Position numbers and translations under genes: made by a program
Assembly (NCBI RefSeq): GCF_002980495.1
Contig: NZ_PVBR01000006.1
Coordinates: 186,001 to 250,000 of the forward strand
DNA from: Phyllobacterium phragmitis
GTDB taxonomy: Bacteria > Pseudomonadota > Alphaproteobacteria > Rhizobiales > Rhizobiaceae
DNA: 64,000 bases
Direction: 5' to 3'
Shown here: positions 1 through 64,000 of the stretch, one piece after another
Layout: each line of letters starts with the position of its first letter
Position numbering within the stretch: the first letter of the stretch is position 1
The notes under the pieces: generated by a model
What the model saw: the letters and a program-made list of their open reading frames with translations, nothing else
What the model was told of the DNA's origin: nothing
The model's database searches: none

Positions 1-682
1 AGACGCCGAGGTTGCCGAGAAAGCGCCGGGACCACATGCCGCCAGCAAGGAGAACCTGTTCGCAGCGAATTTCGCCGCGCTCGGTCATAACGCCGCTTAC
101 CCTGCCAGCCGACATCACCAATGTACGGACAGCGCAGTTTTCGACGACTACAGCTCCTTTTGCCATAGCAGCCGCCGCAATCGCGCTGCTTGCGAGTGTG
201 GGTTCCGCGCGACCGTCCGATGGTGTGAAAATTCCGCCGACCCACTTGCCAGAACCGCCCGGAACCAATTGGTCGATATTCGCCGGGCTCAGCAGACGTG
301 AATCGAGCGACTGGCCGCCAACCGACTTGATCCAGGTTTCATGTCCGGCCATCTCTACTTCGGTGCGCGCAACATACATGATACCGGCCTGGCGATAGCC
401 GACGTCAGTCTCCACCCTTCGGGGCATCTCGGACCAAAGTCGATCCGATTCAACCGAAAGCGGCAGATCGAACTGGTCGCGCCCCGTTTTCCGGATCCAG
501 CCCAGATTGCGTGAGGATTGTTCTGCAGCAATCTGACCTTTCTCAAGAATAACCACGGAAATTCCCCGTTCAACCAAGGTCAGCGCAGCGGTCAGACCTA
601 TAATCCCTCCTCCGATCACGACAACTGTCGTCGATGGCGGAATGTCGAGTGAAGATTGTACCGGAACGATAACGGGAGCCAC
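1..682 (-). CDS. FAD-dependent amine/amino-acid oxidase, copy A (C-terminus beyond window edge)
   Basis: DAO-family flavoprotein that would oxidise an amine or amino acid. The reading frame is open from a GTG at 682 to the left window edge, about 227 codons, so the C-terminal part is missing. An AAGGA sits 8 bases before the GTG, the same spacing as in the intact paralogue at 2653-3945. A Rossmann motif (VVVIGGGIIGLTAA) lies near residues 21-34, followed by EKG and the SSRNLGW segment typical of the family. It is collinear with the 2653-3945 protein and most residues match. It is the last visible gene of a duplicated OCD-RidA-FAD cassette. The substrate is not known. The call is firm at family level only. 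Confidence 0.85.
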   Translation of the reverse strand, partial: MAPVIVPVQSSLDIPPSTTVVVIGGGIIGLTAALTLVERGISVVILEKGQIAAEQSSRNLGWIRKTGRDQFDLPLSVESDRLWSEMPRRVETDVGYRQAGIMYVARTEVEMAGHETWIKSVGGQSLDSRLLSPANIDQLVPGGSGKWVGGIFTPSDGRAEPTLASSAIAAAAMAKGAVVVENCAVRTLVMSAGRVSGVMTERGEIRCEQVLLAGGMWSRRFLGNLGV

Positions 683-754
683 GACCCAAATCCTTGAATG
701 ATTGCATCAGATTGCGCGCCCTGGAATTTCGCGGATGCGCGCGCGCATCTCAGG

Positions 755-1177
755 TCAGAGAGAAATAGTCATCTCTTTGACATGCGCCTTGGAGGAACCG
801 CGATAAGCCGTGACTTCAATCTCGACTTTATATTCCATCGACCCGAGAGGCGGGCAGGTCATTGTCAGAGCCGGGTTGATGCCACGCATCCTTTCTCCAT
901 ACGCGGTCATGATCGTATCGATGTCTTGCGGAAACTGAACGAAGACCCGCGTCCGCACAACATCCGCCAACGTGGCGCCGACTGCGGCAAGCGCCCCTTC
1001 GATATTGGCGAGTGCTTGAAGGGTTTGCTCGGCCAGATTCTCTGAAATCAGCTTCGTCTTAGGATTGCGGCCGGCGGTATTCGAAACCAGGATCAGATTG
1101 TCGATGGCGACGAGGCGCGAATAACTGCCATGCTCTTCAAATTTGGAGCCGGTTTTGACTTTGACGATATCGGTCAT
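755..1177 (-). CDS. RidA/YjgF-YER057c-UK114 family protein, copy A
   Basis: Small RidA-superfamily protein of 140 residues. Members deaminate reactive enamine/imine intermediates made by amino-acid oxidases and PLP enzymes, which suits its place between an FAD oxidase and an OCD-family enzyme. The sequence shows the family's early SNTAGRNP segment, a central RVFVQ strand and a YKVEIEVTAYRG C-terminus. I start it at the ATG at 1177 behind AGTGAAGAA; a GTG three codons upstream is possible. It is collinear and closely similar to the protein at 4019-4441, so it belongs to a tandem duplication. Whether it deaminates or only binds ligand cannot be told from this sequence alone. Confidence 0.85.
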   Translation of the reverse strand: MTDIVKVKTGSKFEEHGSYSRLVAIDNLILVSNTAGRNPKTKLISENLAEQTLQALANIEGALAAVGATLADVVRTRVFVQFPQDIDTIMTAYGERMRGINPALTMTCPPLGSMEYKVEIEVTAYRGSSKAHVKEMTISL

Positions 1178-1247
1178 ATTCTTCACTCTGCTGGATAACT
1201 GTGATTGCGGAAAGGCAAAGCCATGGGTTTGGCTTGTCTGGTCAGGT

Positions 1248-2423
1248 TCACCTTAATGCGGGAACGTCCCAGAGATTCAGTTTGACACCGACCCCCTCCT
1301 GGACCGCGTTGCGGTAGACGACAGTGCCCCAAGCCACGTCCTCGACGGGCATGCCGCCCACGGACATGATGATGATCTCGTCATCATCGCGGCGTCCCGG
1401 TGCTTCCCCTGCAACGATCTTACCGAGGTCTTCAAGCTGATCGTGAGACATCCTGCCTTCGGCAATCAGGTCCATGAACCGTATGCCAACTACCGGGATC
1501 GAATTGTGGACCGGCTTGGGATTTTCTTCATACCAGGCTTCATAAAGACCGGGATTATCGAGAACTTTACGGATTTCAGGCGACTCCATGCCCGTATCGA
1601 TATTGCTCAGCGCCGGCATCGACAGGAGGGTGCCAGGACTGACCCATTCGCGCTTCACCATGGGATATGTCGAAGGATCACCTGTTGCGCCCGAATTGCA
1701 GAAGGTCACGATATCGGAATCCCTGACCACTTCTTCGACGCTATCGACGACAACGACATTGGTGATCTGAGGCAAGGTTTCCGAAATCCAATTCAGAAAG
1801 GCGTCCAGGTTTTTCTTGCCGCGGCCCTTGACCTTGACTGTATCGATCTGGGGGCAGACCGCCATGAAAGCCGAGAGTGAGGTCTTGGCCATCACGCCCG
1901 GTCCGAGGATGCCGACGACCCGTGAATCCTTGCGCGCAAGATGGCGCGCGCCGACGCCAGGTACTGCACCAGTGCGATAAGCCGAAAGGAGATTGGCCGA
2001 CATGACCGCCAGCGGCGCCCCGGTGTCCGCGTCATTGAGGATGAACATCAGGATCGAGCGCGGCAGTCCTTTCTGCCGGTTTTCGATATTGGAGCCGTAC
2101 CACTTCATGCCAGCCGTGCGGAAGCGACCGCCCAGATACGCTGGCATCGCCATGAAACGGCGATCAGGGGTCGGCGTGGGCATATAGGGGAAAGGCGAGG
2201 TCTCCGGGAAAATCACCACCGAACCGTGAGAATTGTTGTTCGCCCCTGCCATGCGGTAGTCACCATGGTAGAGCAGCCCGAACATCTCTTCCATCGTGTC
2301 CACGCACGCTGCCATGTTGGTGACGCCCGCGCGTATCATGTCCGGCTCGGAAAGGTAGATGAAGTCGATCAGTGTCGACGAGCTCTGGTCGTCAATGGGA
2401 TGCTCACGATTATCTTGAAGCAT
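1248..2423 (-). CDS. Ornithine cyclodeaminase/mu-crystallin family protein, copy A
   Basis: NAD(P)-dependent OCD/mu-crystallin family protein of 391 residues. The nucleotide-binding loop VGILGPGVMAK is preceded by the family segment SAYRTGAVPGVGARHLARKD. Members deaminate ornithine cyclically, dehydrogenate alanine or reduce ketimines. This one is longer than classical ornithine cyclodeaminase (about 350 residues) and carries a distinctive C-terminal tail from MSVGGMPVEDVAWGT to the end. I recall this subtype sometimes being annotated as a tyramine oxidase subunit, which I would not rely on. The start at 2423 follows GAAGAG. It is about 75-80 percent identical by eye to the protein at 4530-5669. 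Together with RidA and an FAD oxidase it probably handles an imine or amino-acid substrate. Confidence 0.8.
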   Translation of the reverse strand: MLQDNREHPIDDQSSSTLIDFIYLSEPDMIRAGVTNMAACVDTMEEMFGLLYHGDYRMAGANNNSHGSVVIFPETSPFPYMPTPTPDRRFMAMPAYLGGRFRTAGMKWYGSNIENRQKGLPRSILMFILNDADTGAPLAVMSANLLSAYRTGAVPGVGARHLARKDSRVVGILGPGVMAKTSLSAFMAVCPQIDTVKVKGRGKKNLDAFLNWISETLPQITNVVVVDSVEEVVRDSDIVTFCNSGATGDPSTYPMVKREWVSPGTLLSMPALSNIDTGMESPEIRKVLDNPGLYEAWYEENPKPVHNSIPVVGIRFMDLIAEGRMSHDQLEDLGKIVAGEAPGRRDDDEIIIMSVGGMPVEDVAWGTVVYRNAVQEGVGVKLNLWDVPALR

Positions 2424-2652
2424 GGAGACTACTCTTCTGTTTTTGATCTGCAAAAACTGTCATGAAGAGGCAAGACAAGGAATGACTGAAGCGGCCGATA
2501 ATTTTGCGGATCAGGCCAGAGCGAGTCTCGAACAGCTCCATGTTTGGGCTTCAAGATGCGTGGTTCGGCTTCTGATCCGCATTTGGCAAAAGCCCGCAGC
2601 TTTGCGCGCCTGCCACCAAAACCTGCATAATTCAGTTCATGGATTTGCGGTG

Positions 2653-3945
2653 TTAAAAGCGTTCCAGCCGGTATGGGGCAGGATCAACGATCGGCGTGCT
2701 GCCGGTGAGAAGATCGGCTGCGAGTTGTCCGGCTGCAGGACCTGTCCCGAAGCCGTGTCCCGAGAAGCCCGACGCGACGGTGAACCCCTGCACCTTGGCG
2801 ACTGGCCCGATCGCTGGCAGGGAGTCGGGCGTGATATCCATCATGCCGGCCCAGACTTCCTCAATCACTGTGCCGTTGAAGGCAGGCCAGGCCGCTGTCA
2901 GGTTACGCATGGCCTCGGCGTTGATGGCGGCATCTGCTGGCGGGTCCATCGTGCGGATGTGTTCGAAGGGCGACTTGCTTTTTGGCCCCCAGCGGCGCGG
3001 CATGGAAATATCCGTGAGACAGTCCTTGCCGAGGCTGATACGCAGAAGATCGCGCTGTCCGCGCAGCATGTGCATATAGCGCAAGCCGATCAGCAAATGA
3101 TCGAGCATCAAGGGTGCGCCCAAGGCACCGCGCTGGGTAATGGTAAAGCCCCCGTCCTTGCGTTTGCGAAACGAAAAATCCGGACCGCCCACTGCAATTT
3201 CGGTTGGGCCATCCATAGGCGCGGTACGGATAACCGACGAAACCAGTGGCAGCGTCGGTAGCGAGACGCCGAGATTGCCGAGGAACCTGCGCGACCACAG
3301 ACCTGCAGCCAGCAGAACCTGATCGCAGCGGATTTCCCCACGCTCGGTAACAACACCACTCACCCGTCCGGCCGCAAGCGACAGCGTACGGACAGCGCAG
3401 TTCTCAATGATCACCACACCCTTCTGGATGGCGGCATTGGCAATTGCGCTTGGAGCAAGCGTGGGCTCGGCGCGGCCGTCAGACGCGGTATAGATGCCGC
3501 CCGCCCATGTGCCTTGTCCGCCGGGCACCAGCGTATCAATGTCCTTGGCGCTCAAGAGTCTGGAACCAAGCGACAAGTGGCTCACAGATTTGAGCCAGTC
3601 CATATGCATCGGCATTTCGGCTTCCGTACGGGCAAGATACATAATGCCGGCCCGACGGTAGCCGACATCGGCTCCAACGCGCTCGGACATGGTTGCCCAG
3701 AGCCGATCGGCAGCCAATGACATCGGAACGTCCGGTGCCGAGCGTCCCATCTTGCGCACCCAGCCAAGGTTGCGCGACGATTGCTCACCCGCCACCCTGC
3801 CTTTTTCAAGCACCACGACCGGAATGCCCCGTTCCGCCAACGTCAACGCGGCTGTCAGTCCCACGATCCCAGCACCGATCACGACAACCGTAGTCGAAGT
3901 CGGAAAAGCGGTGGAGGTTTGAACGGGAGAAATTGTCGGTGCCAT
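2653..3945 (-). CDS. FAD-dependent amine/amino-acid oxidase, copy B
   Basis: DAO-family flavoprotein of 430 residues, of the size of D-amino-acid dehydrogenase or glycine oxidase. The Rossmann motif VVVIGAGIVGLTAA is near residues 18-31, the SSRNLGWVRK segment follows, and the C-terminus has the FAD-contacting GFSGHGFGTGPAAG. I start at the ATG at 3945 because AAGGA lies 8 bases upstream and the same geometry is kept in the paralogue ending at 682. The longer frame to 4110 has no comparable support. It lies downstream of RidA and OCD genes on the same strand and is probably cotranscribed with them and the APC permease. The substrate is unknown; an amino acid or a secondary amine is likely. 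Confidence 0.88.
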   Translation of the reverse strand: MAPTISPVQTSTAFPTSTTVVVIGAGIVGLTAALTLAERGIPVVVLEKGRVAGEQSSRNLGWVRKMGRSAPDVPMSLAADRLWATMSERVGADVGYRRAGIMYLARTEAEMPMHMDWLKSVSHLSLGSRLLSAKDIDTLVPGGQGTWAGGIYTASDGRAEPTLAPSAIANAAIQKGVVIIENCAVRTLSLAAGRVSGVVTERGEIRCDQVLLAAGLWSRRFLGNLGVSLPTLPLVSSVIRTAPMDGPTEIAVGGPDFSFRKRKDGGFTITQRGALGAPLMLDHLLIGLRYMHMLRGQRDLLRISLGKDCLTDISMPRRWGPKSKSPFEHIRTMDPPADAAINAEAMRNLTAAWPAFNGTVIEEVWAGMMDITPDSLPAIGPVAKVQGFTVASGFSGHGFGTGPAAGQLAADLLTGSTPIVDPAPYRLERF

Positions 3946-4018
3946 GGATGTCATCCTTGGGACTGTGGAAAATTGGCAGCACGGCACAATGGCTGAGGCC
4001 ATCGCCGCAAGGCCATCT

Positions 4019-4441
4019 TCAAAGCGAAATGACGCGTTCTTCGATGTCTGCTTTCGATGCGCCACGATAGGCAGTGACCTCGATTTCGACCTTGTAGGCC
4101 GTCGAGCCAAGCGGCGGGCATGTCACGGTGCTGGCCGGATTGATGCCACTGAATTTCTCGCCGACCTTTGTCATGACCGCCGCCGTGTCTTCCGGATTTT
4201 GAATGAAGACGCGGGACGAAATGACATCGGCGAGGCTCGCATCGACGGCCGCAAGCGCGCGCTCGATGTTGGTGAAGACCTGCACGGTCTGTTCGGTCAC
4301 ATCCACGGGGATCTCTTGGGTCTGCGGATTGCGGCCCGCAGTGTTGGACACGAAAATCCAGTTGTCGACCGCCACGATACGAGAGTAGCTACCATGGTCC
4401 TCGAATTTGGAACCTGTCTTGATTTTAACGACCTTGGTCAT
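4019..4441 (-). CDS. RidA family protein, copy B
   Basis: RidA-superfamily protein of 140 residues, the paralogue of the one at 755-1177. It shares the segments FVSNTAGRNPQT, RVFIQNPED and TCPPLGSTAYKVEIEVTAYRG. Its expected role is hydrolysis of enamine/imine products of the neighbouring oxidase or OCD enzyme. It sits between the OCD gene ending at 4530 and the FAD gene starting at 3945, with gaps of about 70-90 bases, so one transcript is likely. Copy A and copy B keep the same gene order, which shows that the whole three-gene block was duplicated. Confidence 0.85.
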   Translation of the reverse strand: MTKVVKIKTGSKFEDHGSYSRIVAVDNWIFVSNTAGRNPQTQEIPVDVTEQTVQVFTNIERALAAVDASLADVISSRVFIQNPEDTAAVMTKVGEKFSGINPASTVTCPPLGSTAYKVEIEVTAYRGASKADIEERVISL

Positions 4442-4529
4442 GTTGTCTCCGAAATTTCTGGGAATGAAGGATGGGGCAAGCCGGGTCGTGCTGATCGGAT
4501 TGGATCAAGGGCCCGCCCCGGAATGCACG

Positions 4530-5669
4530 TCAGCGCAAAACGGGTACATCCCAGAGGTTCAGCTTGACGCCGATACCCTGTTCGATCGCGTTGCGATAAA
4601 CCACGGTGCCCCAGGCCACGTCCTCGACCGGCATGCCACCGACAGACATGATGATGATTTCATCATCATGTTGGCGCCCAGGGGCGTCGCCCGCGATGAT
4701 TTTGCCGATGTCTTCGAGTTGATCGCGGTTCATGGCGCCCTCCGCAATCATGTCCATGAACTTGACGCCGAGAATTGGCACATAAACATGGGCGGGCTTT
4801 GGCAGTTCGTGATACCAGGCATCATAAAGGCCGGTGTTGTCGACAACCTTGCGGATATCAAGCCTTTTCATGCCCTCGTCGATATCACAAAGCGCTGGCA
4901 TAGCCAGAAATGCGCCCGGTTTCACCCATTCGCGTCTTACCTTGGGATAGGTCGATGGATCGCCCACGGCGCCTGAATTGCAGAAGGTTACGAGATCCGA
5001 GTCACGCACCACGGCTTCAATGCTATCGACAATCTCGACATTGGTGATCTGCGGAAAGGTGCCGCTGAGCCATCCCAGAAAGCTGTCGAGGCTCTGCTGG
5101 CCCCGGCCCTTTATTTTGACCGTGTCGATCATGGGGCAGGTTGCCATAAAGGCAGAAAGCGTGGTCTTGGCCATGACGCCGGGACCGAGAATGCCGACAG
5201 TTCTGGAATCCTTGCGCGCCAGATGACGTGCGCCGACACCTGGAATGGCGCCGGTGCGGTAGGCGGAAAGCAGGTTGGCAGACATGAAGGCGAGCGGCGC
5301 TCCGGTGTCTGCGTCGTTGAGGCAGAACATGAGGATCGACCGCGGGAGTCCTTTCTCGCGATTGGCGATGTTGGAGCCATACCATTTCATGCCGGCGGTG
5401 CGGAACTGTCCGCCCAGATAAGCCGGCATTGCCATGAAGCGGCGATCGGCGGTCGGCTTTGGCATATCAGGGAAGGGCGAAGTCTCCGGGAAGCTGATGG
5501 CAGCACCGTGGGAGTCGTTGTTAGGGCCGGCCATGCGATAGTCGCCGTGGTACAATAGCCCGAACATTTCTTCCATTGCGTCAACACAAGCCGGCATATC
5601 GGTGACACCGGCTTTGATCATGTCTTGCTCGGACAGATAGACGAAGTCGATTTTGGTATCTTCAGTCAT
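4530..5669 (-). CDS. Ornithine cyclodeaminase/mu-crystallin family protein, copy B
   Basis: OCD-family enzyme of 379 residues, paralogous to the protein at 1248-2423 along its full length. It has the same SAYRTGAIPGVGARH segment, NAD(P)-binding loop VGILGPGVMAK and C-terminal MSVGGMPVEDVAWGTVVYRN. I chose the ATG at 5669, preceded by AAAGAG, because the two paralogues become alignable just after it (IDFVYLSE / IDFIYLSE). The longer frame reaching 5783 would run into the hairpin at 5776-5800. It is the first enzyme gene after the APC permease. Expected chemistry is an NAD(P)-linked deamination, cyclisation or imine reduction on a substrate brought in by the permease. Confidence 0.8.
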   Translation of the reverse strand: MTEDTKIDFVYLSEQDMIKAGVTDMPACVDAMEEMFGLLYHGDYRMAGPNNDSHGAAISFPETSPFPDMPKPTADRRFMAMPAYLGGQFRTAGMKWYGSNIANREKGLPRSILMFCLNDADTGAPLAFMSANLLSAYRTGAIPGVGARHLARKDSRTVGILGPGVMAKTTLSAFMATCPMIDTVKIKGRGQQSLDSFLGWLSGTFPQITNVEIVDSIEAVVRDSDLVTFCNSGAVGDPSTYPKVRREWVKPGAFLAMPALCDIDEGMKRLDIRKVVDNTGLYDAWYHELPKPAHVYVPILGVKFMDMIAEGAMNRDQLEDIGKIIAGDAPGRQHDDEIIIMSVGGMPVEDVAWGTVVYRNAIEQGIGVKLNLWDVPVLR

Positions 5670-5775
5670 TGTTGAAAGCTCTTTTAGCGTTGTTGAGATC
5701 AGGCCGCGCAGCCCCTTTGAGCCGCCTTGGTCAAATACGGGTTCTGTGGGAGTGTCTTCCGGAAGACGTTCATGA

Positions 5776-5800
5776 ACGGGCATTGCGATGCAATGCCCGT
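5776..5800. repeat. Perfect 11-bp stem, 3-base loop hairpin
   Basis: ACGGGCATTGC at 5776-5786 and GCAATGCCCGT at 5790-5800 are exact inverted repeats around GAT. The hairpin lies 6 bases past the stop of the permease gene (5807) and about 107 bases before the OCD start at 5669. On the minus strand no T-run follows, so a simple intrinsic terminator is unlikely. An RNA-processing or mRNA-stabilising role between permease and enzyme genes is possible. Confidence 0.7.
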
Positions 5801-5806
5801 CAGTTG

Positions 5807-7252
5807 CTATTCCTCGAAGATCTTGCCGAGCGCTGCATAACGAGCAGGGCTGGTTTTTCTGATCGAAAGGGCGAACAGAGCGCCAAGAACACCAACCGCG
5901 ACGACGACGACCGGGAAGGAATTGACGACGATGTTCGAGGTTCCGGCAAGCAGATCCAGATTGGAGGTCACCAATACCAAGCCTCCCGCCAGCCCCAGGA
6001 GTGCGACTGCCGGAGCGACGACCGTTCTCAACACGCCATGGCCTCGCCGGTTGTTCCAGAAGAACATGATGATCGCGATCGAGACGAGCACCTGCACGGT
6101 CAGGATGCTGAGAACCGCTAGTGCGGACATATAGGAAAACACAACTGCGAACGGATCTTGTTCCGCAAGGGCAAAGGCAGCCAGGGTAGCGGCCGCAATG
6201 AGGGATTGCAGCATACCCGCCACATAGGGCGAACCATGAATCTCATGGACCTTGCCCAGCACCTTGAATGCCAGCCCTTCCCGGCCAAGTGCGAAGAAAT
6301 AGCGGTTCAAGGTGTTGTGGAAGGACAGGATGCAAGCAAACAGGCTGGTAATCAGCAAGATGTTCATCGCATGGGCGGCCCATGGGCCGAGCACGACTGT
6401 AGCCGCGTCAAAGAACAATGTGTCGAGTGCGCCCTTGGCGGTGTCCTGGATTTTGGAAGGTCCGTAATACTGAACGATTGCCCAGGTTGAAAATGCGTAG
6501 AAAACGGTAATCAGCAGAACGGAGAAATAGGTTGCGCGCGGGATCGTGATTTCCGGACGATGCGTTTCTTCACCGAAAATTGCGGTTGCCTCGAAGCCGA
6601 TAAACGAACCGATAACGAAGACCAGCGATACGCCGAGACCGGGTGCGAAGACAGTTGCCGGTGCAAATGACGTCATGCTGAACCCTTCCGGTCCGCCGCC
6701 GTGATAGACGATGCCAAGGTCGAGGAGGAGGAGAATGACCATTTCCACCAACATGCACACGCCAAGGATCGTTCCCGAGAAGGCGAGGTTGCGTTGTCCT
6801 GCAAAATGGACAATGAGCAGGAATGCGAAGGACCAGACCCACCATGGCAGATCAAGGCCGAGGCCCGCAAATGCACCCTGAGTGAAGACCCCGATAAGAC
6901 CGTAAACGGCGATTTGTACCGAGCTGTATGTGAGAAGCGCAATGAAGGCACCACCAACACCGGCAGGCTTGCCAATGCCATTTGCAATATAGGTGTAGAA
7001 CGCGCCGGCACCTTTGATGTGACGGCTCATGGCTGTGAACCCAACCGAGAAGATCAGATACAGAAGACCCGCCAGGATGAAAGCGCCGGGTACGCCGGCA
7101 CCGTTGCCAAACGCGAAGGCCGGTGGTGTTGCACCGACGACCGCCGTGAGTGGTGCGGCGGCGGCGACGACGAAAAAGACGATGTGGGCAATGCCGACAG
7201 AATTGCTCGCCAGCTTGTTGGCGGGCATGGTGGTGCTATCTCCAATATTCAT
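5807..7252 (-). CDS. APC-superfamily amino acid permease
   Basis: Twelve-helix-type inner-membrane transporter of 481 residues. The N-terminal segment GIAHIVFFVVAAAAPLTAVVG and the glycine-rich stretch at about residues 45-70 are typical of the APC superfamily, as is FIGFEATAIFGEETHRPE in the middle. It would import an amino acid or amine by cation symport. The ATG at 7252 is preceded by AGGGG; seven upstream codons of the longer frame look like leader. It heads the minus-strand run permease-OCD-RidA-FAD-OCD-RidA-FAD and is divergent from the AraC-type regulator starting at 7381, which probably controls it. The exact substrate cannot be read from the sequence. Confidence 0.88.
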   Translation of the reverse strand: MNIGDSTTMPANKLASNSVGIAHIVFFVVAAAAPLTAVVGATPPAFAFGNGAGVPGAFILAGLLYLIFSVGFTAMSRHIKGAGAFYTYIANGIGKPAGVGGAFIALLTYSSVQIAVYGLIGVFTQGAFAGLGLDLPWWVWSFAFLLIVHFAGQRNLAFSGTILGVCMLVEMVILLLLDLGIVYHGGGPEGFSMTSFAPATVFAPGLGVSLVFVIGSFIGFEATAIFGEETHRPEITIPRATYFSVLLITVFYAFSTWAIVQYYGPSKIQDTAKGALDTLFFDAATVVLGPWAAHAMNILLITSLFACILSFHNTLNRYFFALGREGLAFKVLGKVHEIHGSPYVAGMLQSLIAAATLAAFALAEQDPFAVVFSYMSALAVLSILTVQVLVSIAIIMFFWNNRRGHGVLRTVVAPAVALLGLAGGLVLVTSNLDLLAGTSNIVVNSFPVVVVAVGVLGALFALSIRKTSPARYAALGKIFEE

Positions 7253-7380
7253 CTTGAACCCCTTTTTTATCAATTGTTATTTGCAAGACTTAAGCAGCCT
7301 TCTTTGCGCCGCAGTATTGCAAAGTGTGCCATTAATTTGATAATATGCGCCAAATTCCGGGTAATTTGCGGGGCGCGACC

Positions 7381-8403
7381 ATGAACGAAACCCGTAATCC
7401 GACAAGAGCCGTTGCCTTCATCAGAGTGTCGGCGATCAAGCTTCTGCTTGAGCAATTTGACAATCGCCAAGAAAAAGCTCGCGAACTTCTATCCCGACAC
7501 GGCATCATGCGGCCGCTTCTCAGCGATCCCTATGCCGTCATTCCGCTACAGCGCTTTGTCGCTTTCTTTGAAGATGCCGCCACAGCGCTGGATGATCCCT
7601 TCTTCGGGGCCAAGCTTGGGGCGGTTTTCAAACCAGGTGATATCGGACCAGTGGGAATGCTCTTTTCGCTTTCGCCGTCAATCATGGACGCGTTCGATCG
7701 TATATCGAAATTCGCCAACTCGCTGCAGAACACGACGAATTCCAACATAGTCATGGATGGTGATACTCTGGTCTGGAGCTACCGGATATCGGACAACTCA
7801 ATCTGGCCGCGCCGACAGGATGCGGAATATTCGTTGGCCGCGAGCTGCCAGCTCGTGCGCTCCAACTTCAAGGCAAGCTGGAAACCGTTAGAAGTTCATT
7901 TTGAACACGAAATGCCGGCTCAGCCCGAGGTGATCCGTAGAATCTTCAGGTCGCCGGTCTTATTCAAGCAGTCCAGCAACCGCATTGTCATGAACCGCGA
8001 AGAAGCGGTTCAGATATATCGAAATGAAAACAAGGAGTTGTCTCTGATTCTGGAGCGACATATGTCCGATCTCATGAGCCAGACCTATGTTGGTCAGAGC
8101 CTAAGCTCCAAGGTCAAATCACTCATCGGGCTTTATATCGGAAGACGGCACATAACTGTCGGCCTTCTAGCCGAAGAACTGGGCCTCACGCCGAGAACTC
8201 TCCAGCGAAGACTAGGGGAGGAGGGGGCTACGATCCGCAATCTCACTCTGTCTTGCCGCCAGGAACTTGCTCGCAACCTGTTATCGGCAGAGAATTCGAC
8301 CATGTCGGATATTGCACAGGCGCTGGGCTACGCTGATGGTGCCGTCTTTTGCAGGGCCTTTAAAAGTTGGGCTGGCCACCCGCCTTCAAAGACGGAAAAC
8401 TGA
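7381..8403 (+). CDS. AraC-family regulator with arabinose-binding-like N-terminal domain
   Basis: Transcription regulator of 340 residues. The N-terminal ~200 residues resemble the Arabinose_bd (OruR/ArgR/VirF-like) type and carry the IWPRRQDAEYSLAA region shared with the second regulator at 15958-17091. The C-terminal ~100 residues form a double helix-turn-helix, seen in VGLLAEELGLTPRTLQRRL and MSDIAQALGYADGAVFCRAFKSWAGHPP. Regulators of this kind often control ornithine, choline or other nitrogen-compound catabolism, consistent with the divergent OCD cassette. The ATG at 7381 is preferred over 7345 because the shorter start aligns with the domain. Autoregulation from the 128-base divergent gap is likely. 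Confidence 0.88.
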   Translation: MNETRNPTRAVAFIRVSAIKLLLEQFDNRQEKARELLSRHGIMRPLLSDPYAVIPLQRFVAFFEDAATALDDPFFGAKLGAVFKPGDIGPVGMLFSLSPSIMDAFDRISKFANSLQNTTNSNIVMDGDTLVWSYRISDNSIWPRRQDAEYSLAASCQLVRSNFKASWKPLEVHFEHEMPAQPEVIRRIFRSPVLFKQSSNRIVMNREEAVQIYRNENKELSLILERHMSDLMSQTYVGQSLSSKVKSLIGLYIGRRHITVGLLAEELGLTPRTLQRRLGEEGATIRNLTLSCRQELARNLLSAENSTMSDIAQALGYADGAVFCRAFKSWAGHPPSKTEN

Positions 8404-8543
8404 AAACCCATGTCCGTCAGCGAATGATCTGAAACAGATCGGGATCCGAAAATCTGAAGTTTCCGGTCCGCCTGCCGGTTAATGTGAGATGCTTGCTGCC
8501 GATGTTGTGAAAGAACCCGGTGCACATCTATTTAAGTTATTGC

Positions 8544-9960
8544 TCACGTAAAGTGTTGGACAACTGCCTTTACCCTTGTGTGGCCGAGTACGGCCTTTTC
8601 GCCGAGATCGAAACCCTGACCGGAATTCTTCCAACCTCCGAACGGGAGCGCCATATCCAGTGCATTGCGAACATTCACCCATACCGAGCCAGCCTTGATC
8701 CCTCTTCTCTTCATCCGTATTTCTCGTGTGTCGTTGCTCCAGATGCTGGCCCCGAGCCCGAACATGGTATCATTGGCCAATTGCAGCGCCTCTTCGTCCG
8801 CCTCAAATGGTGCAGCCACGAGAACCGGACCGAAGATTTCTTCGGCAACAGGGGTCATGCGGGATGTCAGATCAGTCAGAATTGTCGGCTCGATATATGC
8901 ACCTGAATGATCAGGGCTTCCGCCTCCAGTCACCAGACGCGCACCTTCCGACTTTCCGGCTTCAACGAATTGAAGGACACGATCGCGGTGTGCACAGTTT
9001 GTGAACGGTCCCATCTGCGTTTCGGCCAGCAAAGGCGAACCCATTCTGATCGAGTGTGCAATCCCGGCCACACCTTCGACAACTTCGTGATACCGGCTGG
9101 CATGGACATACAAGCGCGATCCAGCGCAGCAATTTTTGTCCGTGATTGGCGAAAATTCCCCAGGCGGCCGCCGGGATCACTGTATCGAGATCGGCGTCCT
9201 CCATGACAATGAAAGGTGACTTTCCGCCAAGCTCCAAACTGATGCACCAATGCCTCGCCGACCTGCGATCCGCTACCAGTCAAGACAATTAAGAACACCT
9301 TCTGGAATGCCTGCTTCAACCGCCAGTTCTGCCAGGCGCAAAGCGGTGAGTGGGGTCTGCGGTGAAGGCTTGAGAACGACCGTGCATCCGGCCGCAAGTG
9401 CCGGGGCGATTTTCCAGATCGCTATCCCGAGTGCAACGTTCCAGGCAACGATCGCCGCAACGACGCCAATCGGCTCGCGATAAGTGTAGCCATCGAATTC
9501 ACCTTGCGGCATGTAGGGAATCGAAAGGGGCAGTGTGGTGCTCTTTATCTTGGTTGCCATTTCAGCCATATACCGCAGCACAAGGACGGAATGCTCGACG
9601 TCAATCCCGCGTGTATTGGACAGCAACCGACCGGACTCGATGGATGCGATTTCCGAGATCTCGCGACTGTTTTTCAGCAGCAAATCCGCCAGACGCAGCA
9701 GGCATGCCTCGCGCTCGTGTGGCCGCTTGCGCGCCCATACCCCGTCAAACGCCTTGCGGGCAGCGATCACCGCAGCGTCAACATCAACGTGGGTAGCTTC
9801 TTGTGGCGGTGGATGCGGTTTGCCCTGTGGTGGCGTCAACGATGTCGTAGCGCTCTTCTCCCAGGACCGATTTGCCGTCGATGAAAACGCCATGCTCTCG
9901 GTTCAGGAAGGATCGAGCCTCCGCACCGAGAAGTTCTATGTCATTTTCCAAATGCCTCAT
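8544..9960 (-). pseudogene. Aldehyde dehydrogenase pseudogene with frameshifts and a deletion
   Basis: NAD-dependent aldehyde dehydrogenase of the betaine/aminobutyraldehyde type, now broken. The N-terminal frame runs from the ATG at 9960 (FIDGKSVLGEERYD) and is lost near 9800. A second frame (9273 to about 9815) carries VAAIVAWNVALGIAIWK and LKPSPQTPLTA and stops just after GIPEGVLN. About 35 residues that should precede [15 protein letters not shown] are missing near 9240-9290. A run of five A on the coding strand (9133-9137) shifts the frame after NHGQ, at the catalytic-Cys segment, which would otherwise read NHGQNCCAGSR. The last frame, 9113 to 8544, holds EEIFGPVL and the C-terminus. At least three lesions make activity very unlikely. 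It follows the ABC operon and overlaps the ATPase gene end by 20 bases. Confidence 0.9.
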
Positions 9961-11794
9961 TCTCGGCTTCCTGATTAAGAGTATGGGGGTGCCACCGAGA
10001 GTTTCCTTTCGCTGCTGCGATAAGCTCTTTCGTGTAGGCGTGTTGCGGGTTGTTGAAGACTTCTTCCACGGGACCCTGTTCGACGATCTCGCCTCTGCAC
10101 ATCACCAGCGTCCGATCGCAGACCTGGCGGACGACCGCGAGGTCGTGCGATATCAACAGAAGCGAGAACGATGCTTCTTTACGAAGTTCTCTGAGTAATT
10201 CCAGGATCTGCGATTGCACGGACACATCCAACCCCGATACGATCTCATCGGCAATCAGAAGACGAGAATTGGAACACAGAGCCCGCGCGATGTTCACACG
10301 TTGTTTCTGCCCTCCGGAAAGCTGATCGGGGAATCGTTCGATGACATCTGGCGGCAGCATGACCTTGACCAGCAGGTCTTTGGCCAGTTGCTTTCTGGCT
10401 GACGGAGAGAGCCCGCTGTCACGGCACTCCAGGCTTTGTGTCACCAGACTCCCGATTCGACGACGCGGGTTGAGTGCAGACTGCGGATCCTGGAAGACAA
10501 GCTGAACTTGATCGAAGAAATTGTCACGGGGCGTTGTGACGCGATCCATGCCTACGACGTCGAGAACGCCAGTTGTAATGTCTTCCAACCCGACGACGAG
10601 TTTCGTCAGTGTGCTCTTGCCGGATCCGCTTTCACCCACAATGCCAACGAACTCGCGTTCGCGCACCTCGAAATTCAGACCCCGCAATGCCTCAACCTGA
10701 TGCACCCGACCAAGCCAATCGTGCTGGCGGTAGGATTTCCCCAGGGCCCTCGCTCTTAGCACCAGGTTGCTTCCCAGGCCGAGGCCCTCGTCATCTGCCT
10801 TCAGCGGAGGCGTCGCAATCGTTTCAGTCCGCTCCGGCCAATGGCATGCGCTCCAATGTGCGGCAGAAATTTCTTCCAACAGGGGCCTCGAACTGCTGCA
10901 GCGATCGTCCGCAACGGGACAGCGCGGTGCAAATTCGCAGCCGGCCATGGCAGTTCGTTCAAGCGGGCTCGGCATCGCTTTGGGCATAATCATCAAATGG
11001 GTCTTCGGTCCCGTCAGGTTTGGGGTCGCCAAATTTAGGCAGCTTGAATAGGGGTGCCTCGGCGCATTGATGATCCTTCGTGCATCTCCCGTTTCGACAA
11101 TGCGTCCGGCATACAAGACGGCTACATCGTCACACACGTCGGCAGCGAGCTGCAGGTCATGGGTGATGAACAGCACAGACGTGTTGTGGGCTTCGCGCAT
11201 CTTCGCAATGAGTTCGACGACCTTCAACTGGATGGTGACATCAAGTGCCGTCGTCGGCTCATCCGCTATGACAAGGCGAGGATTGGAGGCGAACGCCATC
11301 GCGATCAGGACTCGCTGCAGCATGCCTCCCGACAATTGATGGGCATAGCTTTTCAAGAGCTCCCTTGGCCGGCCCAGCCCCACTTCAGAGAAAAGATCGA
11401 TAGCGCGCTGTTCACGCGTTCGTGCGCTTCTGATTCCGATTCTTGCAAGGTGGTGACAAACTTGGTGACCGATCGTTAGCGTCGGATTCAGGGCGGTCAT
11501 CGGCTCCTGTGGAATGAACCCGATATCCCGACCCAGGAGATCACGGCGCGTTTTCGCAGTCATGTCTGTCAGGTTCAATCCGTCGAACTCGATCGAGCCG
11601 TGTGAGATTGAGAGTCCAACAGGCAACGTATCGGCGATGGCACTGCCGATCATCGACTTACCCGCGCCGGATTCTCCAATGACCCCAAGGATTTTGCCTG
11701 GACCGATCGCCAGGTCGACGCCACTCAGAATCCTGTCGCCGGTCCTCAGCGAAATATCGAGATCTTTGATGTGGAGAATATTTTGCTCTGCCAC
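9941..11794 (-). CDS. Fused dual ATPase of a peptide/opine-type ABC importer
   Basis: A 617-residue protein with two complete ABC ATPase domains in one chain, like GsiA, equivalent to DppD plus DppF. Domain 1 has Walker A GESGAGKS near residue 40, signature LSGGMLQR and Walker B LVIADEP. Domain 2 has GESGSGKS near residue 390, LSGGQKQR and LLIADE. Each half ends with the oligopeptide-transporter region; CEFAPRCPVADDRC sits between the halves. It energises uptake through the permeases at 11798-13674. The gene begins 3 bases after the upstream permease stop, so translation is coupled. The substrate could be a peptide, opine or similar amino compound. Confidence 0.93.
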   Translation of the reverse strand: MAEQNILHIKDLDISLRTGDRILSGVDLAIGPGKILGVIGESGAGKSMIGSAIADTLPVGLSISHGSIEFDGLNLTDMTAKTRRDLLGRDIGFIPQEPMTALNPTLTIGHQVCHHLARIGIRSARTREQRAIDLFSEVGLGRPRELLKSYAHQLSGGMLQRVLIAMAFASNPRLVIADEPTTALDVTIQLKVVELIAKMREAHNTSVLFITHDLQLAADVCDDVAVLYAGRIVETGDARRIINAPRHPYSSCLNLATPNLTGPKTHLMIMPKAMPSPLERTAMAGCEFAPRCPVADDRCSSSRPLLEEISAAHWSACHWPERTETIATPPLKADDEGLGLGSNLVLRARALGKSYRQHDWLGRVHQVEALRGLNFEVREREFVGIVGESGSGKSTLTKLVVGLEDITTGVLDVVGMDRVTTPRDNFFDQVQLVFQDPQSALNPRRRIGSLVTQSLECRDSGLSPSARKQLAKDLLVKVMLPPDVIERFPDQLSGGQKQRVNIARALCSNSRLLIADEIVSGLDVSVQSQILELLRELRKEASFSLLLISHDLAVVRQVCDRTLVMCRGEIVEQGPVEEVFNNPQHAYTKELIAAAKGNSRWHPHTLNQEAENEAFGK

Positions 11795-11797
11795 GGA

Positions 11798-12655
11798 TCA
11801 GGCGTCCCGATTTGCGGTTTGACGCGGATCGAGCGTCCGCCGCAGGCCTTCGCCAAAAAGATTGAAGCTCAAGACGGTCACAAAGATCGCAAAAATGGGC
11901 AAAGCAAGACCCCAAGGCGCCTCATACATGTCGATGCGCGCATCTGCGATCATCTGGCCCCAGGCCGGCACGTCTGACGGAACGCCCATTGCCACAAAGG
12001 AAAGGATCGCCTCGACCACAACCGAAATCCCCATCTGAAGGCTGAGCAAAGTGATCAGCATAGGCAGGGTTGCCGGCAGTATTTCCTTGACGATCACGCG
12101 CGCATGCGAAAATCCGATGAGACGGGCAAACGCGACATAATCCTGCCCTCGGACCACCTGTACTTCGCTGCGCAACACACGACAGAAACGGGTCCAGTCC
12201 ACCAGCACAATGGCCAATATGACTTTGTCAGTCCCAACACCCAGGCCGATGATCAAGAGCATCGACAGGACAACCGGTGGAAAAGACAACCAGACCTCCA
12301 CGGTCCTGCTGATGATCCAATCAACCCAGCCCCCGAAATAACCAGCCAAATGGGCGAAGAAGGCACCCAGAACCATTGCACCGAACGACGCGGCAGTGGC
12401 GACGGTCATTGCGGTGCTAGCGCCATAGATAAGACGGGAAAGCGTGTCACGGCCAAGACTGTCAGTCCCCAGAAGATGCTCGATCGAACCGTTTGCGGAC
12501 CAAACAGGTGGGGCAAGTATATAGAGAAGCTCCTGATCATTCGGATTGTACGGAGCGAGCCATGGCGCGAAGATGCCGCACATGAGAATGAGCGCTGCGA
12601 CAGCCCCCCCGACCAGAAGGCTCAGATCGGGCAGACGAAACGATTTGCCCATCAT
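11798..12655 (-). CDS. DppC-type ABC permease
   Basis: Inner-membrane permease of 285 residues with about six helices, of the DppC/OppC class. The N-terminal soluble segment LGTDSLGRDTLSRLIYGA is the class marker. The coupling helix lies around AFARLIGFSHARVIVKEILPATLP (binding-protein-dependent transport EAA loop). I take the ATG at 12655, which overlaps the TGA of the upstream permease gene as ATGA and has AGGAACGG before it; the frame to 12730 is upstream read-through. It pairs with the permease at 12652-13674 and the fused ATPase. Confidence is high for the role, low for the substrate. Confidence 0.92.
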   Translation of the reverse strand: MMGKSFRLPDLSLLVGGAVAALILMCGIFAPWLAPYNPNDQELLYILAPPVWSANGSIEHLLGTDSLGRDTLSRLIYGASTAMTVATAASFGAMVLGAFFAHLAGYFGGWVDWIISRTVEVWLSFPPVVLSMLLIIGLGVGTDKVILAIVLVDWTRFCRVLRSEVQVVRGQDYVAFARLIGFSHARVIVKEILPATLPMLITLLSLQMGISVVVEAILSFVAMGVPSDVPAWGQMIADARIDMYEAPWGLALPIFAIFVTVLSFNLFGEGLRRTLDPRQTANRDA

Positions 12656-13674
12656 CCGTTCCTCAGCTTCGGGTTTAGCAAATACGCTGCGGCATCTGCC
12701 AACGAATTGAAGACCAGCGTGGTGGCGCAATAGATCAAGGCAATGGCCATGATGACCGACAGGTCAGCCGTCTGCATGGCTTTCACCATCAGATTGCCAA
12801 GCCCCGGAAAGGAGAAGATCATTTCGACAAGCAGCGTGCCGCCGAACAGGCCGCCGAACTGTGTTCCGACCAGAATGACCACCGGCAGTATGGCATTCTT
12901 AAGGGCCTGTCCGAACAGGATCTCGCGGTCGCTCAATCCACGAAGCCGGGCCTGCCGAATATAGCTTTGTTGATAGGTGTTTATCAGGCTCGAATGTAGC
13001 ACGCGAACAATAGTCGGAGAAAATGCCAAACCAAGAGCCATGACCGGAAGCGCTATATGGTTGAGAGCGCTTGCGAATATCTTGATATCGCCTGTCAGAA
13101 GGGAATCGACGAGCAGGAACTCCGTGTGAACGGGAACCTGAAGACCTGGGTCAAGACGTCCATTGACGGGGAAGATGGGCAGCAAAACCCCGAACAGCAG
13201 AATGAAAAGCAGAGCGAGCAGGAAATCAGGCAAAGCCATGACCGCCGACGTAACCATCATCCCAACGGACGCAAAGGGCGTCCCGTTGGCTGAAAATATC
13301 AGCAGTCCACCAACCGTGCCCACGAAAACGGCAAAAACCAGTGAGCACATCACCAACTCGATTGTCGCAGGCAGTCGCTCCAGTACTATGGTTGCCGTTG
13401 ACATTCTATATTGAGACGACACACCGAGATCGCCGACAACAGCTCGCTTGAACCAAATCGTATACTGTTCCCAAATGGGCCTGTTTAAACCCATCTCTTC
13501 GCGTTTATCTTCGACCTGTTGGATCGTTGCAGACGGTGGGAGGGACATTTGGGCCGGATCTACGGGTAGAATTCTCAATGCCCCGAAGACGAGTATCGTA
13601 ACAACAGCGAAAACGGGAACAATCGCCAAGAGCCTTCGACCTATGACGCGTATAACTGCTTTGATCAAAGCCAT
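12652..13674 (-). CDS. DppB-type ABC permease
   Basis: Inner-membrane permease of 340 residues of the DppB/OppB class. The N-terminal helix RLLAIVPVFAVVTILVFGAL is followed by a periplasmic part and five further helices. The EAA-type loop falls near RQARLRGLSDREILFGQALKNAILP, and the C-terminal FSFPGLGNLMVKAMQTAD matches the class. It starts 69 bases downstream of the binding-protein gene and overlaps the next permease gene by 4 bases. Together they form the import channel. Confidence 0.92.
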   Translation of the reverse strand: MALIKAVIRVIGRRLLAIVPVFAVVTILVFGALRILPVDPAQMSLPPSATIQQVEDKREEMGLNRPIWEQYTIWFKRAVVGDLGVSSQYRMSTATIVLERLPATIELVMCSLVFAVFVGTVGGLLIFSANGTPFASVGMMVTSAVMALPDFLLALLFILLFGVLLPIFPVNGRLDPGLQVPVHTEFLLVDSLLTGDIKIFASALNHIALPVMALGLAFSPTIVRVLHSSLINTYQQSYIRQARLRGLSDREILFGQALKNAILPVVILVGTQFGGLFGGTLLVEMIFSFPGLGNLMVKAMQTADLSVIMAIALIYCATTLVFNSLADAAAYLLNPKLRNG

Positions 13675-13743
13675 ACCTCCATAGCGCCGACAAGGCTCGT
13701 CACCGCCGCATTTGGCGATGACGAGATCTCGACTGAATACAGC

Positions 13744-15270
13744 CTACCCAGATGTGATTGCGCTCGGTCGAATCAAACCGTTGGACCAAGGCGTCAGCGC
13801 GATGCCCTTTCGATAGCCAATAGTTTGGATGGCTTGGAGGAGCGGAACCATCGCCCCTTCATTGATGAGGTATTTGTTAAGTTCCTCATATCCCTTGATA
13901 CGCTTTTCGTAGTCTGGTTCCTTGAGCAGCGGCTTGACCATGGCGGTGACTTCCGGGGTCCTGTAAGTCGAAAAGGGTAGGTCCGCGTCAAACATGTTCC
14001 CGGCGAAAAGTTCGGGATCACCAGTCCCGTTCTCCCAGACAAAGAGGGAAGCGTCCGGAAGCTTACCCGAGGCGTTGAGGTCATACCACTGCGCCTCGGT
14101 GATCACAGTCAGGTTGGCTTTGATGCCGACCTTTTCCCACATCGTCACAATGGCGCGCGCGATATCATAGTCACCGGGAAACTGGCCGTTTGTCGTGGCG
14201 AAATCGAGGCTGACGGGATTGTCAGTGCTGTAACCCGATGCCGCCAGGAGTTCCTTCGCCTTGTCTTGATCGTAGGCGAAATGGAAATCGGGCGGAAAGC
14301 TGGGCATTCTAGGGATGGTTGGCACGTCGATCGTAACGGCGTCACCGCCGAAAAATGCTTTTGACAGAAGCTCCTTGTCAACGGCGTGGTGTGCGGCAAG
14401 GCGAATGTTGTGATCTTCAAATGTGCCATCAGCACGGATAGTGACGTAGATTATCCGTGCTATCGGATTTGCGACCGCGTTGTAGCTGCCGCTTTGCCGC
14501 AGGCGTTTCACATCGCGGATCGACAATTCCGTCGCGATATCGACAGTGCCTGACTCAAGCGCAGCAAGGCGAGCAGTCGGGTCTGGGATGATCTCGAATG
14601 TTAGCTGTTTGATAGAGGGGAGTTCACCCCAGTAATCATCGCGCCGCGTCAGGACGATGCGGCTGTCCCGCTTGTACTCTTTGAGCACATAGGGACCGGA
14701 TCCCATCGGTTCCGTCTGCAAAGCGTGCGGGCCAACTTTTTCCGCATAGGCCTTGGAGATGACGTAGCTGGCGCTGAAACTGAGCCATTGCGGAGCCGCC
14801 GGGAACGGTTTTGAAAACCGCATGATCGCTTCGGTCGGAGAGACAACCTCGATGTCCGAAACGATGCCGAAGCCTACGACAAGGTCGATTTTATCGCCGT
14901 TGGCGGCACGCTCATAGTAGGTATAGCGAAAATCTTCCGCGGTCAGTGGAGTTCCGTCAGAAAATTTCACATCATCACGGAGCTTAACGTGCAGGCTCAT
15001 GGCGTCGTCCGCCATTTTCCACTCCGTCAAAAGGCCGGGCACAAGTTTGAGGTCATGTGTCTGATCAATCGGTTGATCAAAAACGGTTTTCAGAATTGTT
15101 TGCGGGTCGGGAGCCAGCCGTTGATTGGGATCCCAGGTAACCGGGTCGGTCACCCATGCAATCGAAACATTTTCGATTTCGTCGGCGAATGCAAAATCTG
15201 GTCGAGCCAGTAACGCACAGCCGGCCACACCGGCGAGTTTCATAAACAGACGCCTGTCGATCTCATTCAT
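13744..15270 (-). CDS. Periplasmic solute-binding protein, extracytoplasmic family 5
   Basis: SBP family 5 protein of 508 residues, the size usual for peptide/nickel/opine binding proteins. The start at 15270 gives a Tat-like signal, DRRLFMKLAG with a hydrophobic stretch, and a likely cleavage after FAFA. Upstream is GGGAGGGG. Family landmarks are LKLRDDVKFSDGTPLTAEDFRYT-like wording near residues 105-125 and MGSGPYVLKEYK near 190. It captures the substrate for the importer encoded by the next three genes on the same strand. The divergent AraC-type gene at 15958 probably controls it. The ligand is not predictable, though neighbours suggest an amino compound. Confidence 0.92.
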   Translation of the reverse strand: MNEIDRRLFMKLAGVAGCALLARPDFAFADEIENVSIAWVTDPVTWDPNQRLAPDPQTILKTVFDQPIDQTHDLKLVPGLLTEWKMADDAMSLHVKLRDDVKFSDGTPLTAEDFRYTYYERAANGDKIDLVVGFGIVSDIEVVSPTEAIMRFSKPFPAAPQWLSFSASYVISKAYAEKVGPHALQTEPMGSGPYVLKEYKRDSRIVLTRRDDYWGELPSIKQLTFEIIPDPTARLAALESGTVDIATELSIRDVKRLRQSGSYNAVANPIARIIYVTIRADGTFEDHNIRLAAHHAVDKELLSKAFFGGDAVTIDVPTIPRMPSFPPDFHFAYDQDKAKELLAASGYSTDNPVSLDFATTNGQFPGDYDIARAIVTMWEKVGIKANLTVITEAQWYDLNASGKLPDASLFVWENGTGDPELFAGNMFDADLPFSTYRTPEVTAMVKPLLKEPDYEKRIKGYEELNKYLINEGAMVPLLQAIQTIGYRKGIALTPWSNGLIRPSAITSG

Positions 15271-15957
15271 TTTGGAACCCCTCCCTCTTACTTGTTTTAG
15301 CGTTCTTAATGCTGCCCTAGGCGGACTGCCTTGGTATCGGCATGGGCCCAAAGGGCTTTTTCTTCCAAAATCATGTCCAAGCTGTGTTGACGTCACCTCA
15401 GCAAGTGCGAGAGCAATTTACGGGTCGTCCGCATGATGTGGCGCAAAGACAATGATCGACTGCAGCCTGCCGGGAAAAGCCCAATGCAAGAAGCGCTTCC
15501 CGCCACGCCGATTCTGGTCATTGCGCCGCGCCGGTTGGTGCAGTACAAAATGCAACTCTCTGCCTTTGGTTGTAGTCGCATCGCGGCCACGAGTGGCGCT
15601 TTTTTGAGACTGCAGTTCTGGAAACTTGGACGAAGCCGCTCTGCTCGGACAGGTGACAAGTGCCTCCTGACCATAAAAAACCGGCCCCAGTTTGAACACC
15701 GCTGCTGTTGCAATCTGCGAAAGCCGCCTGCTGATTGCAATCAATCTGACCCAGAGAAATCATCAAGTTCGTTCCACCAATTTTTTGGTTCTTGCATAAA
15801 GAGTACGTTGCCACCAATCTAGCGTCTATATCAATTCAGGCCAATATTTTTGCAAAATCGGCAATATTCCAGCTATTCTCGATTTTTCCATCGAAATCAT
15901 AACCTTGCTATTGCATTTTTTTATATATGAAGCAGATGTCAACAGGGGAGGAGCTGC
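15271..15957. other. 687-base divergent intergenic region
   Basis: Separates the ABC binding-protein gene (minus) from the AraC-type gene (plus). Short frames on both strands have no recognisable domain and no ribosome site, so I do not call genes. The right end is A+T-rich and holds the half-site pair at 15840-15868, so the region is best read as two divergent promoters with regulator sites. Confidence 0.6.
15840..15868 (+). promoter_or_regulatory. Tandem half-sites, candidate AraC-type operator
   Basis: GCCAATATT at 15840-15848 and GGCAATATT at 15860-15868 are near-identical direct repeats starting exactly 20 bases apart, about two helical turns. That is the geometry of AraC-family sites. 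They lie about 90 bases upstream of the AraC-type gene. Binding is inferred only. Confidence 0.35.
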
Positions 15958-17091
15958 ATGAGTGGCATCGAAACGAAAGGAACGGTTCCAGAGCCTAAAC
16001 GCGGCAGGCGCGTTGCAGCCCGGGACGCTACGGTCCGCTGTTTTTTCCTTGATATGATTATCAATGAAATGACTGGCGATTCGTCAGAGTGTGCCCGTGC
16101 ACTGGCCAAGTTCAAATTGAAAGATAGCAAATCCCTAAATCCGTATGCAACCTATCCGCTTAAATCTTACGTCGAATTCTTCGAAGAGGCCGCAAGGGCG
16201 TTGCAAAGGCCCCATCTTGGGCTAGAGCTGGGACAGAACTTTCGGCTTTGGGAAATTGGACCCGTCTATCCCCTTTTGGCGACCGCTCCGACACTGCGCG
16301 AAGCACTCGGGGTATTCTCGCGTTTTCAAGCGAGTTGGCAAAGCCATACAACCTGCAATGTTGAACGGAGGTTCGAGGAGACGAGATACGGCTACGTGAT
16401 TGATGATATGGACATCTGGCCACGGGTGCAGGATGCAGAAAATGCGATAGGTGGCTTGTGTACTCTGACTCGGCAGCTTCTTTCCGAGCGCTGGAGCCCC
16501 GTCGAAATCTGCTTTGAGCACGACATCACGGGACGCGAAGAGCCTCTTGAGCGTTTCTTCCGTTGTCCGGTCAGGGGTAATGAGGATTCCAATAGCATTC
16601 TCCTGCGCGATGCGGAGCTCGACCGACCGATGCATGCTTGGGTCAATTCCAACGCTGCTGCACGGGCAATTGTCGAAATGCACCTTTTCGATCTGCTTCG
16701 ACCGCCTGAAGATACGTTTCAACCGATACACGAAAGGCTTTCTCAACTGATAGACCAACGGCTGGGAAGGGAGAGCGTAGATTTGGAGGCCTTGGCTAGA
16801 AAGCTCGGCGTAGCGCCTCGGACGCTTCGCCGTCAGCTGGGTACATTCGGCACCAGCTTTAGTAAGGTCCTTAATCGTGAACGCCGAAAGAAAGCGAAAA
16901 TGCTGCTGGGCACCGGAACGATCAAACTAAGCCAGCTTGCGGCCCATCTCGGTTATGCAAACCAGTCCGCATTCTCAAGAGCGTTCCGTGAGTGGACAGG
17001 CGAGCCGCCGATCACCGCCTTGCGCCGCGCGCGGCGCACCGGCGCCACCAGCGATAATGAGGAGACTGACGCAGATGAACAGGACAAATGA
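15958..17091 (+). CDS. AraC-family regulator with arabinose-binding-like N-terminal domain
   Basis: Regulator of 377 residues, related to the one at 7381-8403: both have an N-terminal sensor with a DIWPRVQDAENAIGG-type segment and a C-terminal double helix-turn-helix (VDLEALARKLGVAPRTLRRQL; LSQLAAHLGYANQSAFSRAFREWTGEPP). The ATG is preceded by AGGGGAGGAGC. It is divergent from the family-5 ABC importer and probably activates it in response to the imported compound. The basic, low-complexity C-terminal tail (about 25 residues after the second helix-turn-helix) is longer than in the relative. Part of the tail is encoded by an 18-bp GC palindrome at 17021-17038. Confidence 0.88.
   Translation: MSGIETKGTVPEPKRGRRVAARDATVRCFFLDMIINEMTGDSSECARALAKFKLKDSKSLNPYATYPLKSYVEFFEEAARALQRPHLGLELGQNFRLWEIGPVYPLLATAPTLREALGVFSRFQASWQSHTTCNVERRFEETRYGYVIDDMDIWPRVQDAENAIGGLCTLTRQLLSERWSPVEICFEHDITGREEPLERFFRCPVRGNEDSNSILLRDAELDRPMHAWVNSNAAARAIVEMHLFDLLRPPEDTFQPIHERLSQLIDQRLGRESVDLEALARKLGVAPRTLRRQLGTFGTSFSKVLNRERRKKAKMLLGTGTIKLSQLAAHLGYANQSAFSRAFREWTGEPPITALRRARRTGATSDNEETDADEQDK
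17021..17038. repeat. 18-bp perfect GC palindrome near the end of the AraC-type gene
   Basis: TGCGCCGCG followed directly by CGCGGCGCA, with no loop. It encodes part of the arginine-rich tail. It may be chance in a GC-rich Arg/Ala stretch. Confidence 0.6.
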
Positions 17092-17237
17092 TACGGGTGA
17101 GAGCAGCGATGCAAAGCTGGGCCACAATAACGCCGGGATAGTCACGGCGCGGGCGCGCTGAATCAGCAAGACCCTTCTCTCAACGGCAGCGAATATGAGT
17201 CAGAGTCAGTTTTCAGCGGAAACAGGTCGACGGAGCG

Positions 17238-19499
17238 TCATATCTGTCTGTCCCGGGCCATCAGAGTGTTCAGTTGCTGGGCGCCGAGCGCATAAGGTGC
17301 CGGCCACGCCTGTTGGATGTCGCCGATTTTTGCGGCCTCCCGGTTTGTCCAATAAGGGTCGGTCAGGTGCGGGCGCCCCACAGCCACTAGATCGGCGCGA
17401 CCGGCCATCAGGATCGAATTGGCGTGGTCGGCCTCATAGATATTGCCGACAGCCATGGTGCTGACCTTAGCCTCATTCCGAATCTGGTCCGAGAAGGGAG
17501 TCTGGTACATCCGGCCGAATTGCGGGCTGGATGTTGCCCGTGTTTCGCCCGTTGTGATGACCTGAATGTCGACTCCTGCGGCGGCAAACGCCTTCGCATA
17601 GGCTACGGCATCAGCGGCGGTCAGGCCACCCTCAAGCCAGTCATGGGCACAGAAGCGTAGCGACAACGGTTTTCCGGAAGGCCAGGCCGAGCGGACGGCC
17701 CCGACAACCTCCAGCGGAAACCGAAGCCGGTTGTCTACCGACCCGCCGAAGCTGTCGCCGCGCTTGTTTGTGACCGGCGACAGGAAGGAGCCAAGCAGGC
17801 CGCCGGCGGCGGCGTGCAGTTCGAGCATGTCAAATCCTGCGGCCTTGGCGCGGTTTGCGGCGGCGACAAAGGCCGCGGTGACTTCGGACAGATCGGCCAT
17901 AGTTGCCATTTTGGGCAAGGCGGAGGCCTCTCCCCATGGGATGTCGCTTGCGGCAATGAGAGGCCAGCCGTCGGTCAGCGGTAGATTATCGCCATTCCAA
18001 GGTTGTTTAGTCGCGGCACGGGGCCCGGCGTGTCCGAGCTGGGCGCAGATCTTTGCGCCGCCTTCGGCGTGGACGAAGGACGCAATCCGGTACCAACCCT
18101 CGATCTGCTTATCGTCATAAAGGCCGGCATCACCCAGTGTGGCGCGCCCGTTCGGTGTGACCGCCAAGGCTTCGGTGACGATAAGACCCGCGCCGCCTTT
18201 GGCGCGCTCGCCGTAGTGGACCAAGTGCCAGTCGGTGATCGCCCCGTCCATGGCCCGATACTGCGACATCGGTGCGACCACGACGCGGTTTTCGAGTTCC
18301 ATATCCCGAAGCTTTAGGCCGGCAAATATCGGCGAGCGGACCGGGCCGTCATGACCTTGGAACCAGCGTTCCGCACCTTCGAGCCATTTGGGATCGCGCA
18401 GGCGCAAATTCTCGTGGCTGATCCGCTGTGACCGGGTCACCTGCGAATAGTTGAACTGGACCGGATGGAAATCTAGATAGCGGTGAATGTTCTCGAACCA
18501 CTCCAGCGAGTTGAGAGCGGCGGACTGGATTCGCAGAACTTGCGCCCGGCGGTCGGTTTCGTATTTGATAAACGCGGCGTCGATGGTGGGCTCGTTATGC
18601 AACAAATCGGCAAGTGCCATGGCGCTTTCCATCGCCAGCTTGGTCCCCGACCCGATGGAAAAATGCGCCGTTGCTGCCGCATCGCCCAACAGCACGATGT
18701 TTTCGTGATGCCATTTTTCGCAAAGCACGCGGGGAAAGTTGATCCAGGCAGATCCGCGAACATGGTTGGCATTGGTCATCAGAGACTGGCCGCCGAGGTG
18801 GTCCTTAAATATCTCCTCACAGACCGCGATGGACTCCTGCTGGCTCATTTTGCCAAAGCCATAGTTCTTCCAGGTTGCTTCATCCGTCTCGACAATGAAG
18901 GTCGCCGTGTCCGCGTCGAACTGGTAGGCATGCGCCCAGAGCGAGCCATTGTCGGTTTTTTCGAAGATGAAGGTGAAGGCATCGTTGAATTTCTGGTGCG
19001 TGCCGAGCCAGACAAACTTGTTGGCGCGCGTGTTCACCACGGGGCGGAACGCCTCCTGATAACGTTCACGCGTCTTTGAATTCAACCCGTCGCATGCCAC
19101 GACGACATCGTAGTCGCCCTTGAGGTCGTCGACGCAGGCGACTTCGGTCGCGAATTTCAAGGTAACGCCCAGTTGCCTTGCCCGTTCCTGCAAGATCAGC
19201 AACAGCCGCATCCGACCGATGCCGCAGAAACCGTGCCCGGTGCTCTTCTCGTGCGCGCCGCCGATGATGACCGAGAGATCATCCCAGTAGGCAAAGTGAC
19301 TTTGGATCATGTCCGCGCTGATCGGGTCGTTGCCCCGCAGATTCTCCAGCGTTTGGTCGGACAGGACAACGCCCCACCCGAAGGTATCATCGGACTTGTT
19401 CCGCTCAAAGATCGTGACCTCTGCCCCCGGGCTCCTCAGCTTCATCGAGATTGCAAAATAGAGGCCGGCGGGGCCGCCGCCGAGACAGGCAATTCGCAT
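17238..19499 (-). CDS. Fused flavin monooxygenase/old-yellow-enzyme protein, 2-aminobenzoyl-CoA monooxygenase/reductase type
   Basis: A 753-residue fusion. Residues 1 to about 375 form a class A flavin monooxygenase: N-terminal MRIACLGGGPAGLYFAI, DG motif VVACDGLNSKTRERY and the GD motif VLLGDAAATAHFSIGSGTK. Residues about 390 to 753 form an old-yellow-enzyme TIM barrel with VAPMSQYRAMDG, the HAAAGGLLGSFLSPVTNKR segment and the C-terminal VGRPHLTDPYW. This arrangement matches 2-aminobenzoyl-CoA monooxygenase/reductase, which hydroxylates and reduces anthraniloyl-CoA, and relatives annotated as salicylyl-CoA 5-hydroxylases. The ATG at 19499 follows GGGGAG. No CoA ligase or beta-oxidation genes are beside it, so either the substrate differs or the partners are elsewhere. 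The MarR gene at 19973 and the inverted repeat at 19560-19572 suggest repression by MarR. Confidence 0.85.
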   Translation of the reverse strand: MRIACLGGGPAGLYFAISMKLRSPGAEVTIFERNKSDDTFGWGVVLSDQTLENLRGNDPISADMIQSHFAYWDDLSVIIGGAHEKSTGHGFCGIGRMRLLLILQERARQLGVTLKFATEVACVDDLKGDYDVVVACDGLNSKTRERYQEAFRPVVNTRANKFVWLGTHQKFNDAFTFIFEKTDNGSLWAHAYQFDADTATFIVETDEATWKNYGFGKMSQQESIAVCEEIFKDHLGGQSLMTNANHVRGSAWINFPRVLCEKWHHENIVLLGDAAATAHFSIGSGTKLAMESAMALADLLHNEPTIDAAFIKYETDRRAQVLRIQSAALNSLEWFENIHRYLDFHPVQFNYSQVTRSQRISHENLRLRDPKWLEGAERWFQGHDGPVRSPIFAGLKLRDMELENRVVVAPMSQYRAMDGAITDWHLVHYGERAKGGAGLIVTEALAVTPNGRATLGDAGLYDDKQIEGWYRIASFVHAEGGAKICAQLGHAGPRAATKQPWNGDNLPLTDGWPLIAASDIPWGEASALPKMATMADLSEVTAAFVAAANRAKAAGFDMLELHAAAGGLLGSFLSPVTNKRGDSFGGSVDNRLRFPLEVVGAVRSAWPSGKPLSLRFCAHDWLEGGLTAADAVAYAKAFAAAGVDIQVITTGETRATSSPQFGRMYQTPFSDQIRNEAKVSTMAVGNIYEADHANSILMAGRADLVAVGRPHLTDPYWTNREAAKIGDIQQAWPAPYALGAQQLNTLMARDRQI

Positions 19500-19972
19500 C
19501 GATTCACACTCCCCTGTTCGCAAGAAGTGTCGCATCAAACCGATAATGCTTCAAGTTTAAAGTTTCAAACTTAAATTAATATGCCTGATGTGACCGCGAT
19601 GACATCGGACGATCACGGCCACTGGCACGCTGTTTCTACACGCGCCTTATCAGGGTCAGAGAGGGTGTCTGAGGACCGCTGTCTCGCACACATTGTGGCG
19701 GACACCATCGATGAATACGTGTCCTCACTCCGGTTTCCGTCTGCACCTAAGGAATGTAGAAGGTCAGCCGATTATCTAGCTGAGGTGCCCGCAAGCTGAG
19801 CGCCGGTCTGGATGATGCATGTCCGCCGCAGGGCGATGAGTGACGGAATCATGATCGATTTCCGTCACGGCGCTTCAGTCCAACTGCTGCTGTCATCGGT
19901 CGGGTGGAACGGCTTTTATATTTAGATATAGAATAAATCTGCGGTAATTTGTGTTGGAGCAGCAGCTCTTCA
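19500..19972. other. 473-base intergenic region
   Basis: Lies between the fused monooxygenase gene and the stop of the MarR gene. A 72-codon plus-strand frame at 19581-19799 has no recognisable domain and no clear ribosome site. The left end carries the inverted repeat at 19560-19572. I see nothing else that I can support. Confidence 0.5.
19560..19572. promoter_or_regulatory. Inverted repeat, candidate MarR operator
   Basis: AAGTTT at 19560-19565 and AAACTT at 19567-19572 are exact inverted repeats around one base, set in A+T-rich sequence about 60 bases upstream of the monooxygenase start at 19499. A MarR gene follows upstream, and MarR dimers bind short A+T-rich palindromes. Binding is inferred. 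Confidence 0.4.
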
Positions 19973-20434
19973 TCATGCGCAGCGCCTTTGCCTGATATCC
20001 AACATGATCGAAATGGCGCGCGCGGCATCCGGCTCTGAAATATCTTGGAATATTTCGTCGATCCATTCGCGGTGCACTACAACCATCTCATCCATCAAAG
20101 CATTACCTTTCTCGCTGACTCGGACAAGTGATGCGCGGCGGTCACTTTCGAGGTTCTCGCGCTCGGCCAGACCGTCAGCGACCAAGCGTTCGACAATGCC
20201 TGTGACATTGCCGTTCGAGACGACAAGCTGCTGCGACAAGTCGCTCATTCGCAAACCTTCCGGGTGGTTATGCAGCGTCGCCATGACGTCAAATTGCGGT
20301 AGGGTCATTTGGTATTGCGCGCGAAGCCGTTCGCGCACGTCATTTTCGACATGACGCACTGCCTTGAGCATGTTCAGCCACAGACGCAGCCGTTCTTTTG
20401 CAACGGATGTGGCATTGGTCCGCAGAGGGGTCAT
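19973..20434 (-). CDS. MarR-family transcriptional regulator
   Basis: Winged-helix MarR regulator of 153 residues. The DNA-recognition part is SDLSQQLVVSNGNVTGIVERLVADGLAERE, followed by the wing ESDRRASLVRVSEKG, a classical MarR pattern. I prefer the ATG at 20434, preceded by GGAAAG, over the one at 20467, which lacks a ribosome site. It lies upstream of, and on the same strand as, the fused monooxygenase gene. MarR proteins near aromatic-CoA genes usually respond to the aromatic acid or its CoA ester, so this one probably represses 17238-19499. An inverted repeat at 20470-20488 could mediate autoregulation. Confidence 0.9.
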   Translation of the reverse strand: MTPLRTNATSVAKERLRLWLNMLKAVRHVENDVRERLRAQYQMTLPQFDVMATLHNHPEGLRMSDLSQQLVVSNGNVTGIVERLVADGLAERENLESDRRASLVRVSEKGNALMDEMVVVHREWIDEIFQDISEPDAARAISIMLDIRQRRCA

Positions 20435-20995
20435 TCTAAGAGCTTTCCGAGCGTTGATATCCCACACACATAAAGAAGAATACTTTATACCTCAACTGAC
20501 TCGTGTGTTGGGGGCAGGGCAATCGGGTGAACGGACCTATTGACTCTATCCGAATCGAATCCAGGTCCGCTTACGCATCAAAGCGCCATGGTTCTCACCC
20601 ACGGGCCGTTCGCGTTCGGAATGGGGCCGGGGTGCGCGCCGAATCCACTCGGGCCGGGATGATGGTGATTGTGTCCGCGCAGAGGCAGTTCAGATGCTTC
20701 TGGGGCGGTTTCTGGATGGGGTTCGGCAACGTTTCTGCGCGGGTTTGATCTGGCGCTCGTTGCCGGGTATGCCTTCGCCCATTGCTTTCCAGCCCAGGCG
20801 CGGCCCCTTCAATCCCGTTCGATTCCATTGTACCGGGGCTCGCCAAAAAGGCTTTAAGTCCAAGCAACGGCCTCCTATGCGAGTCGACGTCTACAACGAA
20901 AATGATGCCCTCTACCCAAGGTGTCTGGTTTTTTCCGCTTTTCGTTCGTATAAGGCCCGCGAAGCAGTACGCGCTGCTTTGGGGCGTGCAAACCC
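20435..20995. other. 561-base intergenic region left of the group II intron
   Basis: Runs from the MarR start to the intron 5' boundary. Overlapping short frames on both strands show no recognisable domain or codon bias. It contains the inverted repeat at 20470-20488 and, at its right end, the intron target sequence AAACCC at 20990-20995. I cannot tell what the intron landed in. Confidence 0.45.
20470..20488. promoter_or_regulatory. Inverted repeat upstream of marR
   Basis: ATAAAG at 20470-20475 and CTTTAT at 20483-20488 are exact inverted repeats with a 7-base spacer, 36 bases before the MarR start at 20434. The placement suits an autoregulatory site, but the sequence differs from the repeat at 19560-19572, so a shared operator is not shown. 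Confidence 0.3.
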
Positions 20996-22795
20996 GTGTG
21001 CCAAGAAGCAAAGCTGTGCCGTTTGGCGCATCTTTGCGTGCTGTGAGTGAGATGGAGGAAGGCCCTCCGGGATCGGCATGCACATGCAGATCCCAAACCC
21101 TCGGCAAGCTGCTTCGGTCAAAAGCCGCGGTGGTGAGCGTTGCCGGGAGGTACGATCCATGAAGGCAAACGCAAGTGAACTGCTATTGAGGTGTCGTTAA
21201 GCCCAAGTGATGTCGAAACCGCTGCCCTCGGGTTTAGGCGCGGGACGGAGCCTGGAGGATGTGTGCAGACTGGCCAGGCGGCATCCGGCATAGAGGCAGT
21301 GCGAGCGTGGATCATCGGCTTTCTCACGGAACTTGGGAACCTGCCGCCTGCCTTGGTGCGGGACGGCAGGGGCGGAGTGACCCGTAGTAGTGATGAACTC
21401 CCTGTAATGGGGAGGGAGCGAAGGGGTTGCCCGGCCTACGTCTTGGATTAGGTCAACTGCGAAGGATGAGCCGTGTTCAAGGCGAAACCATTCAACATCA
21501 CGAAGGAGCAGGTGTGGCGGGCCTTCAAAAAGGTGCGCCATAGGGGTGAAGGGACCGGCGTCGACAACCAGACGTGGGACGCCTTCGACGCTTCGCTGTC
21601 GAAGCATCTTTACCGGGTGTGGAACCGGATGAGTTCCGGTAGCTACATGCCGCCCCCGGTGCGGATGGTGGAGATACCGAAGGCAGGAGGCGGCGTCCGG
21701 CCGCTGGGCATTCCGACCGTCTCGGACCGGATTGCGCAGGCGGTGGTGGCGCAGGAACTGGAAGCCCTGCTCGAACCGCTGTTCCACGAGGACTCGTATG
21801 GATACCGTCCTTCCCGGTCGGCGCACGATGCCATCGCGAAAGCGAGGAAGCGGTGCTGGCAACGGGACTGGGTGGTGGATGTGGATATCAAGAGCTTCTT
21901 CGACACGCTCGACCACGACTTGCTGATGAAGGCCGTGCGCCATCACGTCGGCGAGCCATGGATGCTGCTTTACATCCAGCGGTGGCTCACCGCTCCGGTG
22001 CAGCATCCCGATGGTCGGCTGGAGGAACGAACTGCTGGCGTGCCGCAAGGCGGTGTCATCAGTCCGCTGCTCGCGAATCTGTATCTGCACTATGCGTTCG
22101 ACATGTGGATGGCGCGAGAGCACCCCGATCTCGGCTTCGAGCGCTACGCAGACGATATCGTCGTTCATGTGCGCTCGCAGGCCGAGGCGGAGCTGTTCAA
22201 ATCGGCGCTGACGAAGCGCTTCCGCGAATGCGGTCTCACCGTCCATCCCGAAAAGACACAGATCGTCTATTGCAGGGATGAGACGCGGACGGTCGCATAT
22301 GCCCGGACGGGATTTACCTTCCTTGGGTACGACTTCCGGGCAAGGCGGACGCTGAAGCAGGGCCGGTTGTGCAGCAACTTCTCACCGGCAATCGCGAAGA
22401 AGGCGGTGGCACGGCTGCGCGGTGTCATGAGGACATGGCGCTTGCATATGGCCGTGACACTCGACCTTGCCCAGATCGCCAAACGGATCAATCCGGCGCT
22501 GAAGGGATGGCTGGCCTATTACGGCAAGTTCCGACCGGCAGATATGTCGGCGGTCTTTTATGTGCTGAATTCCCGGCTGGTGAAATGGGCGCGACGAAAG
22601 TACAAGAACTTTCGGTACAATGGTGATATGGCTCGCGCATGGGTGAAGGAGCAGGCGGTACGCACGCCGAAGCTATTCGCCCATTGGCAGGCCGGGTTTG
22701 TGATCGTGTAATGGTGGACCGGAAGAGCCGTATGAGGCGAGAGTCTCACGTACGGTTCTGTGAGAGGCTGGGGGGAAACCCTCGGCCTACTCGAC
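20996..22795 (+). mobile_element. Group II intron, 1.8 kb, with both ends proposed
   Basis: The 5' end is GTGTG at 20996, fitting the GUGYG consensus. The six exon bases just before it, AAACCC (20990-20995), are the exact complement of GGGTTT at 21230-21235, so they read as IBS1 and EBS1. The reverse transcriptase is encoded at 21473-22711. Domain V is the 34-base hairpin 22725-22758, starting GAGCCG and ending CGGTTC with an AGC triad. Domain VI follows, with a stem over a GAAA loop and an unpaired A in CCTACTC near the end. The 3' end is placed at GAC (22793-22795), giving the required AY. All core parts look present, so the intron may be active. Confidence 0.85.
21473..22711 (+). CDS. ltrA: Group II intron-encoded reverse transcriptase/maturase
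   Basis: Intron-encoded protein of 412 residues that splices the intron RNA and copies it into DNA. It has the RT blocks in order: GVDNQTWDAF, IPKAGGGVRPLGIPTVSDRIAQ, EDSYGYRPSRSAHDAI, DVDIKSFFDTLDH, AGVPQGGVISPLLANLYLHY, the catalytic RYADDIVVHV and HPEKTQIVY. The thumb/maturase domain (X) follows, with INPALKGWLAYYGKF near residue 340. There is no C-terminal HNH endonuclease domain, as in RmInt1-type introns, so insertion would rely on a primer from the replication fork. It is encoded inside domain IV of the intron, between the EBS1 region and domain V. Confidence 0.95.
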   Translation: MFKAKPFNITKEQVWRAFKKVRHRGEGTGVDNQTWDAFDASLSKHLYRVWNRMSSGSYMPPPVRMVEIPKAGGGVRPLGIPTVSDRIAQAVVAQELEALLEPLFHEDSYGYRPSRSAHDAIAKARKRCWQRDWVVDVDIKSFFDTLDHDLLMKAVRHHVGEPWMLLYIQRWLTAPVQHPDGRLEERTAGVPQGGVISPLLANLYLHYAFDMWMAREHPDLGFERYADDIVVHVRSQAEAELFKSALTKRFRECGLTVHPEKTQIVYCRDETRTVAYARTGFTFLGYDFRARRTLKQGRLCSNFSPAIAKKAVARLRGVMRTWRLHMAVTLDLAQIAKRINPALKGWLAYYGKFRPADMSAVFYVLNSRLVKWARRKYKNFRYNGDMARAWVKEQAVRTPKLFAHWQAGFVIV

Positions 22796-22985
22796 CTAAC
22801 TAGCGGTTGGTGTCGGCCGATACGACACCTTTCCTTGGCCCTTTTCGGCCGGGGACTTGGAACTATGTCCAGGTGCTCGGCACTAAAGGTTCTAGGGCTG
22901 TCTAGTTACAGTTTGCAATCCCCGGCTACGGGCCACAGGATCAAATTCGCGGGGGCGTACCGCGAAAAATCCTTTCGAGAGTGAA

Positions 22986-23312
22986 ATGACCCGCAGTCAA
23001 GATCAAACATCAAACCAGATAGAAGAGTTGGCGCAGTCGCTGGCGCTAGTCCTCGAGCCCCTCGCCGGAGACGAATTGGTCAGTGCCACCACCCAGGCGA
23101 TCGTGAAACACCGCAAGCTGATCGACCAGCTCGAGCTCGCATATGATGCATTGCGTGACATTGCTGATGACGATCCGGGCAGGGACAAGCTGATGAAGGC
23201 CTATTCGGATGCGATGTTGAACAATCGCGCGCAGATTGCGGTCGTCGCCGCGTTGACCGATAAGCTGGGCTATATTCCGGAGGTTCCGCCGGTGAGCAAT
23301 CCGAGGCCGTGA
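22986..23312 (+). CDS. traM: TraM-like quorum-sensing antiactivator
   Basis: Small protein of 108 residues. Its pattern matches TraM of Agrobacterium and Rhizobium plasmids: an N-terminal helix followed by LAGDELVSATTQAIVKHRKLIDQLELAYDAL, and a C-terminal helix ending LTDKLGYIPEVPPV, comparable with the ILGFIPKV end of TraM. TraM binds TraR and blocks it until enough acyl-homoserine lactone accumulates. The gene is convergent with traR, whose stop is 5 bases away, an arrangement found in Ti plasmids. It begins 190 bases after the intron end. Identity is by pattern and context, not by alignment. Confidence 0.8.
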   Translation: MTRSQDQTSNQIEELAQSLALVLEPLAGDELVSATTQAIVKHRKLIDQLELAYDALRDIADDDPGRDKLMKAYSDAMLNNRAQIAVVAALTDKLGYIPEVPPVSNPRP

Positions 23313-23316
23313 CGGC

Positions 23317-24039
23317 TCAGATCAATTCCCGTTCGACCGCCAGACGGATTGCATGCGACACATTTCCAGCCCCCAGCCTGTCGCGGGCCTGGTTAAGGTG
23401 GAACCGTACCGTGATCTCTGAGATTCCGACAAGAGTAGCAATCTCTGCCGCGGTTTTGCCGCGAGATGACCACATCAAGCAGATGGCCTCCCGCCCAGTG
23501 AGCCTCGGTCGGTCTCGATTGGCAGAATTCTTGGCCGATCGGAGAAGCCCAAGATGTACGAAGGCCACGGCGGTAGCTGCCAAAACAGGATTTTGAACTG
23601 CTACGCCTGCAGAGGCTTCCGGATCAGTACTCGCCAACGAGAGCATAGCCAAGCGCCCGTATCCGGCGGGTATAGGCATGGAGAAGCCGGAGCAGATTCC
23701 ATGACGTTCCGCCTCCCGGAAGAAGTCCGCGTCGCCCAGCCCGTTCAGGCGCTCGTTGGAGCCTCTCCATGCGAACGGGTTCAGGGTTTGGCGTGCCATC
23801 CTCATGACGGGATCGATTGCCTTGAAGTTGCGCTTCACGTAGACTTCCCGCCAGTCTGGTGGATAGTCCGTCAGCCCGACCAACTCATCGCCGTCCACAC
23901 AAATGTACGCAAAATGCTGAAATCCACATGATCGCGCAAAGCCGTGTAGCACGACATTAGCGGCATCTATGTCGTTGACGACATCGATCTGCTCAATCAG
24001 CTTGGCCAGTTGATCATCGATCCAACGCTCTGCACCCAT
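23317..24039 (-). CDS. traR: TraR-like LuxR-family acyl-homoserine-lactone receptor
   Basis: Quorum-sensing activator of 240 residues. The N-terminal autoinducer-binding domain keeps the key contacts: W63, Y67, D76, P77 and W91, with G118 following. The C-terminal LuxR helix-turn-helix is LTGREAICLMWSSRGKTAAEIATLVGISEITVRFHLNQARDRLGA. In Ti and rhizobial plasmids TraR with its AHL activates tra, trb and rep genes. The adjacent traM supports that role. No traI is visible here. Opine-type catabolic genes follow on the same strand, echoing Ti plasmids, where traR sits in an opine-controlled operon. No tra box was found in the 254 bases upstream. Confidence 0.88.
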   Translation of the reverse strand: MGAERWIDDQLAKLIEQIDVVNDIDAANVVLHGFARSCGFQHFAYICVDGDELVGLTDYPPDWREVYVKRNFKAIDPVMRMARQTLNPFAWRGSNERLNGLGDADFFREAERHGICSGFSMPIPAGYGRLAMLSLASTDPEASAGVAVQNPVLAATAVAFVHLGLLRSAKNSANRDRPRLTGREAICLMWSSRGKTAAEIATLVGISEITVRFHLNQARDRLGAGNVSHAIRLAVERELI

Positions 24040-24293
24040 CCGTATGTCCCCCTAGGTCAGAATCCGCAGGTAATGCGGTTTGAGAGCCCCTTGTCAGCAA
24101 TCCTCTACCCGAGGCCCAATCAGATATTTCGATCAGGCGTTCATTCTCGGTGTCAAGCGCCGACTCCACATATATTGATATAGTTCGTCAGCTTTCACGA
24201 TCAATTGATAAACAACATTGATCCGCCGACGGCGATGACCGTTAATGGTTTCTATCCCAGTCTGGCATTGGCGAGTCGGTAGGCTGGGCAAGA

Positions 24294-25679
24294 TCAGATT
24301 TCCACATCGGCCTCGGCAAGTTGGCCGATAGTCAGCGGACGAATGGGCGCCCGCACCGTCGCTGGTGGCGGCGGGCGTTGTCCGCATCGAATTCCCGGTG
24401 TGATCATCGCCATAGCTGCCATTGAGCACATTTGGGCACGGCAAGGCCCCATGCCAACGCGCGTTTGGACCTTGAGGTGCCGGAGACCCGACGCTCCGGA
24501 TGCATTGGCCGCGGCAATTTCGGCGGCTGTCACTTCCTCGCAGCGGCAGACGACCGTGTCGCCGCTCGGTATCAGCATCGTTTCTGGTGTATGAAAAATC
24601 GTATCGATCAATGCCCGTGCAGCGGCAAGTCGCTTGAGCCCCCTTTGCAGCGGCGCAGCCAGCTTGCTGAGTGACTGATCGGAGATCCGGCCCAACCGGT
24701 GGGCGATCCGAAGAATACTCAACCGGCCGGACATCTCTGCCGCCTCGTCGCCGAGAATCCCTCCTCCGTCGCCAGCGACCATCAGGTTTTCAGCCGACGT
24801 CTCCTGCCATGCGTCCACTACGGGCTGCCAGCATTCCTGCTGTTCATTCCAGTCATGGGCGACACCAGCAAGGCGGCTGAGCTGAGTGTTCGGAATGACG
24901 CCGAAGTGGAGCAGTACAGCATCGCATTCGATGAACCCGGAGCCACCACGCGATCGATAGTTCACTCCCTCAACGTGGTCGGCGCCGATGATCGACGCCT
25001 GTGTCAGCGAAAACACTTTAGGGACGAGCGGGGTTTGCGTGAGCAACTGCAACCCTTGTTTGAGCAAAGTCGCCGACCTCAAGGCGGCGGGCAGATACGG
25101 TGTTGCGCGAAGGAAATCAGCGGGCCCTGTCGTTTGAAGTAGGCCAACGACATTCGCACCGGCATTGCTCAATTGCCGGGCAGTCAGCAGAAGAAGGGGC
25201 CCACAGCCGAGCAGCACGATCCGGCCTTTCACTGGATGCCCGGACATTTTCAACATCGTTTGGGCCGCGCCTGCGCTCATCACGCCGGGCAGGTGCCACC
25301 CTTCCAAGGGAACAGGCCTCTCATAGGCGCCTGGCGCAGCAACCACGGCGTTCGCCGGAATCGTGAAGCTCCGGCCATGATGAAGATAGCTGATCTGCCG
25401 TCCGCCTGGCGAGATATCCCACACCGAAGCCTGATCGACAAAGCGAGTGTCGCTTTCGCGAAACCGGCGAATGAGGTCAAGACCTTTTTGCTCTGAAGCA
25501 GGAAGGCCTTTTCCGGCAGCGCGAAGGCGCCGATAGCGCTGTTCAATCGCGCGGAACCGCTGGCCGCCGGGGGCCGGCTGCTCGTCCAAAACGAGTGCCT
25601 TCAGTCCCAGGCTCGAGGCCTGAATAGCTGCTGCCATTCCGGCGGGGCCGGCACCAATGACTACGACATCATTGTTCAC
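24294..25679 (-). CDS. Opine-oxidase-like subunit A, FAD/NAD(P)-binding with BFD-type iron-sulfur domain
   Basis: Flavoprotein of 461 residues resembling OoxA/NoxA of Ti plasmids and HcnB of cyanide synthase. The N-terminal FAD site is VVVIGAGPAGMAAAIQA; a second nucleotide fold begins at GRIVLLGCGPLLLLTARQL near residue 150; AGDGGGI is the late FAD contact. The C-terminal BFD-like [2Fe-2S] domain shows VVCRCEEVTAAEI and GMGPCRAQMC. With the small ferredoxin-like subunit and subunit B it would form a membrane-associated dehydrogenase that cleaves an imino-diacid such as octopine or nopaline, or a related secondary amine. It overlaps the ferredoxin gene by 11 bases. The exact substrate is inference. 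Confidence 0.85.
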   Translation of the reverse strand: MNNDVVVIGAGPAGMAAAIQASSLGLKALVLDEQPAPGGQRFRAIEQRYRRLRAAGKGLPASEQKGLDLIRRFRESDTRFVDQASVWDISPGGRQISYLHHGRSFTIPANAVVAAPGAYERPVPLEGWHLPGVMSAGAAQTMLKMSGHPVKGRIVLLGCGPLLLLTARQLSNAGANVVGLLQTTGPADFLRATPYLPAALRSATLLKQGLQLLTQTPLVPKVFSLTQASIIGADHVEGVNYRSRGGSGFIECDAVLLHFGVIPNTQLSRLAGVAHDWNEQQECWQPVVDAWQETSAENLMVAGDGGGILGDEAAEMSGRLSILRIAHRLGRISDQSLSKLAAPLQRGLKRLAAARALIDTIFHTPETMLIPSGDTVVCRCEEVTAAEIAAANASGASGLRHLKVQTRVGMGPCRAQMCSMAAMAMITPGIRCGQRPPPPATVRAPIRPLTIGQLAEADVEI

Positions 25680-25989
25680 GCGTTTCGTCCTCCCCCGTCA
25701 GCGGGCGCAGTCGCGTCTGCCGACACACCTTCATGTTTTGCCGGACTGTTGTGATGCACGCCCGCTGATTGGCAAGCCCGTCTATCTCGACCAGGCACTC
25801 GTGACAGACGCCGATGAGACAGTATGGCCCCCGGCTACGGCCGCTCATCGCTCGGACGCCGGTGATCATCACACCCGAAGCCAGAAGGGCCGTTGCAACC
25901 GTTTCGCCTTCCCACGCCTCGATTTCTTCGTCGCCGAACCTGAAAGAAACCTGGTGAGGTGGTTCGGGCAGATCATGCGGCGGACGCAC
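25669..25989 (-). CDS. [2Fe-2S] ferredoxin-like subunit of opine-oxidase-type complex
   Basis: Protein of 106 residues with the ferredoxin-like fold Fer2_4. Cysteines lie in YCLIGVCHECLVEIDG and QRACIT, the usual four-ligand arrangement of HcnA- and OoxC-type small subunits. It carries electrons between the two flavoprotein subunits. The gene overlaps both neighbours (by 17 bases with subunit B and 11 with subunit A), so the three are translated together and likely act as one complex. Confidence 0.88.
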   Translation of the reverse strand: MRPPHDLPEPPHQVSFRFGDEEIEAWEGETVATALLASGVMITGVRAMSGRSRGPYCLIGVCHECLVEIDGLANQRACITTVRQNMKVCRQTRLRPLTGEDETREQ

Positions 25990-27109
25990 TTTGCAGCCTC
26001 CCTAACCCGAAGGGCTCCAGCAACGCATCTTTTCGCCCACCCAGAATCCACTGGGGCAGCAGACGCTTGTGAAGAGCAGCCAGCGTGATTCCGCTATGGC
26101 AGGTGATGACGAACGCCCCCGGCCGTTCATGCGACTCTTGATAAACGGGGTATCCATCCTCCGTTCTCGGCCGCAAGGCGGCCCAGCACCGAGTGATTTG
26201 CACCGAACCAAGATCTGGCAGCCGTTCGATGGCTTTCATCGCCAGTGACCTCAGGACAGAGACAGTTGTGCGGTCATCATATCCAACCTCTTCGGTGGAA
26301 ACGCCAATCATGATCGTTCCCTCCGGATTCTGGCGCAAAAGCCCACTGACCGGGTAAGGGAAGGACTGCTCTACGCGTTCGGTGACCATCATCTGACCCC
26401 GCTGGGGTCGCACTTTGACTGAAATACCAACTTGTGACGCCAGGTCCGGCGTTCCCAGCCCCGCGGCGATCACCAGCCTCGGGGCCGAAAGCGAGCCCCA
26501 CGGGCCTTCGACGGTGAAGATACCTCTCTGGTGCTGAATGCGGCCCACGCGGTGATCACGAAGGATACTACCCCCATGACGTTGGATCGCGTTCAGAAGG
26601 CCCGAATAAAGCTTCAGTGGCTCAGCGATCCCGTCAAGCGGGCTGAAGGAACCCCCGGTCACCCGCTCACCGAGACGCACGTTCCCGAGCATTTGTCGGA
26701 GATCGGCTCGATTGAGAATGTCATGCTGATATTCCGCACCAACACGTCGGGCGTATTCAGCGACTTTCTCGGCATGGGCTGCGAATTCCCGATCTCCGAC
26801 CGAGATATAGACCTTCCCCTTGAGGTCGAAGGCCGGATCGATCCCGGTCTGCTCTCTCAACGTACTGGCGAATTCCGGCCACAGCCGGCTGGATGCGTAT
26901 GAGAGCCGAAAGTACGCGAGATTGTTGAAGCCCTTGTTGGAGATCGAAATCATGCCGAAATTGCCACGGCTGGCGCTAAAATCGGAATCCTCGGCATCAA
27001 GGATTCCGATTTTAGCGCCCTCCTCTGCCAACCCATAGGCGATGCTGGCTCCAACCACCCCCCCGCCGACAATGAGCACGTCGGCCTCGTGTTGATTGCT
27101 ATTTGTCAT
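25973..27109 (-). CDS. Opine-oxidase-like subunit B, FAD-dependent oxidoreductase (DAO family)
   Basis: DAO-family flavoprotein of 378 residues resembling OoxB/NoxB and HcnC. The FAD motif VLIVGGGVVGASIAYGLAEEG is at residues 11-31 and ASRGNFGMIS follows near 47. The catalytic subunit would dehydrogenate the substrate's C-N bond. The ATG at 27109 starts just before the domain; the frame to 27190 is upstream read-through, and the ribosome site is weak. Odd feature: codons 31-46 (GAKIGILDAEDSDFSA) are built from a perfect 20-bp inverted repeat, 26972-27019. It is divergent from the RidA gene at 27409. It is first of a three-gene operon with overlapping ends. Confidence 0.85.
   Translation of the reverse strand: MTNSNQHEADVLIVGGGVVGASIAYGLAEEGAKIGILDAEDSDFSASRGNFGMISISNKGFNNLAYFRLSYASSRLWPEFASTLREQTGIDPAFDLKGKVYISVGDREFAAHAEKVAEYARRVGAEYQHDILNRADLRQMLGNVRLGERVTGGSFSPLDGIAEPLKLYSGLLNAIQRHGGSILRDHRVGRIQHQRGIFTVEGPWGSLSAPRLVIAAGLGTPDLASQVGISVKVRPQRGQMMVTERVEQSFPYPVSGLLRQNPEGTIMIGVSTEEVGYDDRTTVSVLRSLAMKAIERLPDLGSVQITRCWAALRPRTEDGYPVYQESHERPGAFVITCHSGITLAALHKRLLPQWILGGRKDALLEPFGLGRLQSASAA
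26972..27019. repeat. Perfect 20-bp inverted repeat with 8-base loop inside the subunit B gene
   Basis: The arm at 26972-26991 is the exact reverse complement of 27000-27019; the loop at 26992-26999 is CGGCATCA. Both arms are coding and specify residues 31-46 of the FAD subunit, at the end of the second Rossmann strand. An exact 20-base match this close is not expected by chance. Confidence 0.95.
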
Positions 27110-27408
27110 CGGTCCAGCTTGCGTTTGAGCAAGAACGCGCTCCTCGTTGCGAAAGACAGTGCGTGAACAAATCGGACGACCGCTAAGCACTGGCGGCGGG
27201 AGGAACTGCTGTACCCTCTCAACTATGGCTGTTTGGTCATTCTGTCACAAATTCTCGATAGTTGATGTTCTTTAAAATATGCCGTCAATGCAAGATGATT
27301 GGCGAATATATTTGAATATATATATAGAAATACATTTTGCATTGCGTTGACAGAGGCAATCGCCCACCGTTACTCGTTAGCAAGACTTTTCACGCTGAGA
27401 GGGGAGTC

Positions 27409-27777
27409 ATGACAGTTGAGTTTCCCATAGACCGTGCGCCGGGCGTTGCTCCTGGCAGAAGTTCGGCGTCGTGTTATGGCGGCTTGGTCTGGACGGTAGC
27501 GACGGCGCTGGACAAAACCCTCGATCTCAAGGGCCAAATTGCGGCAAGCTTTGAAAAGATCGAGCGAATGCTTGCTCAGTTCGGAACGGATAAGCGCTAC
27601 CTGCTTTCCGTCAACGTCTTCTTGTCTGATCTCGAGAGCAAAGCTGATTTCGACGTCGCATGGAGGCAATGGGTCGGTGACAATCCCGACCATTGGCCAC
27701 AAAGAGCCTGCATGGGTACGGTTTTGTCACCCGGAACCCTGGTCGAGATTGCCGTTGTGGCCGCAAAGCCAGAATGA
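27409..27777 (+). CDS. RidA family protein, third copy
   Basis: RidA-superfamily protein of 122 residues, divergent in sequence from the two at 755-1177 and 4019-4441. It has the family strand LLSVNVFLSDLESKADFD, the WP-containing segment HWPQRACMGT and the closing LVEIAVVAA. The ATG at 27409 follows GAGAGGGGAG. It probably deaminates the imine released by the divergent opine-oxidase-like complex, or protects a PLP aminotransferase nearby. It is convergent with the phosphonopyruvate hydrolase gene, 6 bases from its stop. The 299-base gap to the left is A+T-rich, with repeated GAATATAT at 27304 and 27314, and should hold both divergent promoters. Confidence 0.85.
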   Translation: MTVEFPIDRAPGVAPGRSSASCYGGLVWTVATALDKTLDLKGQIAASFEKIERMLAQFGTDKRYLLSVNVFLSDLESKADFDVAWRQWVGDNPDHWPQRACMGTVLSPGTLVEIAVVAAKPE

Positions 27778-27783
27778 GGGCGT

Positions 27784-28656
27784 CTAGCGCAGGAACGCTC
27801 GCTCGTTCACCTTGGTTTCGTCGGTGCGCTGTAGCCGGAAGATCTCCTCGACAGGCGCGATGTCTTTATGAACGTTCTGCACGCCGCCATCGGCAATGAT
27901 GCGCCGGAAAGCCGACTGCATCGCTGCGGTGGCTGCGCGCACGCCGTAATTTCCGTAGATAACCATTCGAATATTGCCGAGCGCTTCGATCCGGGAAACG
28001 TCGAGCTCCGGATAGGCATTCGGAACGATGGTCAGCGGCACATTGCCGTCCCAGGCTCGCGCGAAGGACTCGATCTCGGAGGGTTCCTTCTTTTTGGAAT
28101 GGATGAGGATCATGTCGGCGCCGGCCGCTTCATAGGCGTGAGCGCGCTTCAGCGCCTCCTTCTCTCCAAGGCCGGCGATCAACGCCTCGGTACGAGCGAT
28201 CACAAGAAAATCCGGATCTTTACGGGTATTGATAGCGGCCTCGATCTTGCCCTGGAACTCTTCGACCCGAAGCAACTCCTGACGCCCGCCATCGACGAGA
28301 CTGGTCACCTTGGGAAAGGTCTTGTCCTCGATGACGACCGCCGATGCGCCGGCGCGTTCATATTCGCCAATGGCGTGGATGACGTTGATGGCATTGCCGT
28401 AGCCGGTGTCGATATCAGCGACAATCGGCAGCGATGATCGGCCGGCGATCGCACGTAGCATATCGAGATGCTGCGTCATCGAGATCAGGCTCATGTCGGG
28501 AACGCCATAAAGCGCTGAGAGCTCGAAGCCGGAAGCCCACAAGCCGTCAAAGCCGGCTTCTTCGGCGAGAACCGCCGAAAGCGGGCTATGCGTTGCCATG
28601 ATGTGAACGAGGCCGCGCTCGGCCATGCATTCACGCAGTCTCTTTGATTTGCTCAC
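27784..28656 (-). CDS. palA: Phosphonopyruvate hydrolase
   Basis: PEP mutase/isocitrate lyase superfamily enzyme of 290 residues that hydrolyses phosphonopyruvate to pyruvate and phosphate. The mutase would have EDKxxPKxNS at the gating loop; here residues 110-120 read EDKTFPKVTSL, the form of the Variovorax phosphonopyruvate hydrolase. Metal and substrate residues D81 and D83 in VADIDTGYGN are present. The GTG at 28656, with AAGGAG 9 bases before it, gives the family's usual length; the longer frame to 28920 would run deep into the aminotransferase gene. The gene overlaps that aminotransferase by 26 bases. The pair would convert phosphonoalanine to phosphonopyruvate, then to pyruvate and phosphate. 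Confidence 0.88.
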   Translation of the reverse strand: MSKSKRLRECMAERGLVHIMATHSPLSAVLAEEAGFDGLWASGFELSALYGVPDMSLISMTQHLDMLRAIAGRSSLPIVADIDTGYGNAINVIHAIGEYERAGASAVVIEDKTFPKVTSLVDGGRQELLRVEEFQGKIEAAINTRKDPDFLVIARTEALIAGLGEKEALKRAHAYEAAGADMILIHSKKKEPSEIESFARAWDGNVPLTIVPNAYPELDVSRIEALGNIRMVIYGNYGVRAATAAMQSAFRRIIADGGVQNVHKDIAPVEEIFRLQRTDETKVNERAFLR

Positions 28657-29869
28657 GGTTCTGTGCTCCTTCGAAAAGCGCGACGCAGGCTGCAAGCACG
28701 CGCGAGCAGGCACGCACCAGATCTTCGACCGACGAGGCATAGGAAATGCGAATGTAAGGCGAGGCCATGAAGCCGTTGCCGGGCACAACAGCAACGCCAA
28801 AGTCCTCGAGGAGATACATGGCGAAATCCATGTCCGATTCGATGACTTTGCCGTTCGCCGTCGCTTTACCAAGAACCCCGGCACAGGAGATGAAAACGTA
28901 AAAGGCTCCTTCGGGGACACGGCAGTGAAGGCCGGGCATTTCGCTCACCCTGTCGACAACGAGATCGCGACGCTTCTTGAGCTCCGCGACAAAGTCGCCG
29001 AGGTACTCCTGAGAGCCAGCGATCGCCTCGATGGCAGCGTATTGAGAGATGGAGCTCGTGTGGGAGGAGGTCTGCCCCTGGATGGTGTTCATCGCCTTGA
29101 TGAGGTCTTTTGGGCCAGCGCCATATCCAACGCGCCAGCCCGTCATGGCGGTAGACTTCGACACGCCATTGACTGTCAGTATTCGCTCGCCGAGATCGGG
29201 CGCGGCCGACGCCATGGTGGCAAACGGGGCGTCGTAAACGAGCTTTTCATAAATATCGTCGGACAGCACGTGAACGTGCGGGTGTCGGCGCAAAACGTCG
29301 GCGAGCGCGGCGAGCTCAGCTTTGGAATACACAGCGCCCGTTGGATTGTTGGGTGAATTGAGCATCAGCCATTTGGTTCGCCGCGTAATCGCTGCCTCGA
29401 GTTCCGCCGGCCTGAGCTTGAAGCCGTGGCGCTCAGCCGTTTCGAGAAGCACGGGTTCACCACCTGCAAGCCGCACCATATCGGGATAGGAAACCCAGCA
29501 AGGGGTCGGGACGATCACTTCGTCCTGGGGGTCAAGGCTGGCAAAGAGCGCGTTGAAGACCACTTGCTTGGCACCGCAGCCGACGGTGATCTGGTCGATT
29601 TCGTAATCAAGGTCATTGTCGCGCTTCAGTTTGTGCTGGATCGCCTCGCGAAGCGGTTTGACGCCCGCCACGGCGGTGTAACGCGTTTTGCCGTCGCGGA
29701 TCGCGGCGATGCCAGCCATCTGGACATTCTCGGGTGTATCGAAGTCGGGCTCGCCCTGGCTCAGTGTGATAACGTCGTTGCCCTCCTCGCGCAAAGCCGC
29801 GGCCTTGGCGGTCATCGCTTTTGTCTGAGAGGGGCGCACAGCCTGCAATCTTTTGGAGAGTAATGACAA
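28631..29869 (-). CDS. palB: Class I aminotransferase, probably phosphonoalanine:keto-acid aminotransferase
   Basis: Fold-type I, aspartate-aminotransferase-like PLP enzyme of 412 residues. Visible are YTAVAGVKPLREAI near residue 64, the SPNNPTGAVYSK segment, the aspartate in SDDIYEKLVY, the PLP lysine in NGVSKSTAMTGWRVGYGAG and a late RISYASS arginine. It overlaps the hydrolase gene, as the palB-palA pair of phosphonoalanine users does, so it probably makes phosphonopyruvate from phosphonoalanine. Sequence alone would also allow a general aspartate/aromatic aminotransferase. The LysR gene lies 125 bases upstream on the same strand. Confidence 0.8.
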   Translation of the reverse strand: MSLLSKRLQAVRPSQTKAMTAKAAALREEGNDVITLSQGEPDFDTPENVQMAGIAAIRDGKTRYTAVAGVKPLREAIQHKLKRDNDLDYEIDQITVGCGAKQVVFNALFASLDPQDEVIVPTPCWVSYPDMVRLAGGEPVLLETAERHGFKLRPAELEAAITRRTKWLMLNSPNNPTGAVYSKAELAALADVLRRHPHVHVLSDDIYEKLVYDAPFATMASAAPDLGERILTVNGVSKSTAMTGWRVGYGAGPKDLIKAMNTIQGQTSSHTSSISQYAAIEAIAGSQEYLGDFVAELKKRRDLVVDRVSEMPGLHCRVPEGAFYVFISCAGVLGKATANGKVIESDMDFAMYLLEDFGVAVVPGNGFMASPYIRISYASSVEDLVRACSRVLAACVALFEGAQNREQIKETA

Positions 29870-29994
29870 TGGACTTTCCTCAAAGTCGGGGCGGTTACCG
29901 CCAGACCTAGATTAGGCGCCCTGCTCTCGCCAGTTTCGGCATCGGAGAAAGCGCTCAGATTGATCTCATATTGCGATGGTTCTTCGTTGTTCGC

Positions 29995-30912
29995 CTATTT
30001 ACCGCCCCTCTCGTCGCCGGTCTTTTTCCGGCACAGCCGCGTGAGCCAGCGGCAGAACGCGCGCGCGAGATCCGGATTGGCGCCACGATCGACTGCATAG
30101 GCGCGATATTGCATCCCGCTCGGCGCGCGCGAGCCAGGCAGCATTTCCAGCAGCCCCTGACGGATCAGATCCGCGACGATGACATGTGGGGCCACCAGAA
30201 GCGTCTGCCCGTTCGTTACCGCCGGCAGCGCCAGATAATGATGGTCATAACGTGCTCCGGTCCTGACATCAGCGGTTCTGAGACCGAGATAGCGGAGCCA
30301 GGTTGGCAGGATGTCCGGACGCGACGTGACGGCGATCACGGGTGTCGTCGCCAGAGCCTCGAGCCCACGACCGGCGACACAATCCGGTGAGCCGACACAG
30401 ACGATCTGCTCGTCATGAATATCCCAACGATCCGCCGGTTCTGTCAAGGTGAGATCGCGAGTGAGCAGCACGTCGAAACTATCGCCCGCTGCGGGCAGGG
30501 AGAGTGTGCTGATGACGTCTACCGTTACACCGCCCATCTCTTTCGAGAACTCGCGCAGGTTCGGGATGAGCAGGGTATAGGCGAATGTCGAGAGTGAGGT
30601 CCGTACCACCAGCCGGTTGGCATTCTCTCCATCCTCGCGCCGCATGCGCCGTGCTGTGAACAAAATTGTCTCGAGCGGTTCAGCTACAGCGTCGGCGAAC
30701 AATCGCCCGTAGTCGGTGAGCTGGCTCTGGCGCCCGCGGCGGTCAAGCAATTTGGCCCCAAAATACTCTTCGAGGACCGCGACATGTCGGCTGACCGAGC
30801 TTTGGGTGATCCCGAGGGTCTTCGATGCGCGAGTAATGCTGTTGTCCCGGGCCACCTGCACGAACGCGCGCACTGCATTGAGTGAAAGTTCTCTTTCGTC
30901 GGTCACATCCAA
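29995..30912 (-). CDS. LysR-family regulator of the phosphonopyruvate hydrolase locus (copy 1)
   Basis: LysR-type regulator of 305 residues. The N-terminal winged helix has AVRAFVQVARDNSITRASKTLGITQSSVSRHVAVLEEYFG, in the usual place. The effector domain follows. It is strongly similar to the second LysR at 39349-40257 along the whole length, including RTSLSTFAYT, TSRPDILP and ARYDHHYLALPAVT. It is divergent from the ABC importer starting at 31083 and upstream of the aminotransferase-hydrolase pair, so it could control both. The 170-base divergent region holds the box GCAAGTCATCGCA, which recurs at the second locus. A PalR-like role, sensing phosphonoalanine, is inferred. Confidence 0.85.
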   Translation of the reverse strand: MDVTDERELSLNAVRAFVQVARDNSITRASKTLGITQSSVSRHVAVLEEYFGAKLLDRRGRQSQLTDYGRLFADAVAEPLETILFTARRMRREDGENANRLVVRTSLSTFAYTLLIPNLREFSKEMGGVTVDVISTLSLPAAGDSFDVLLTRDLTLTEPADRWDIHDEQIVCVGSPDCVAGRGLEALATTPVIAVTSRPDILPTWLRYLGLRTADVRTGARYDHHYLALPAVTNGQTLLVAPHVIVADLIRQGLLEMLPGSRAPSGMQYRAYAVDRGANPDLARAFCRWLTRLCRKKTGDERGGK

Positions 30913-30947
30913 TTCCCTTTGTTCTCACGATTCATCCGAAATCGCGG

Positions 30948-30960
30948 GCAAGTCATCGCA
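30948..30960. promoter_or_regulatory. Box shared by the two LysR divergent promoters (site 1)
   Basis: GCAAGTCATCGCA lies between the LysR gene (start 30912) and the importer operon (31083). The second LysR locus has GCAACTCATCGCA at 40307-40319, and upstream bases AAATCG also match. Conservation between otherwise diverged intergenic regions points to a LysR binding site. Confidence 0.55.
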
Positions 30961-31082
30961 TTATTAGATGTTTGTCGCCGTTTTGTAACAGTGCCGTCCG
31001 ATGATCGCACGGACTTGGCGCTCAATGTGGAGTGCCGGGCCGACGGAAACCTCGACACGCCGAGTTGCGAGCAGGAGCCAAC

Positions 31083-32657
31083 ATGAACACCTTCACACTG
31101 ACCCGACGCAAACTGCTGGCCAGCGGTGCGGCCGGTGGAATGATAGCCATGATCGGGCCGCGCTTTGCGGCCGCACAGGACGCAGAGCGCCACACCCTGA
31201 GGGTGGGCATGTCCGGCTTCCCGCCTGCGATCGATCCGGTGCTTTACACTCACACCGCCACACGCCGACTGGCGCCCCAGATATTCGACACACTGGTCGC
31301 CTATGACCAGACACCGGCAATGAACCTGCGCCCGGGTCTGGCAGAGCGGTGGGAGCGCACCGACGATCGCTCGGTCAAACTGTTCCTGCGCCAGGGGGTG
31401 ACCTTCCACGATGGCGGAGCGTTTACCGCCGAGGACGTCACCTTTTCGCTGAGCCCACAGCACCTTTTGGGTCCGGACATGGCCGGCAAGGCGACTGCGA
31501 TGGAAACGCTTGAAACGATCGACTCGGTCGAAGTCATCGATCCACACACGGTCATCGTCCGCGCCAAGGGCAGCGATGCCCTGCTGGAGAAGCGGCTCGC
31601 CTCTTGGGGTGCTGAAATCGTCAGCAAGGCAGCCTTCGACGCAGCCGGCTCGTGGGATGCCTGGAACACCGCACCGATCGGCACCGGCCCCTACAGGATC
31701 GTCAGCCAGACGCTCGATCAGGAGGTGACGCTGATTTCCCACGATGCTTATTGGCGCGGATTGCCGCCGCCATATGCAGGAATCGAATTCAGGATCATTC
31801 CCGAAACCGCGTCGCGCATGAATGCACTGGCCGCAGGCGAAGTGGACATCATCACCGACATCGCTCCGGACATGTTCCCGCAGATCGAGAACCATCCCGA
31901 TCTCGAAGTCGCAGGTGGTCCGGTGGCAAACATCCGCGCCCTGGTGATCGACACTACCGACCCGATTCTCGGGAAGGTTGGTGTCCGACGCGCGCTCAGT
32001 CTTGCCATCGATCGGAAGGCATTGGTTCAAGCCCTGTGGGGAGATCGGCTGACCATTCCAAACGGTTACCAGCTCTCCAGCTTTGGTGATGCCTATATCG
32101 AGGACTTCCCGCAGCCCGCGTATGATCCGGAGCTTGCACGCCAACTTCTGGCGGAGGCGGGCTATGCCGGTGAAACCATCACCTACAAATTGCTCAACAA
32201 CTACTATCCCAACCAAGTCTCCGGCGCGCAGGTCATGGTCGAGATGTGGAAGGCTGTCGGCCTCAATGTCGAGCTGCAGATGATGGAGAATTTCGGCCAG
32301 ATTCAGACCAGCCCAGTCCACGCGATCTACGATAGTTCGAATACTGCGACCATTCCCGATCCGCTCGGCTTCCCCTGGCGCATTTTCGGCCCGTCGGGCC
32401 AGAACGTCAGACTCGGCCTCTGGCGCAACGAAGAATACTTTGCCCTCGGCGAGAAGCTGAAGGTTACGGTTGATGTCGAGAGCCGCCGTTCCATCATCCG
32501 TCGGATGCTCGAGATCGTAGATCGTGAAGACCCGCCGGTCGTGATCCTCCACGGCTCGGGCCAGTTCTATGGCAAACGCAAGGACGTGGCCTGGGTGGCT
32601 GGTCAAACGCTGGATCTGGACTTCGGTCCTTTCAACGCAGCCAGTGTTCAGAATTGA
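31083..32657 (+). CDS. Periplasmic solute-binding protein, family 5
   Basis: Binding protein of 524 residues for a peptide-type ABC importer. The start at 31083, behind GCAGGAG, gives a Tat signal: TLTRRKLLASGAAGG with a cleavage near AAAQD. Family landmarks include LRPGLAERWERTDDRSVKLFLRQGVTFHDGG near residues 80-110 and GTGPYRIV near 200. It starts an operon of seven plus-strand genes with tight or overlapping junctions. Being divergent from the palAB-lysR run, it may bind phosphonoalanine or a conjugate or peptide of it; this is inferred from position. Confidence 0.92.
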   Translation: MNTFTLTRRKLLASGAAGGMIAMIGPRFAAAQDAERHTLRVGMSGFPPAIDPVLYTHTATRRLAPQIFDTLVAYDQTPAMNLRPGLAERWERTDDRSVKLFLRQGVTFHDGGAFTAEDVTFSLSPQHLLGPDMAGKATAMETLETIDSVEVIDPHTVIVRAKGSDALLEKRLASWGAEIVSKAAFDAAGSWDAWNTAPIGTGPYRIVSQTLDQEVTLISHDAYWRGLPPPYAGIEFRIIPETASRMNALAAGEVDIITDIAPDMFPQIENHPDLEVAGGPVANIRALVIDTTDPILGKVGVRRALSLAIDRKALVQALWGDRLTIPNGYQLSSFGDAYIEDFPQPAYDPELARQLLAEAGYAGETITYKLLNNYYPNQVSGAQVMVEMWKAVGLNVELQMMENFGQIQTSPVHAIYDSSNTATIPDPLGFPWRIFGPSGQNVRLGLWRNEEYFALGEKLKVTVDVESRRSIIRRMLEIVDREDPPVVILHGSGQFYGKRKDVAWVAGQTLDLDFGPFNAASVQN

Positions 32658-33721
32658 TGGTCATGCGCGAACCTTGGGCGAACAACCTCCATCCCGACAC
32701 TGTCTCGCCCTTCACGATCCCGGCGGCGATGCCGCCGGGCCCCTTGCTCGCAATCCAGGACTTGACGGTAGCATTCGATGGCGTCTCCGTCCTGCGGGGA
32801 ATCGATCTATCTCTCGATCGTGGCGAGGCGCTCGGGATCGTCGGGGAATCGGGCAGCGGCAAATCCGTGACATGGCTGGCAGCGCTCGGTCTTCTTCCCA
32901 GCTTCGCTGCGGTGTCCGGTCGCGTCACACTTGAGGGAAAGGATCTGTTGAATGCTCCGGCGGCGGATCTGGATCGGGTCCGTGGTGGCCGTGTGGCGAT
33001 GATCTTTCAGGATCCGTCAAGCGCACTCAATCCCGTGATCCGGATCGGGCGCCAGGTCGGAGAGGTTTTGGCCCGGCATCAAGGAGTTTCGGGGGGTGAC
33101 ATCCGGGCGGAGGCGACGCGGCTCTTCGAACTGGTTGGACTGCCCGATGCGCGCCGGCGGTTCGATGCCTATCCCCATGAGTTGTCCGGCGGGCAGAACC
33201 AGCGGGTGATGATCGCCATGGCCTTGGCGGGGAAACCCGATGTTCTGGTTGCAGACGAGCCGACGACGGCGCTCGACGCCACCATCCAGGCACAGATACT
33301 TGCGCTGTTGACCACTATCCGGACCGAGACAGGCATGGCGCTCGTACTGATCAGCCACGATCTGGGATTGGTCGCAGAGTCCTGCGAGCGTGTCGTGGTC
33401 ATGTATGCCGGACGTGTCGTCGAAACCGCGCCGGCGCAAGAAATATTTTCCAATCCGCGCCATCCTTATACACAGGGGCTTCTGGCGGCACTGCCGCCCT
33501 TCGAGGGGCCGCTCAGACGGCTTGTACCCATCGACGGGCAGGTGCCCGATCCGAGCAGACTGCCGCCGGGTTGCCCTTTCGCCCCCCGTTGCACGAAACG
33601 CGAGCCGCTCTGTGAAACGGCCGTTCCACCCTTGGTGCAGGCTGGTTTCGGTCGGCTTTCAGCCTGCGTCGCACAGACCCCGTCCTATGTTCGACCGGAA
33701 AAGGACCGCGTGCTGGCATGA
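32657..33721 (+). CDS. DppD-type ABC ATPase
   Basis: ATPase of 354 residues. Walker A GESGSGKS, the Q-loop [13 protein letters not shown], signature LSGGQNQR, Walker B VLVADEP and the C-terminal oligopeptide region with [14 protein letters not shown] are all present. The ATG at 32657 shares one base with the preceding stop. It may begin later, at [10 protein letters not shown], since the first 25 residues are outside the domain. It pairs with the next ATPase to drive the importer. Confidence 0.93.
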
Positions 33722-34698
33722 CCTCGACCATCCTCGAATTGCGCGGCATCTCGCGCAGTTATGCGATCCGGCAGGGGCTGCTCGGTCGCAAGGTTCGCTT
33801 CCGCGCCGTCGACGACGTGTCGCTTAACGTGGAGGAGGGACGGACGCTGGCGCTGGTCGGCGAGTCGGGCTCGGGCAAATCGACCACTGGCCGCGTAGCG
33901 CTGGGTCTCGAGCCGCCGGACGATGGGACAGTCCGTTTTCGTGGCGCGGCACTGCCCGAAATCGACAGCCCTGCATGGCGCCGGATCCGCACGCAGATGC
34001 AAATGATCTTTCAAGATCCTCTGGCCGCCCTGGACCGGCGGCTAACCATTCTCGAGCAAGTGCGCGAACCGCTCGACATCCACGACATCGGCCCAACTGG
34101 TGAACGCGAAGCTGTTGCTCTGGAGATGTTGAACGCGGTCGGCCTGGGCACTGGTCATGCGACAAACCTACCAGGGCAACTGTCGGGTGGCCAACGCCAG
34201 CGTGCGGTTCTTGCCCGGGCGCTGGTCATGCGTCCCGCGCTGCTGGTCTGCGATGAGCCCGTGTCGGCGCTTGACGTTTCCATTCAGGCGCAGGTGGTAA
34301 ATCTGCTGATGGATATTCAGGATCGTATGGGGCTGAGCCTGCTCTTTATCAGCCATGACCTGAAGGTGGTGCGCCAGATCAGTCAGCGCATCGCGGTGAT
34401 GTATCTGGGCCGCATAGTCGAGCTTGGTGAAACCCAGGCCGTTCTGTCAAACCCCTTGCATCCCTATACAAAAGCGCTGGTCTCGGCGGTACCGGTGCCA
34501 GGTCGGCCCACGCACGCCCGCATAGTGCTGGAAGGCGAGCCGCCGAACCCTGCCGCTCGGCCGAGCGGTTGTGCCTTCCATCCCCGCTGCCCCCTCGCCC
34601 GGTCCGAATGCGCCAGCGATATTCCCCAACTGACGGTCCGGCGTGACGGCGGGGCCGTCGCCTGCCATGTGGTCGCGTCAGGAAAGGTCTGCGCCTGA
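33718..34698 (+). CDS. DppF-type ABC ATPase
   Basis: ATPase of 326 residues, second of the pair. Walker A GESGSGKS near residue 56, Q-loop MIFQDPLAALDRR, signature LSGGQRQR, Walker B LLVCDEP and the zinc-finger-like CAFHPRCPLARSEC near the end are seen. It overlaps the preceding gene by 4 bases (ATGA) and the following permease by 1 base. Confidence 0.93.
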   Translation: MTSTILELRGISRSYAIRQGLLGRKVRFRAVDDVSLNVEEGRTLALVGESGSGKSTTGRVALGLEPPDDGTVRFRGAALPEIDSPAWRRIRTQMQMIFQDPLAALDRRLTILEQVREPLDIHDIGPTGEREAVALEMLNAVGLGTGHATNLPGQLSGGQRQRAVLARALVMRPALLVCDEPVSALDVSIQAQVVNLLMDIQDRMGLSLLFISHDLKVVRQISQRIAVMYLGRIVELGETQAVLSNPLHPYTKALVSAVPVPGRPTHARIVLEGEPPNPAARPSGCAFHPRCPLARSECASDIPQLTVRRDGGAVACHVVASGKVCA

Positions 34699-35630
34699 TG
34701 GTCCGCTACCTGCTCATCCGCCTTTTGAGGGCCTTCATCACCATCACGCTGGTCGTGACCTTCGCTTTCATTGTGCTGCGTGTGTCGGGCGACCCGGCGA
34801 TCAGCATCATGGGCGACAATGCCTCTCCAGAGGCGATGGCGGCCTTCCGCAAGGAGTGGGGTCTCGACCAGTCGATTTTTATCCAGTATTTCAATTATGT
34901 AACTGCGATATTCCAGGGTGACTTTGGTCATTCCATGCGAGGCGGCGGGCCTGCGCTTGACCTTGTGGTGTCGCGGATTCCTGCGACGGTGATGCTGACC
35001 CTGCCCGCTTTGTTGCTGAAGGTCGCCATCGGCGTGCCCGCGGGGATTTATGCAGCGCTCCACCACGACAAATCCCTCGATCGGACCGTCATGGTCACCG
35101 CGGTTGCGGGTTATACGGTGCCGAGTTTTGTCCTCGGCCTGCTTCTGGTGCAGATTTTCGCACTCTGGATGCCACTGCTGCCCACCGGGGGAACTGGCGA
35201 GCTTTCGCATCTGATCCTTCCAGTTCTCACCCTGGGGATCGGCGGCGCGGCTATCCTTGCGCGCTTCGTCCGCAGCGCAATGCTGGAGGTGCTGGGTCAG
35301 CCCTATATCCGGACGGCCAACGCCAAGGGAATCCCCTGGGGTGCTGTCGTGCGGGCCCATGCCCTTCCCAATGCGGCGATCCCCACCGTGACGATCATCG
35401 GCTTCATGGTTGGTAGTTTGATCGCGGGTTCGGTGGTGACTGAAAGCGTGTTCTCGTGGCCGGGCGTCGGCAATCTGCTTGTCGTATCGGTGACGGCGCG
35501 CGACCTCTCGGTGGTGCAATGCATCCTGTTGCTGGTCGCGGCCACCATGGTGCTTTCGAACATGTTCGTAGATATCCTTTACGGCATCCTCGATCCACGC
35601 CTTTCCAACGCCAACTCGGAAGGGCGGTGA
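34698..35630 (+). CDS. DppB-type ABC permease
   Basis: Six-helix inner-membrane permease of 310 residues. It has the class-typical N-terminal helix (LRAFITITLVVTFAFIVLR), the EAA loop around RTANAKGIPWGAVVRAHALPNAAIP and the C-terminal VFSWPGVGNLLVVSVTARD. The start overlaps the ATPase stop by one base. It forms the channel together with the next gene. Confidence 0.93.
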   Translation: MVRYLLIRLLRAFITITLVVTFAFIVLRVSGDPAISIMGDNASPEAMAAFRKEWGLDQSIFIQYFNYVTAIFQGDFGHSMRGGGPALDLVVSRIPATVMLTLPALLLKVAIGVPAGIYAALHHDKSLDRTVMVTAVAGYTVPSFVLGLLLVQIFALWMPLLPTGGTGELSHLILPVLTLGIGGAAILARFVRSAMLEVLGQPYIRTANAKGIPWGAVVRAHALPNAAIPTVTIIGFMVGSLIAGSVVTESVFSWPGVGNLLVVSVTARDLSVVQCILLLVAATMVLSNMFVDILYGILDPRLSNANSEGR

Positions 35631-35632
35631 CC

Positions 35633-36502
35633 ATGCGCACGAAGACAGGCGTGGCCGTTCAGATTGCCCGTAGCTCCGACGCCTCTAAACGGCGGCGCAT
35701 TCCCTTATCGGTGATGGTGAGTATCGCATGGATCGTCGTGGTCCTGCTGGTCGCCCTTTTCGCGGACCAGATCGCGCCGTTCCACTATACCTCACTGAAT
35801 TTACCGGACCGGTTGATCGGCCCCTTTGATCCGCAGCACTGGCTCGGGACGGACGAGCTCGGGCGCGATGTGCTGTCGCGGCTGGTCTACTCGGTCCGCA
35901 TCTCGGTTGTCGTCGCACTCGCCGCTACGGTGATTTCTGCGATCCTTGGCACGACCTTGGGCTTCATGGCGGCGCATTTCCGGGGCCCAGTCGAACATGT
36001 CATCCTCGTGCTGATCGATTTCCAGGCGGCGATGCCGTTTCTGGTCCTGTCCCTTTCGGTTCTTGCCTTCTTCGGGACCGGCCTGCCCCTGTTCATTGCC
36101 CTCATGGGTCTCTACGGCTGGGAACGGTTTGCCCGTGTCGCGCGAGGATTGGCGCTCTCGGCCGCTGCCCAGGGCTATGCGGGGGCGGTACGGCAATTGG
36201 GTGCTTCACCCCGGCGCATCTATCTGCGCCACATCCTGCCGAACGTTCTCTCGACGCTGATTGTCCTGATGACGCTGACCTTTCCCGAGATCATCCTGAT
36301 GGAAAGCAGTCTTTCCTTTCTCGGTCTCGGTGTTCAACCGCCAATGACGAGCCTGGGTAACATGGTCGGTTATGGTCGCGAATATATGACCCGGGCGCCC
36401 TGGATCATGCTCGCGCCAGCAGCCCTGATCGTGCTGACAACGCTGTCGATCAGCCTGCTTGGCGATTGGCTGCGTGATGGCCTCGATAAAGGATTGCGAT
36501 GA
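35633..36502 (+). CDS. DppC-type ABC permease
   Basis: Permease of 289 residues. The segment LGTDELGRDVLSRLVYSVRIS marks the DppC class, and the EAA loop is near AGAVRQLGASPRRIYLRHILPNVLS. The ATG at 35633 has AAGGGCGG before it and lies 2 bases after the previous stop. The frame back to 35456 is read-through in the preceding gene. It completes the importer. Confidence 0.92.
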   Translation: MRTKTGVAVQIARSSDASKRRRIPLSVMVSIAWIVVVLLVALFADQIAPFHYTSLNLPDRLIGPFDPQHWLGTDELGRDVLSRLVYSVRISVVVALAATVISAILGTTLGFMAAHFRGPVEHVILVLIDFQAAMPFLVLSLSVLAFFGTGLPLFIALMGLYGWERFARVARGLALSAAAQGYAGAVRQLGASPRRIYLRHILPNVLSTLIVLMTLTFPEIILMESSLSFLGLGVQPPMTSLGNMVGYGREYMTRAPWIMLAPAALIVLTTLSISLLGDWLRDGLDKGLR

Positions 36503-36566
36503 TGTGGCGCGTGAGACCTCGTCCTATGTTCGGCCGATGCACGCCCCAGTTTGCAAGGTGCTCCAG

Positions 36567-37736
36567 ATGAGAGTGATCATCATCGGCGCGGGAGCGATCG
36601 GCTGTTCCGTCGCCTATCATCTTGCCATGGATGGAGCGACGGTGACCATCGTTGATCCCGAAGGGCTGATGGGTGGCGCCTCGTTGGCCAGCTTCGCCTG
36701 GCTGAACTGCCACGACAAGCATCCCGAGGAGTATTACCGACTAGTGATGCGTGGCAACGCGGCGCATCGCGAGTTGGGCGAGACGATCGGCCATGCCAAC
36801 TGGCTCCGGTTGACCGGAACGCTCGAATGGTGGTTGGCCGGAACGGAGAAAGCCCAAGCGCATGCGGTCCGTCTGGAACGCCTACGCTCCTATGGTCATT
36901 CAATGGAGATGTTGAGCGCCGAGGAGGTGCTGGCGCTGGAGCCAGATGTCTCGCGCGTTAGCCTTGAGGGTTGCGAGGCAGTCTATTATCCAACCGACGG
37001 CGGCGTCGATACGGTCGTCTATCGCCACGTTCTGATGCGCGAGGCGGAACGGCGCGGGGCCACGCTTGTCGAGGCCGGCGTCGAGAACCTGCTGGTGAGC
37101 GCGGGGCGTGTCCGGGGCGTTAGCCTGCTTGAGGGCGGCGAACTAGAGGCCGATTACGTCGTCAACTGCGCTGGTCGCGCGGTCAATGTCATCGGCCGGA
37201 GCCTTGGTTATGCTCTGCCAATGGAATGGCGACCGGGCATGACCGTGATCACGGATGTGACCCGTAGCAATGTCAGCCGGATCCTCAAGGCTCCCGATAT
37301 ATACATCAAGCCCGAGGGCGCTGGCCGGCTCCTTCTGCATGCGAAGTCCGCCGATGAGATGATCGATGCTAGTGAGGGCCCAGACGCCGGACAGGCTGGC
37401 GCTGCGGAAATCATCCGGCTGGTCGAAGCCGTTCTTCCGACCGTGAGGGAGGCCACGATTGCTGCGGTACGGGTCTCTGTCAGGCCCTATCCCACTGACA
37501 GCAAGCCGGTTTTCGGCCCGATCACTGGGGTTGACGGTTATCACCTCGCGGTCATGCATTCGGGAATTTCCCTGAGCCCACTGATCGGGCGCGCTGCGGT
37601 GGAGGAGATCCTGCATGGCAGGCAGTCAACGGACTTTGCTCTCTACCGCCCGGAGCGGTTCTCGGCTGGGGAATGGGAGTCTTCTGTTGGATTATCGCCC
37701 TCCACTGGCGGGGAAATGCTTCCGACGCGCATTTGA
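36567..37736 (+). CDS. FAD-dependent oxidoreductase, DAO family
   Basis: Flavoprotein of 389 residues with an N-terminal Rossmann motif (MRVIIIGAGAIGCSVAYHLA) and the late DAO segment HSGISLSPLIGRAAVEEI. I start at the ATG at 36567, directly before the motif, with AAGGTG upstream; an ATG at 36537 is possible. It is 65 bases after the permease gene and in the same operon. It should oxidise an amine or N-substituted amino acid imported by the transporter. In a phosphonate setting, oxidation of an aminophosphonate derivative is one possibility, not shown. Confidence 0.85.
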   Translation: MRVIIIGAGAIGCSVAYHLAMDGATVTIVDPEGLMGGASLASFAWLNCHDKHPEEYYRLVMRGNAAHRELGETIGHANWLRLTGTLEWWLAGTEKAQAHAVRLERLRSYGHSMEMLSAEEVLALEPDVSRVSLEGCEAVYYPTDGGVDTVVYRHVLMREAERRGATLVEAGVENLLVSAGRVRGVSLLEGGELEADYVVNCAGRAVNVIGRSLGYALPMEWRPGMTVITDVTRSNVSRILKAPDIYIKPEGAGRLLLHAKSADEMIDASEGPDAGQAGAAEIIRLVEAVLPTVREATIAAVRVSVRPYPTDSKPVFGPITGVDGYHLAVMHSGISLSPLIGRAAVEEILHGRQSTDFALYRPERFSAGEWESSVGLSPSTGGEMLPTRI

Positions 37737-37811
37737 TGACACATATCGACCCGCACGATTTCGATCTGGAGCGTAGGCCGGCCCAGTTGCCAGCAAGAAA
37801 GGCATGACAAT

Positions 37812-39059
37812 ATGATCCAGCTTGGCTCGCTTGACCGCAAACGCGCCCACGCTCTTTTGGAAGAGGCCAGGCTGGATGGCATGGTCCTAATCCAGCCCGA
37901 ATCGGTGACTTATGCCACCGGCGCGAAGCCAGGCAGCGCGGCCGGTTGGCGTCGGGCCGGCGCAGTCTTTGTAATCGTGCCGGCGAATGCCAACGTGCCG
38001 ATGACAGCCATTGTCGGCGATTTTTATGCTGAAGAATTTCGTGCCGCATCGGGAATCGAAGACATTGTTACCTTTCCAGTCTGGGTCGATCTGATCGACA
38101 TTGCTCCGTATGAAAATGGAACACTGGTGGAGCGGCTGTCGCTGGCGCGTCCGGCCAAGTCGGCCCGTGCGCGACCTGCCAACTACGATGCCGACCTGAC
38201 CTTTGGTCTGCTGGCCGACGTGCTGAGGCGTCGCGGGCTCGCCTCGGCGCGGTTGGGCACTGAGTATGCTTTTCTTCCATTCGCCGATGCTGGGCGCTTC
38301 TCCTCCGCCTGCCCTGATGTTCGCTGGTCGGACGCCTCGCAGTTGGTGAGCCGGTTGCGGATGATCAAATCTCAGCAGGAAATCGCCTTGCTTCGGATCG
38401 CCGCTCAATCGGCGGAGGCAGGCGTGGCGGCGGCGATATCGAATCTCGAGCCCGGCCGCACCGGGGAACAGCTGTTCTCCAGCTTCCACGCCGCTTCATC
38501 GCGTCGTGCCGTCGAGCTCGGCTATGATGGTCCGATTTATCCTGTAGGGACCGTAACGGTAGGTCCGAAGGCAACCGGATGGGGGCGGCCGGCACAAAAG
38601 GGCGATATCATTCGTCTTGATGTTGGCTGCACCGTTCAGGGCTACACGTCCGATAGTGCCAGAACCGCTGTCATGGGCCAACCCAGCGAGGATCAGCGGG
38701 CTGTCTACAATTCGTTGCACAAGGCCTTTCACCGCGGGCTGGGATTGCTGCGCCCCGGCATTCCACTGCGCGCGGTTCACGCCGCGGCCATGAGGTCGAT
38801 GCACGATGACGGTTTTACCATGTATTGCCGGGGCCATTTCGGGCACGGTGTTGGTGCTTCGGTCTTCGTGGAGGAGTGGCCATTCATATCGGCTGACGAG
38901 CACATGGAGATCGAGGCAGGCATGGTGCTTGCCTATGAGCTGCCTTGGTATATCCGAGGCCTTGGCGCGTTCATGCTGGAAGATCAGTTCATTATCGCCG
39001 CCGAAACGGCCGAACCGTGTTGGTCGCTGTCGCGAAATCTGGTCGTCTGCGAATGCTGA
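37812..39059 (+). CDS. M24-family metallohydrolase (Xaa-Pro peptidase/creatinase/ectoine hydrolase type)
   Basis: Pita-bread-fold enzyme of 415 residues: an N-terminal creatinase-like domain to about residue 180 and the catalytic domain after it. Metal ligands appear in order: D and D in IRLDVGCTVQGYTSDSAR, H in RGHFGHGVG, E in AYELPWY, E in FMLEDQF. With all five present it should be a dinuclear metal hydrolase, cleaving an amide or peptide bond. Creatinase itself lacks metal ligands, so creatinase is excluded. As the last full gene of the importer operon, it may release an amino acid, such as phosphonoalanine, from a small peptide or acylated form. Confidence 0.87.
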   Translation: MIQLGSLDRKRAHALLEEARLDGMVLIQPESVTYATGAKPGSAAGWRRAGAVFVIVPANANVPMTAIVGDFYAEEFRAASGIEDIVTFPVWVDLIDIAPYENGTLVERLSLARPAKSARARPANYDADLTFGLLADVLRRRGLASARLGTEYAFLPFADAGRFSSACPDVRWSDASQLVSRLRMIKSQQEIALLRIAAQSAEAGVAAAISNLEPGRTGEQLFSSFHAASSRRAVELGYDGPIYPVGTVTVGPKATGWGRPAQKGDIIRLDVGCTVQGYTSDSARTAVMGQPSEDQRAVYNSLHKAFHRGLGLLRPGIPLRAVHAAAMRSMHDDGFTMYCRGHFGHGVGASVFVEEWPFISADEHMEIEAGMVLAYELPWYIRGLGAFMLEDQFIIAAETAEPCWSLSRNLVVCEC

Positions 39060-39106
39060 CGGACCGGCACAATCCTCCAACTTGATATCTGCGCTGTGAG
39101 GATGAT

Positions 39107-39352
39107 GTGCGTTTCCTTATCGTCAGCTTTGAGGGGATTCGCCCGGACCTCGTCTCTCCGGAGTTGACGCCAAACCTCTGCCGCTTGCAGGCGCGCGGCC
39201 TGACCTTGTCTGAACACCGTAGCATCTTTCCTAGCGAGCACGTTCGGTCACACCGGCGCGCTACATCGATAGACGAATCGTGGAGGGATATGACATCAAC
39301 AACCGCTGATATCGTAATGGTGATGAACGCCATCGCGGGATACCGATCTTAG
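39107..39352 (+). pseudogene. Truncated copy of the phosphodiesterase gene
   Basis: From a GTG at 39107, behind GAGGA, the first 45 codons read RFLIVSFEGIRPDLVSPELT and onward to FPSE. They match the start of the enzyme at 40405 (KFLIASFDGLRPDLISSELT ... YPSE) nearly residue by residue. After that the match ends, the catalytic threonine region is lost, and the frame stops at 39352. The remnant keeps its ribosome site and follows the M24 gene by 48 bases, so a full phosphodiesterase once ended this operon. The other copy survives 1.3 kb to the right. Confidence 0.85.
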
Positions 39353-40257
39353 CTGTCTTCGGCGGTGATGGAGGTCCGGCATAATCTTGTCAGCCATCGG
39401 CAAAATGTCCGCGCCAGGACGATGTTGGGAGTCCGATCGACCACGTATGCCCGATATTGCATTCCGCTCGGCGTCTGGGATCCCGGAACGATCTCCAGCA
39501 CACCATCCCGGACAAGCCCGCTTACGATGATCTCCGGGGCCACGAGCAGGCTGCGTCCCGTCGTAACCGCAGGCAGCGCCAGGTAATGATGGTCATAACG
39601 CGCGCCAAGCAGGATCTGATCTGCAGTGAGTTCCATCGCATTCAGCCAATTCGGAAGGATATCCGGCCGTGAGGTGATTGTGAGGACGGGCATGGTCTGC
39701 AATGCCCCAGCGCCTTTCCGGGCAACATGGCTTGGCGCGCCGACGCAAACGAGACGTTCTTCGTGAACGTCCCAATGCGCTCCTGGTTCGGCCAGGTCTA
39801 GGTCTCGGGTCAGCAGAACATCGAATCCGTCGAGCGCCGTCGGAGGCGCCATTGATGTGACGACATCAACCAGTGCGCCACCTGTTTGAGCGCTGAATGA
39901 CTCCAGATTGGGAATGAGAATCGTATAGGCAAACGTTGAAAGCGAGGTCCGGATAACGAGGCGGTTTCCGGCAGATTGCTGGCTCCGCCGCATGCGTTGC
40001 GCGGTAAAGCAGATCGTGTCCAGCGAGTCACCCACGACAGATACAAACGTGCGGCCAAAATCAGTGAGTTCGCTGGTGCGGCCCCTCCGTGCCAGCAGCT
40101 GTTCGCCAAGATAATGCTCAAGCACCGACAGATGCCGACTGACGGAACTTTGTGTGGTCCCAAGCGCGCGGGCCGCACCCGACACCCCGCCATGCCGGGC
40201 GATCATGGCAAAGGCGCGAATGGCATTCAGCGGGACATCCTGGTCCTCTTTCGACAC
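39349..40257 (-). CDS. LysR-family regulator (copy 2)
   Basis: LysR regulator of 302 residues. Winged helix: LNAIRAFAMIARHGGVSGAARALGTTQSSVSRHLSVLEHYLG. It is a close paralogue of the protein at 29995-30912, with shared RTSLSTFAYTILIPNL, LLTRDL, TSRPDILPNWL and GARYDHHYLALPAVT. It is divergent from the phosphodiesterase-Ugp-like operon at 40405, which it probably controls. The box GCAACTCATCGCA in the gap is nearly the same as at the first locus, so the two regulators may cross-talk. The two may respond to related phosphonates or phosphodiesters. Confidence 0.87.
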   Translation of the reverse strand: MSKEDQDVPLNAIRAFAMIARHGGVSGAARALGTTQSSVSRHLSVLEHYLGEQLLARRGRTSELTDFGRTFVSVVGDSLDTICFTAQRMRRSQQSAGNRLVIRTSLSTFAYTILIPNLESFSAQTGGALVDVVTSMAPPTALDGFDVLLTRDLDLAEPGAHWDVHEERLVCVGAPSHVARKGAGALQTMPVLTITSRPDILPNWLNAMELTADQILLGARYDHHYLALPAVTTGRSLLVAPEIIVSGLVRDGVLEIVPGSQTPSGMQYRAYVVDRTPNIVLARTFCRWLTRLCRTSITAEDS

Positions 40258-40306
40258 GGGCGGGCTCCGACAATTCTATTTCAACTTAACCATCGCCAAA
40301 ATCGGA

Positions 40307-40319
40307 GCAACTCATCGCA
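40307..40319. promoter_or_regulatory. Box shared by the two LysR divergent promoters (site 2)
   Basis: GCAACTCATCGCA, one base different from the box at 30948-30960, in the same place between a LysR gene and its divergent operon. It is the best candidate operator for this LysR pair. Confidence 0.55.
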
Positions 40320-40404
40320 AAATACGATATCTGTCACGTCCATGTTGCAATCCACCGCTACCGGTGACCCTGCGAAAAGGCAACAAATTTCGCAGGGAGA
40401 CAGT

Positions 40405-41919
40405 ATGAAGTTCTTGATCGCAAGTTTTGATGGGTTGCGGCCCGATCTGATATCCTCGGAGCTCACGCCCAACATTGCACGCGTCCAGGAATTAGGTGTG
40501 ACGCTCGGGCGACACACTACGGTCTATCCCAGTGAAACACGCGCCGCTTTTCCAAGTCTGGTCACCGGATCAGCCCCTGTCCGGCATGGCATGGTCGGAA
40601 ACAAGTTCGTCGACCGGAAAAGCATCCCTGAACGCTACATAGACACGTCCGACGCCGTTCTGCTCGATCAGCTGAACCGGGAAAGCGGCGGCCACCTAAT
40701 GACAGCGCCGACGCTTGGTGAGCTTTTGGCGGCATCTGGTAAAAGCCTGGCCGTCCTTGCGACGAACACGCCGGGCACAACGCGGCTTTTCCATCATAAG
40801 GCAGAGGACTTCGGTCATATCCGCCTTTCTGGGCATTTCCCGGAAGCATGTACGCCGGCTGATGTCCTGGCTCAGATCGAAGTCGAGTTCGGCAAGCTGC
40901 CCCCGGCCCCAGCGACCGGGCAGCCCGATTTTTCTGGGCAGGAATGGATCACGTCGGTTTTCCTCGATTACGTCTGGCCGCGACTTTCGCCGGATGTTGC
41001 AGTCCTCTCTTATGGGGAACCGGACACGACCTCGCATTTCCACGGAACCGGTTCCTCGACCACCCGCGAAATCATCGCCTATTGCGATGCCCAGTTTGGA
41101 CGCGTGCTCGAGTGGTGGGAAGCTGAGGGTCAGTCGGCCGGTGTCCAACTGATGCTTTCATCCGATCACGGCCACATCACCGCGCATACCCGCGTCTCGG
41201 TCATGGATGACCTGAGGATGGCAGGTTTTGCTCCCGGCCGGGCGCCCGACCCTGATGTCGACATCGTGGTCGTTCCAGGTCAGGTCGGAGCTCTTTACCT
41301 GCGAGACCGTGCAGCCGCCCAGGTGGCGCGCCTGGTCGAGGCAATGATGGACCAGCCCTGGTGCGGTCCCATATTCACGGCGCCTCGAAACGAAGTCGAG
41401 GGCATTGCCCCCGGCAGTTTTGCCAGCCGCCTTGTGCTCTGCGACCACGATCGGGCGCCGGACGTCTATTTCGCATTCCGTGCCGACGATGGCATCGACC
41501 AGTTCGGCCTCGCCGGCGGCACTTTCTATGATAACGATCGCGTCGCGGGCCTTGGCGTCCATGGCGGTCTGCACGCCAAGGAGCTGGCCGCAGTCGGGAT
41601 CGTCGCCGGTTCGCATTTCCGGGGTGGCGGAAGCGTGTCCACGATCCCCTCGGGCATATGCGATCTTGCGCCAACCATTTTGCACGGGCTGAGGCTCGCC
41701 GTTCCCTCGACAATGACGGGCCGTGTGCTTCGCGAAGCTCTCGCCAGCGCGACACAGGACAATTTTGAGCCTCATGTCGAAGCCGAGAATTTCGAAGCTG
41801 GCCTCGGCTCCTTCCGCCAGTCGCTTCGGCGCAATGTCATCGGCGGAACCATCTATCTGGAGGGCGGTGCTGCCGCCAATGATGCGACCGCAACACGCAA
41901 GCTCGAGGCCGCCGAATGA
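40405..41919 (+). CDS. Alkaline-phosphatase-superfamily phosphodiesterase/phosphonohydrolase
   Basis: Type I phosphodiesterase/nucleotide-pyrophosphatase-like enzyme of 504 residues. Metal site 1 aspartate is D9 (ASFDGLRPD); the likely nucleophile is T45 in SETRAAFPSLVTG. Other ligands are in GEPDTTSHFHG, SSDHGH and GGLHAKEL. The family includes phosphonoacetate hydrolase and phosphodiesterases, and the sequence cannot separate them. No signal peptide is seen, so it acts in the cytoplasm. The start at 40405 follows AGGGAGA. It leads an operon with a Ugp-like importer, the type used for glycerophosphodiesters, so a phosphodiester or phosphonate ester is the likely substrate. Confidence 0.85.
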   Translation: MKFLIASFDGLRPDLISSELTPNIARVQELGVTLGRHTTVYPSETRAAFPSLVTGSAPVRHGMVGNKFVDRKSIPERYIDTSDAVLLDQLNRESGGHLMTAPTLGELLAASGKSLAVLATNTPGTTRLFHHKAEDFGHIRLSGHFPEACTPADVLAQIEVEFGKLPPAPATGQPDFSGQEWITSVFLDYVWPRLSPDVAVLSYGEPDTTSHFHGTGSSTTREIIAYCDAQFGRVLEWWEAEGQSAGVQLMLSSDHGHITAHTRVSVMDDLRMAGFAPGRAPDPDVDIVVVPGQVGALYLRDRAAAQVARLVEAMMDQPWCGPIFTAPRNEVEGIAPGSFASRLVLCDHDRAPDVYFAFRADDGIDQFGLAGGTFYDNDRVAGLGVHGGLHAKELAAVGIVAGSHFRGGGSVSTIPSGICDLAPTILHGLRLAVPSTMTGRVLREALASATQDNFEPHVEAENFEAGLGSFRQSLRRNVIGGTIYLEGGAAANDATATRKLEAAE

Positions 41920-43091
41920 GCGCGATCACATTCGATCACATCCGCAAGTCCTACGGTGCCACCCAGGTGTTGCGCGATGTGTCGCTTTCGATCGAGAGCG
42001 GCGAATTTCTCACCCTGCTCGGCCCTTCGGGCTGCGGAAAATCGACGCTCCTGAGAATCCTGGCCGGTCTGGAACGGCAAGACGGCGGCTCGGTGCGCAT
42101 CGGCGACCGCCAGGTCGACGATCTTCGTCCCAAGCGTCGAGACGTTGCGATGGTGTTCCAGTCCTACGCCCTCTATCCGCACATGACGGTCGCCGGGAAT
42201 ATGGCGGTCCCCTTGCGTATGCGCCGGCTGAACTCATGGCAGCGTCTGCCGCTTATCGGCAAGCTGTTGCCGGGCACACGCCCCACCCTGGCAGAAATCG
42301 ACTCCGAGGTTTCAAGGACCGCGGCGGCCCTCGGTATCGATCACCTGTTGGCGCGCAAGCCCGGGCAGCTCTCGGGCGGGCAGCGCCAGCGTGTCGCCGT
42401 CGGTCGCGCGATGGTGCGCGAGCCAGCCGTGTTCCTGATGGACGAGCCGCTTTCCAATCTCGACGCCAAGCTGCGTGTTCAGATGCGGGCCGAAATCAAG
42501 GAACTCCATAAGCGGCTTGGCGTCACGTTCATTTACGTGACCCACGATCAGGCCGAGGCCATGACGCTGTCGGATCGAGTGGCCGTCATGCTCGATGGCG
42601 AACTGCTCCAGGTAGCCCCGCCGCGCGACATTTATGCCGATCCTCATGATCGGCGCGTCGCGGAGTTCATTGGATCTCCGAAGATCAACACGCTGGACGG
42701 CGCGGTGATCGAGCGCGGCCTGATGGCGACGTCCGGAGCGAAGCTTTCCGTGCCGGAGTCCATTGCTCCCGGCACGAAGCTCACGGTGGGCATCCGACCG
42801 GAGGCATTCAGCCTGATTACCCAGCCCGATGCTCCTAACGTGATCGAAGGGTTGGTTCATCTGATCGAGCATATGGGGTCGGATCTCTTTGTTCACCTTC
42901 TCGTCGAAGGCATGAATGAACCATTGATCGTCCGGCTGCACGCCGAACGGGCTCCTCATATTGGCTCCGGTCACAGACTGGTCGTCGGCGTGAAGCCAAC
43001 CCAGATGATGCTGTTCGATGAGGCGGGCCATCGTTTGCAGAAGACTGCTATCAGCGAGAGCCGAGTCACGCCAATTCGGGAAACTGCGTGA
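41916..43091 (+). CDS. UgpC/MalK-type ABC ATPase
   Basis: ATPase of 391 residues of the CUT1 sugar/glycerophosphate class. Walker A GPSGCGKS near residue 37, Q-loop MVFQSYALYPHMTV, signature LSGGQRQR, Walker B VFLMDEPLSNLDAK and the C-terminal TOBE/regulatory domain (LTVGIRPEAFSLI) are present. A short insertion after the Q-loop (RRLNSWQRLPLIGKLLPG) is longer than usual. The start overlaps the phosphodiesterase stop as ATGA. It powers the two permeases that follow. Confidence 0.92.
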   Translation: MSAITFDHIRKSYGATQVLRDVSLSIESGEFLTLLGPSGCGKSTLLRILAGLERQDGGSVRIGDRQVDDLRPKRRDVAMVFQSYALYPHMTVAGNMAVPLRMRRLNSWQRLPLIGKLLPGTRPTLAEIDSEVSRTAAALGIDHLLARKPGQLSGGQRQRVAVGRAMVREPAVFLMDEPLSNLDAKLRVQMRAEIKELHKRLGVTFIYVTHDQAEAMTLSDRVAVMLDGELLQVAPPRDIYADPHDRRVAEFIGSPKINTLDGAVIERGLMATSGAKLSVPESIAPGTKLTVGIRPEAFSLITQPDAPNVIEGLVHLIEHMGSDLFVHLLVEGMNEPLIVRLHAERAPHIGSGHRLVVGVKPTQMMLFDEAGHRLQKTAISESRVTPIRETA

Positions 43092-44050
43092 TGGGAGACG
43101 TCATGTCGCTTCCCGACCGGAAACATGAGGCGCGCCAACGCGGCGCCTCCCCGGCTTCGGCGAACAGTCGGTCGACCAAGCTCGCAGATATGCTCGCGGC
43201 CTGGACGCTTGCCGGACCGGCGCTCGCGCTGCTGATCGTGCTGTTTTTCTTGCCGGTTCTTGCTGTGTTTGTGATTGCGCTGACCGACTGGCAGTTTGGG
43301 GCCAGCACGCTTTCCTTCGTCGGCCTGGAAAATTTCGAAGAGGTCTTCGCGGATCCGGGTTTTCGGGCCTCGCTCTTCAACACGGTGGCCTATGTCGCCA
43401 TTGTTGTGCCAGGCACGATCATTCTCGGCCTCGCGGTCGCGCTGCTGATCGAGAGCGGCAAGTCCTTCCGGGCCTTCTACCGCGCTATCCATTTCCTGCC
43501 CTACATGGCGACGCTAACGGCCATGGCGATCGCCTGGGAGGCCCTGCTCCACCCGACCATCGGCCTGGTCAATCAGACGCTTACTGGCCTCGGTCTGCCC
43601 ACGGCTAACTGGCTACGTGACGAAAGCACTGTGCTGCCCGTCCTCGCCGCCATCGGCATCTGGCAGAACCTTGGCTTCGCGATGGTGCTGTTTTTGGCGG
43701 GGCTGAAGTCGATACCGCAGGACCTCTACCATGCCGCTGAAGTCGACGGCGCCGATCTTTGGCTCGACCGCCTGCGGACCGTCACGCTGCCGATGCTCGG
43801 CCCGGTCTTCATGTTCGTCTTCATCGTCGTGGCACTGAAAGCGTTCGAGACTTTCGATACCGTGCAGGTGCTGACCCAAGGCGGGCCAGGGCACGCGTCC
43901 GAGATGCTGCTGTTCACTCTCTATCGCGAGAGCTTCCAATATTTGCGCACCGGCTACGGCGCTTCGGTTGCGGTCGTCTTCCTCATCATCGTCGTCGCGC
44001 TGACGCTGATCCAAGCGCGCGTTATGGACAGGAGGGTTCACTATCAATGA
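43091..44050 (+). CDS. UgpA-type ABC permease
   Basis: CUT1 permease of 319 residues with about six helices and the EAA loop YHAAEVDGADLWLDRLRTVTLPMLGP. An N-terminal cytoplasmic stretch of about 35 residues precedes the first helix (AGPALALLIVLFFLPVLAVFV). The ATG at 43091 shares a base with the ATPase stop; 43103 behind GGGAG is an alternative. Confidence 0.92.
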   Translation: MGDVMSLPDRKHEARQRGASPASANSRSTKLADMLAAWTLAGPALALLIVLFFLPVLAVFVIALTDWQFGASTLSFVGLENFEEVFADPGFRASLFNTVAYVAIVVPGTIILGLAVALLIESGKSFRAFYRAIHFLPYMATLTAMAIAWEALLHPTIGLVNQTLTGLGLPTANWLRDESTVLPVLAAIGIWQNLGFAMVLFLAGLKSIPQDLYHAAEVDGADLWLDRLRTVTLPMLGPVFMFVFIVVALKAFETFDTVQVLTQGGPGHASEMLLFTLYRESFQYLRTGYGASVAVVFLIIVVALTLIQARVMDRRVHYQ

Positions 44051-44883
44051 TGACCCGAATCTTTCCCGCTCCTGCTGCCATTCTCCGTCATGCGGCTCTG
44101 CTCGTTACAGCTGCGCTGATCCTGGCTCCATTCGTGTGGATGGTGTCTCTTTCGATCAAGCCGCCCGGCGAGATCTTCCGCGCCTCCTTCTCGTTCTGGC
44201 CGGAGCAGTTCTATGGGATCGAAAATTACACCAAGGCGATCACACAGGCGCCCTTGCCCCGCTACATGCTCAACGGAGTGATTGTCTGCGCGAGCATCTT
44301 GGCGCTTCAAATTGCTGTGTGTGCGCCGGCGGCTTATGCGCTCGCCAAGCTCGAGTTCGCCGGCCGGGATCTGCTCTTCGCCCTGGTGTTGATTGCTCTG
44401 CTTCTACCGCACGAGGTGCTGGCCCTGCCGTTGTTTATTTTTGGCGCCAAAATTGGAATCCTCAACACCTATGCGGCTTTGATCTTCCCGTATGTCGTTT
44501 CGCCCTTTGGCATCTTTCTGTTCCGGCAGTTTTTCAAGACGATCCCGGACGACGTCGTTCATGCTGCTCGGCTCGACGGGTATTCGGAAATCGGCATCGT
44601 CTGGAAGATCATGATCCCCATGGCGCTGCCTGCGGCTATAGCTTTCGGTATCTTCTCTGTCGTCAGTCACTGGAACAGCCTCTTTTGGCCGTTAATCGCA
44701 GTCAGCGATGCGAACCTAATGCCACCACCTCTCGGCATACTCACATTTCGAAATGAAGAAGTAGGCATCGACTTTGGCCCATTAATGGCCGCAACCGTCA
44801 TCGTTATATTCCCACTTACACTGGTGTTTCTAACAGCTCAACGCTGGTTCATCGGCGGGTTAACGACTGGCGCGATCAAATGA
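44047..44883 (+). CDS. UgpE-type ABC permease
   Basis: CUT1 permease of 278 residues, partner of the previous gene, which it overlaps by 4 bases. The EAA loop reads VHAARLDGYSEIGIVWKIMIPMALPA. It has about six helices. Odd feature: from about 44.65 kb, inside the last third of the gene, base composition turns clearly more A+T-rich, and the change continues through the following binding-protein gene. Confidence 0.92.
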   Translation: MMTRIFPAPAAILRHAALLVTAALILAPFVWMVSLSIKPPGEIFRASFSFWPEQFYGIENYTKAITQAPLPRYMLNGVIVCASILALQIAVCAPAAYALAKLEFAGRDLLFALVLIALLLPHEVLALPLFIFGAKIGILNTYAALIFPYVVSPFGIFLFRQFFKTIPDDVVHAARLDGYSEIGIVWKIMIPMALPAAIAFGIFSVVSHWNSLFWPLIAVSDANLMPPPLGILTFRNEEVGIDFGPLMAATVIVIFPLTLVFLTAQRWFIGGLTTGAIK

Positions 44884-44911
44884 CTTTATAAACTGACCAG
44901 GAGTCTTCTAA

Positions 44912-46132
44912 ATGAAAATCAATCGCCGCACGTTCATTGCCGGTTCTTCTATGCTGTTTGCCAGCTCACTCACTTCTCAAGCGCGGGGGGCTAATCAACC
45001 ACTGAGTATGATGATCGACTCGCGGAGTTTATATGAAAACATAGTGCAACAAGGTCTAGACACACTTGGGACAGTGGACAGCGGTGCAAGTATAGAAACG
45101 ATTTGGACTGAAAACTATACGGATACACTTCAAAAATCATTACGGAACAAAATAGTCGGAGTGTCGCCGACTGTTGCCCTTCATGCGCATAACAACATTG
45201 CAATGCTCGCTGCAAGGGGTGACATCTTCCCGCTTGATCCCTTTATGCCAAGCGCCGAATCTGGCAGCTCGTCGCCGATCGGCTCATTCAATGGAAAACA
45301 ATATGGTGTCCCGTTCTCTCTCTCGGTACCGGTTGTTTACGTCAACTGTGATTTGCTTGGACGGCCAGATAGTCTCCCATCGACCTGGGATGAGATAATT
45401 TCGAATGCAGATGCAATAGATGCACCGAGCGGTGGTGCCTATTTTAACTATTCGACTGATGGAAGCTGGACGTTCATGGCATTAATCGAAAGTTTGGGAG
45501 GTCGGATCCTCAACGAGGATGGGACAGATATTGCCTTTGACACGCAAGAAGGCCTGGAGGCAATGGAGATCCTAGGCTCGTTTGCAAGAGTTAGGAAGGG
45601 CGCCGCGCTTTCTCCGTCGCATGCGCGCCAAGCGTTCGCAGCCGGCGCGATTGGCATTCACATAGATACCACCAGCCGCCTCCGGTACTTCGAACAACAT
45701 GCCGAGGGCAACTTCAAGATGGCAGTAGTGCCGTTTCCAATCAGGAATGTCCCGGCGGCGAGAATTCCACCTTCCGGTGGGTCCTTAACGATCATGGCAT
45801 CTGAGTCGCAACTGCAAGAGCATGCGTGGGCTATGATTGCCGCGCTAATGCAGCCGAACGTGCAATCGTTGATCCTAAAGGAGACTGGATTCATTCCGGG
45901 TGCAGCAGTATCGGGAGCGAATTCAGACCTTCTTCCCGAACTCGAAGCAACACCGCATTTCGATGCAATCGAGCCACTACTCGCAGTCCTCGGTCCATGG
46001 GTGAGCTTCCCTGTGAGTAATCCAGCTCGTGCAGATAAAGTTGTACGGGATCAATTGGATTTCCAAGCCAGCCTCCAAGCCACGCCACAGGACACGCTCG
46101 AAAGAATTGTACGTGAGATTCGACAGATGTGA
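44912..46132 (+). CDS. UgpB-type periplasmic solute-binding protein, family 1
   Basis: Binding protein of 406 residues. Tat-like signal KINRRTFIAGSSMLFASS, cleavage probably near SQARG. Family 1 landmarks are YGVPFSLSVPVVYVN and the late domain GGSLTIMASESQLQEHAWAMIAALM, with the C-terminal ATPQDTLERIVREIRQM. It serves the Ugp-like importer and is the last gene of that operon. It is more A+T-rich than the genes before 44.6 kb. Ligand likely a phosphodiester or other small polar conjugate processed by the enzyme at 40405; inferred from the operon. Confidence 0.9.
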   Translation: MKINRRTFIAGSSMLFASSLTSQARGANQPLSMMIDSRSLYENIVQQGLDTLGTVDSGASIETIWTENYTDTLQKSLRNKIVGVSPTVALHAHNNIAMLAARGDIFPLDPFMPSAESGSSSPIGSFNGKQYGVPFSLSVPVVYVNCDLLGRPDSLPSTWDEIISNADAIDAPSGGAYFNYSTDGSWTFMALIESLGGRILNEDGTDIAFDTQEGLEAMEILGSFARVRKGAALSPSHARQAFAAGAIGIHIDTTSRLRYFEQHAEGNFKMAVVPFPIRNVPAARIPPSGGSLTIMASESQLQEHAWAMIAALMQPNVQSLILKETGFIPGAAVSGANSDLLPELEATPHFDAIEPLLAVLGPWVSFPVSNPARADKVVRDQLDFQASLQATPQDTLERIVREIRQM

Positions 46133-46241
46133 TCTACCGTACGGAGAGTACACACCAATACCCAAACTTTAAAGATCAACCGCTTGCCTGCCTGCGCTGC
46201 TGACGTTTAACGGCGCGGAGGCAGACGGCAGTCCAAAAGTG

Positions 46242-47378
46242 ATGAGCAACATAGTGAAAGCAGGAATTGATTTAAGGCGCGTCACCTCACCCGTCATTCC
46301 GCATATCGACCAGGAAATAGCGAAGGCGTTGCATAGGCTCCAACGCTCCTGGTCGCCGTCAGACGAACTGCGGCAGCACCGCAAACTGGGGACAGTAAAC
46401 GACAGGCGCTTTGCATCCCACTTTCTTTCGCGCCGATATGTGGAACCCGTTGATGAAGAGCGTGTATTTCTCGTCAGCGGAACGCAAAACGCTCTGTTCC
46501 TACTTCTGTCCGCGATGCGCCCCGAACGTTCAACGATTATTGTCGAAGAACTCGCCTACCGCCAAATTCGAGAAGTCGCAGCTATCCTCGGTATGCGGCT
46601 AGTCGGAGTCGAGACTGACGCCGACGGGATTGTCCCTCGATCGTTGGAAGACAGGACTAGGGAACACCCCAAAAGCATCCTCTACTGTACACCCACAGTC
46701 CACAACCCAACCGCAACCATCATGCCCGAAGGTAGGCGTACAGCTATCATTCAGATAGCTCGCAGCGGCGGAGTTCCAATCATTGAGGACGAAGCGCAAG
46801 GACTAATTCCGCTTGCTGCGCCTCCGCCCTTAAGTGAAATGGCTCCCGATATAACGTGGACAGTGACCGGGCTATCAAAATGCCTCTTTGTTGGTCTTCG
46901 CATAGCATATGTTGTTGCGCCTAGTGCGGACGCTATTCGCAATACGCTAAAGGACCACTCCGATATGGCCTTCTGGTACTCGTCAGCAGTAGCTGCTTCA
47001 CTGACGAATGAAATCATCGCGTCCGGTGCTGCTGAACTGATGCTAGAGCGTGTTCGCGAGGAAGCGGTCCGACGACAAGAACTTGCGGACAGATTGCTTC
47101 TCGGTTCTGAACTCGTACGAGGCAATGGCCTGCATTTGTGGATCGATAATCCCGAGCGAACAGGCAATGATTTGAGAGAAGAAGCTGCGCAGTATGGCGT
47201 TCTTGTGAGGAGTGCCTCCGAGTATGCCGTTAATCAAAATCAACAACAGCGTGGCATCCGTGCATCGCTCGCTGATGTCTGCATGGAAGACCTTTCTCTC
47301 GCATTTGAGCGATTGAATTCATCGACGGTCTTGCTCGGCTCCATAAATGAACGAAAGCCACGATCCGAGGAGAATTAG
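46242..47378 (+). CDS. PLP-dependent aminotransferase-fold protein, MocR-type without DNA-binding domain
   Basis: Fold-type I PLP protein of 378 residues. It has SGTQNALFLLLSAM near residue 80, YCTPTVHNPTATIMPEGRR, the PLP aspartate in IIEDEAQG and the Schiff-base lysine in TGLSKCLFVGLRIAYV. The sequence resembles the C-terminal half of MocR/PdxR regulators, but there is no N-terminal winged helix, so it should be an enzyme. It is a paralogue of 48192-49286. It lies on the opposite strand to the phosphonate operon and its end overlaps the exporter gene by 60 bases, tail to tail. The GTG at 46239 is an alternative start. Substrate unknown. Confidence 0.8.
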   Translation: MSNIVKAGIDLRRVTSPVIPHIDQEIAKALHRLQRSWSPSDELRQHRKLGTVNDRRFASHFLSRRYVEPVDEERVFLVSGTQNALFLLLSAMRPERSTIIVEELAYRQIREVAAILGMRLVGVETDADGIVPRSLEDRTREHPKSILYCTPTVHNPTATIMPEGRRTAIIQIARSGGVPIIEDEAQGLIPLAAPPPLSEMAPDITWTVTGLSKCLFVGLRIAYVVAPSADAIRNTLKDHSDMAFWYSSAVAASLTNEIIASGAAELMLERVREEAVRRQELADRLLLGSELVRGNGLHLWIDNPERTGNDLREEAAQYGVLVRSASEYAVNQNQQQRGIRASLADVCMEDLSLAFERLNSSTVLLGSINERKPRSEEN

Positions 47379-48179
47379 AACCGTCCCGATAATGGCTGGC
47401 ACGTCGGGGCGCTCACCTATCAATAGAATCCCAATGGCCAAGCTCGCAGGAAGACGCACAAAGTCAAAAGTAGCACCGCGAGCTAGTCTCGTGAGAGAAT
47501 ACCCCGTCGAGAGGAATAGCTGCGCCAACGCTGCCAATGCACCAATGCAAACCAAAACAACAAGAACGCGAGGAGATGGCCACGTCCACTCTAGTACAGC
47601 TAAAGGAAGCCCGAGGACGGAACTCCAGACAAAGAACCCTGCTGCGACATTCACTGGACTATCTGCATGAGCTAGCATCCGAACTGACATCGTGGCGAGT
47701 GCTCCAAGAGCAGCCCCCACAAGGCCAAGTATAATCCAGATGTTGGAGTCTCCGATCGTAGGTTGTACTATCAAAACCACTCCTGCTATGCCGATCAATA
47801 CAACACTTAGTAAAGTGCTAGTCACCTGCTCGCGCAAGAGGGCACCACCCAAAACCAACGCCCAAACCGGCGTTGTGTAGAAAAGCGCGACGGTTACGGA
47901 CAGGGGCAGGTTTGTTAAGCAGACCGCATAACATAGAAAGCTTGTGTATCCGAAGAACGAGCGAAGAAAATGTGCTTTAGAGGTGAGAATAGTGCGAATA
48001 CGTTTCGATCCAGGCCAGAGAAAGTGCACAAAAAATGGCAGGCTTAGTAAGCTCCGCAGGAATACAATCTGAAAAATCGGCATATCGGAGGAGACGGCTT
48101 TTATCATAGCCGCCATTGTCACGAATGCGACGCCTGATGCGATCAGCAGGAGGATGCCGGGAAGTTCACGATCCGCCAT
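47319..48179 (-). CDS. EamA/DMT-family exporter
   Basis: Ten-helix drug/metabolite transporter of 286 residues made of two EamA repeats. The first repeat includes FQIVFLRSLLSLPFFVHFLW and SVTVALFYTTPVWALVLGGALLREQ; the second ends with LPASLAIGILLIGERPDVPAIIGTVLILLG. It is the last gene of the minus-strand phosphonate operon, 12 bases after the PLP enzyme. It would export an amino acid or the phosphonate product or intermediate. Confidence 0.88.
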   Translation of the reverse strand: MADRELPGILLLIASGVAFVTMAAMIKAVSSDMPIFQIVFLRSLLSLPFFVHFLWPGSKRIRTILTSKAHFLRSFFGYTSFLCYAVCLTNLPLSVTVALFYTTPVWALVLGGALLREQVTSTLLSVVLIGIAGVVLIVQPTIGDSNIWIILGLVGAALGALATMSVRMLAHADSPVNVAAGFFVWSSVLGLPLAVLEWTWPSPRVLVVLVCIGALAALAQLFLSTGYSLTRLARGATFDFVRLPASLAIGILLIGERPDVPAIIGTVLILLGSWLSFIYGAEQDRR

Positions 48180-48191
48180 GCTGCTGGGCCA

Positions 48192-49286
48192 TCAATCGAG
48201 TAGAGCGGCAACTATGGCAAGCCCTTGACGGAGATCTCTCTCCTCGCGGGTTTCGCAGAAAGAAATCCTTAAGCCATTCATAGTGGAGCTCTCGCCTGGT
48301 TTGGCTGCAAACTCCTTCCCAGGGCGGACAAGGACGCCTTCTGACCGCGCTTGCTGTGCGATATCGACCGCATCTCGACTAGTCGGTACCCAAACATGCA
48401 ACCCACGCGGGAATGCAAGAAGACCTGGGCGGTCCAATATCTCTGCTACAATTCTTCGCCGCTCGGTTGCTATATCCCGTATTGCTGCAGTAGCTCGTCC
48501 GGCTACGCCACTTGAAATCAACGCGTGCGCGAGTTCCGCTTGCAATGCCGCAACAAACCACATGGACATCTTTCCGAACCGCGACATGAGTGCCTCGGTA
48601 CCGGACACATCCGGGGTCGCCAAGTAGGCGACTCGCAGCCCCATCACGACAGTCTTCGCAAGCCCCATAACATACCACGTCCGCTCAGGAGCGAAGGTGG
48701 CGAGGGGGAGTGGCGCGTCCTCGATCATCAATGCCTGAGCGTCGTCTTCGATGATCTTTACGTCGTATTTTCTTGCGATGCCTACGACCTGTTCCCGACG
48801 GCCAATAGGCATCACAGTAGCAGTAGGGTTCTGCATTGTAGGAATGGTGTAGAGTACCTTTGGTGTGTTGATGCGTTGGCAAACCTCCTCGAGAGCCACG
48901 GGGTCGAGTCCTTGCTCGTCCATCGGTATGCCCACAATTGGGAAGCCCAACATTCCTGACAACGCTTGCATGTTCGGATATGTCATTTCTTCTGTCAGCA
49001 GTGTTCCGTCTTTCCCCACGAGTTGGTTAAGCAGTAGAAAAAGAATGTTAAGTGTCCCGTTTGTTACCAGAATCCTGTCTGGTGAAGGTTCACTTCCGAG
49101 ACGCTGCGATAACCATTTTGATCCCGTAACGCGATCCTCTTCTGTTCCTCGAGGACGGTTTGTTCGTAAAAGACCGTTAGCACCCGGCAATACGAGCCGG
49201 GAAGCAATACGATCGGCAAGGGATGTCTCGAGTTCGTGTATTACTGGTGGAACAGCCCGTGAGAGATCAATAATCCTGTCGTTCAT
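48192..49286 (-). CDS. PLP-dependent aminotransferase-fold enzyme in the phosphonate operon
   Basis: Fold-type I PLP enzyme of 364 residues, paralogous to 46242-47378. TNGTLNILFLLLNQL, TIPTMQNPTATVMPIGRR, the aspartate in IIEDDAQALM and the lysine in MGLAKTVVMGLRVAYL are the key segments. There is no winged helix, unlike MocR regulators. The ATG follows GGAGG. It lies 53 bases after the CDP-alcohol phosphotransferase gene and 12 before the exporter. A second PLP enzyme beside the class I aminotransferase is unusual. It could be an aminotransferase or a decarboxylase acting on phosphonoalanine or its conjugate, which might replace the missing phosphonopyruvate decarboxylase. That role is only a hypothesis. 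Confidence 0.82.
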   Translation of the reverse strand: MNDRIIDLSRAVPPVIHELETSLADRIASRLVLPGANGLLRTNRPRGTEEDRVTGSKWLSQRLGSEPSPDRILVTNGTLNILFLLLNQLVGKDGTLLTEEMTYPNMQALSGMLGFPIVGIPMDEQGLDPVALEEVCQRINTPKVLYTIPTMQNPTATVMPIGRREQVVGIARKYDVKIIEDDAQALMIEDAPLPLATFAPERTWYVMGLAKTVVMGLRVAYLATPDVSGTEALMSRFGKMSMWFVAALQAELAHALISSGVAGRATAAIRDIATERRRIVAEILDRPGLLAFPRGLHVWVPTSRDAVDIAQQARSEGVLVRPGKEFAAKPGESSTMNGLRISFCETREERDLRQGLAIVAALLD

Positions 49287-49339
49287 CTTATAACCTCCGA
49301 TATTAACCGATGGGGCATGAGGATAGTATGGCAGGCCGT

Positions 49340-49948
49340 TTAAAAAGCTCCGCGTTGCAGGAGGAGGGTGGATGCGACGACAGCAAATGATGTGATCGCT
49401 ACGTACATCACGCGATTAGGCGACGGCACACGAATTCGAGCGATATGGGCGACGGCAAGCGCCGCGAACACGAAGTTCATCATCGGCAGAAACGTCTCCT
49501 GCGGTACGATGGGCTGAATGAGGACGAGGGCGGCCAGCAGCGGGATATCGTAGGAGAGTGGCACGCCGAAAAACCGTCCATCCTCCGACTTTCCGAAGTT
49601 CGCGAAATAGCTCAATCGAACGGCGCCGGCGAGCAGCAGCGCCGATGCTATAAACAGCGACAGCAGCGAGACACTGTTCAGCTGCAGGATTAGAACCGCC
49701 GGCAGGATCGCCCCATAGATCAGGTCGCCGAAGCCATCGAGGCTCTTTCCCATCTTCGCCATGTCCGGGTGCCGGTTCGCTGTCCGACCGGCCACGACGC
49801 CGTCGAGGTGGTCGGCGAGGACCGCCCACAGTGCGACGGCGACTGCCAGTTCAATCTGACCATCGAGAGCCAGGTACAGGCTCAGCGATGAGCAAATCAG
49901 CCCGGCCGTCGTGATGGCATTTGCCGGATCGACCAAATAACGAAGCAT
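49340..49948 (-). CDS. CDP-alcohol phosphotransferase, phosphatidylserine-synthase-like
   Basis: Integral membrane enzyme of 202 residues with about six helices. Catalytic motif at residues 46-75: DHLDG, then VVAGR, then GKSLDGFGD, matching DxxDGxxA...GxxxDxxxD except that the arginine after Ala is displaced by a glycine. These enzymes move a phospho-alcohol from a CMP or CDP donor to an alcohol. The placing of the final motif and downstream helix resembles PssA. The ATG at 49948 has GGAGG 6 bases upstream. It follows the nucleotidyltransferase by 23 bases, so its donor is probably the CMP-phosphonate made there and its product a phosphonolipid. The acceptor is unknown. Confidence 0.85.
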   Translation of the reverse strand: MLRYLVDPANAITTAGLICSSLSLYLALDGQIELAVAVALWAVLADHLDGVVAGRTANRHPDMAKMGKSLDGFGDLIYGAILPAVLILQLNSVSLLSLFIASALLLAGAVRLSYFANFGKSEDGRFFGVPLSYDIPLLAALVLIQPIVPQETFLPMMNFVFAALAVAHIARIRVPSPNRVMYVAITSFAVVASTLLLQRGAF

Positions 49949-49971
49949 GCTCGTCCTCCCTGGCAAATCCG

Positions 49972-50751
49972 CTAGCAGGCCAACTCACGGGCGGTGATGA
50001 ACATCGCTTCGGCGATGCGAAGGTCCGCCTCGCTGTCGATCTCGTACCACCGCACGTCATCGCAACGGGCTGCCGCGATCTGGAGGCCCTTGCGCTCGAC
50101 CAGATGCGAAAGAAGCTCTTCAGTATAGGATGTCACGGCGCCGCAACTGATGAGATCGTCCAGATACGGAACGATCATCTTGCGCAGATCATCGCCGGAA
50201 AAGCGGATGAGATTCATCGTCTTGAAGAGCTGAGGGAGCCCTTCCACGAGGTTCTCCGCTGTTTGCTTCATCCGCACCTCGACGATGTTGCCGGTGTCGC
50301 TCAGAATTACCGCTGAACCTTCCATCGATCGGTCGAATGGCGCCACGGCCGCGACGTTGCCCGTCTCATAGAGGGACAGTTTGCGCAGTGCGTCGATTTC
50401 GAAGAAGACATCGCCTTCGAGCAGGTAGGTGTCGCCCGATAGAAGCGCGTGGCGGGCCAGCCACAGCGAATAGGCACTGCCCGTCTTGTCGAAGACGTTC
50501 GACTCCACATAGCTGATCGCAATATTGCCGAACCGGCTGCCACAGGAATACTGGATGGCGTCCTTCCGGTAGCCAACGACGATCGTGACGTCGTCGACAC
50601 CGAGCGCTTCGAGATTACGCAACGCGTTGTGCAGGATCGGTGTCCCATTCACTTCAACAAGCGGCTTGGGCCGCAGATCGGTGAGCGGCCGAAGCCGGGA
50701 CCCGAAGCCAGCGGCCAATATCACGGCCTTGGTCGGAAAATGCATCGTCAT
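49972..50751 (-). CDS. Nucleotidyltransferase, PntC/LicC-like phosphonate cytidylyltransferase candidate
   Basis: Nucleotidyltransferase of 259 residues. The signature AVILAAGFGSRLRPLTDLRPKPLVEV covers residues 9-34, and the metal aspartate is in LLEGDVFF. The central NVFDKTGSAYSLWLARHAL matches the LicC/PntC group that activates phosphocholine or 2-aminoethylphosphonate with CTP. The start at 50751 overlaps the aminotransferase stop as ATGA, and AGGGA lies upstream; the frame to 50985 is read-through. Next to PEP mutase it should make a CMP-phosphonate, here probably CMP-phosphonoalanine or CMP-aminoethylphosphonate. Function by context; the family is secure. Confidence 0.85.
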   Translation of the reverse strand: MTMHFPTKAVILAAGFGSRLRPLTDLRPKPLVEVNGTPILHNALRNLEALGVDDVTIVVGYRKDAIQYSCGSRFGNIAISYVESNVFDKTGSAYSLWLARHALLSGDTYLLEGDVFFEIDALRKLSLYETGNVAAVAPFDRSMEGSAVILSDTGNIVEVRMKQTAENLVEGLPQLFKTMNLIRFSGDDLRKMIVPYLDDLISCGAVTSYTEELLSHLVERKGLQIAAARCDDVRWYEIDSEADLRIAEAMFITARELAC

Positions 50752-51989
50752 AACAATTCCCTTTCTTTTATTTCGGCTTCGGGCGGAGCCCCATAGCTCC
50801 AGGCGTTGAGAAACTCGACCAGGCGGTCGAGGCCTTCCGGCAATCGATCCGGCGGAATGCCGTAGGAAAGGCGCATGCCGTAGGGATCCCCGAAGGCAGT
50901 TCCGGAAACCGTCGCCACGCCCGCCTTGGCGATCAGCTCGCGAACCAGCAGATCGACGTCGCGATCGCCGATCACGAGGTTCCACGGCTCAGGCGCGACC
51001 AGGTTCTTGACGTCGAGATAGAAATAGAAGCCACCCATCGCTGTCGGCACCGGGATGCGAGACAGCCCTGAAAGCACCCTGATACCGATCTCACGGGCGG
51101 AGGAGAGTTGCTTCTGCAGCCCCGCTTCGAATGACCCGTCTGTGTTCTGCAAATGGTGCAACGCCGCGTGCTGTGCGATCACGTTTGGATTCGACGTGGT
51201 ATGGGATTGCAGGGCCTTCACGGCGCTAACGAGATAGTCCGGTCCGGCGAGATAACCGATCCGCCATCCGGTCAGAGCGAGTGCCTTGCTGAAGGCATTG
51301 ACGATCACCGTGCGAGAGCGCACCTCTGGAATGACCGAAACGATCGGATGGTGGCCAACATCCGTATGGATGAAATCCCGATAACACTCATCGAAGATGA
51401 TCCAGAGGTCGCGCTCAATCGCGAGCTCGCCAAGCGCGCGCAAGAGCGCCGCATCATAGACCGTACCGGTCGGATTGTTCGGCGTGTTGACGACGATCGC
51501 CCGTGTCCGCGCGGTGACGGCGGCCGAAATATCTTCGATGCGAGGCACGAAACCGTTGGCCCGTGTATCGACATGAACGGGCACACCGCCCGCGATCTGC
51601 ACCTGTGCCGGAAAGGTCGTCCAGTAGGGCGCGGGAATAATGACCTCGTCGCCCGGATTGAGCAGCACCATGGCGGCATTAAACAAAGCTTGCTTGGCGC
51701 CGGTCGTCACCGCAATCTCGCTTGCTCCCCAGTTCTGGCCGGTTTCAGCGGTCAGCTTGCGGGCAAGCGCCTCACGCAATTCCATCACCCCGATCGTGTC
51801 GGTGTAGCGGTTGATGCCCTTGTCGATTGCGGCAATCGCGCCATCACGGATTGTCGGCGCCAGGCCGGTCCATATTTCGCCAGCTGTCAGATCGACCACT
51901 TGAATACCGGCGTCAGAGGCCTCTTTTGCGGCGGCGCGCGCTGCCGCCGTTCCCGACCCTTTGAGCATGGCTGTCCGTTGCGCAAGCAT
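50748..51989 (-). CDS. Class I aminotransferase, probable phosphonopyruvate aminotransferase
   Basis: Aspartate-aminotransferase-like PLP enzyme of 413 residues. Segments: NRYTDTIGVMELREAL, TPNNPTGTVYD, the aspartate in IFDECYRDF, the lysine in VNAFSKALALTGWRIGYLAGPD and an arginine in MRLSYGIPP. It is only moderately similar to the catabolic one at 28631-29869, so it is not a recent copy. The ATG follows GGAGG. It lies 56 bases after pepM. In the absence of a phosphonopyruvate decarboxylase, it probably converts phosphonopyruvate to phosphonoalanine, pulling the unfavourable mutase reaction forward. Confidence 0.82.
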   Translation of the reverse strand: MLAQRTAMLKGSGTAAARAAAKEASDAGIQVVDLTAGEIWTGLAPTIRDGAIAAIDKGINRYTDTIGVMELREALARKLTAETGQNWGASEIAVTTGAKQALFNAAMVLLNPGDEVIIPAPYWTTFPAQVQIAGGVPVHVDTRANGFVPRIEDISAAVTARTRAIVVNTPNNPTGTVYDAALLRALGELAIERDLWIIFDECYRDFIHTDVGHHPIVSVIPEVRSRTVIVNAFSKALALTGWRIGYLAGPDYLVSAVKALQSHTTSNPNVIAQHAALHHLQNTDGSFEAGLQKQLSSAREIGIRVLSGLSRIPVPTAMGGFYFYLDVKNLVAPEPWNLVIGDRDVDLLVRELIAKAGVATVSGTAFGDPYGMRLSYGIPPDRLPEGLDRLVEFLNAWSYGAPPEAEIKERELL

Positions 51990-52045
51990 GTGCGCCTCCT
52001 GCTAGTTTATCGTTGTGTCGAAATGAGCTGGCCTGTTCGGCCAGT

Positions 52046-53044
52046 TCAGCCGTGTTTGGGCAGATATCGCTCTTCTGCGGCCGCCAGCTCGTCATATCCG
52101 AGAAGGCGGAAAACCTCGTCGAGCGTTGCAACATCCGGTTCGATGCCTGCGATGCTTTCCTCGGCGATAATCCGGCCGCAAATCTGACGCATGCCGGCGA
52201 CGGCCGCGCGCATGGCATGGTTCGCCCAGATAACCGTCGAGATGCCGGCGTCGCGATAAGCTGCAACCGGCGTCTTGTAATATTTCGTCGGGACGATCAC
52301 GACTGGCAGCTTGTTCTGCCATTGGTCCGCAAAGGCCAGGATCTCGTCGGGGACGCTTTTGCGGGAATGGATCAGGATCGCATCCGCGCCGGCTGCCGCA
52401 TAGGCTTCGGCGCGCATGAGCGCTTCCTCGAGGCCGTAGCCCGCTATCAGCGCCTCGATCCGGGCAACCAGTATGAGATCGTCTCCGGTCGTATCCTTCA
52501 CGGCCTTGAGGCGCCCCGAAAATTCATCAATGTCAGCGAGGGGATGGCGATCGCCGACGAACGAATTCATCTTTGGGAAGCCTTTGTCTTCCAGGCAGAC
52601 GCCGGCCGCTCCCCGTTGCAGGAGCTTAGCAGCCAGCAAACGGGCATTGTTGAAATTGCCGAAGCCGCTGTCGCCGTCGACCAGGATCGGCAGCCCACTG
52701 GCATCGGCCATGCGGCCGACCACCTCGACGACATCGGTCCAACTCGCCTCGTTGGCGTCCCGATAGCCAAGGCTCGCCGAAATCGAGAGCCCTGAAGCCC
52801 AGAGCCCTGCAAATCCCGCCTGTCGTGCAATGGCGGCCGACAGGCCATCATGCGCTTCCATCAGGAATGACAGGTCTGGTGATGTAATCAGCCGACGCAA
52901 CGCATCGGTCGGATCGTCCACGCGGCCGATGCTCTTCGGAATGAACGCAGCGATCCCCGATGCCGCTCGCGCATGTCGTTCCTCATCGGCATGCGCGAGC
53001 TTTGTTCCCTGTGACGGAATCTCTCCTGTTGAAGAATTCAGCAT
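52046..53044 (-). CDS. pepM: Phosphoenolpyruvate mutase
   Basis: PEP mutase of 332 residues that rearranges PEP into phosphonopyruvate, the first step of nearly all phosphonate biosynthesis. Residues 152-161 read EDKGFPKMNS, the defining EDKxxPKxNS loop. The metal-site segment LVDGDSGFGN is at 121-130. The first ~55 residues extend beyond the hydrolase paralogue at 27784. The ATG at 53044 has AAGGAGG 7 bases upstream. It heads an operon of six genes: pepM, aminotransferase, nucleotidyltransferase, CDP-alcohol phosphotransferase, PLP enzyme, exporter. No thiamine-dependent decarboxylase is present in the window. Paired palindromes at 53105-53223 lie in its promoter region. Confidence 0.93.
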   Translation of the reverse strand: MLNSSTGEIPSQGTKLAHADEERHARAASGIAAFIPKSIGRVDDPTDALRRLITSPDLSFLMEAHDGLSAAIARQAGFAGLWASGLSISASLGYRDANEASWTDVVEVVGRMADASGLPILVDGDSGFGNFNNARLLAAKLLQRGAAGVCLEDKGFPKMNSFVGDRHPLADIDEFSGRLKAVKDTTGDDLILVARIEALIAGYGLEEALMRAEAYAAAGADAILIHSRKSVPDEILAFADQWQNKLPVVIVPTKYYKTPVAAYRDAGISTVIWANHAMRAAVAGMRQICGRIIAEESIAGIEPDVATLDEVFRLLGYDELAAAEERYLPKHG

Positions 53045-53104
53045 TGTCACACCTCCTTCATAGAGAAATGTTCTAATAAAAAGTTGAGGTAATCAAGTGG
53101 TATC

Positions 53105-53128
53105 GGAATATATCGGAAAATGTATTCC
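53105..53128. promoter_or_regulatory. 24-bp operator-like palindrome upstream of pepM
   Basis: GGAATATAT at 53105-53113, then CGGAAAA, then TGTATTCC ending at 53128. The outer arms GGAATA and TATTCC are exact inverted repeats, and the total length equals that of the site at 53200-53223. It is about 60 bases before the pepM start, a position for repression. Confidence 0.55.
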
Positions 53129-53184
53129 GTGAAGTGTGAGCGTAAGTGTGATGTGGCTGCAAACGTTCAGTAAAGAGTATGCAT

Positions 53185-53214
53185 CTATAAATATAAGTAG
53201 GAATATATTTATAG
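53185..53214. promoter_or_regulatory. 10-bp inverted repeat overlapping the second operator
   Basis: CTATAAATAT at 53185-53194 and ATATTTATAG at 53205-53214 are exact inverted repeats with a 10-base spacer. It overlaps the palindrome at 53200-53223, so the two folds or bindings would exclude each other. Confidence 0.5.
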
Positions 53215-53223
53215 ATATATTCC
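53200..53223. promoter_or_regulatory. 24-bp operator-like palindrome upstream of the GntR gene
   Basis: GGAATATAT at 53200-53208 and ATATATTCC at 53215-53223 are exact inverted repeats with the 6-base spacer TTATAG. The centre-to-centre distance to the copy at 53105-53128 is 95 bases, nine helical turns. The GntR regulator is the obvious candidate binder. Confidence 0.6.
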
Positions 53224-53304
53224 AGAATGGCATTCTCCGCGTGTTAAGCACTGTTCTCGCGATGGCGCAGGCGGGCGCAGCGCAAGATGCGAGGAGGCTT
53301 TTGT

Positions 53305-54018
53305 ATGCTTGAGGAAGGACCTGATGCACGCGATAGTGACACCGGACACAACAGTAAAGCCGGTCAGCTATATGGGCAGCTGAAGTCGTTGTTCGTTCTT
53401 CAGAAGCTTCCTCCAGGCACACGTTTGGAAATGGCGAGCGTCGCAAAGCGGTTCGGGGTCAGCATCACGCCGGTTCGGGAAGCGCTGATCCTGCTGGCCA
53501 ACGAGAGAATTATCGCAAAGGACTCCAACAGAAGCTACGTGACGCGTCCGTTGGTGGCCCAGGAGGTCCGGGACGACTATGAAGCTGCGTTCATGACAGC
53601 CTGCTACTGCATAGAGAACCGCACAGCGCACTTCGAGGCGACTGGCCTGCGGGTTGGCAGTGCGCAGGCGACCTCACAATGGGGCGTGTCCGATCGGTTG
53701 CGCTCAATATGCCAGACCATCGAATTGCTCTATGAGCGCATCGCCGGGCTCATCGGCAATGAGCGGTTGGAGCGGCAAATGCTGGAGTTCAACGATCGTA
53801 CGCACTACGTAAGGCAGCTCGACATGCGTAACGAGAAACGGCACCAGGAAACAGCGGTAGCAATGAATGAGCTAGTCACGTTGCTTGAGGCAGGAGACGC
53901 ACAATCAGCTATCGCCAATCTCAAACAGCAGTTCCGTAGGAAGCATGAATTGATCCCAACACTCGTAAGAGAAGGGAATCTCGCTGCTCTGGAGAGCGTT
54001 AATTTGTTTGCCGAATAA
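53305..54018 (+). CDS. GntR-family (FadR/FCD-type) regulator
   Basis: Regulator of 237 residues. The winged helix occupies residues about 25-80: LPPGTRLEMASVAKRFGVSITPVREALILLANERII. The C-terminal all-helical part is FCD-like. I start at the ATG at 53305, with GAGGAGG 7 bases before. It is divergent from pepM and probably controls the phosphonate operon through the paired 24-bp palindromes in the gap. GntR regulators commonly sense a carboxylic acid or amino-acid-like pathway metabolite. Confidence 0.88.
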   Translation: MLEEGPDARDSDTGHNSKAGQLYGQLKSLFVLQKLPPGTRLEMASVAKRFGVSITPVREALILLANERIIAKDSNRSYVTRPLVAQEVRDDYEAAFMTACYCIENRTAHFEATGLRVGSAQATSQWGVSDRLRSICQTIELLYERIAGLIGNERLERQMLEFNDRTHYVRQLDMRNEKRHQETAVAMNELVTLLEAGDAQSAIANLKQQFRRKHELIPTLVREGNLAALESVNLFAE

Positions 54019-54066
54019 CCGTGAATTCAGCCCCCAAAAAAGACAATACAAGGATCTTCTATCTCG

Positions 54067-54564
54067 ATGAACAGAGAATCTGACCCGATGTCCAGACCAG
54101 TGGCCAACTCTCTTCGAGACGAGTTCGGAATGGCGCGGGCAATCCTCGAATACAGTCTCCGCGAGAATATTGCCGGTTTCACGTTATCCGGGCTAAAGAT
54201 ACCACGCATCCTCCAGACTTGGCGGCCGGGCTCAGAATTGCCCCCTGCGGACGAGTTTGCACTCGAGGTCGCCATCTACCAGGAGCACCTTGGGGATAGA
54301 ATCGCAGCACTTTCCTGCAATCGGAAAATGCTGCAGGAGATTTGGCGTTTCAATGAAGCCACGCGAGAGTTCCGCGAACTTGAGTTGACGATACCTGAAG
54401 CTGCTCGGGAAGTTCTGGACCAACTGGCGAACCTCGTGAACGCCCTTTTTGATCAGGATAGGTCGGCCGCAATCAGATCCCTCGCACATTGCCAGAACCG
54501 ACGGTATGATCTTGTCGAGGAAATCGCCCACAAATTGTCACCCCCCGAAGCCATGCACGCCTGA
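54067..54564 (+). CDS. FCD-domain-like protein lacking a DNA-binding domain
   Basis: All-helical protein of 165 residues, 48 bases after the GntR gene on the same strand. It resembles the ligand-binding C-terminal half of that neighbour, with the run HLGDRIAALSCNRKMLQEIWRFNEATREFRELELT comparable to RIAGLIGNERLERQMLEFNDRTHYVRQLDM in the regulator, but has no winged helix. It may dimerise with the regulator or sense a ligand on its own; it may also be a degenerate regulator that lost its head. The family call is by pattern only. Confidence 0.6.
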   Translation: MNRESDPMSRPVANSLRDEFGMARAILEYSLRENIAGFTLSGLKIPRILQTWRPGSELPPADEFALEVAIYQEHLGDRIAALSCNRKMLQEIWRFNEATREFRELELTIPEAAREVLDQLANLVNALFDQDRSAAIRSLAHCQNRRYDLVEEIAHKLSPPEAMHA

Positions 54565-54568
54565 CATA

Positions 54569-55333
54569 TTATAGTTCGGCTGTGGGGGCGAGGCTGTTTA
54601 CGTGAGCAAGAAACGGAAAAGCTCGACGCTCGTTCAGCGATATGGGTATTCTGTAGATGTTGTCGCCGACCGGAACGATGCCTTTTATCACGACAGAGCC
54701 TATCTCCCTTGTGTTCCGCACATGAAGACCGTCGCAGGTCAGCCTACCGAGACTGCCGATCTGCACGGTTCTATAGAATCCTGGCCGCCCGGGCCATGAA
54801 AAGGGCTGCGATCGCTCATCGAAATCGATTTCGTTGGCAGCGGCCCAGCTGCTCTCGACCGGAAGGTGCTTCTCCACCAATCGTTGCACTTGGTGCTGCA
54901 ACAGCGACGTGCTCATAGCCGTGCTGTCGACCAGGAAATCGATGCTGCCTTCGCCAAGCCCAACCCGTCCTCCGACAACTCTGAACGGAAACGCTGCCGA
55001 AACGGCATGAAGGGCTGTATGCGTCCGCATCAACGTGTGACGCCGCGCCCGATCGATTCTGACAACCACACTGTCCCCATGAGCCAGACCGTGCCCGTCA
55101 TCCGAAAGAACGTGGCCCAATTCGGGGGCAACGGACCCAATCCAAACCCCACGGACAATGGAAAATGAATTGCCGTCAAATCGGGTTAGCGACGCACAAT
55201 CGCGGGGCGTTACGCCAATCCCGGGATAGTAGACTGTTCGGTCAAGGACGACGAGATTGCCATTGATCGCTTTTATCGTCCCGCGAATCTCAACTTGATA
55301 GGCATCTGTGAGAAATCGCAACTCCGTGGCCAT
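54569..55333 (-). CDS. AlaX-like alanyl-tRNA editing-domain protein
   Basis: Protein of 254 residues similar to free-standing alanyl-tRNA editing proteins, which remove wrongly attached amino acids from tRNA-Ala. Zinc-site residues are visible in MRTHTALHAVSAAF (HxxxH) and CDGLHVRNTREIG (CxxxH). The size and the N-terminal barrel-like part before the editing domain fit AlaX-M. The ATG at 55333 follows GGGAGGGGG; the frame to 55399 is leader. It stands between phosphonate and cyclitol operons. A self-protection role against a product that can be mischarged is conceivable but not shown; it could equally hydrolyse another aminoacyl ester. It is convergent with the FCD-like gene, 4 bases apart. 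Confidence 0.82.
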   Translation of the reverse strand: MATELRFLTDAYQVEIRGTIKAINGNLVVLDRTVYYPGIGVTPRDCASLTRFDGNSFSIVRGVWIGSVAPELGHVLSDDGHGLAHGDSVVVRIDRARRHTLMRTHTALHAVSAAFPFRVVGGRVGLGEGSIDFLVDSTAMSTSLLQHQVQRLVEKHLPVESSWAAANEIDFDERSQPFSWPGRPGFYRTVQIGSLGRLTCDGLHVRNTREIGSVVIKGIVPVGDNIYRIPISLNERRAFPFLAHVNSLAPTAEL

Positions 55334-55935
55334 CCTGTCCCCCTCCCGGCACCCGACCACAATGCTCCACCGCGTCCACAGGACGCTTTCCGATAACAAG
55401 GAAACGATCCGGACTCGTATGACGGCATTCAGTCAGACCTACCACGCTAAGGCATCAATCCGCCTTCGAACAAGTCCGGTTCCCAGCACCTTTCTCACAT
55501 GATTGTGATAGGAATCGGCGCGGCCATGGCGCCTGACTCATTTCTGATCGCCGCACTGAGCCCCGTCGGGGCAGAGTAGCTTACGAGAGAGCTGTAGGAC
55601 AACCTGTGGTTTTTCACAGATTGACAAACTACTTGCGGCCGATCTCGCCATGGGCCGGTTTGCCGGTTAGTCCTCATTCCGACCCGTCAAGGAGCCTAAC
55701 ATGATCATAAACTCTGTCTCCGGCTCGCCGCCTTGCTTTCCGTCCCCTCCGCCCGGTGATGCGTATCGCAGGGTCTTTCATGTCTCGTAGGGAGGCATAC
55801 GCATAATTCAACGCTCCGGCGTCGTCCTGACACAAGATGCCGGCTCTTGTGTCGCCCAAATAAACATTTTGCATGTTACCCATGGGTGCCATCCCGCGGT
55901 TTGCGGATGGACAGGTTGCCGAACGCCAGTGTTGT
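55334..55935. other. 602-base region between the AlaX-like and dehydrogenase genes
   Basis: No intact gene is supported. It contains the short HipA-like fragment described separately at 55720-55874. Other frames on both strands have no recognisable domain. The region may hold the promoter of the AlaX-like gene and the end of the cyclitol transcript. Confidence 0.5.
55720..55874 (-). pseudogene. Possible remnant of a HipA-type toxin gene (N-terminal fragment)
   Basis: From the ATG at 55874 the frame reads MQNVYLGDTRAGILCQDDAG then ALNYAYASL, which resembles the N-terminal couple domain of HipA kinases (VYL..xRVGxLxQDDxGxLxFxY). After about 40 codons the resemblance is lost and no kinase domain follows. 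I treat it as a relic; chance resemblance is possible because the fragment is short. Confidence 0.4.
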
Positions 55936-57036
55936 CTATGGTTGCTGATTCAATGCTGTTGCACGTGGCTCTGTAGGGTTAGTTTTTATGACAACTTTTC
56001 CTGGATAATCTTTCGTGCCAGCCGCAACTTCCATAATAAAACGTGGAAACTCATTTAATTCGATCTCCGTCGATACCAATTTTTCGAGAGAGAAGCTGTC
56101 AGAATGCTTTGCGTGTAGCCGGAAACTTTCCTCATAGTCTTCCTTAAAACATCCGTAGGCACCAGTAATTCTTAATCTCTTTCCTTGGTGCTCCACCAAC
56201 TCAAGTTGTTCGTGCCTTCGAATCGTGTCGATATCCACTTGGGTTTTGGGAAATCGATCGCCCGCGCGCGTACCGCCGTAAATGTGTAGAATCCCCTCAC
56301 TGGTGGCTATGTTGGCAGCGTTCTGCAGAAGTTCAGACGTGACGATAGTCGGCACTACGATTACGACATCAAACGCATCTCGGTGACACTCTACGCCCAC
56401 GAGCGTGCATATCTCTTCCTCGGTCAGAAGCTTCTGGTCTCGCGCGAAATTGAGCCGCGATTCACCGCGGTTGAACACAATTACTGACGCGCCCAGATGC
56501 TTCGCGTACATAGCAAACATGATGCCTGAGCAGCCGGCGCCTATAATTCCCACCCTCTTTCCGTCAAGGGAGCGAAGCTTTGCTAGCTCAAGCAATTTCT
56601 TGGTTGCGTGGACAATGCAGGCGAACGGTTCGGGCATCCAGATGCTGTCAAGGATGCCAGCTTCCGGTACTCGCACCACCGCTTGGTCCAATTGTTCTGA
56701 GGAGCCGTGTACGAAAACATACTCGGCGAAACCGGTTGTGCGAACCGGTGTAATATTCGGATTGAAGGTTACGAGGTCGCCTTTTCTAAATCCACTTTGG
56801 ATACCCGCAAAAGCCACAGAGCCTACAAACTCATGTCCGAATAAGGGGCCACGATCCGTTGGAATGTCACGAGAACCAATGATTTCTTTGATGTCGGCGC
56901 GACAAATTCCTATGTAATCAGGCCGTATCACGACGGTATCCTCACCGAGCGTTTCTCGAGGGAAAGTCTTGCCTATGACCTTAACTGTGCCGCTGACTAA
57001 CTCCGCCGTTGTATATGTATATGGAAATTCTGTCAT
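55936..57036 (-). CDS. Zinc-type alcohol/polyol dehydrogenase (MDR superfamily)
   Basis: Medium-chain dehydrogenase of 366 residues. Visible are the catalytic-zinc Cys in YIGICRADIKEIIG, GHEFVGSV, MPEPFACIVHATKK and the nucleotide loop VGIIGAGCSGIMFAMYAK near residue 170. The structural-zinc cysteine cluster is missing. It is the last gene of the minus-strand cyclitol operon, 85 bases after the exporter. It could oxidise a cyclitol hydroxyl. It resembles threonine/polyol dehydrogenases more than the dehydrogenase at 60030. Confidence 0.82.
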   Translation of the reverse strand: MTEFPYTYTTAELVSGTVKVIGKTFPRETLGEDTVVIRPDYIGICRADIKEIIGSRDIPTDRGPLFGHEFVGSVAFAGIQSGFRKGDLVTFNPNITPVRTTGFAEYVFVHGSSEQLDQAVVRVPEAGILDSIWMPEPFACIVHATKKLLELAKLRSLDGKRVGIIGAGCSGIMFAMYAKHLGASVIVFNRGESRLNFARDQKLLTEEEICTLVGVECHRDAFDVVIVVPTIVTSELLQNAANIATSEGILHIYGGTRAGDRFPKTQVDIDTIRRHEQLELVEHQGKRLRITGAYGCFKEDYEESFRLHAKHSDSFSLEKLVSTEIELNEFPRFIMEVAAGTKDYPGKVVIKTNPTEPRATALNQQP

Positions 57037-57121
57037 TTGAACACCTAAGTGGCAAAGAATCAGTTTGTTCTGCTATGCTTCGATAGTCTGCCTGCAAACC
57101 GTTATTCGGAGCGGAAACGGC

Positions 57122-58342
57122 TTACTGCTTTTCAGAGCTGACTGCCGGGCACTTATCGCCCAGTTCCATTTCGCGAGTACTGGGTGTCTTTCGACTGTCC
57201 AGACGCCAAGACAATAGTGTGATAGCTAGGCTTATCGCAGCCAATGCGGCCCCGGCCAGGAGCACGGCGCGTACACCGAATCCATTCTCGATCACCGCCC
57301 CGCCCAGCCAGGCACCGAGACCGTTTCCGAGATTGAACGCCGACACGTTAACCGAAAGGGCCAGTGTCGGCGCAGCCACCGCGACGGATTGAATGCGGGC
57401 CTGTAGGGATGGGATAATGGAGAACCCGACAGCGCCGAAGAAGAACAGGGTAATGGCGGATAGCAGGGGCACGATGCTGGTCATCCAGAATACGGCGAGA
57501 ACCACAACCAAGCTACTCAACACCGTGGTGATCCCACGCATGACATGCCCATCCGCGAGGCGGCCGCCAGCGAAGTTGCCAATCACTGCACCGATGCCGA
57601 AGACGACTAGCAGTGCCGCAATCGCGCTGGGGCTGAACTGACTCACGTCCATCATCAATGGCACCACATACGTGGATGCAGTGAAGACCGCACCTTGCGC
57701 CAACACTGTGGTTACCACTGCAAACTGGAGGTTTGAATGAGTTAACACACTGAGTTCACGACGCAGCGTACCAGTTCTCGCCTGCTCAGAGCGCGGCGAG
57801 ATCGAGGGCATAAACGCCGCGATCAAGGCGATAGTGAACACGGCAATCACGACAATGGCCACGAACGTCGCGCGCCATCCGAGATTCTGACCGATAAATG
57901 CTCCCAGCGGTGCACCCAAGGCGTTAGCCATGTTGAAGCCTAGGGCAATCTTGGCCATCGCGGAGCCTTGTTTATTAGCGGGCGATAGCCTCGCGGCCAG
58001 ATTAAAAGCGACAGCGACGAACGTGCCGTGGCTCAGTGAGGTGAACACCCGCGCAGCCATCAACATCTGATAGTCGGGGGCAAACACAGCCCAGATGTTT
58101 CCCAGAACGAACAGTCCCATTAGCCCCAACACCAACGTTTTGCGTGGCACGCGAGTGGTCAACAGAGTGACAAACGGGCCGACGATGGTGACTCCGAGGG
58201 CGTAGCCAGTAACAAGCAGACCAGCCTCGGGCACCGACACGGAGAGATCACTGGCCACAATAGGCAGCAGCCCGGAGACTACAATCTCTGCGGTACCGAC
58301 GCAGAACACGCCCAGCATTAGTGCAAAAAGAATTATAGGCAT
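57122..58342 (-). CDS. MFS exporter, DHA1 (AraJ/Cmr-like) family
   Basis: Twelve-helix major facilitator protein of 406 residues. The first helix MLGVFCVGTAEIVVSGLLP and the motif A region TRVPRKTLVLGLMGLFVLGN fit the DHA1 drug-efflux family; motif C-like GFNMANALGAPLGAFIG is in helix 5. I choose the ATG at 58342 because GAGGAA lies 6 bases before it; 58348 is too close to that site, and the frame to 58456 adds a hydrophilic leader. It lies 132 bases after the TIM-barrel gene. In a biosynthetic operon it most likely exports the cyclitol product. Confidence 0.88.
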   Translation of the reverse strand: MPIILFALMLGVFCVGTAEIVVSGLLPIVASDLSVSVPEAGLLVTGYALGVTIVGPFVTLLTTRVPRKTLVLGLMGLFVLGNIWAVFAPDYQMLMAARVFTSLSHGTFVAVAFNLAARLSPANKQGSAMAKIALGFNMANALGAPLGAFIGQNLGWRATFVAIVVIAVFTIALIAAFMPSISPRSEQARTGTLRRELSVLTHSNLQFAVVTTVLAQGAVFTASTYVVPLMMDVSQFSPSAIAALLVVFGIGAVIGNFAGGRLADGHVMRGITTVLSSLVVVLAVFWMTSIVPLLSAITLFFFGAVGFSIIPSLQARIQSVAVAAPTLALSVNVSAFNLGNGLGAWLGGAVIENGFGVRAVLLAGAALAAISLAITLLSWRLDSRKTPSTREMELGDKCPAVSSEKQ

Positions 58343-58474
58343 CGGCATTTCCTCAAGTTTAACGAAACTCACTTGTTTCAAATACGAAATACAACTCTGC
58401 TTAGATCGCCAATCGGCAATTCTCATCTTGGCTTTGCGGTTAAAATTATGCCCCAATATTCTGAGGGAGCGTGT

Positions 58475-59290
58475 CTAGAGTGCATCGTGGTGATTGATCG
58501 GGTAAGCGGCGAGATGGTTCCGTAGCCATTTGAGATCGGCTTTGACGCGGTTCAATTCGCCATCGCGATAGTCGTTTTCCAGCACCAGCGCGTCGACGGT
58601 GAAGCTTGCCCGACTGAGTTCGGTGAGCGTGTCTAGGACGGCGGAGTCCTCGACACTAAGTGGTTCGTGATCGTTGGAGTTTTTTATGTGCACCTGGTTG
58701 GCTAGTACTCGACCGGCTGTCTGCAAAACGGCCACTGGATCCAGCCCTTCGGTCGAGGTATTGCCGGTGTCCAGCACAATTCGCAAATTCGGCGAGTCCA
58801 CCAACTCCACCAGCTGCTGCAGTTGTTGTGGTGCCAGTACGTTTTCGGTGGCCAACAACAGTTTCTTCTGCTGTGCCTCTGCGCAGGCCCATCGCAATAC
58901 CTCTACCGTCCTCGCTAGCGCCGATGGACTATTGATGGTGCTGCATCGGAAACTTGGAAGAAATACCAGGGCGGCGCCGAGTTCGACGGCAACATTCAGT
59001 GTACGGATGATCACTCGTCGCACTTGGTCGGCTAATGCAGTGCCATCCTTTGCTGTCAAGCCGAGGTCATTGAGCATGTTGGCAGCCACAGCCAGTGGCA
59101 TCACTCCCGAGCCGGACAATGCTACGTGGAGCTTACTCAGCCGCTCTGTTCCATCCAGCCATGGAGCTCGGCCCGGACCACCCAAATCCAGTTGGATGCC
59201 TTCCGCGCCTAGCCGTGCGGCGAGCAGCACGGCATGTGGTCCGCTCACCGGCAATCGCCAGTCGACCAAACCAATTCGAACGGCGCTCAC
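58475..59290 (-). CDS. Xylose-isomerase-like TIM-barrel protein (sugar/cyclitol epimerase candidate)
   Basis: AP-endonuclease-2-type TIM barrel of 271 residues. Metal-ligand positions typical of the family are seen in ATENVLA (Glu), VLDTGN (Asp), QVHIKNSND (His) and VLENDY (Glu). Relatives epimerise or isomerise sugars and cyclitols. The GTG start overlaps the SDR stop (GTGA). Within a C7-cyclitol operon a 2-epimerase or isomerase step is plausible, by analogy with the separate epimerisation step of acarbose and validamycin routes; homology to those epimerases is not claimed. Confidence 0.8.
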   Translation of the reverse strand: MSAVRIGLVDWRLPVSGPHAVLLAARLGAEGIQLDLGGPGRAPWLDGTERLSKLHVALSGSGVMPLAVAANMLNDLGLTAKDGTALADQVRRVIIRTLNVAVELGAALVFLPSFRCSTINSPSALARTVEVLRWACAEAQQKKLLLATENVLAPQQLQQLVELVDSPNLRIVLDTGNTSTEGLDPVAVLQTAGRVLANQVHIKNSNDHEPLSVEDSAVLDTLTELSRASFTVDALVLENDYRDGELNRVKADLKWLRNHLAAYPINHHDAL

Positions 59291-60033
59291 ATCCGGCTCC
59301 GGTCACTTTGTGATGTCGGGGTGCCGTTACGCACAGAACTCCAGCTGCCATCGCTATGTACGGTTAGGCTATCTCCATTGTACTGTGCGCCCGCAGTTTT
59401 GACCAACTCAACGGCGATTGAGCCGAAGTTGTCTGGACGCATATAGCTGGAGTAGTCAAAATCGGCTGGTCGGCGTCGGCGGATGCCCGGTGAATCGACC
59501 ATGCCAGCCGGCAACACGGATACGATACGGACCTCGTTGGGGTTCTCTTCTTGGTAGATCGATTCAAGCAACGACGCGCATCCCGCCTTAGTAGCGGCGT
59601 AACCAGCGCGCCCTGGACCACCGTTGAATACTACCTCCGAGGAGACATTTAGGAACAATCCCGGCCGCGCCCTGCGCAGTGCGGGTAACGTGGCGGCCAA
59701 GGTTAGCCACATGCCATTGAGGTTCACTTCGAGCTGTTGGCGCCACTGGGATAGTGGCGTTTCGGAAAATTTTGCACGCCGGTCGCCGTAATGCACAGCT
59801 GCGAAGCTCACGGCGTGCAGCGGCTCGCTGCTCGCTTCGGCCAGTACTGACATGGCAGAGGTCTGATCGGCCATGTCGACAGCTGACCAACGCAGCCCAC
59901 TTTGACCTGTCGGTTGCGACCGGCTAAGCACCAATACGTCCATGCCAGCTTGCGACCAAGCCTCAGCGACTGCCCGGCCAATACCGGTCGAGCCACCCAC
60001 CACGAGGCCTCGACGCCCTATTAACGAAGTCAT
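59287..60033 (-). CDS. Short-chain dehydrogenase/reductase
   Basis: Classical SDR of 248 residues. Cofactor motif LVVGGSTGIGRAV at residues 9-21, NVSSEVV with the catalytic Ser, and YAATK with Tyr and Lys near residues 153-157. The adenine-ribose-binding region is SRSQPTG, compatible with NADP. The gene overlaps both neighbours by 4 bases. It likely interconverts a hydroxyl and a ketone on the cyclitol. Confidence 0.87.
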   Translation of the reverse strand: MTSLIGRRGLVVGGSTGIGRAVAEAWSQAGMDVLVLSRSQPTGQSGLRWSAVDMADQTSAMSVLAEASSEPLHAVSFAAVHYGDRRAKFSETPLSQWRQQLEVNLNGMWLTLAATLPALRRARPGLFLNVSSEVVFNGGPGRAGYAATKAGCASLLESIYQEENPNEVRIVSVLPAGMVDSPGIRRRRPADFDYSSYMRPDNFGSIAVELVKTAGAQYNGDSLTVHSDGSWSSVRNGTPTSQSDRSRM

Positions 60034-61172
60034 CCGGCACCTCCTACGAGGTTATGTTCCGGTGCGATCTGCACCGCGAGTTTAATAAGTCGGCGATCGT
60101 CAATGACGCGGTCCCGGGAGGCGGCCAGTTGGCGCATAATATTGGCTGCCTCGTCCAGGGAAACCACGTGAGTAATCAGTTCTCGATAGCGCAGTGGATG
60201 CTTTGTCAATTCTGCGGCTGCATCGCTTAGATGCTTATTGGCAACACCGCGGTGGCCCATTAGACATACCTTCGTCCCGGTGATCGTTGAAACGGTGACT
60301 TGTACGGCGGGATTAGGGGAGCCTGCGCAGTTCGCGGCACGGATCTGGGGCAGGTTGACATCCGGCAGTAGTGGGCTCACAGCATCTGGCGACAGGCCGC
60401 CGAGCAGGTCGATTACAAGTTCTCCGCGGAGGTTGTGTAGCGCAGTATCCAAGCACAACAAGGTCGCATCGCGTGGAGTGGCTAACAGTACAGCGACTCG
60501 CTCATCCGCAGGCAGCTCAGACAGGAACTGCGCACCTTTTGTATCGTGTAGAACGCAGTGAACAGCCGGCACCGGATGGTTGCTGCTCCAATCCATACCT
60601 CGCTTGGTATGGTGCATGTGCACGATTCGAGTAGTCACGCCCAGCAGTTCGACGGCGGCACGTACCGCGATATGCCCAATCACGCCGTCACCGAATACCA
60701 CTAGCGTGTGCGGACGATGCTCGGCCAGCAGGCGGAGTCCGTACTGGACCACCGCCAAGGGTTCCAGCAACGTTGAAATTTCCGTGTTAACGATCTCACA
60801 TAGCGGAAGCACCAACCCGTTGCACACTGCGGAGCGAGGGATAAGCACGCGCTCCTGCAACAACCCGTCAACATTGTGGCCGAGCAGAAAGGATGGATCA
60901 TCGCGGTGAGTAGGGTTGATGCAGACTAGGGTGCCCGGCGTTAGCCTCTCGGGTACACCACTACCGGCGCTGACCACTCGGGCGACACCCTCGTGCCCGA
61001 TGATAGGAGTCGGGTCGGAACGCAACCCGCGCAATATCTGGATGTCAGTGCCGCACAGCCCCGCATAGAGGGGAGCCACCAGCAGTTCGTAGTCATTTGG
61101 TATCGGTGTCGGGCGTTTTAACACAGAGATCGTTCTATTCGCCCGGACCACTGCGCGATGCGAGGCTCTCAT
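60030..61172 (-). CDS. Zinc-type alcohol dehydrogenase (MDR superfamily), cyclitol dehydrogenase candidate
   Basis: Medium-chain dehydrogenase of 380 residues. The catalytic-zinc segment is YAGLCGTDIQILRG, with GHEGVARVVSAGSG after it, LLEPLAVVQYG, and the nucleotide-binding VVFGDGVIGHIAVRAAVEL. Sequences with this layout oxidise polyols and cyclitols. It overlaps the kinase gene and the SDR gene by 4 bases each. Two MDR enzymes and an SDR in one operon suggest several redox steps on the ring. Confidence 0.85.
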   Translation of the reverse strand: MRASHRAVVRANRTISVLKRPTPIPNDYELLVAPLYAGLCGTDIQILRGLRSDPTPIIGHEGVARVVSAGSGVPERLTPGTLVCINPTHRDDPSFLLGHNVDGLLQERVLIPRSAVCNGLVLPLCEIVNTEISTLLEPLAVVQYGLRLLAEHRPHTLVVFGDGVIGHIAVRAAVELLGVTTRIVHMHHTKRGMDWSSNHPVPAVHCVLHDTKGAQFLSELPADERVAVLLATPRDATLLCLDTALHNLRGELVIDLLGGLSPDAVSPLLPDVNLPQIRAANCAGSPNPAVQVTVSTITGTKVCLMGHRGVANKHLSDAAAELTKHPLRYRELITHVVSLDEAANIMRQLAASRDRVIDDRRLIKLAVQIAPEHNLVGGAG

Positions 61173-62191
61173 TTCGCCCTCGCCATCAGTGCTGCGATGC
61201 CCGCGCCGACGAGGCAGTCAGTCTCATAGACCACGATCCGGTCTGCAGCCCAATTCGGATTGTATTTGCTGGTTAGGTAGAGGCCGTGGCTACTTAGATG
61301 TTGCAGGATCGCATCTCTGTACTGCACGCCGAGCGCTATCGCGACACCGCCAGTTAGAACAATCCGGTCCAGGTCGGGGTCTAGGCACAGCGCGGTTCGC
61401 AATATGTCGGCGATAGGAGCAGTCACCGCGTCAAGCAATTTCGTAGCCAAACTGTCTTGCGCAACCACCGCAGATTTGAACGCCTCCTCCAAGGACAACC
61501 CTTCTGCGAGCGCAAGGCCAAGCAATGATGTGGCCCAGTCTTGCGGACGTTTCACCCGCAGACTCTGAGCCATCTGCGCGATGCCAGGGCCCGACGAGTA
61601 AGCAGATAAATGGCCTGGTTTTCCACAATCGCAGTTTAGGACGAGCGGTTCGCCGAAGAGAACGGCAGACGCTGGCAGGTGGCCGATCTCACCCTGCAAT
61701 CCGCTGGCATCCACAGGAATCCGCATCGTGCTACGATCAATCGTACGGGCAGCGATGCCGGTACTGATGGTCACCAGCATAACCTTTCGATCCTGCGCAC
61801 AAAGCGGCGACGATGCAACATCCAGCAGCGCTGCCGTCACATCGTTGACTATGTGCCAGTCAACATCCGTCCTTCTGCGAGAAAGCACGTCCAAAAGGTC
61901 GAACGGCACATCATATGCACCCCATAATGGTGCGGAGGCATATACTGTGCCGTTGAGCTGATTTAATGCTGCGCCAAAGGAAACGCCGACCACTGCGTCG
62001 GGCTCATCAGGTACAAGCTTGCAAATCGCGTCAACTAGGCGCTTTCGTAATTGGGGAGCCGGCAGTTCCGGATGACGACGAAAGTTGGGGGTGTGTGAAC
62101 TGCACCGGTCGCGCACGCCGTTCTCACGAGTCCATCTCGCCCATCGCAGATGTGTCCCGCCTACGTCGATCACTGTGAACATGGACGTCAC
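61169..62191 (-). CDS. ROK-family sugar/cyclitol kinase
   Basis: Kinase of 340 residues. ATP site VIDVGGTHLRWARW at the start, catalytic aspartate region VNDVTAALLD, GEIGHLPAS, and the ROK zinc-like segment LNCDCGKPGHLSAYSSG. ROK-type C7-cyclitol kinases phosphorylate valiolone-type rings in acarbose and validamycin-like routes; position next to the cyclase gene suggests that role. The GTG at 62191 overlaps the cyclase stop (GTGA); an ATG at 62182 is the alternative. Glucokinase activity cannot be excluded. Confidence 0.83.
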   Translation of the reverse strand: MTSMFTVIDVGGTHLRWARWTRENGVRDRCSSHTPNFRRHPELPAPQLRKRLVDAICKLVPDEPDAVVGVSFGAALNQLNGTVYASAPLWGAYDVPFDLLDVLSRRRTDVDWHIVNDVTAALLDVASSPLCAQDRKVMLVTISTGIAARTIDRSTMRIPVDASGLQGEIGHLPASAVLFGEPLVLNCDCGKPGHLSAYSSGPGIAQMAQSLRVKRPQDWATSLLGLALAEGLSLEEAFKSAVVAQDSLATKLLDAVTAPIADILRTALCLDPDLDRIVLTGGVAIALGVQYRDAILQHLSSHGLYLTSKYNPNWAADRIVVYETDCLVGAGIAALMARAK

Positions 62192-63405
62192 AACACTGTC
62201 GCCTGTTCGCGCAAGTGCTGACGCTCAGCTATGAAATCAAGGGCCTTCGTCAACTCTCCAGACGTGAGGTCGTTGACGAAAGTTGCCGCACCGATGCCAT
62301 TGGTCAACGGTATCCGCTGTAGACCATCGCGATGTTTCACTGTGTCGGCTAGCGCCTTTTCAAGCAAGTCCTGCTCGAAAATAGGGTGGGTTATGGGCAA
62401 TCCGGATTTGCCTATAAGTGCGATCGCCCGATCAGCTTCCTCATCGGTGAGCAACGCTCGGCCTTTGGCTAATGCGACGCACAGGGCCATGTCCACCGCC
62501 ACGGCCTCCCCGTGCAGTAGTGTCGGGGTGGCCAGTAGCTCAAGTGATGGGCTGAAAGTGTGACCGTAATCCACGCAACGAGCCAATTCGGCTTCCCAAA
62601 GGTTGGGTTCGAGTTCGGCCAGCATGCCAGCAATGGCGCGAGACATAATTTCTCTAATGGTGAGATCGTCAGAAGCAAATGCTCCCGGCGTGAGATGAGA
62701 TGAGATAGAATCGAGCAACTCAAACAAAGCGCGGTCTTTGATGAGCGCCATTTTTATGATTTCTGCGACACCATTCGAGATATGACGCTGATTCAAGCTG
62801 CCTAAGAAGCTCGTATCGATAAGCGCAGAAGATGGTGCGAAATAACTGCCAAGTCGGTTTTTGTGATCGCCATGGTTGACGCCCGTTTTGATCCCGATGC
62901 CAGCATCAATCTGCCCCATCAGCGTCGTCGGGATTCGGATATAGGGTACGCCGCGCCGGTAGAGGCTGGATGCGAAGCCTACAACATCCAGCAGCACCCC
63001 GCCCCCAATGCCGACTACTACCTCACCACGGCGCAGAAGGCCTGCATCAGCCATCGACTTAGTGACTTCTATCGCTGATTCCATGTTCTTGTTAATTTCA
63101 TCGCCAGATAGTATCTTCCAAGAGATGTCGAAATTCCATGAGCCAAAGTAAATCTTAAGTTTATCTCCATACAAGTCGAAAACCATACTGTCGATGACGA
63201 CTAGTCTTTTAGTTTTATCATTATTGTTATTGTACTTGCCGCATGCGTTGGCGAGCGAGGAATTTTCAGGGTTCAAAAGACCATTCACTATAGATACGTT
63301 GTATTTGACGTCTTGGGTGGCATGCATACGCCATGTAATATCTGAATGTTTGGCAAGAGGTGTGTGTAGCGGAGCGGAAGTTGAATAAAGCGTTTGAATG
63401 TTCAT
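62188..63405 (-). CDS. Sedoheptulose-7-phosphate cyclase, 2-epi-5-epi-valiolone synthase type
   Basis: Sugar-phosphate cyclase of 405 residues, in the dehydroquinate synthase superfamily. NAD site: GIGGGVLLDVVGFASSLYRR (132-151). The diagnostic stretch DAGIGIKTGVN at 167-177, followed by KNRLGSYFAP at 182-191, has the EEVS form, different from the SVGGKTGIN...KNMIG form of dehydroquinate synthase. Zinc ligands E215, H282 (DYGHTFS) and H298 (LHGEAVA) are present. It turns sedoheptulose 7-phosphate into a C7 cyclitol, probably 2-epi-5-epi-valiolone. The first ~65 residues are A+T-rich in coding and poorly conserved. The ATG follows AGAGGTGG. It leads the five-gene overlapping cyclitol operon. 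Confidence 0.85.
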   Translation of the reverse strand: MNIQTLYSTSAPLHTPLAKHSDITWRMHATQDVKYNVSIVNGLLNPENSSLANACGKYNNNNDKTKRLVVIDSMVFDLYGDKLKIYFGSWNFDISWKILSGDEINKNMESAIEVTKSMADAGLLRRGEVVVGIGGGVLLDVVGFASSLYRRGVPYIRIPTTLMGQIDAGIGIKTGVNHGDHKNRLGSYFAPSSALIDTSFLGSLNQRHISNGVAEIIKMALIKDRALFELLDSISSHLTPGAFASDDLTIREIMSRAIAGMLAELEPNLWEAELARCVDYGHTFSPSLELLATPTLLHGEAVAVDMALCVALAKGRALLTDEEADRAIALIGKSGLPITHPIFEQDLLEKALADTVKHRDGLQRIPLTNGIGAATFVNDLTSGELTKALDFIAERQHLREQATVL

Positions 63406-63653
63406 TTTCCACCTCTTGAAGCACGGTTGAATAACAATAAGGCAGCGCCCATAGCTTACGGGCAGATCATCGAAGTTCTGCTGTTTATCGCTTCAGGATT
63501 CATTTTTCAGTTTTTGGCTTAAAACGCACCCACGTTGGTTGCTCGCCCCGTAAGTCGGATGATATTTACAACGTATTGCGGCGCAGCATAACTGGGCTTC
63601 CGGTCCGGTCTCTGATGCCTAATGTGGATGTAATCCATAAGCTGGGGGCATGT

Positions 63654-64000
63654 ATGATAGAATCACTTTCCGCGATTTCTGTGTTTGTGAAGGTCGCGCA
63701 GATGGGAAGTTTTGTGTCGGCAGGTCGCGCTTTGGGTTTGAGCGCGTCCGCAGTGGGAAAGCGTGTAACGAGCCTTGAGAGCGCTGTCGGGGCTCGGTTG
63801 TTACAGCGCAATACTCGACGGATTTCGTTGACGTATGAGGGGGAACGCTTTCTTGGTCACGCACGGCGCATACTTGAAGAAATAGAAGAAATGCAGAATG
63901 CAATGCATTCTTCAAATGAAGATCCGAATGGAAAACTAAGAATAAGTATAGCGCCAATTCCTAATTTATTTATTGATAAGTTTTATGTATTTTTGGAGAA
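63654..64000 (+). CDS. LysR-family regulator (N-terminal part; runs off the window)
   Basis: The first 115 codons of a LysR regulator. The winged helix is complete: ESLSAISVFVKVAQMGSFVSAGRALGLSASAVGKRVTSLESAVGARLLQRNTRRISLT, and the linker helix and start of the effector domain follow. It is divergent from the cyclitol operon across a 248-base gap, so it may control it. The effector domain is cut by the edge. Confidence 0.87.
   Translation, partial: MIESLSAISVFVKVAQMGSFVSAGRALGLSASAVGKRVTSLESAVGARLLQRNTRRISLTYEGERFLGHARRILEEIEEMQNAMHSSNEDPNGKLRISIAPIPNLFIDKFYVFLE

Follow-up and report, generated by a model that had tools for sequence, protein, structure and literature searches.

Which phosphonate would be made, and to what end, by a PEP mutase operon that lacks Ppd, the usual decarboxylase of the 2-aminoethylphosphonate (AEP) route? 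Such an operon lies in the window (the whole 64,000-nucleotide stretch of Phyllobacterium phragmitis DNA analysed here), on a contig that carries repABC/Tra/Trb plasmid functions. The original prediction was a C-P analogue of phosphatidylserine. The reading favored here, held with slightly better than even confidence, is that the operon makes a soluble, exported phosphonoalanine ester, and that neighboring genes re-import and use the same compound as a private nutrient.

Core operon and predicted chemistry

The six operon genes lie at the positions and on the strand first described, and their families are confirmed by profile matches. These genes and the adjoining regulatory features are as follows.

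52046-53044, minus strand: pepM, PEP mutase (PEP to phosphonopyruvate); TIGR02320; alternative GTG start at 53050
50748-51989, minus strand: aspartate-type aminotransferase, proposed to convert phosphonopyruvate to phosphonoalanine (PnaA-like role); PF00155, 186 bits
49972-50751, minus strand: cytidylyltransferase, proposed to form CMP-phosphonoalanine from CTP and phosphonoalanine; PF00483, 49 bits; PF12804, 44.5 bits
49340-49948, minus strand: CDP-alcohol phosphotransferase (CDP-AP), proposed to transfer the phosphonoalanine group to an alcohol; PF01066, 31.5 bits (cut-off 22)
48192-49286, minus strand: aminotransferase-only MocR/EhuR homologue (second PLP protein), proposed tailoring enzyme; EhuR profile
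47319-48179, minus strand: EamA-type exporter; PF00892, 84.9 bits
53287-54018, plus strand: GntR/FCD regulator, divergent from pepM; PF00392, PF07729; phnR_burk, 38 bits (cut-off 271.5)
53200-53223, no strand: palindrome GGAATATATCTATAAATATATTCC in the GntR-pepM intergenic region, possible operator, read in the sequence

In a profile search, the pepM product scores 344.1 bits against TIGR02320, above the cut-off of 319.55. It carries the predicted EDKGFPKMNS form of the PEP mutase motif EDKXXXXXNS and matches the solved PEP mutase 1M1B with an E value of 6e-105. The aminotransferase matches the NCBIfam aspartate aminotransferase models below cut-off only; in plasmid relatives it occupies the same position with 66-91% identity. 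The reported lack of Ppd extends to the whole host genome (99.11% complete, 139 contigs), where nothing exceeds the Ppd cut-off (best 41 bits vs 312.5) and no AEP route was recognised; the ordinary AEP/Ppd pathway was rejected for the window on this ground. Because Ppd is absent, the first step is probably the conversion of phosphonopyruvate to phosphonoalanine by transamination, as originally supposed; PMC11867202 describes biochemical proof of this reaction for PnaA. Among relatives, Ppd exceeds the cut-off in 6 of 50 genomes, on another contig in four and beyond the 20-kb locus in two (L061 and L109); in locus L044 the cassette itself includes a Ppd-like gene (294 bits).

The structure model of the cytidylyltransferase (pLDDT 92) has PntC (6pd2) and then LicC (1jyl) as its top Foldseek matches in the PDB, in agreement with the predicted CTP activation. 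The motif GXG(T/S)R...PK is present, and G14, G16, R18 and K28 are unchanged in 62 of 62 relatives. The CDP-AP scores 55.7 bits against the PssA model TIGR00473, under the cut-off of 107, and the top PDB matches of its structure model (pLDDT 95) are four chains of phosphatidylserine synthase (PSS; 7pow/7b1k), consistent with transfer by a PssA-like enzyme. The signature with its four metal-binding Asp residues (D46, D49, D71 and D75) is invariant in 72 of 72 relatives, as are R111 and F115. At the PSS serine site, the window protein keeps Phe105 and Arg101 and has Ala59 and Ser63 replaced; among relatives, Ala59 is changed to Lys and Ser63 to Gly (each in 55 of 72). CTP activation of phosphonoalanine followed by esterification is the best reading of the operon. 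The second PLP protein scores 276 bits against EhuR (cut-off 480) in a match that starts at profile position 93, and corresponds to a MocR-type regulator that has the aminotransferase half but lacks the DNA-binding one.

The operon looks bacterial, with ribosome-binding-like sites and, at the one junction for which coupling had been described, an ATGA overlap (50748-50751) between the aminotransferase and nucleotidyltransferase genes. That the genes form one operon holds in part: all six are present, but G+C content is 59.1-60.8% in the first four and 51.4-53.6% in the last two and in the neighboring MocR-like (46239-47378) and binding-protein (44912-46132) genes. Because of this difference, the "operon" is read as a core joined by a module that was acquired separately. 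The order core, MocR-like gene, EamA gene recurs in Bradyrhizobium WSM3983, L085, and AT-rich palindromes resembling GGAATATATCTATAAATATATTCC lie 5' of pepM in loci L026, L027 and L031.

Linked genes for predicted uptake and breakdown

The original prediction had overlooked a catabolic half 20 kb off in the same window, as well as the plasmid and symbiosis context. This set lies 1-20 kb from the operon on the same repABC plasmid and comprises a phosphonopyruvate hydrolase, an aminotransferase, two ABC importers and an NPP-type phosphodiesterase, with a further MocR-like gene.

27784-28656, minus strand: phosphonopyruvate hydrolase (PphA), proposed to yield pyruvate and phosphate; TIGR02321; start picked by eye
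28631-29869, minus strand: aminotransferase, proposed to convert phosphonoalanine to phosphonopyruvate; PRK06107 aspartate transaminase, 529 bits (cut-off 617); overlaps the hydrolase gene
31032-36502, plus strand: Opp-type importer (binding protein, two ATPases, two permeases); binding protein matches Opp/Nik models
40405-41919, plus strand: NPP-type phosphodiesterase, proposed phosphonate-ester hydrolase; PF01663, 100 bits; start picked by eye
41916-44883, plus strand: Ugp-like importer (ATPase 41916-43091, permease 43088-44050, permease ending at 44883); UgpC subfamily model
44912-46132, plus strand: solute-binding protein of the Ugp-like importer; PF13416, 69 bits; 51.4% G+C
46239-47378, plus strand: second aminotransferase-only MocR/EhuR homologue, adjoining the importer; EhuR profile, 224 bits

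The predicted hydrolase scores 358.6 bits against TIGR02321 (cut-off 374.4) and 282.6 bits, 76 bits lower, against the PEP mutase model, and carries EDKTFPKVTS where PEP mutase has EDK.....NS. The Ugp-like importer reaches 402 bits against the UgpC subfamily model (cut-off 432). The NPP phosphodiesterase scores only 24 bits against the phosphonoacetate hydrolase model, and no signal peptide is apparent in it by eye. The linked genes are proposed to form a route for import and degradation of a phosphonoalanine ester. PphA, aminotransferase, LysR and importer recall the known PphA route of phosphonoalanine degradation; unlike that route, the present set goes with an NPP phosphodiesterase and shares its replicon with a synthesis operon.

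Distribution and expression among relatives

Relatives were sampled as the best 80 loci by cytidylyltransferase match, all of which are from Rhizobiales. Around these loci, PepM scores at least 250 bits in 73, the CDP-AP at least 50 bits in 69 and the operon-type aminotransferase at least 250 bits in 54, leaving 26 without it; the grouping of the operon genes exceeds chance. Five of eight CDP-AP matches among 201 relatives were dropped (another cytidylyltransferase type adjacent, no PepM), and Erwinia matches were set aside as decayed pieces. Of 50 tested genomes with such loci, 38 have nodA, and others represent Ti plasmids; nodA is absent from the genome of the window's own host. Because relatives sit on nodulation and crown-gall plasmids, the cassette looks more like one for a private food molecule than for a membrane lipid.

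Across 394 Rhizobiaceae, the hydrolase (at least 350 bits) occurs in 5 of 8 cassette species versus 7 of 386 others (p = 5e-7), and nodA in 4 of 8 versus 16 of 386 (p = 3e-4). Among public plasmids, whose records are mutually non-independent in these counts, 14 of 49 carriers of the cytidylyltransferase (at least 50% identity) also have the hydrolase (at least 60%), 4.8-32.5 kb away on records of 281-1717 kb; 35 of the 49, including every Ti plasmid, lack it on that record, and 25 of 27 records with the NPP phosphodiesterase (at least 50% identity) carry the hydrolase too. In S. mexicanum, which is without PphA, a C-P lyase adjoins the cassette.

Tailoring genes (methyltransferase, AsnB-like) differ from locus to locus. 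In one informative locus, the importer binding protein and the MocR-like enzyme vary together and the rest stays similar; in this respect the second PLP protein, for which decarboxylation had been considered, is proposed to behave like a tailoring enzyme. CDP-AP genes of this kind come with amino-acid-type exporters (EamA in the window, LysE in Allorhizobium), a Ti-plasmid form has SbnA/SbnB-like genes as a predicted source of diaminopropionate, and in a related set in Rhizobium beringeri a GHMP kinase replaces PEP mutase.

In Mesorhizobium loti R7A, pepM, aatA and asnB are nodule-specific and NifA2-dependent, and mutants are Fix+ with a fully effective symbiosis (PMC3538637). These genes were assigned to the present cassette by gene order, the asnB number being one off from the count here. 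The R7A authors saw no NifA/RpoN promoter before pepM (PMC3538637); a NifA-type promoter is present 5' of pepM in five Mesorhizobium loci and absent before pepM of the window. NifA sites occur in 19 of 80 loci, a count that includes related loci, versus a shuffle mean of 6.6 (maximum 13). A relaxed sigma-54 consensus is found at 5 of the 80 (shuffle mean 0.12, maximum 1) and the strict consensus at none. The nod-box-like pattern gives no signal (18 of 80 versus 16.6 in shuffles), and FixK and Pho-box patterns number zero at the 80 loci.

A proposed phosphonate counterpart of rhizopines

The lipid originally predicted would arise by transfer of CMP-phosphonoalanine to diacylglycerol, and the CDP-AP is indeed nearest PSS in sequence and fold and conserves its catalytic residues. 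However, PSS has diacylglycerol on CDP and serine as acceptor; with the phosphonate as the activated group, as it would be here, the lipid would have to take the acceptor's place, and the two changed serine-site positions also count against this product. A soluble ester suits the binding-protein importers, the phosphodiesterase and the hydrolase, and the tailoring genes are locus-variable; the lipid product is unsupported and now seems quite improbable. Decoration of a surface glycan with CMP-phosphonoalanine, a role like that proposed for PntC/AEP clusters (PMC6697681), would suit the PntC/LicC fold of the cytidylyltransferase, but a scan of ten ORFs at and near the operon showed no LicD or glycosyltransferase, and an exporter is paired with an importer; this role is highly improbable.

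It is unlikely, too, that the phosphonate is an antimetabolite or signal aimed at competitors or the plant, with the hydrolytic genes there for self-protection or turnover. The exporter, the variable tailoring typical of bioactive metabolites, the diaminopropionate genes of the Ti-plasmid form and the antibacterial activity of phosphonoalanine peptides, described in PMC11867202, all favor such a role. Yet dedicated importers and breakdown to pyruvate and phosphate exceed what self-protection needs, some nodule-isolate plasmids carry the catabolic genes alone, no target or resistance gene was recognised, and R7A mutants are fully effective in symbiosis.

Each known system matches the cassette in part. 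The Streptomyces phosphonoalamide pathway (PnaD, PnaA), described in PMC11867202, likewise uses PEP mutase and an aspartate-aminotransferase-family enzyme to reach phosphonoalanine, but builds a peptide with ATP-grasp ligases, none of which occurs in the ten ORFs scanned (46239-55399), rather than using CTP activation and a CDP-AP. In PntC clusters a LicC-fold enzyme activates a phosphonate with CTP (PMC6697681), as predicted here from fold, but 2-aminoethylphosphonate is made using Ppd and an AEP transaminase; a word search of that paper for phosphonoalanine, CDP-alcohol transferase and rhizobia found none of them. IPCT-DIPPS likewise combines a cytidylyltransferase and a CDP-AP, the latter linking two small molecules, and its structure 4mnd is matched by both models; its proteins differ in being fused, with phosphate chemistry and a compatible solute as product. 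Rhizopines (mos/moc), according to PMC10591227, are made by bacteroids and eaten by strains with the matching operon. Their synthesis and catabolism genes are linked, as on the present contig and the 14 plasmids, and, through the R7A relatives assigned by gene order, the likeness would extend to nodule-specific, NifA-dependent expression that is unneeded for fixation (PMC3538637). In contrast, rhizopines are inositol derivatives, whereas this operon has C-P chemistry, unrelated enzymes and no inositol-modifying gene, and the window's host is no nodulator by nodA.

Gene content, families, linkage, distribution and the published expression of relatives are the data on which the soluble-ester reading rests; from them we infer all reactions, the product, its alcohol acceptor and the ecological role of the cassette. 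PEP mutase would convert PEP to phosphonopyruvate, which the aspartate-type aminotransferase would pull to phosphonoalanine. The cytidylyltransferase would form CMP-phosphonoalanine, and the PssA-like enzyme would move the phosphonate group onto a small alcohol. Variable enzymes would tailor the ester, and EamA would export it. Plasmid-bearing kin would import the product through an ABC importer with a binding protein matched to the tailored form; the NPP phosphodiesterase would split the ester, and the released phosphonoalanine would be transaminated and the phosphonopyruvate cut to pyruvate and phosphate. Among relatives that nodulate, bacteroids would express the set under NifA, and fixation would not depend on it, as with rhizopines.

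A wider proposal, tentative and put at somewhat short of an even chance, is that such compounds form a self-made, opine-like class of rhizobia and agrobacteria, "phosphonopines", built by CTP and CDP-AP chemistry in make-export-import-eat cassettes that are NifA-switched in nodules. The cassettes would ride symbiosis plasmids, symbiosis islands and Ti plasmids, tailoring enzyme and importer binding protein would be swapped jointly as lock and key, and phosphate versions would use a GHMP kinase instead of PEP mutase, as in R. beringeri. In the freely accessible literature searched, no paper links a phosphonate in this way to a rhizopine, a symbiosis island or a Ti plasmid. Should the proposal hold, rhizopines, a concept tied so far to inositol compounds in some strains, would come to include a widespread family of variable chemistry, and a set of symbiosis-island genes that was found in 2013 to be strongly nodule-induced, but was given no function, would gain one. 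Phosphonoalanine, to which PMC11867202 ascribes an unclear natural role, would have a place in nitrogen-fixing symbiosis. Single-gene mutants could then test the kin-selection question of private versus public goods, and the CDP-APs that esterify a phosphonate would stand as a family of their own.

Composition and predicted chemistry of the phosphonate operon

The six-gene minus-strand run predicted at 47319-53044 is present there in the sequence, and family scans concur with the families assigned to it: a PEP mutase (PepM) above its family cut-off, a class I aminotransferase, a nucleotidyltransferase, a CDP-alcohol phosphotransferase (CDP-AP), an aminotransferase-only homologue of MocR regulators (MocR-like enzyme) and an EamA transporter. 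The missing decarboxylase is borne out genome-wide, as a search for ppd found none above cut-off in the strain's own genome (99.11% complete, 139 contigs). G+C content divides this stretch into two parts: 59.1-60.8% from pepM to the CDP-AP gene and 51.4-53.6% in the genes for the MocR-like enzyme, EamA, a second MocR-like protein and the importer binding protein. Two neighbouring features were also recorded.

54569-55399, minus strand: AlaX-like alanyl-tRNA editing homologue (AlaXM, 104.6 bits; cut-off 300), adjoining regulators
55936-63405, minus strand: second cluster, upstream of the operon, with a DHQ-synthase-like cyclase, ROK kinase, two alcohol dehydrogenases, SDR, another ORF and MFS transporter

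The second cluster resembles a cyclitol pathway. An AlaX match is also present at L044, a locus in a relative.

The top structure matches of the nucleotidyltransferase model (pLDDT 92) are PntC with CMP-AEP (6pd2) and then LicC; by sequence, LicC ranks first and PntC sixth. For the CDP-AP model (pLDDT 95), the four best structure matches are all phosphatidylserine synthase (PSS), and the sequence search agrees. When its residues were set against those in the available portion of a PSS paper (PMC8633023), the four metal-binding Asp residues, Arg101 and Phe105 were unchanged in 72 of 72 relatives; PSS Ala59 is replaced by Lys, and Ser63 by Gly, each in 55 of 72. This alignment indicates a preserved active site and a predicted acceptor pocket that is altered relative to PSS. 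In PSS the lipid is the activated group and serine attacks, whereas in the window's CDP-AP the phosphonate would be the activated group.

Pairing of synthesis and catabolic genes

The same window encodes a predicted phosphonopyruvate hydrolase (358.6 bits against a cut-off of 374.4; 282.6 for the PEP mutase model), an aminotransferase overlapping it, LysR regulators, Opp-type and Ugp-like importers, and an NPP-type phosphodiesterase, whose N-terminus (MKFLIASFDG) has no signal peptide apparent by eye. Ester cleavage by the NPP enzyme would be the mirror image of ester formation by CDP-AP, and the hydrolase and its aminotransferase mirror PEP mutase and its own. The contig (289,021 bases) bears repA, repB, repC, traA and trbE, and is thus a conjugative-type plasmid. 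Between the window's two halves lies a reverse-transcriptase-like ORF (21473-22711, plus strand), by eye of group II intron type.

This pairing is general, not peculiar to the window. A nucleotidyltransferase alignment run against 84,980 species genomes gave 107 relatives, and all of the best 80, which were kept, have a Rhizobiales organism in their title, including an A. vitis pTi. Around these best 80 of 107 loci, PepM (at least 250 bits) was found at 73, CDP-AP (at least 50 bits) at 69 and the aminotransferase (at least 250 bits) at 54. Among public plasmids, which include related and hence non-independent samples, the nucleotidyltransferase occurs in 51 records (49 with at least 50% identity) and the hydrolase, at 60% identity or more, in 34 of 53; both occur on 14 records (281-1717 kb), 4.8-32.5 kb apart. 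None of the nucleotidyltransferase-bearing plasmid records from Agrobacterium (12) or R. rhizogenes (two) has the hydrolase. The phosphodiesterase (at least 50% identity) is found, among the matches listed, in 27 records, 25 of which carry the hydrolase; the other two contain a 40% fragment. Across 394 Rhizobiaceae species, the nucleotidyltransferase is present in 8, the hydrolase (at least 350 bits) in 12 and both in 5 (Fisher p 5.5e-7), with 12.8 kb between them in two of those five. The S. mexicanum cassette is adjoined by C-P lyase, an alkaline-phosphatase-family gene and an Opp importer, and in Bradyrhizobium isolates from nodules the catabolic set occurs without synthesis genes.

Variation in tailoring genes and importers

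The genes after the four core genes differ among loci (DgaE-like, SDR, methyltransferase, AsnB-like or HisC-like), and Ti plasmids have further genes that are SbnA-like (240 bits, cut-off 350), SbnB-like (102, cut-off 327) and SerK-like. On three Ti plasmids and an A. vitis plasmid (L112-L115), the operon with these additions adjoins an Opp importer; the hydrolase was not found on these four records. Rhizobium beringeri plasmid pRlX3 (L134) carries a nucleotidyltransferase (NTP transferase), GHMP kinase, CDP-AP, AsnB-like gene, ABC importer and NPP phosphatase-family gene, and is a phosphate counterpart with the same logic. Symbiotic plasmids of S. meliloti carry similar CDP-AP and NPP matches separated by 9 kb. 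A single run on Allorhizobium ampelinum pAtS4e (L135; PEP/pyruvate-binding, PEP-utilizing, cytidylyltransferase, LysE exporter, CDP-AP) is a further route supplying a CDP-AP. At L021-L025, CDP-AP genes (27-29% identical) stand beside a different cytidylyltransferase, CTP_transf_like-type by eye, without PepM.

Fourteen loci with a Ugp-type importer (13 distinct, L019 being identical to L035) were compared with the window. The importer ATPase is 62-95% identical (median 69), and the binding protein (window 44912-46132) is 26-30% identical at every locus but L108. At L108 the binding protein is 56% and the MocR-like enzyme 66% identical, the latter being 33-40% at the remaining loci; the L108 core genes are the most distant from the window (PepM 65%, nucleotidyltransferase 57%). 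The S. meliloti loci L027 and L128 share 90-95% identity with the window in ATPase, phosphodiesterase and hydrolase, but 28-30% in the binding protein and 33-35% in the MocR-like enzyme. On the thin evidence of one informative locus (L108), enzyme and binding protein thus seem to vary jointly, which is what recognition of the tailored product by the importer would predict.

Symbiosis context and proposed role

NodA was found in 38 of 50 cassette genomes (50 of the 80 loci covered) and was not found in the window's own genome. Of the 394 Rhizobiaceae species, 20 have nodA, 8 have the cassette and 4 have both (p 3e-4). The cassette of Mesorhizobium sp. 131-3-5 is flanked by rpoN/nifQ and nifHDK. 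Counting genes from exsA and nifQ in this strain gives msi339, msi336, msi327 (pepM) and msi326 (aatA) of strain R7A, as named in the accessible text of PMC3538637; asnB is off by one (msi322 by count, msi323 in that text). There, expression of R7A pepM, aatA and asnB stayed below 20 units in broth but reached 827, 2456 and 862 units, respectively, in nodules, against 8, 16 and 22 units in a nifA2 mutant; the R7A mutants were fully effective in symbiosis. The accessible text locates no NifA/RpoN promoter ahead of R7A pepM and nowhere contains the word phosphonate. At five Mesorhizobium loci, a sigma-54-like site lies ahead of pepM with two NifA sites upstream, in the same spacing at each locus; these sites are homologous and so represent a single event.

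PepM, transamination of the PnaA type, activation of the PntC type and degradation by PphA are already known; the literature searched did not describe these parts combined, on symbiosis and Ti plasmids, by way of a CDP-AP and an NPP enzyme. All of the proposed reactions are predicted from genes. Phosphonoalanine is probably the pathway intermediate, its activation by CTP is nearly as likely, and a soluble ester is the product that we favor. For the cassette as a whole, a rhizopine-like role is slightly more likely than not.
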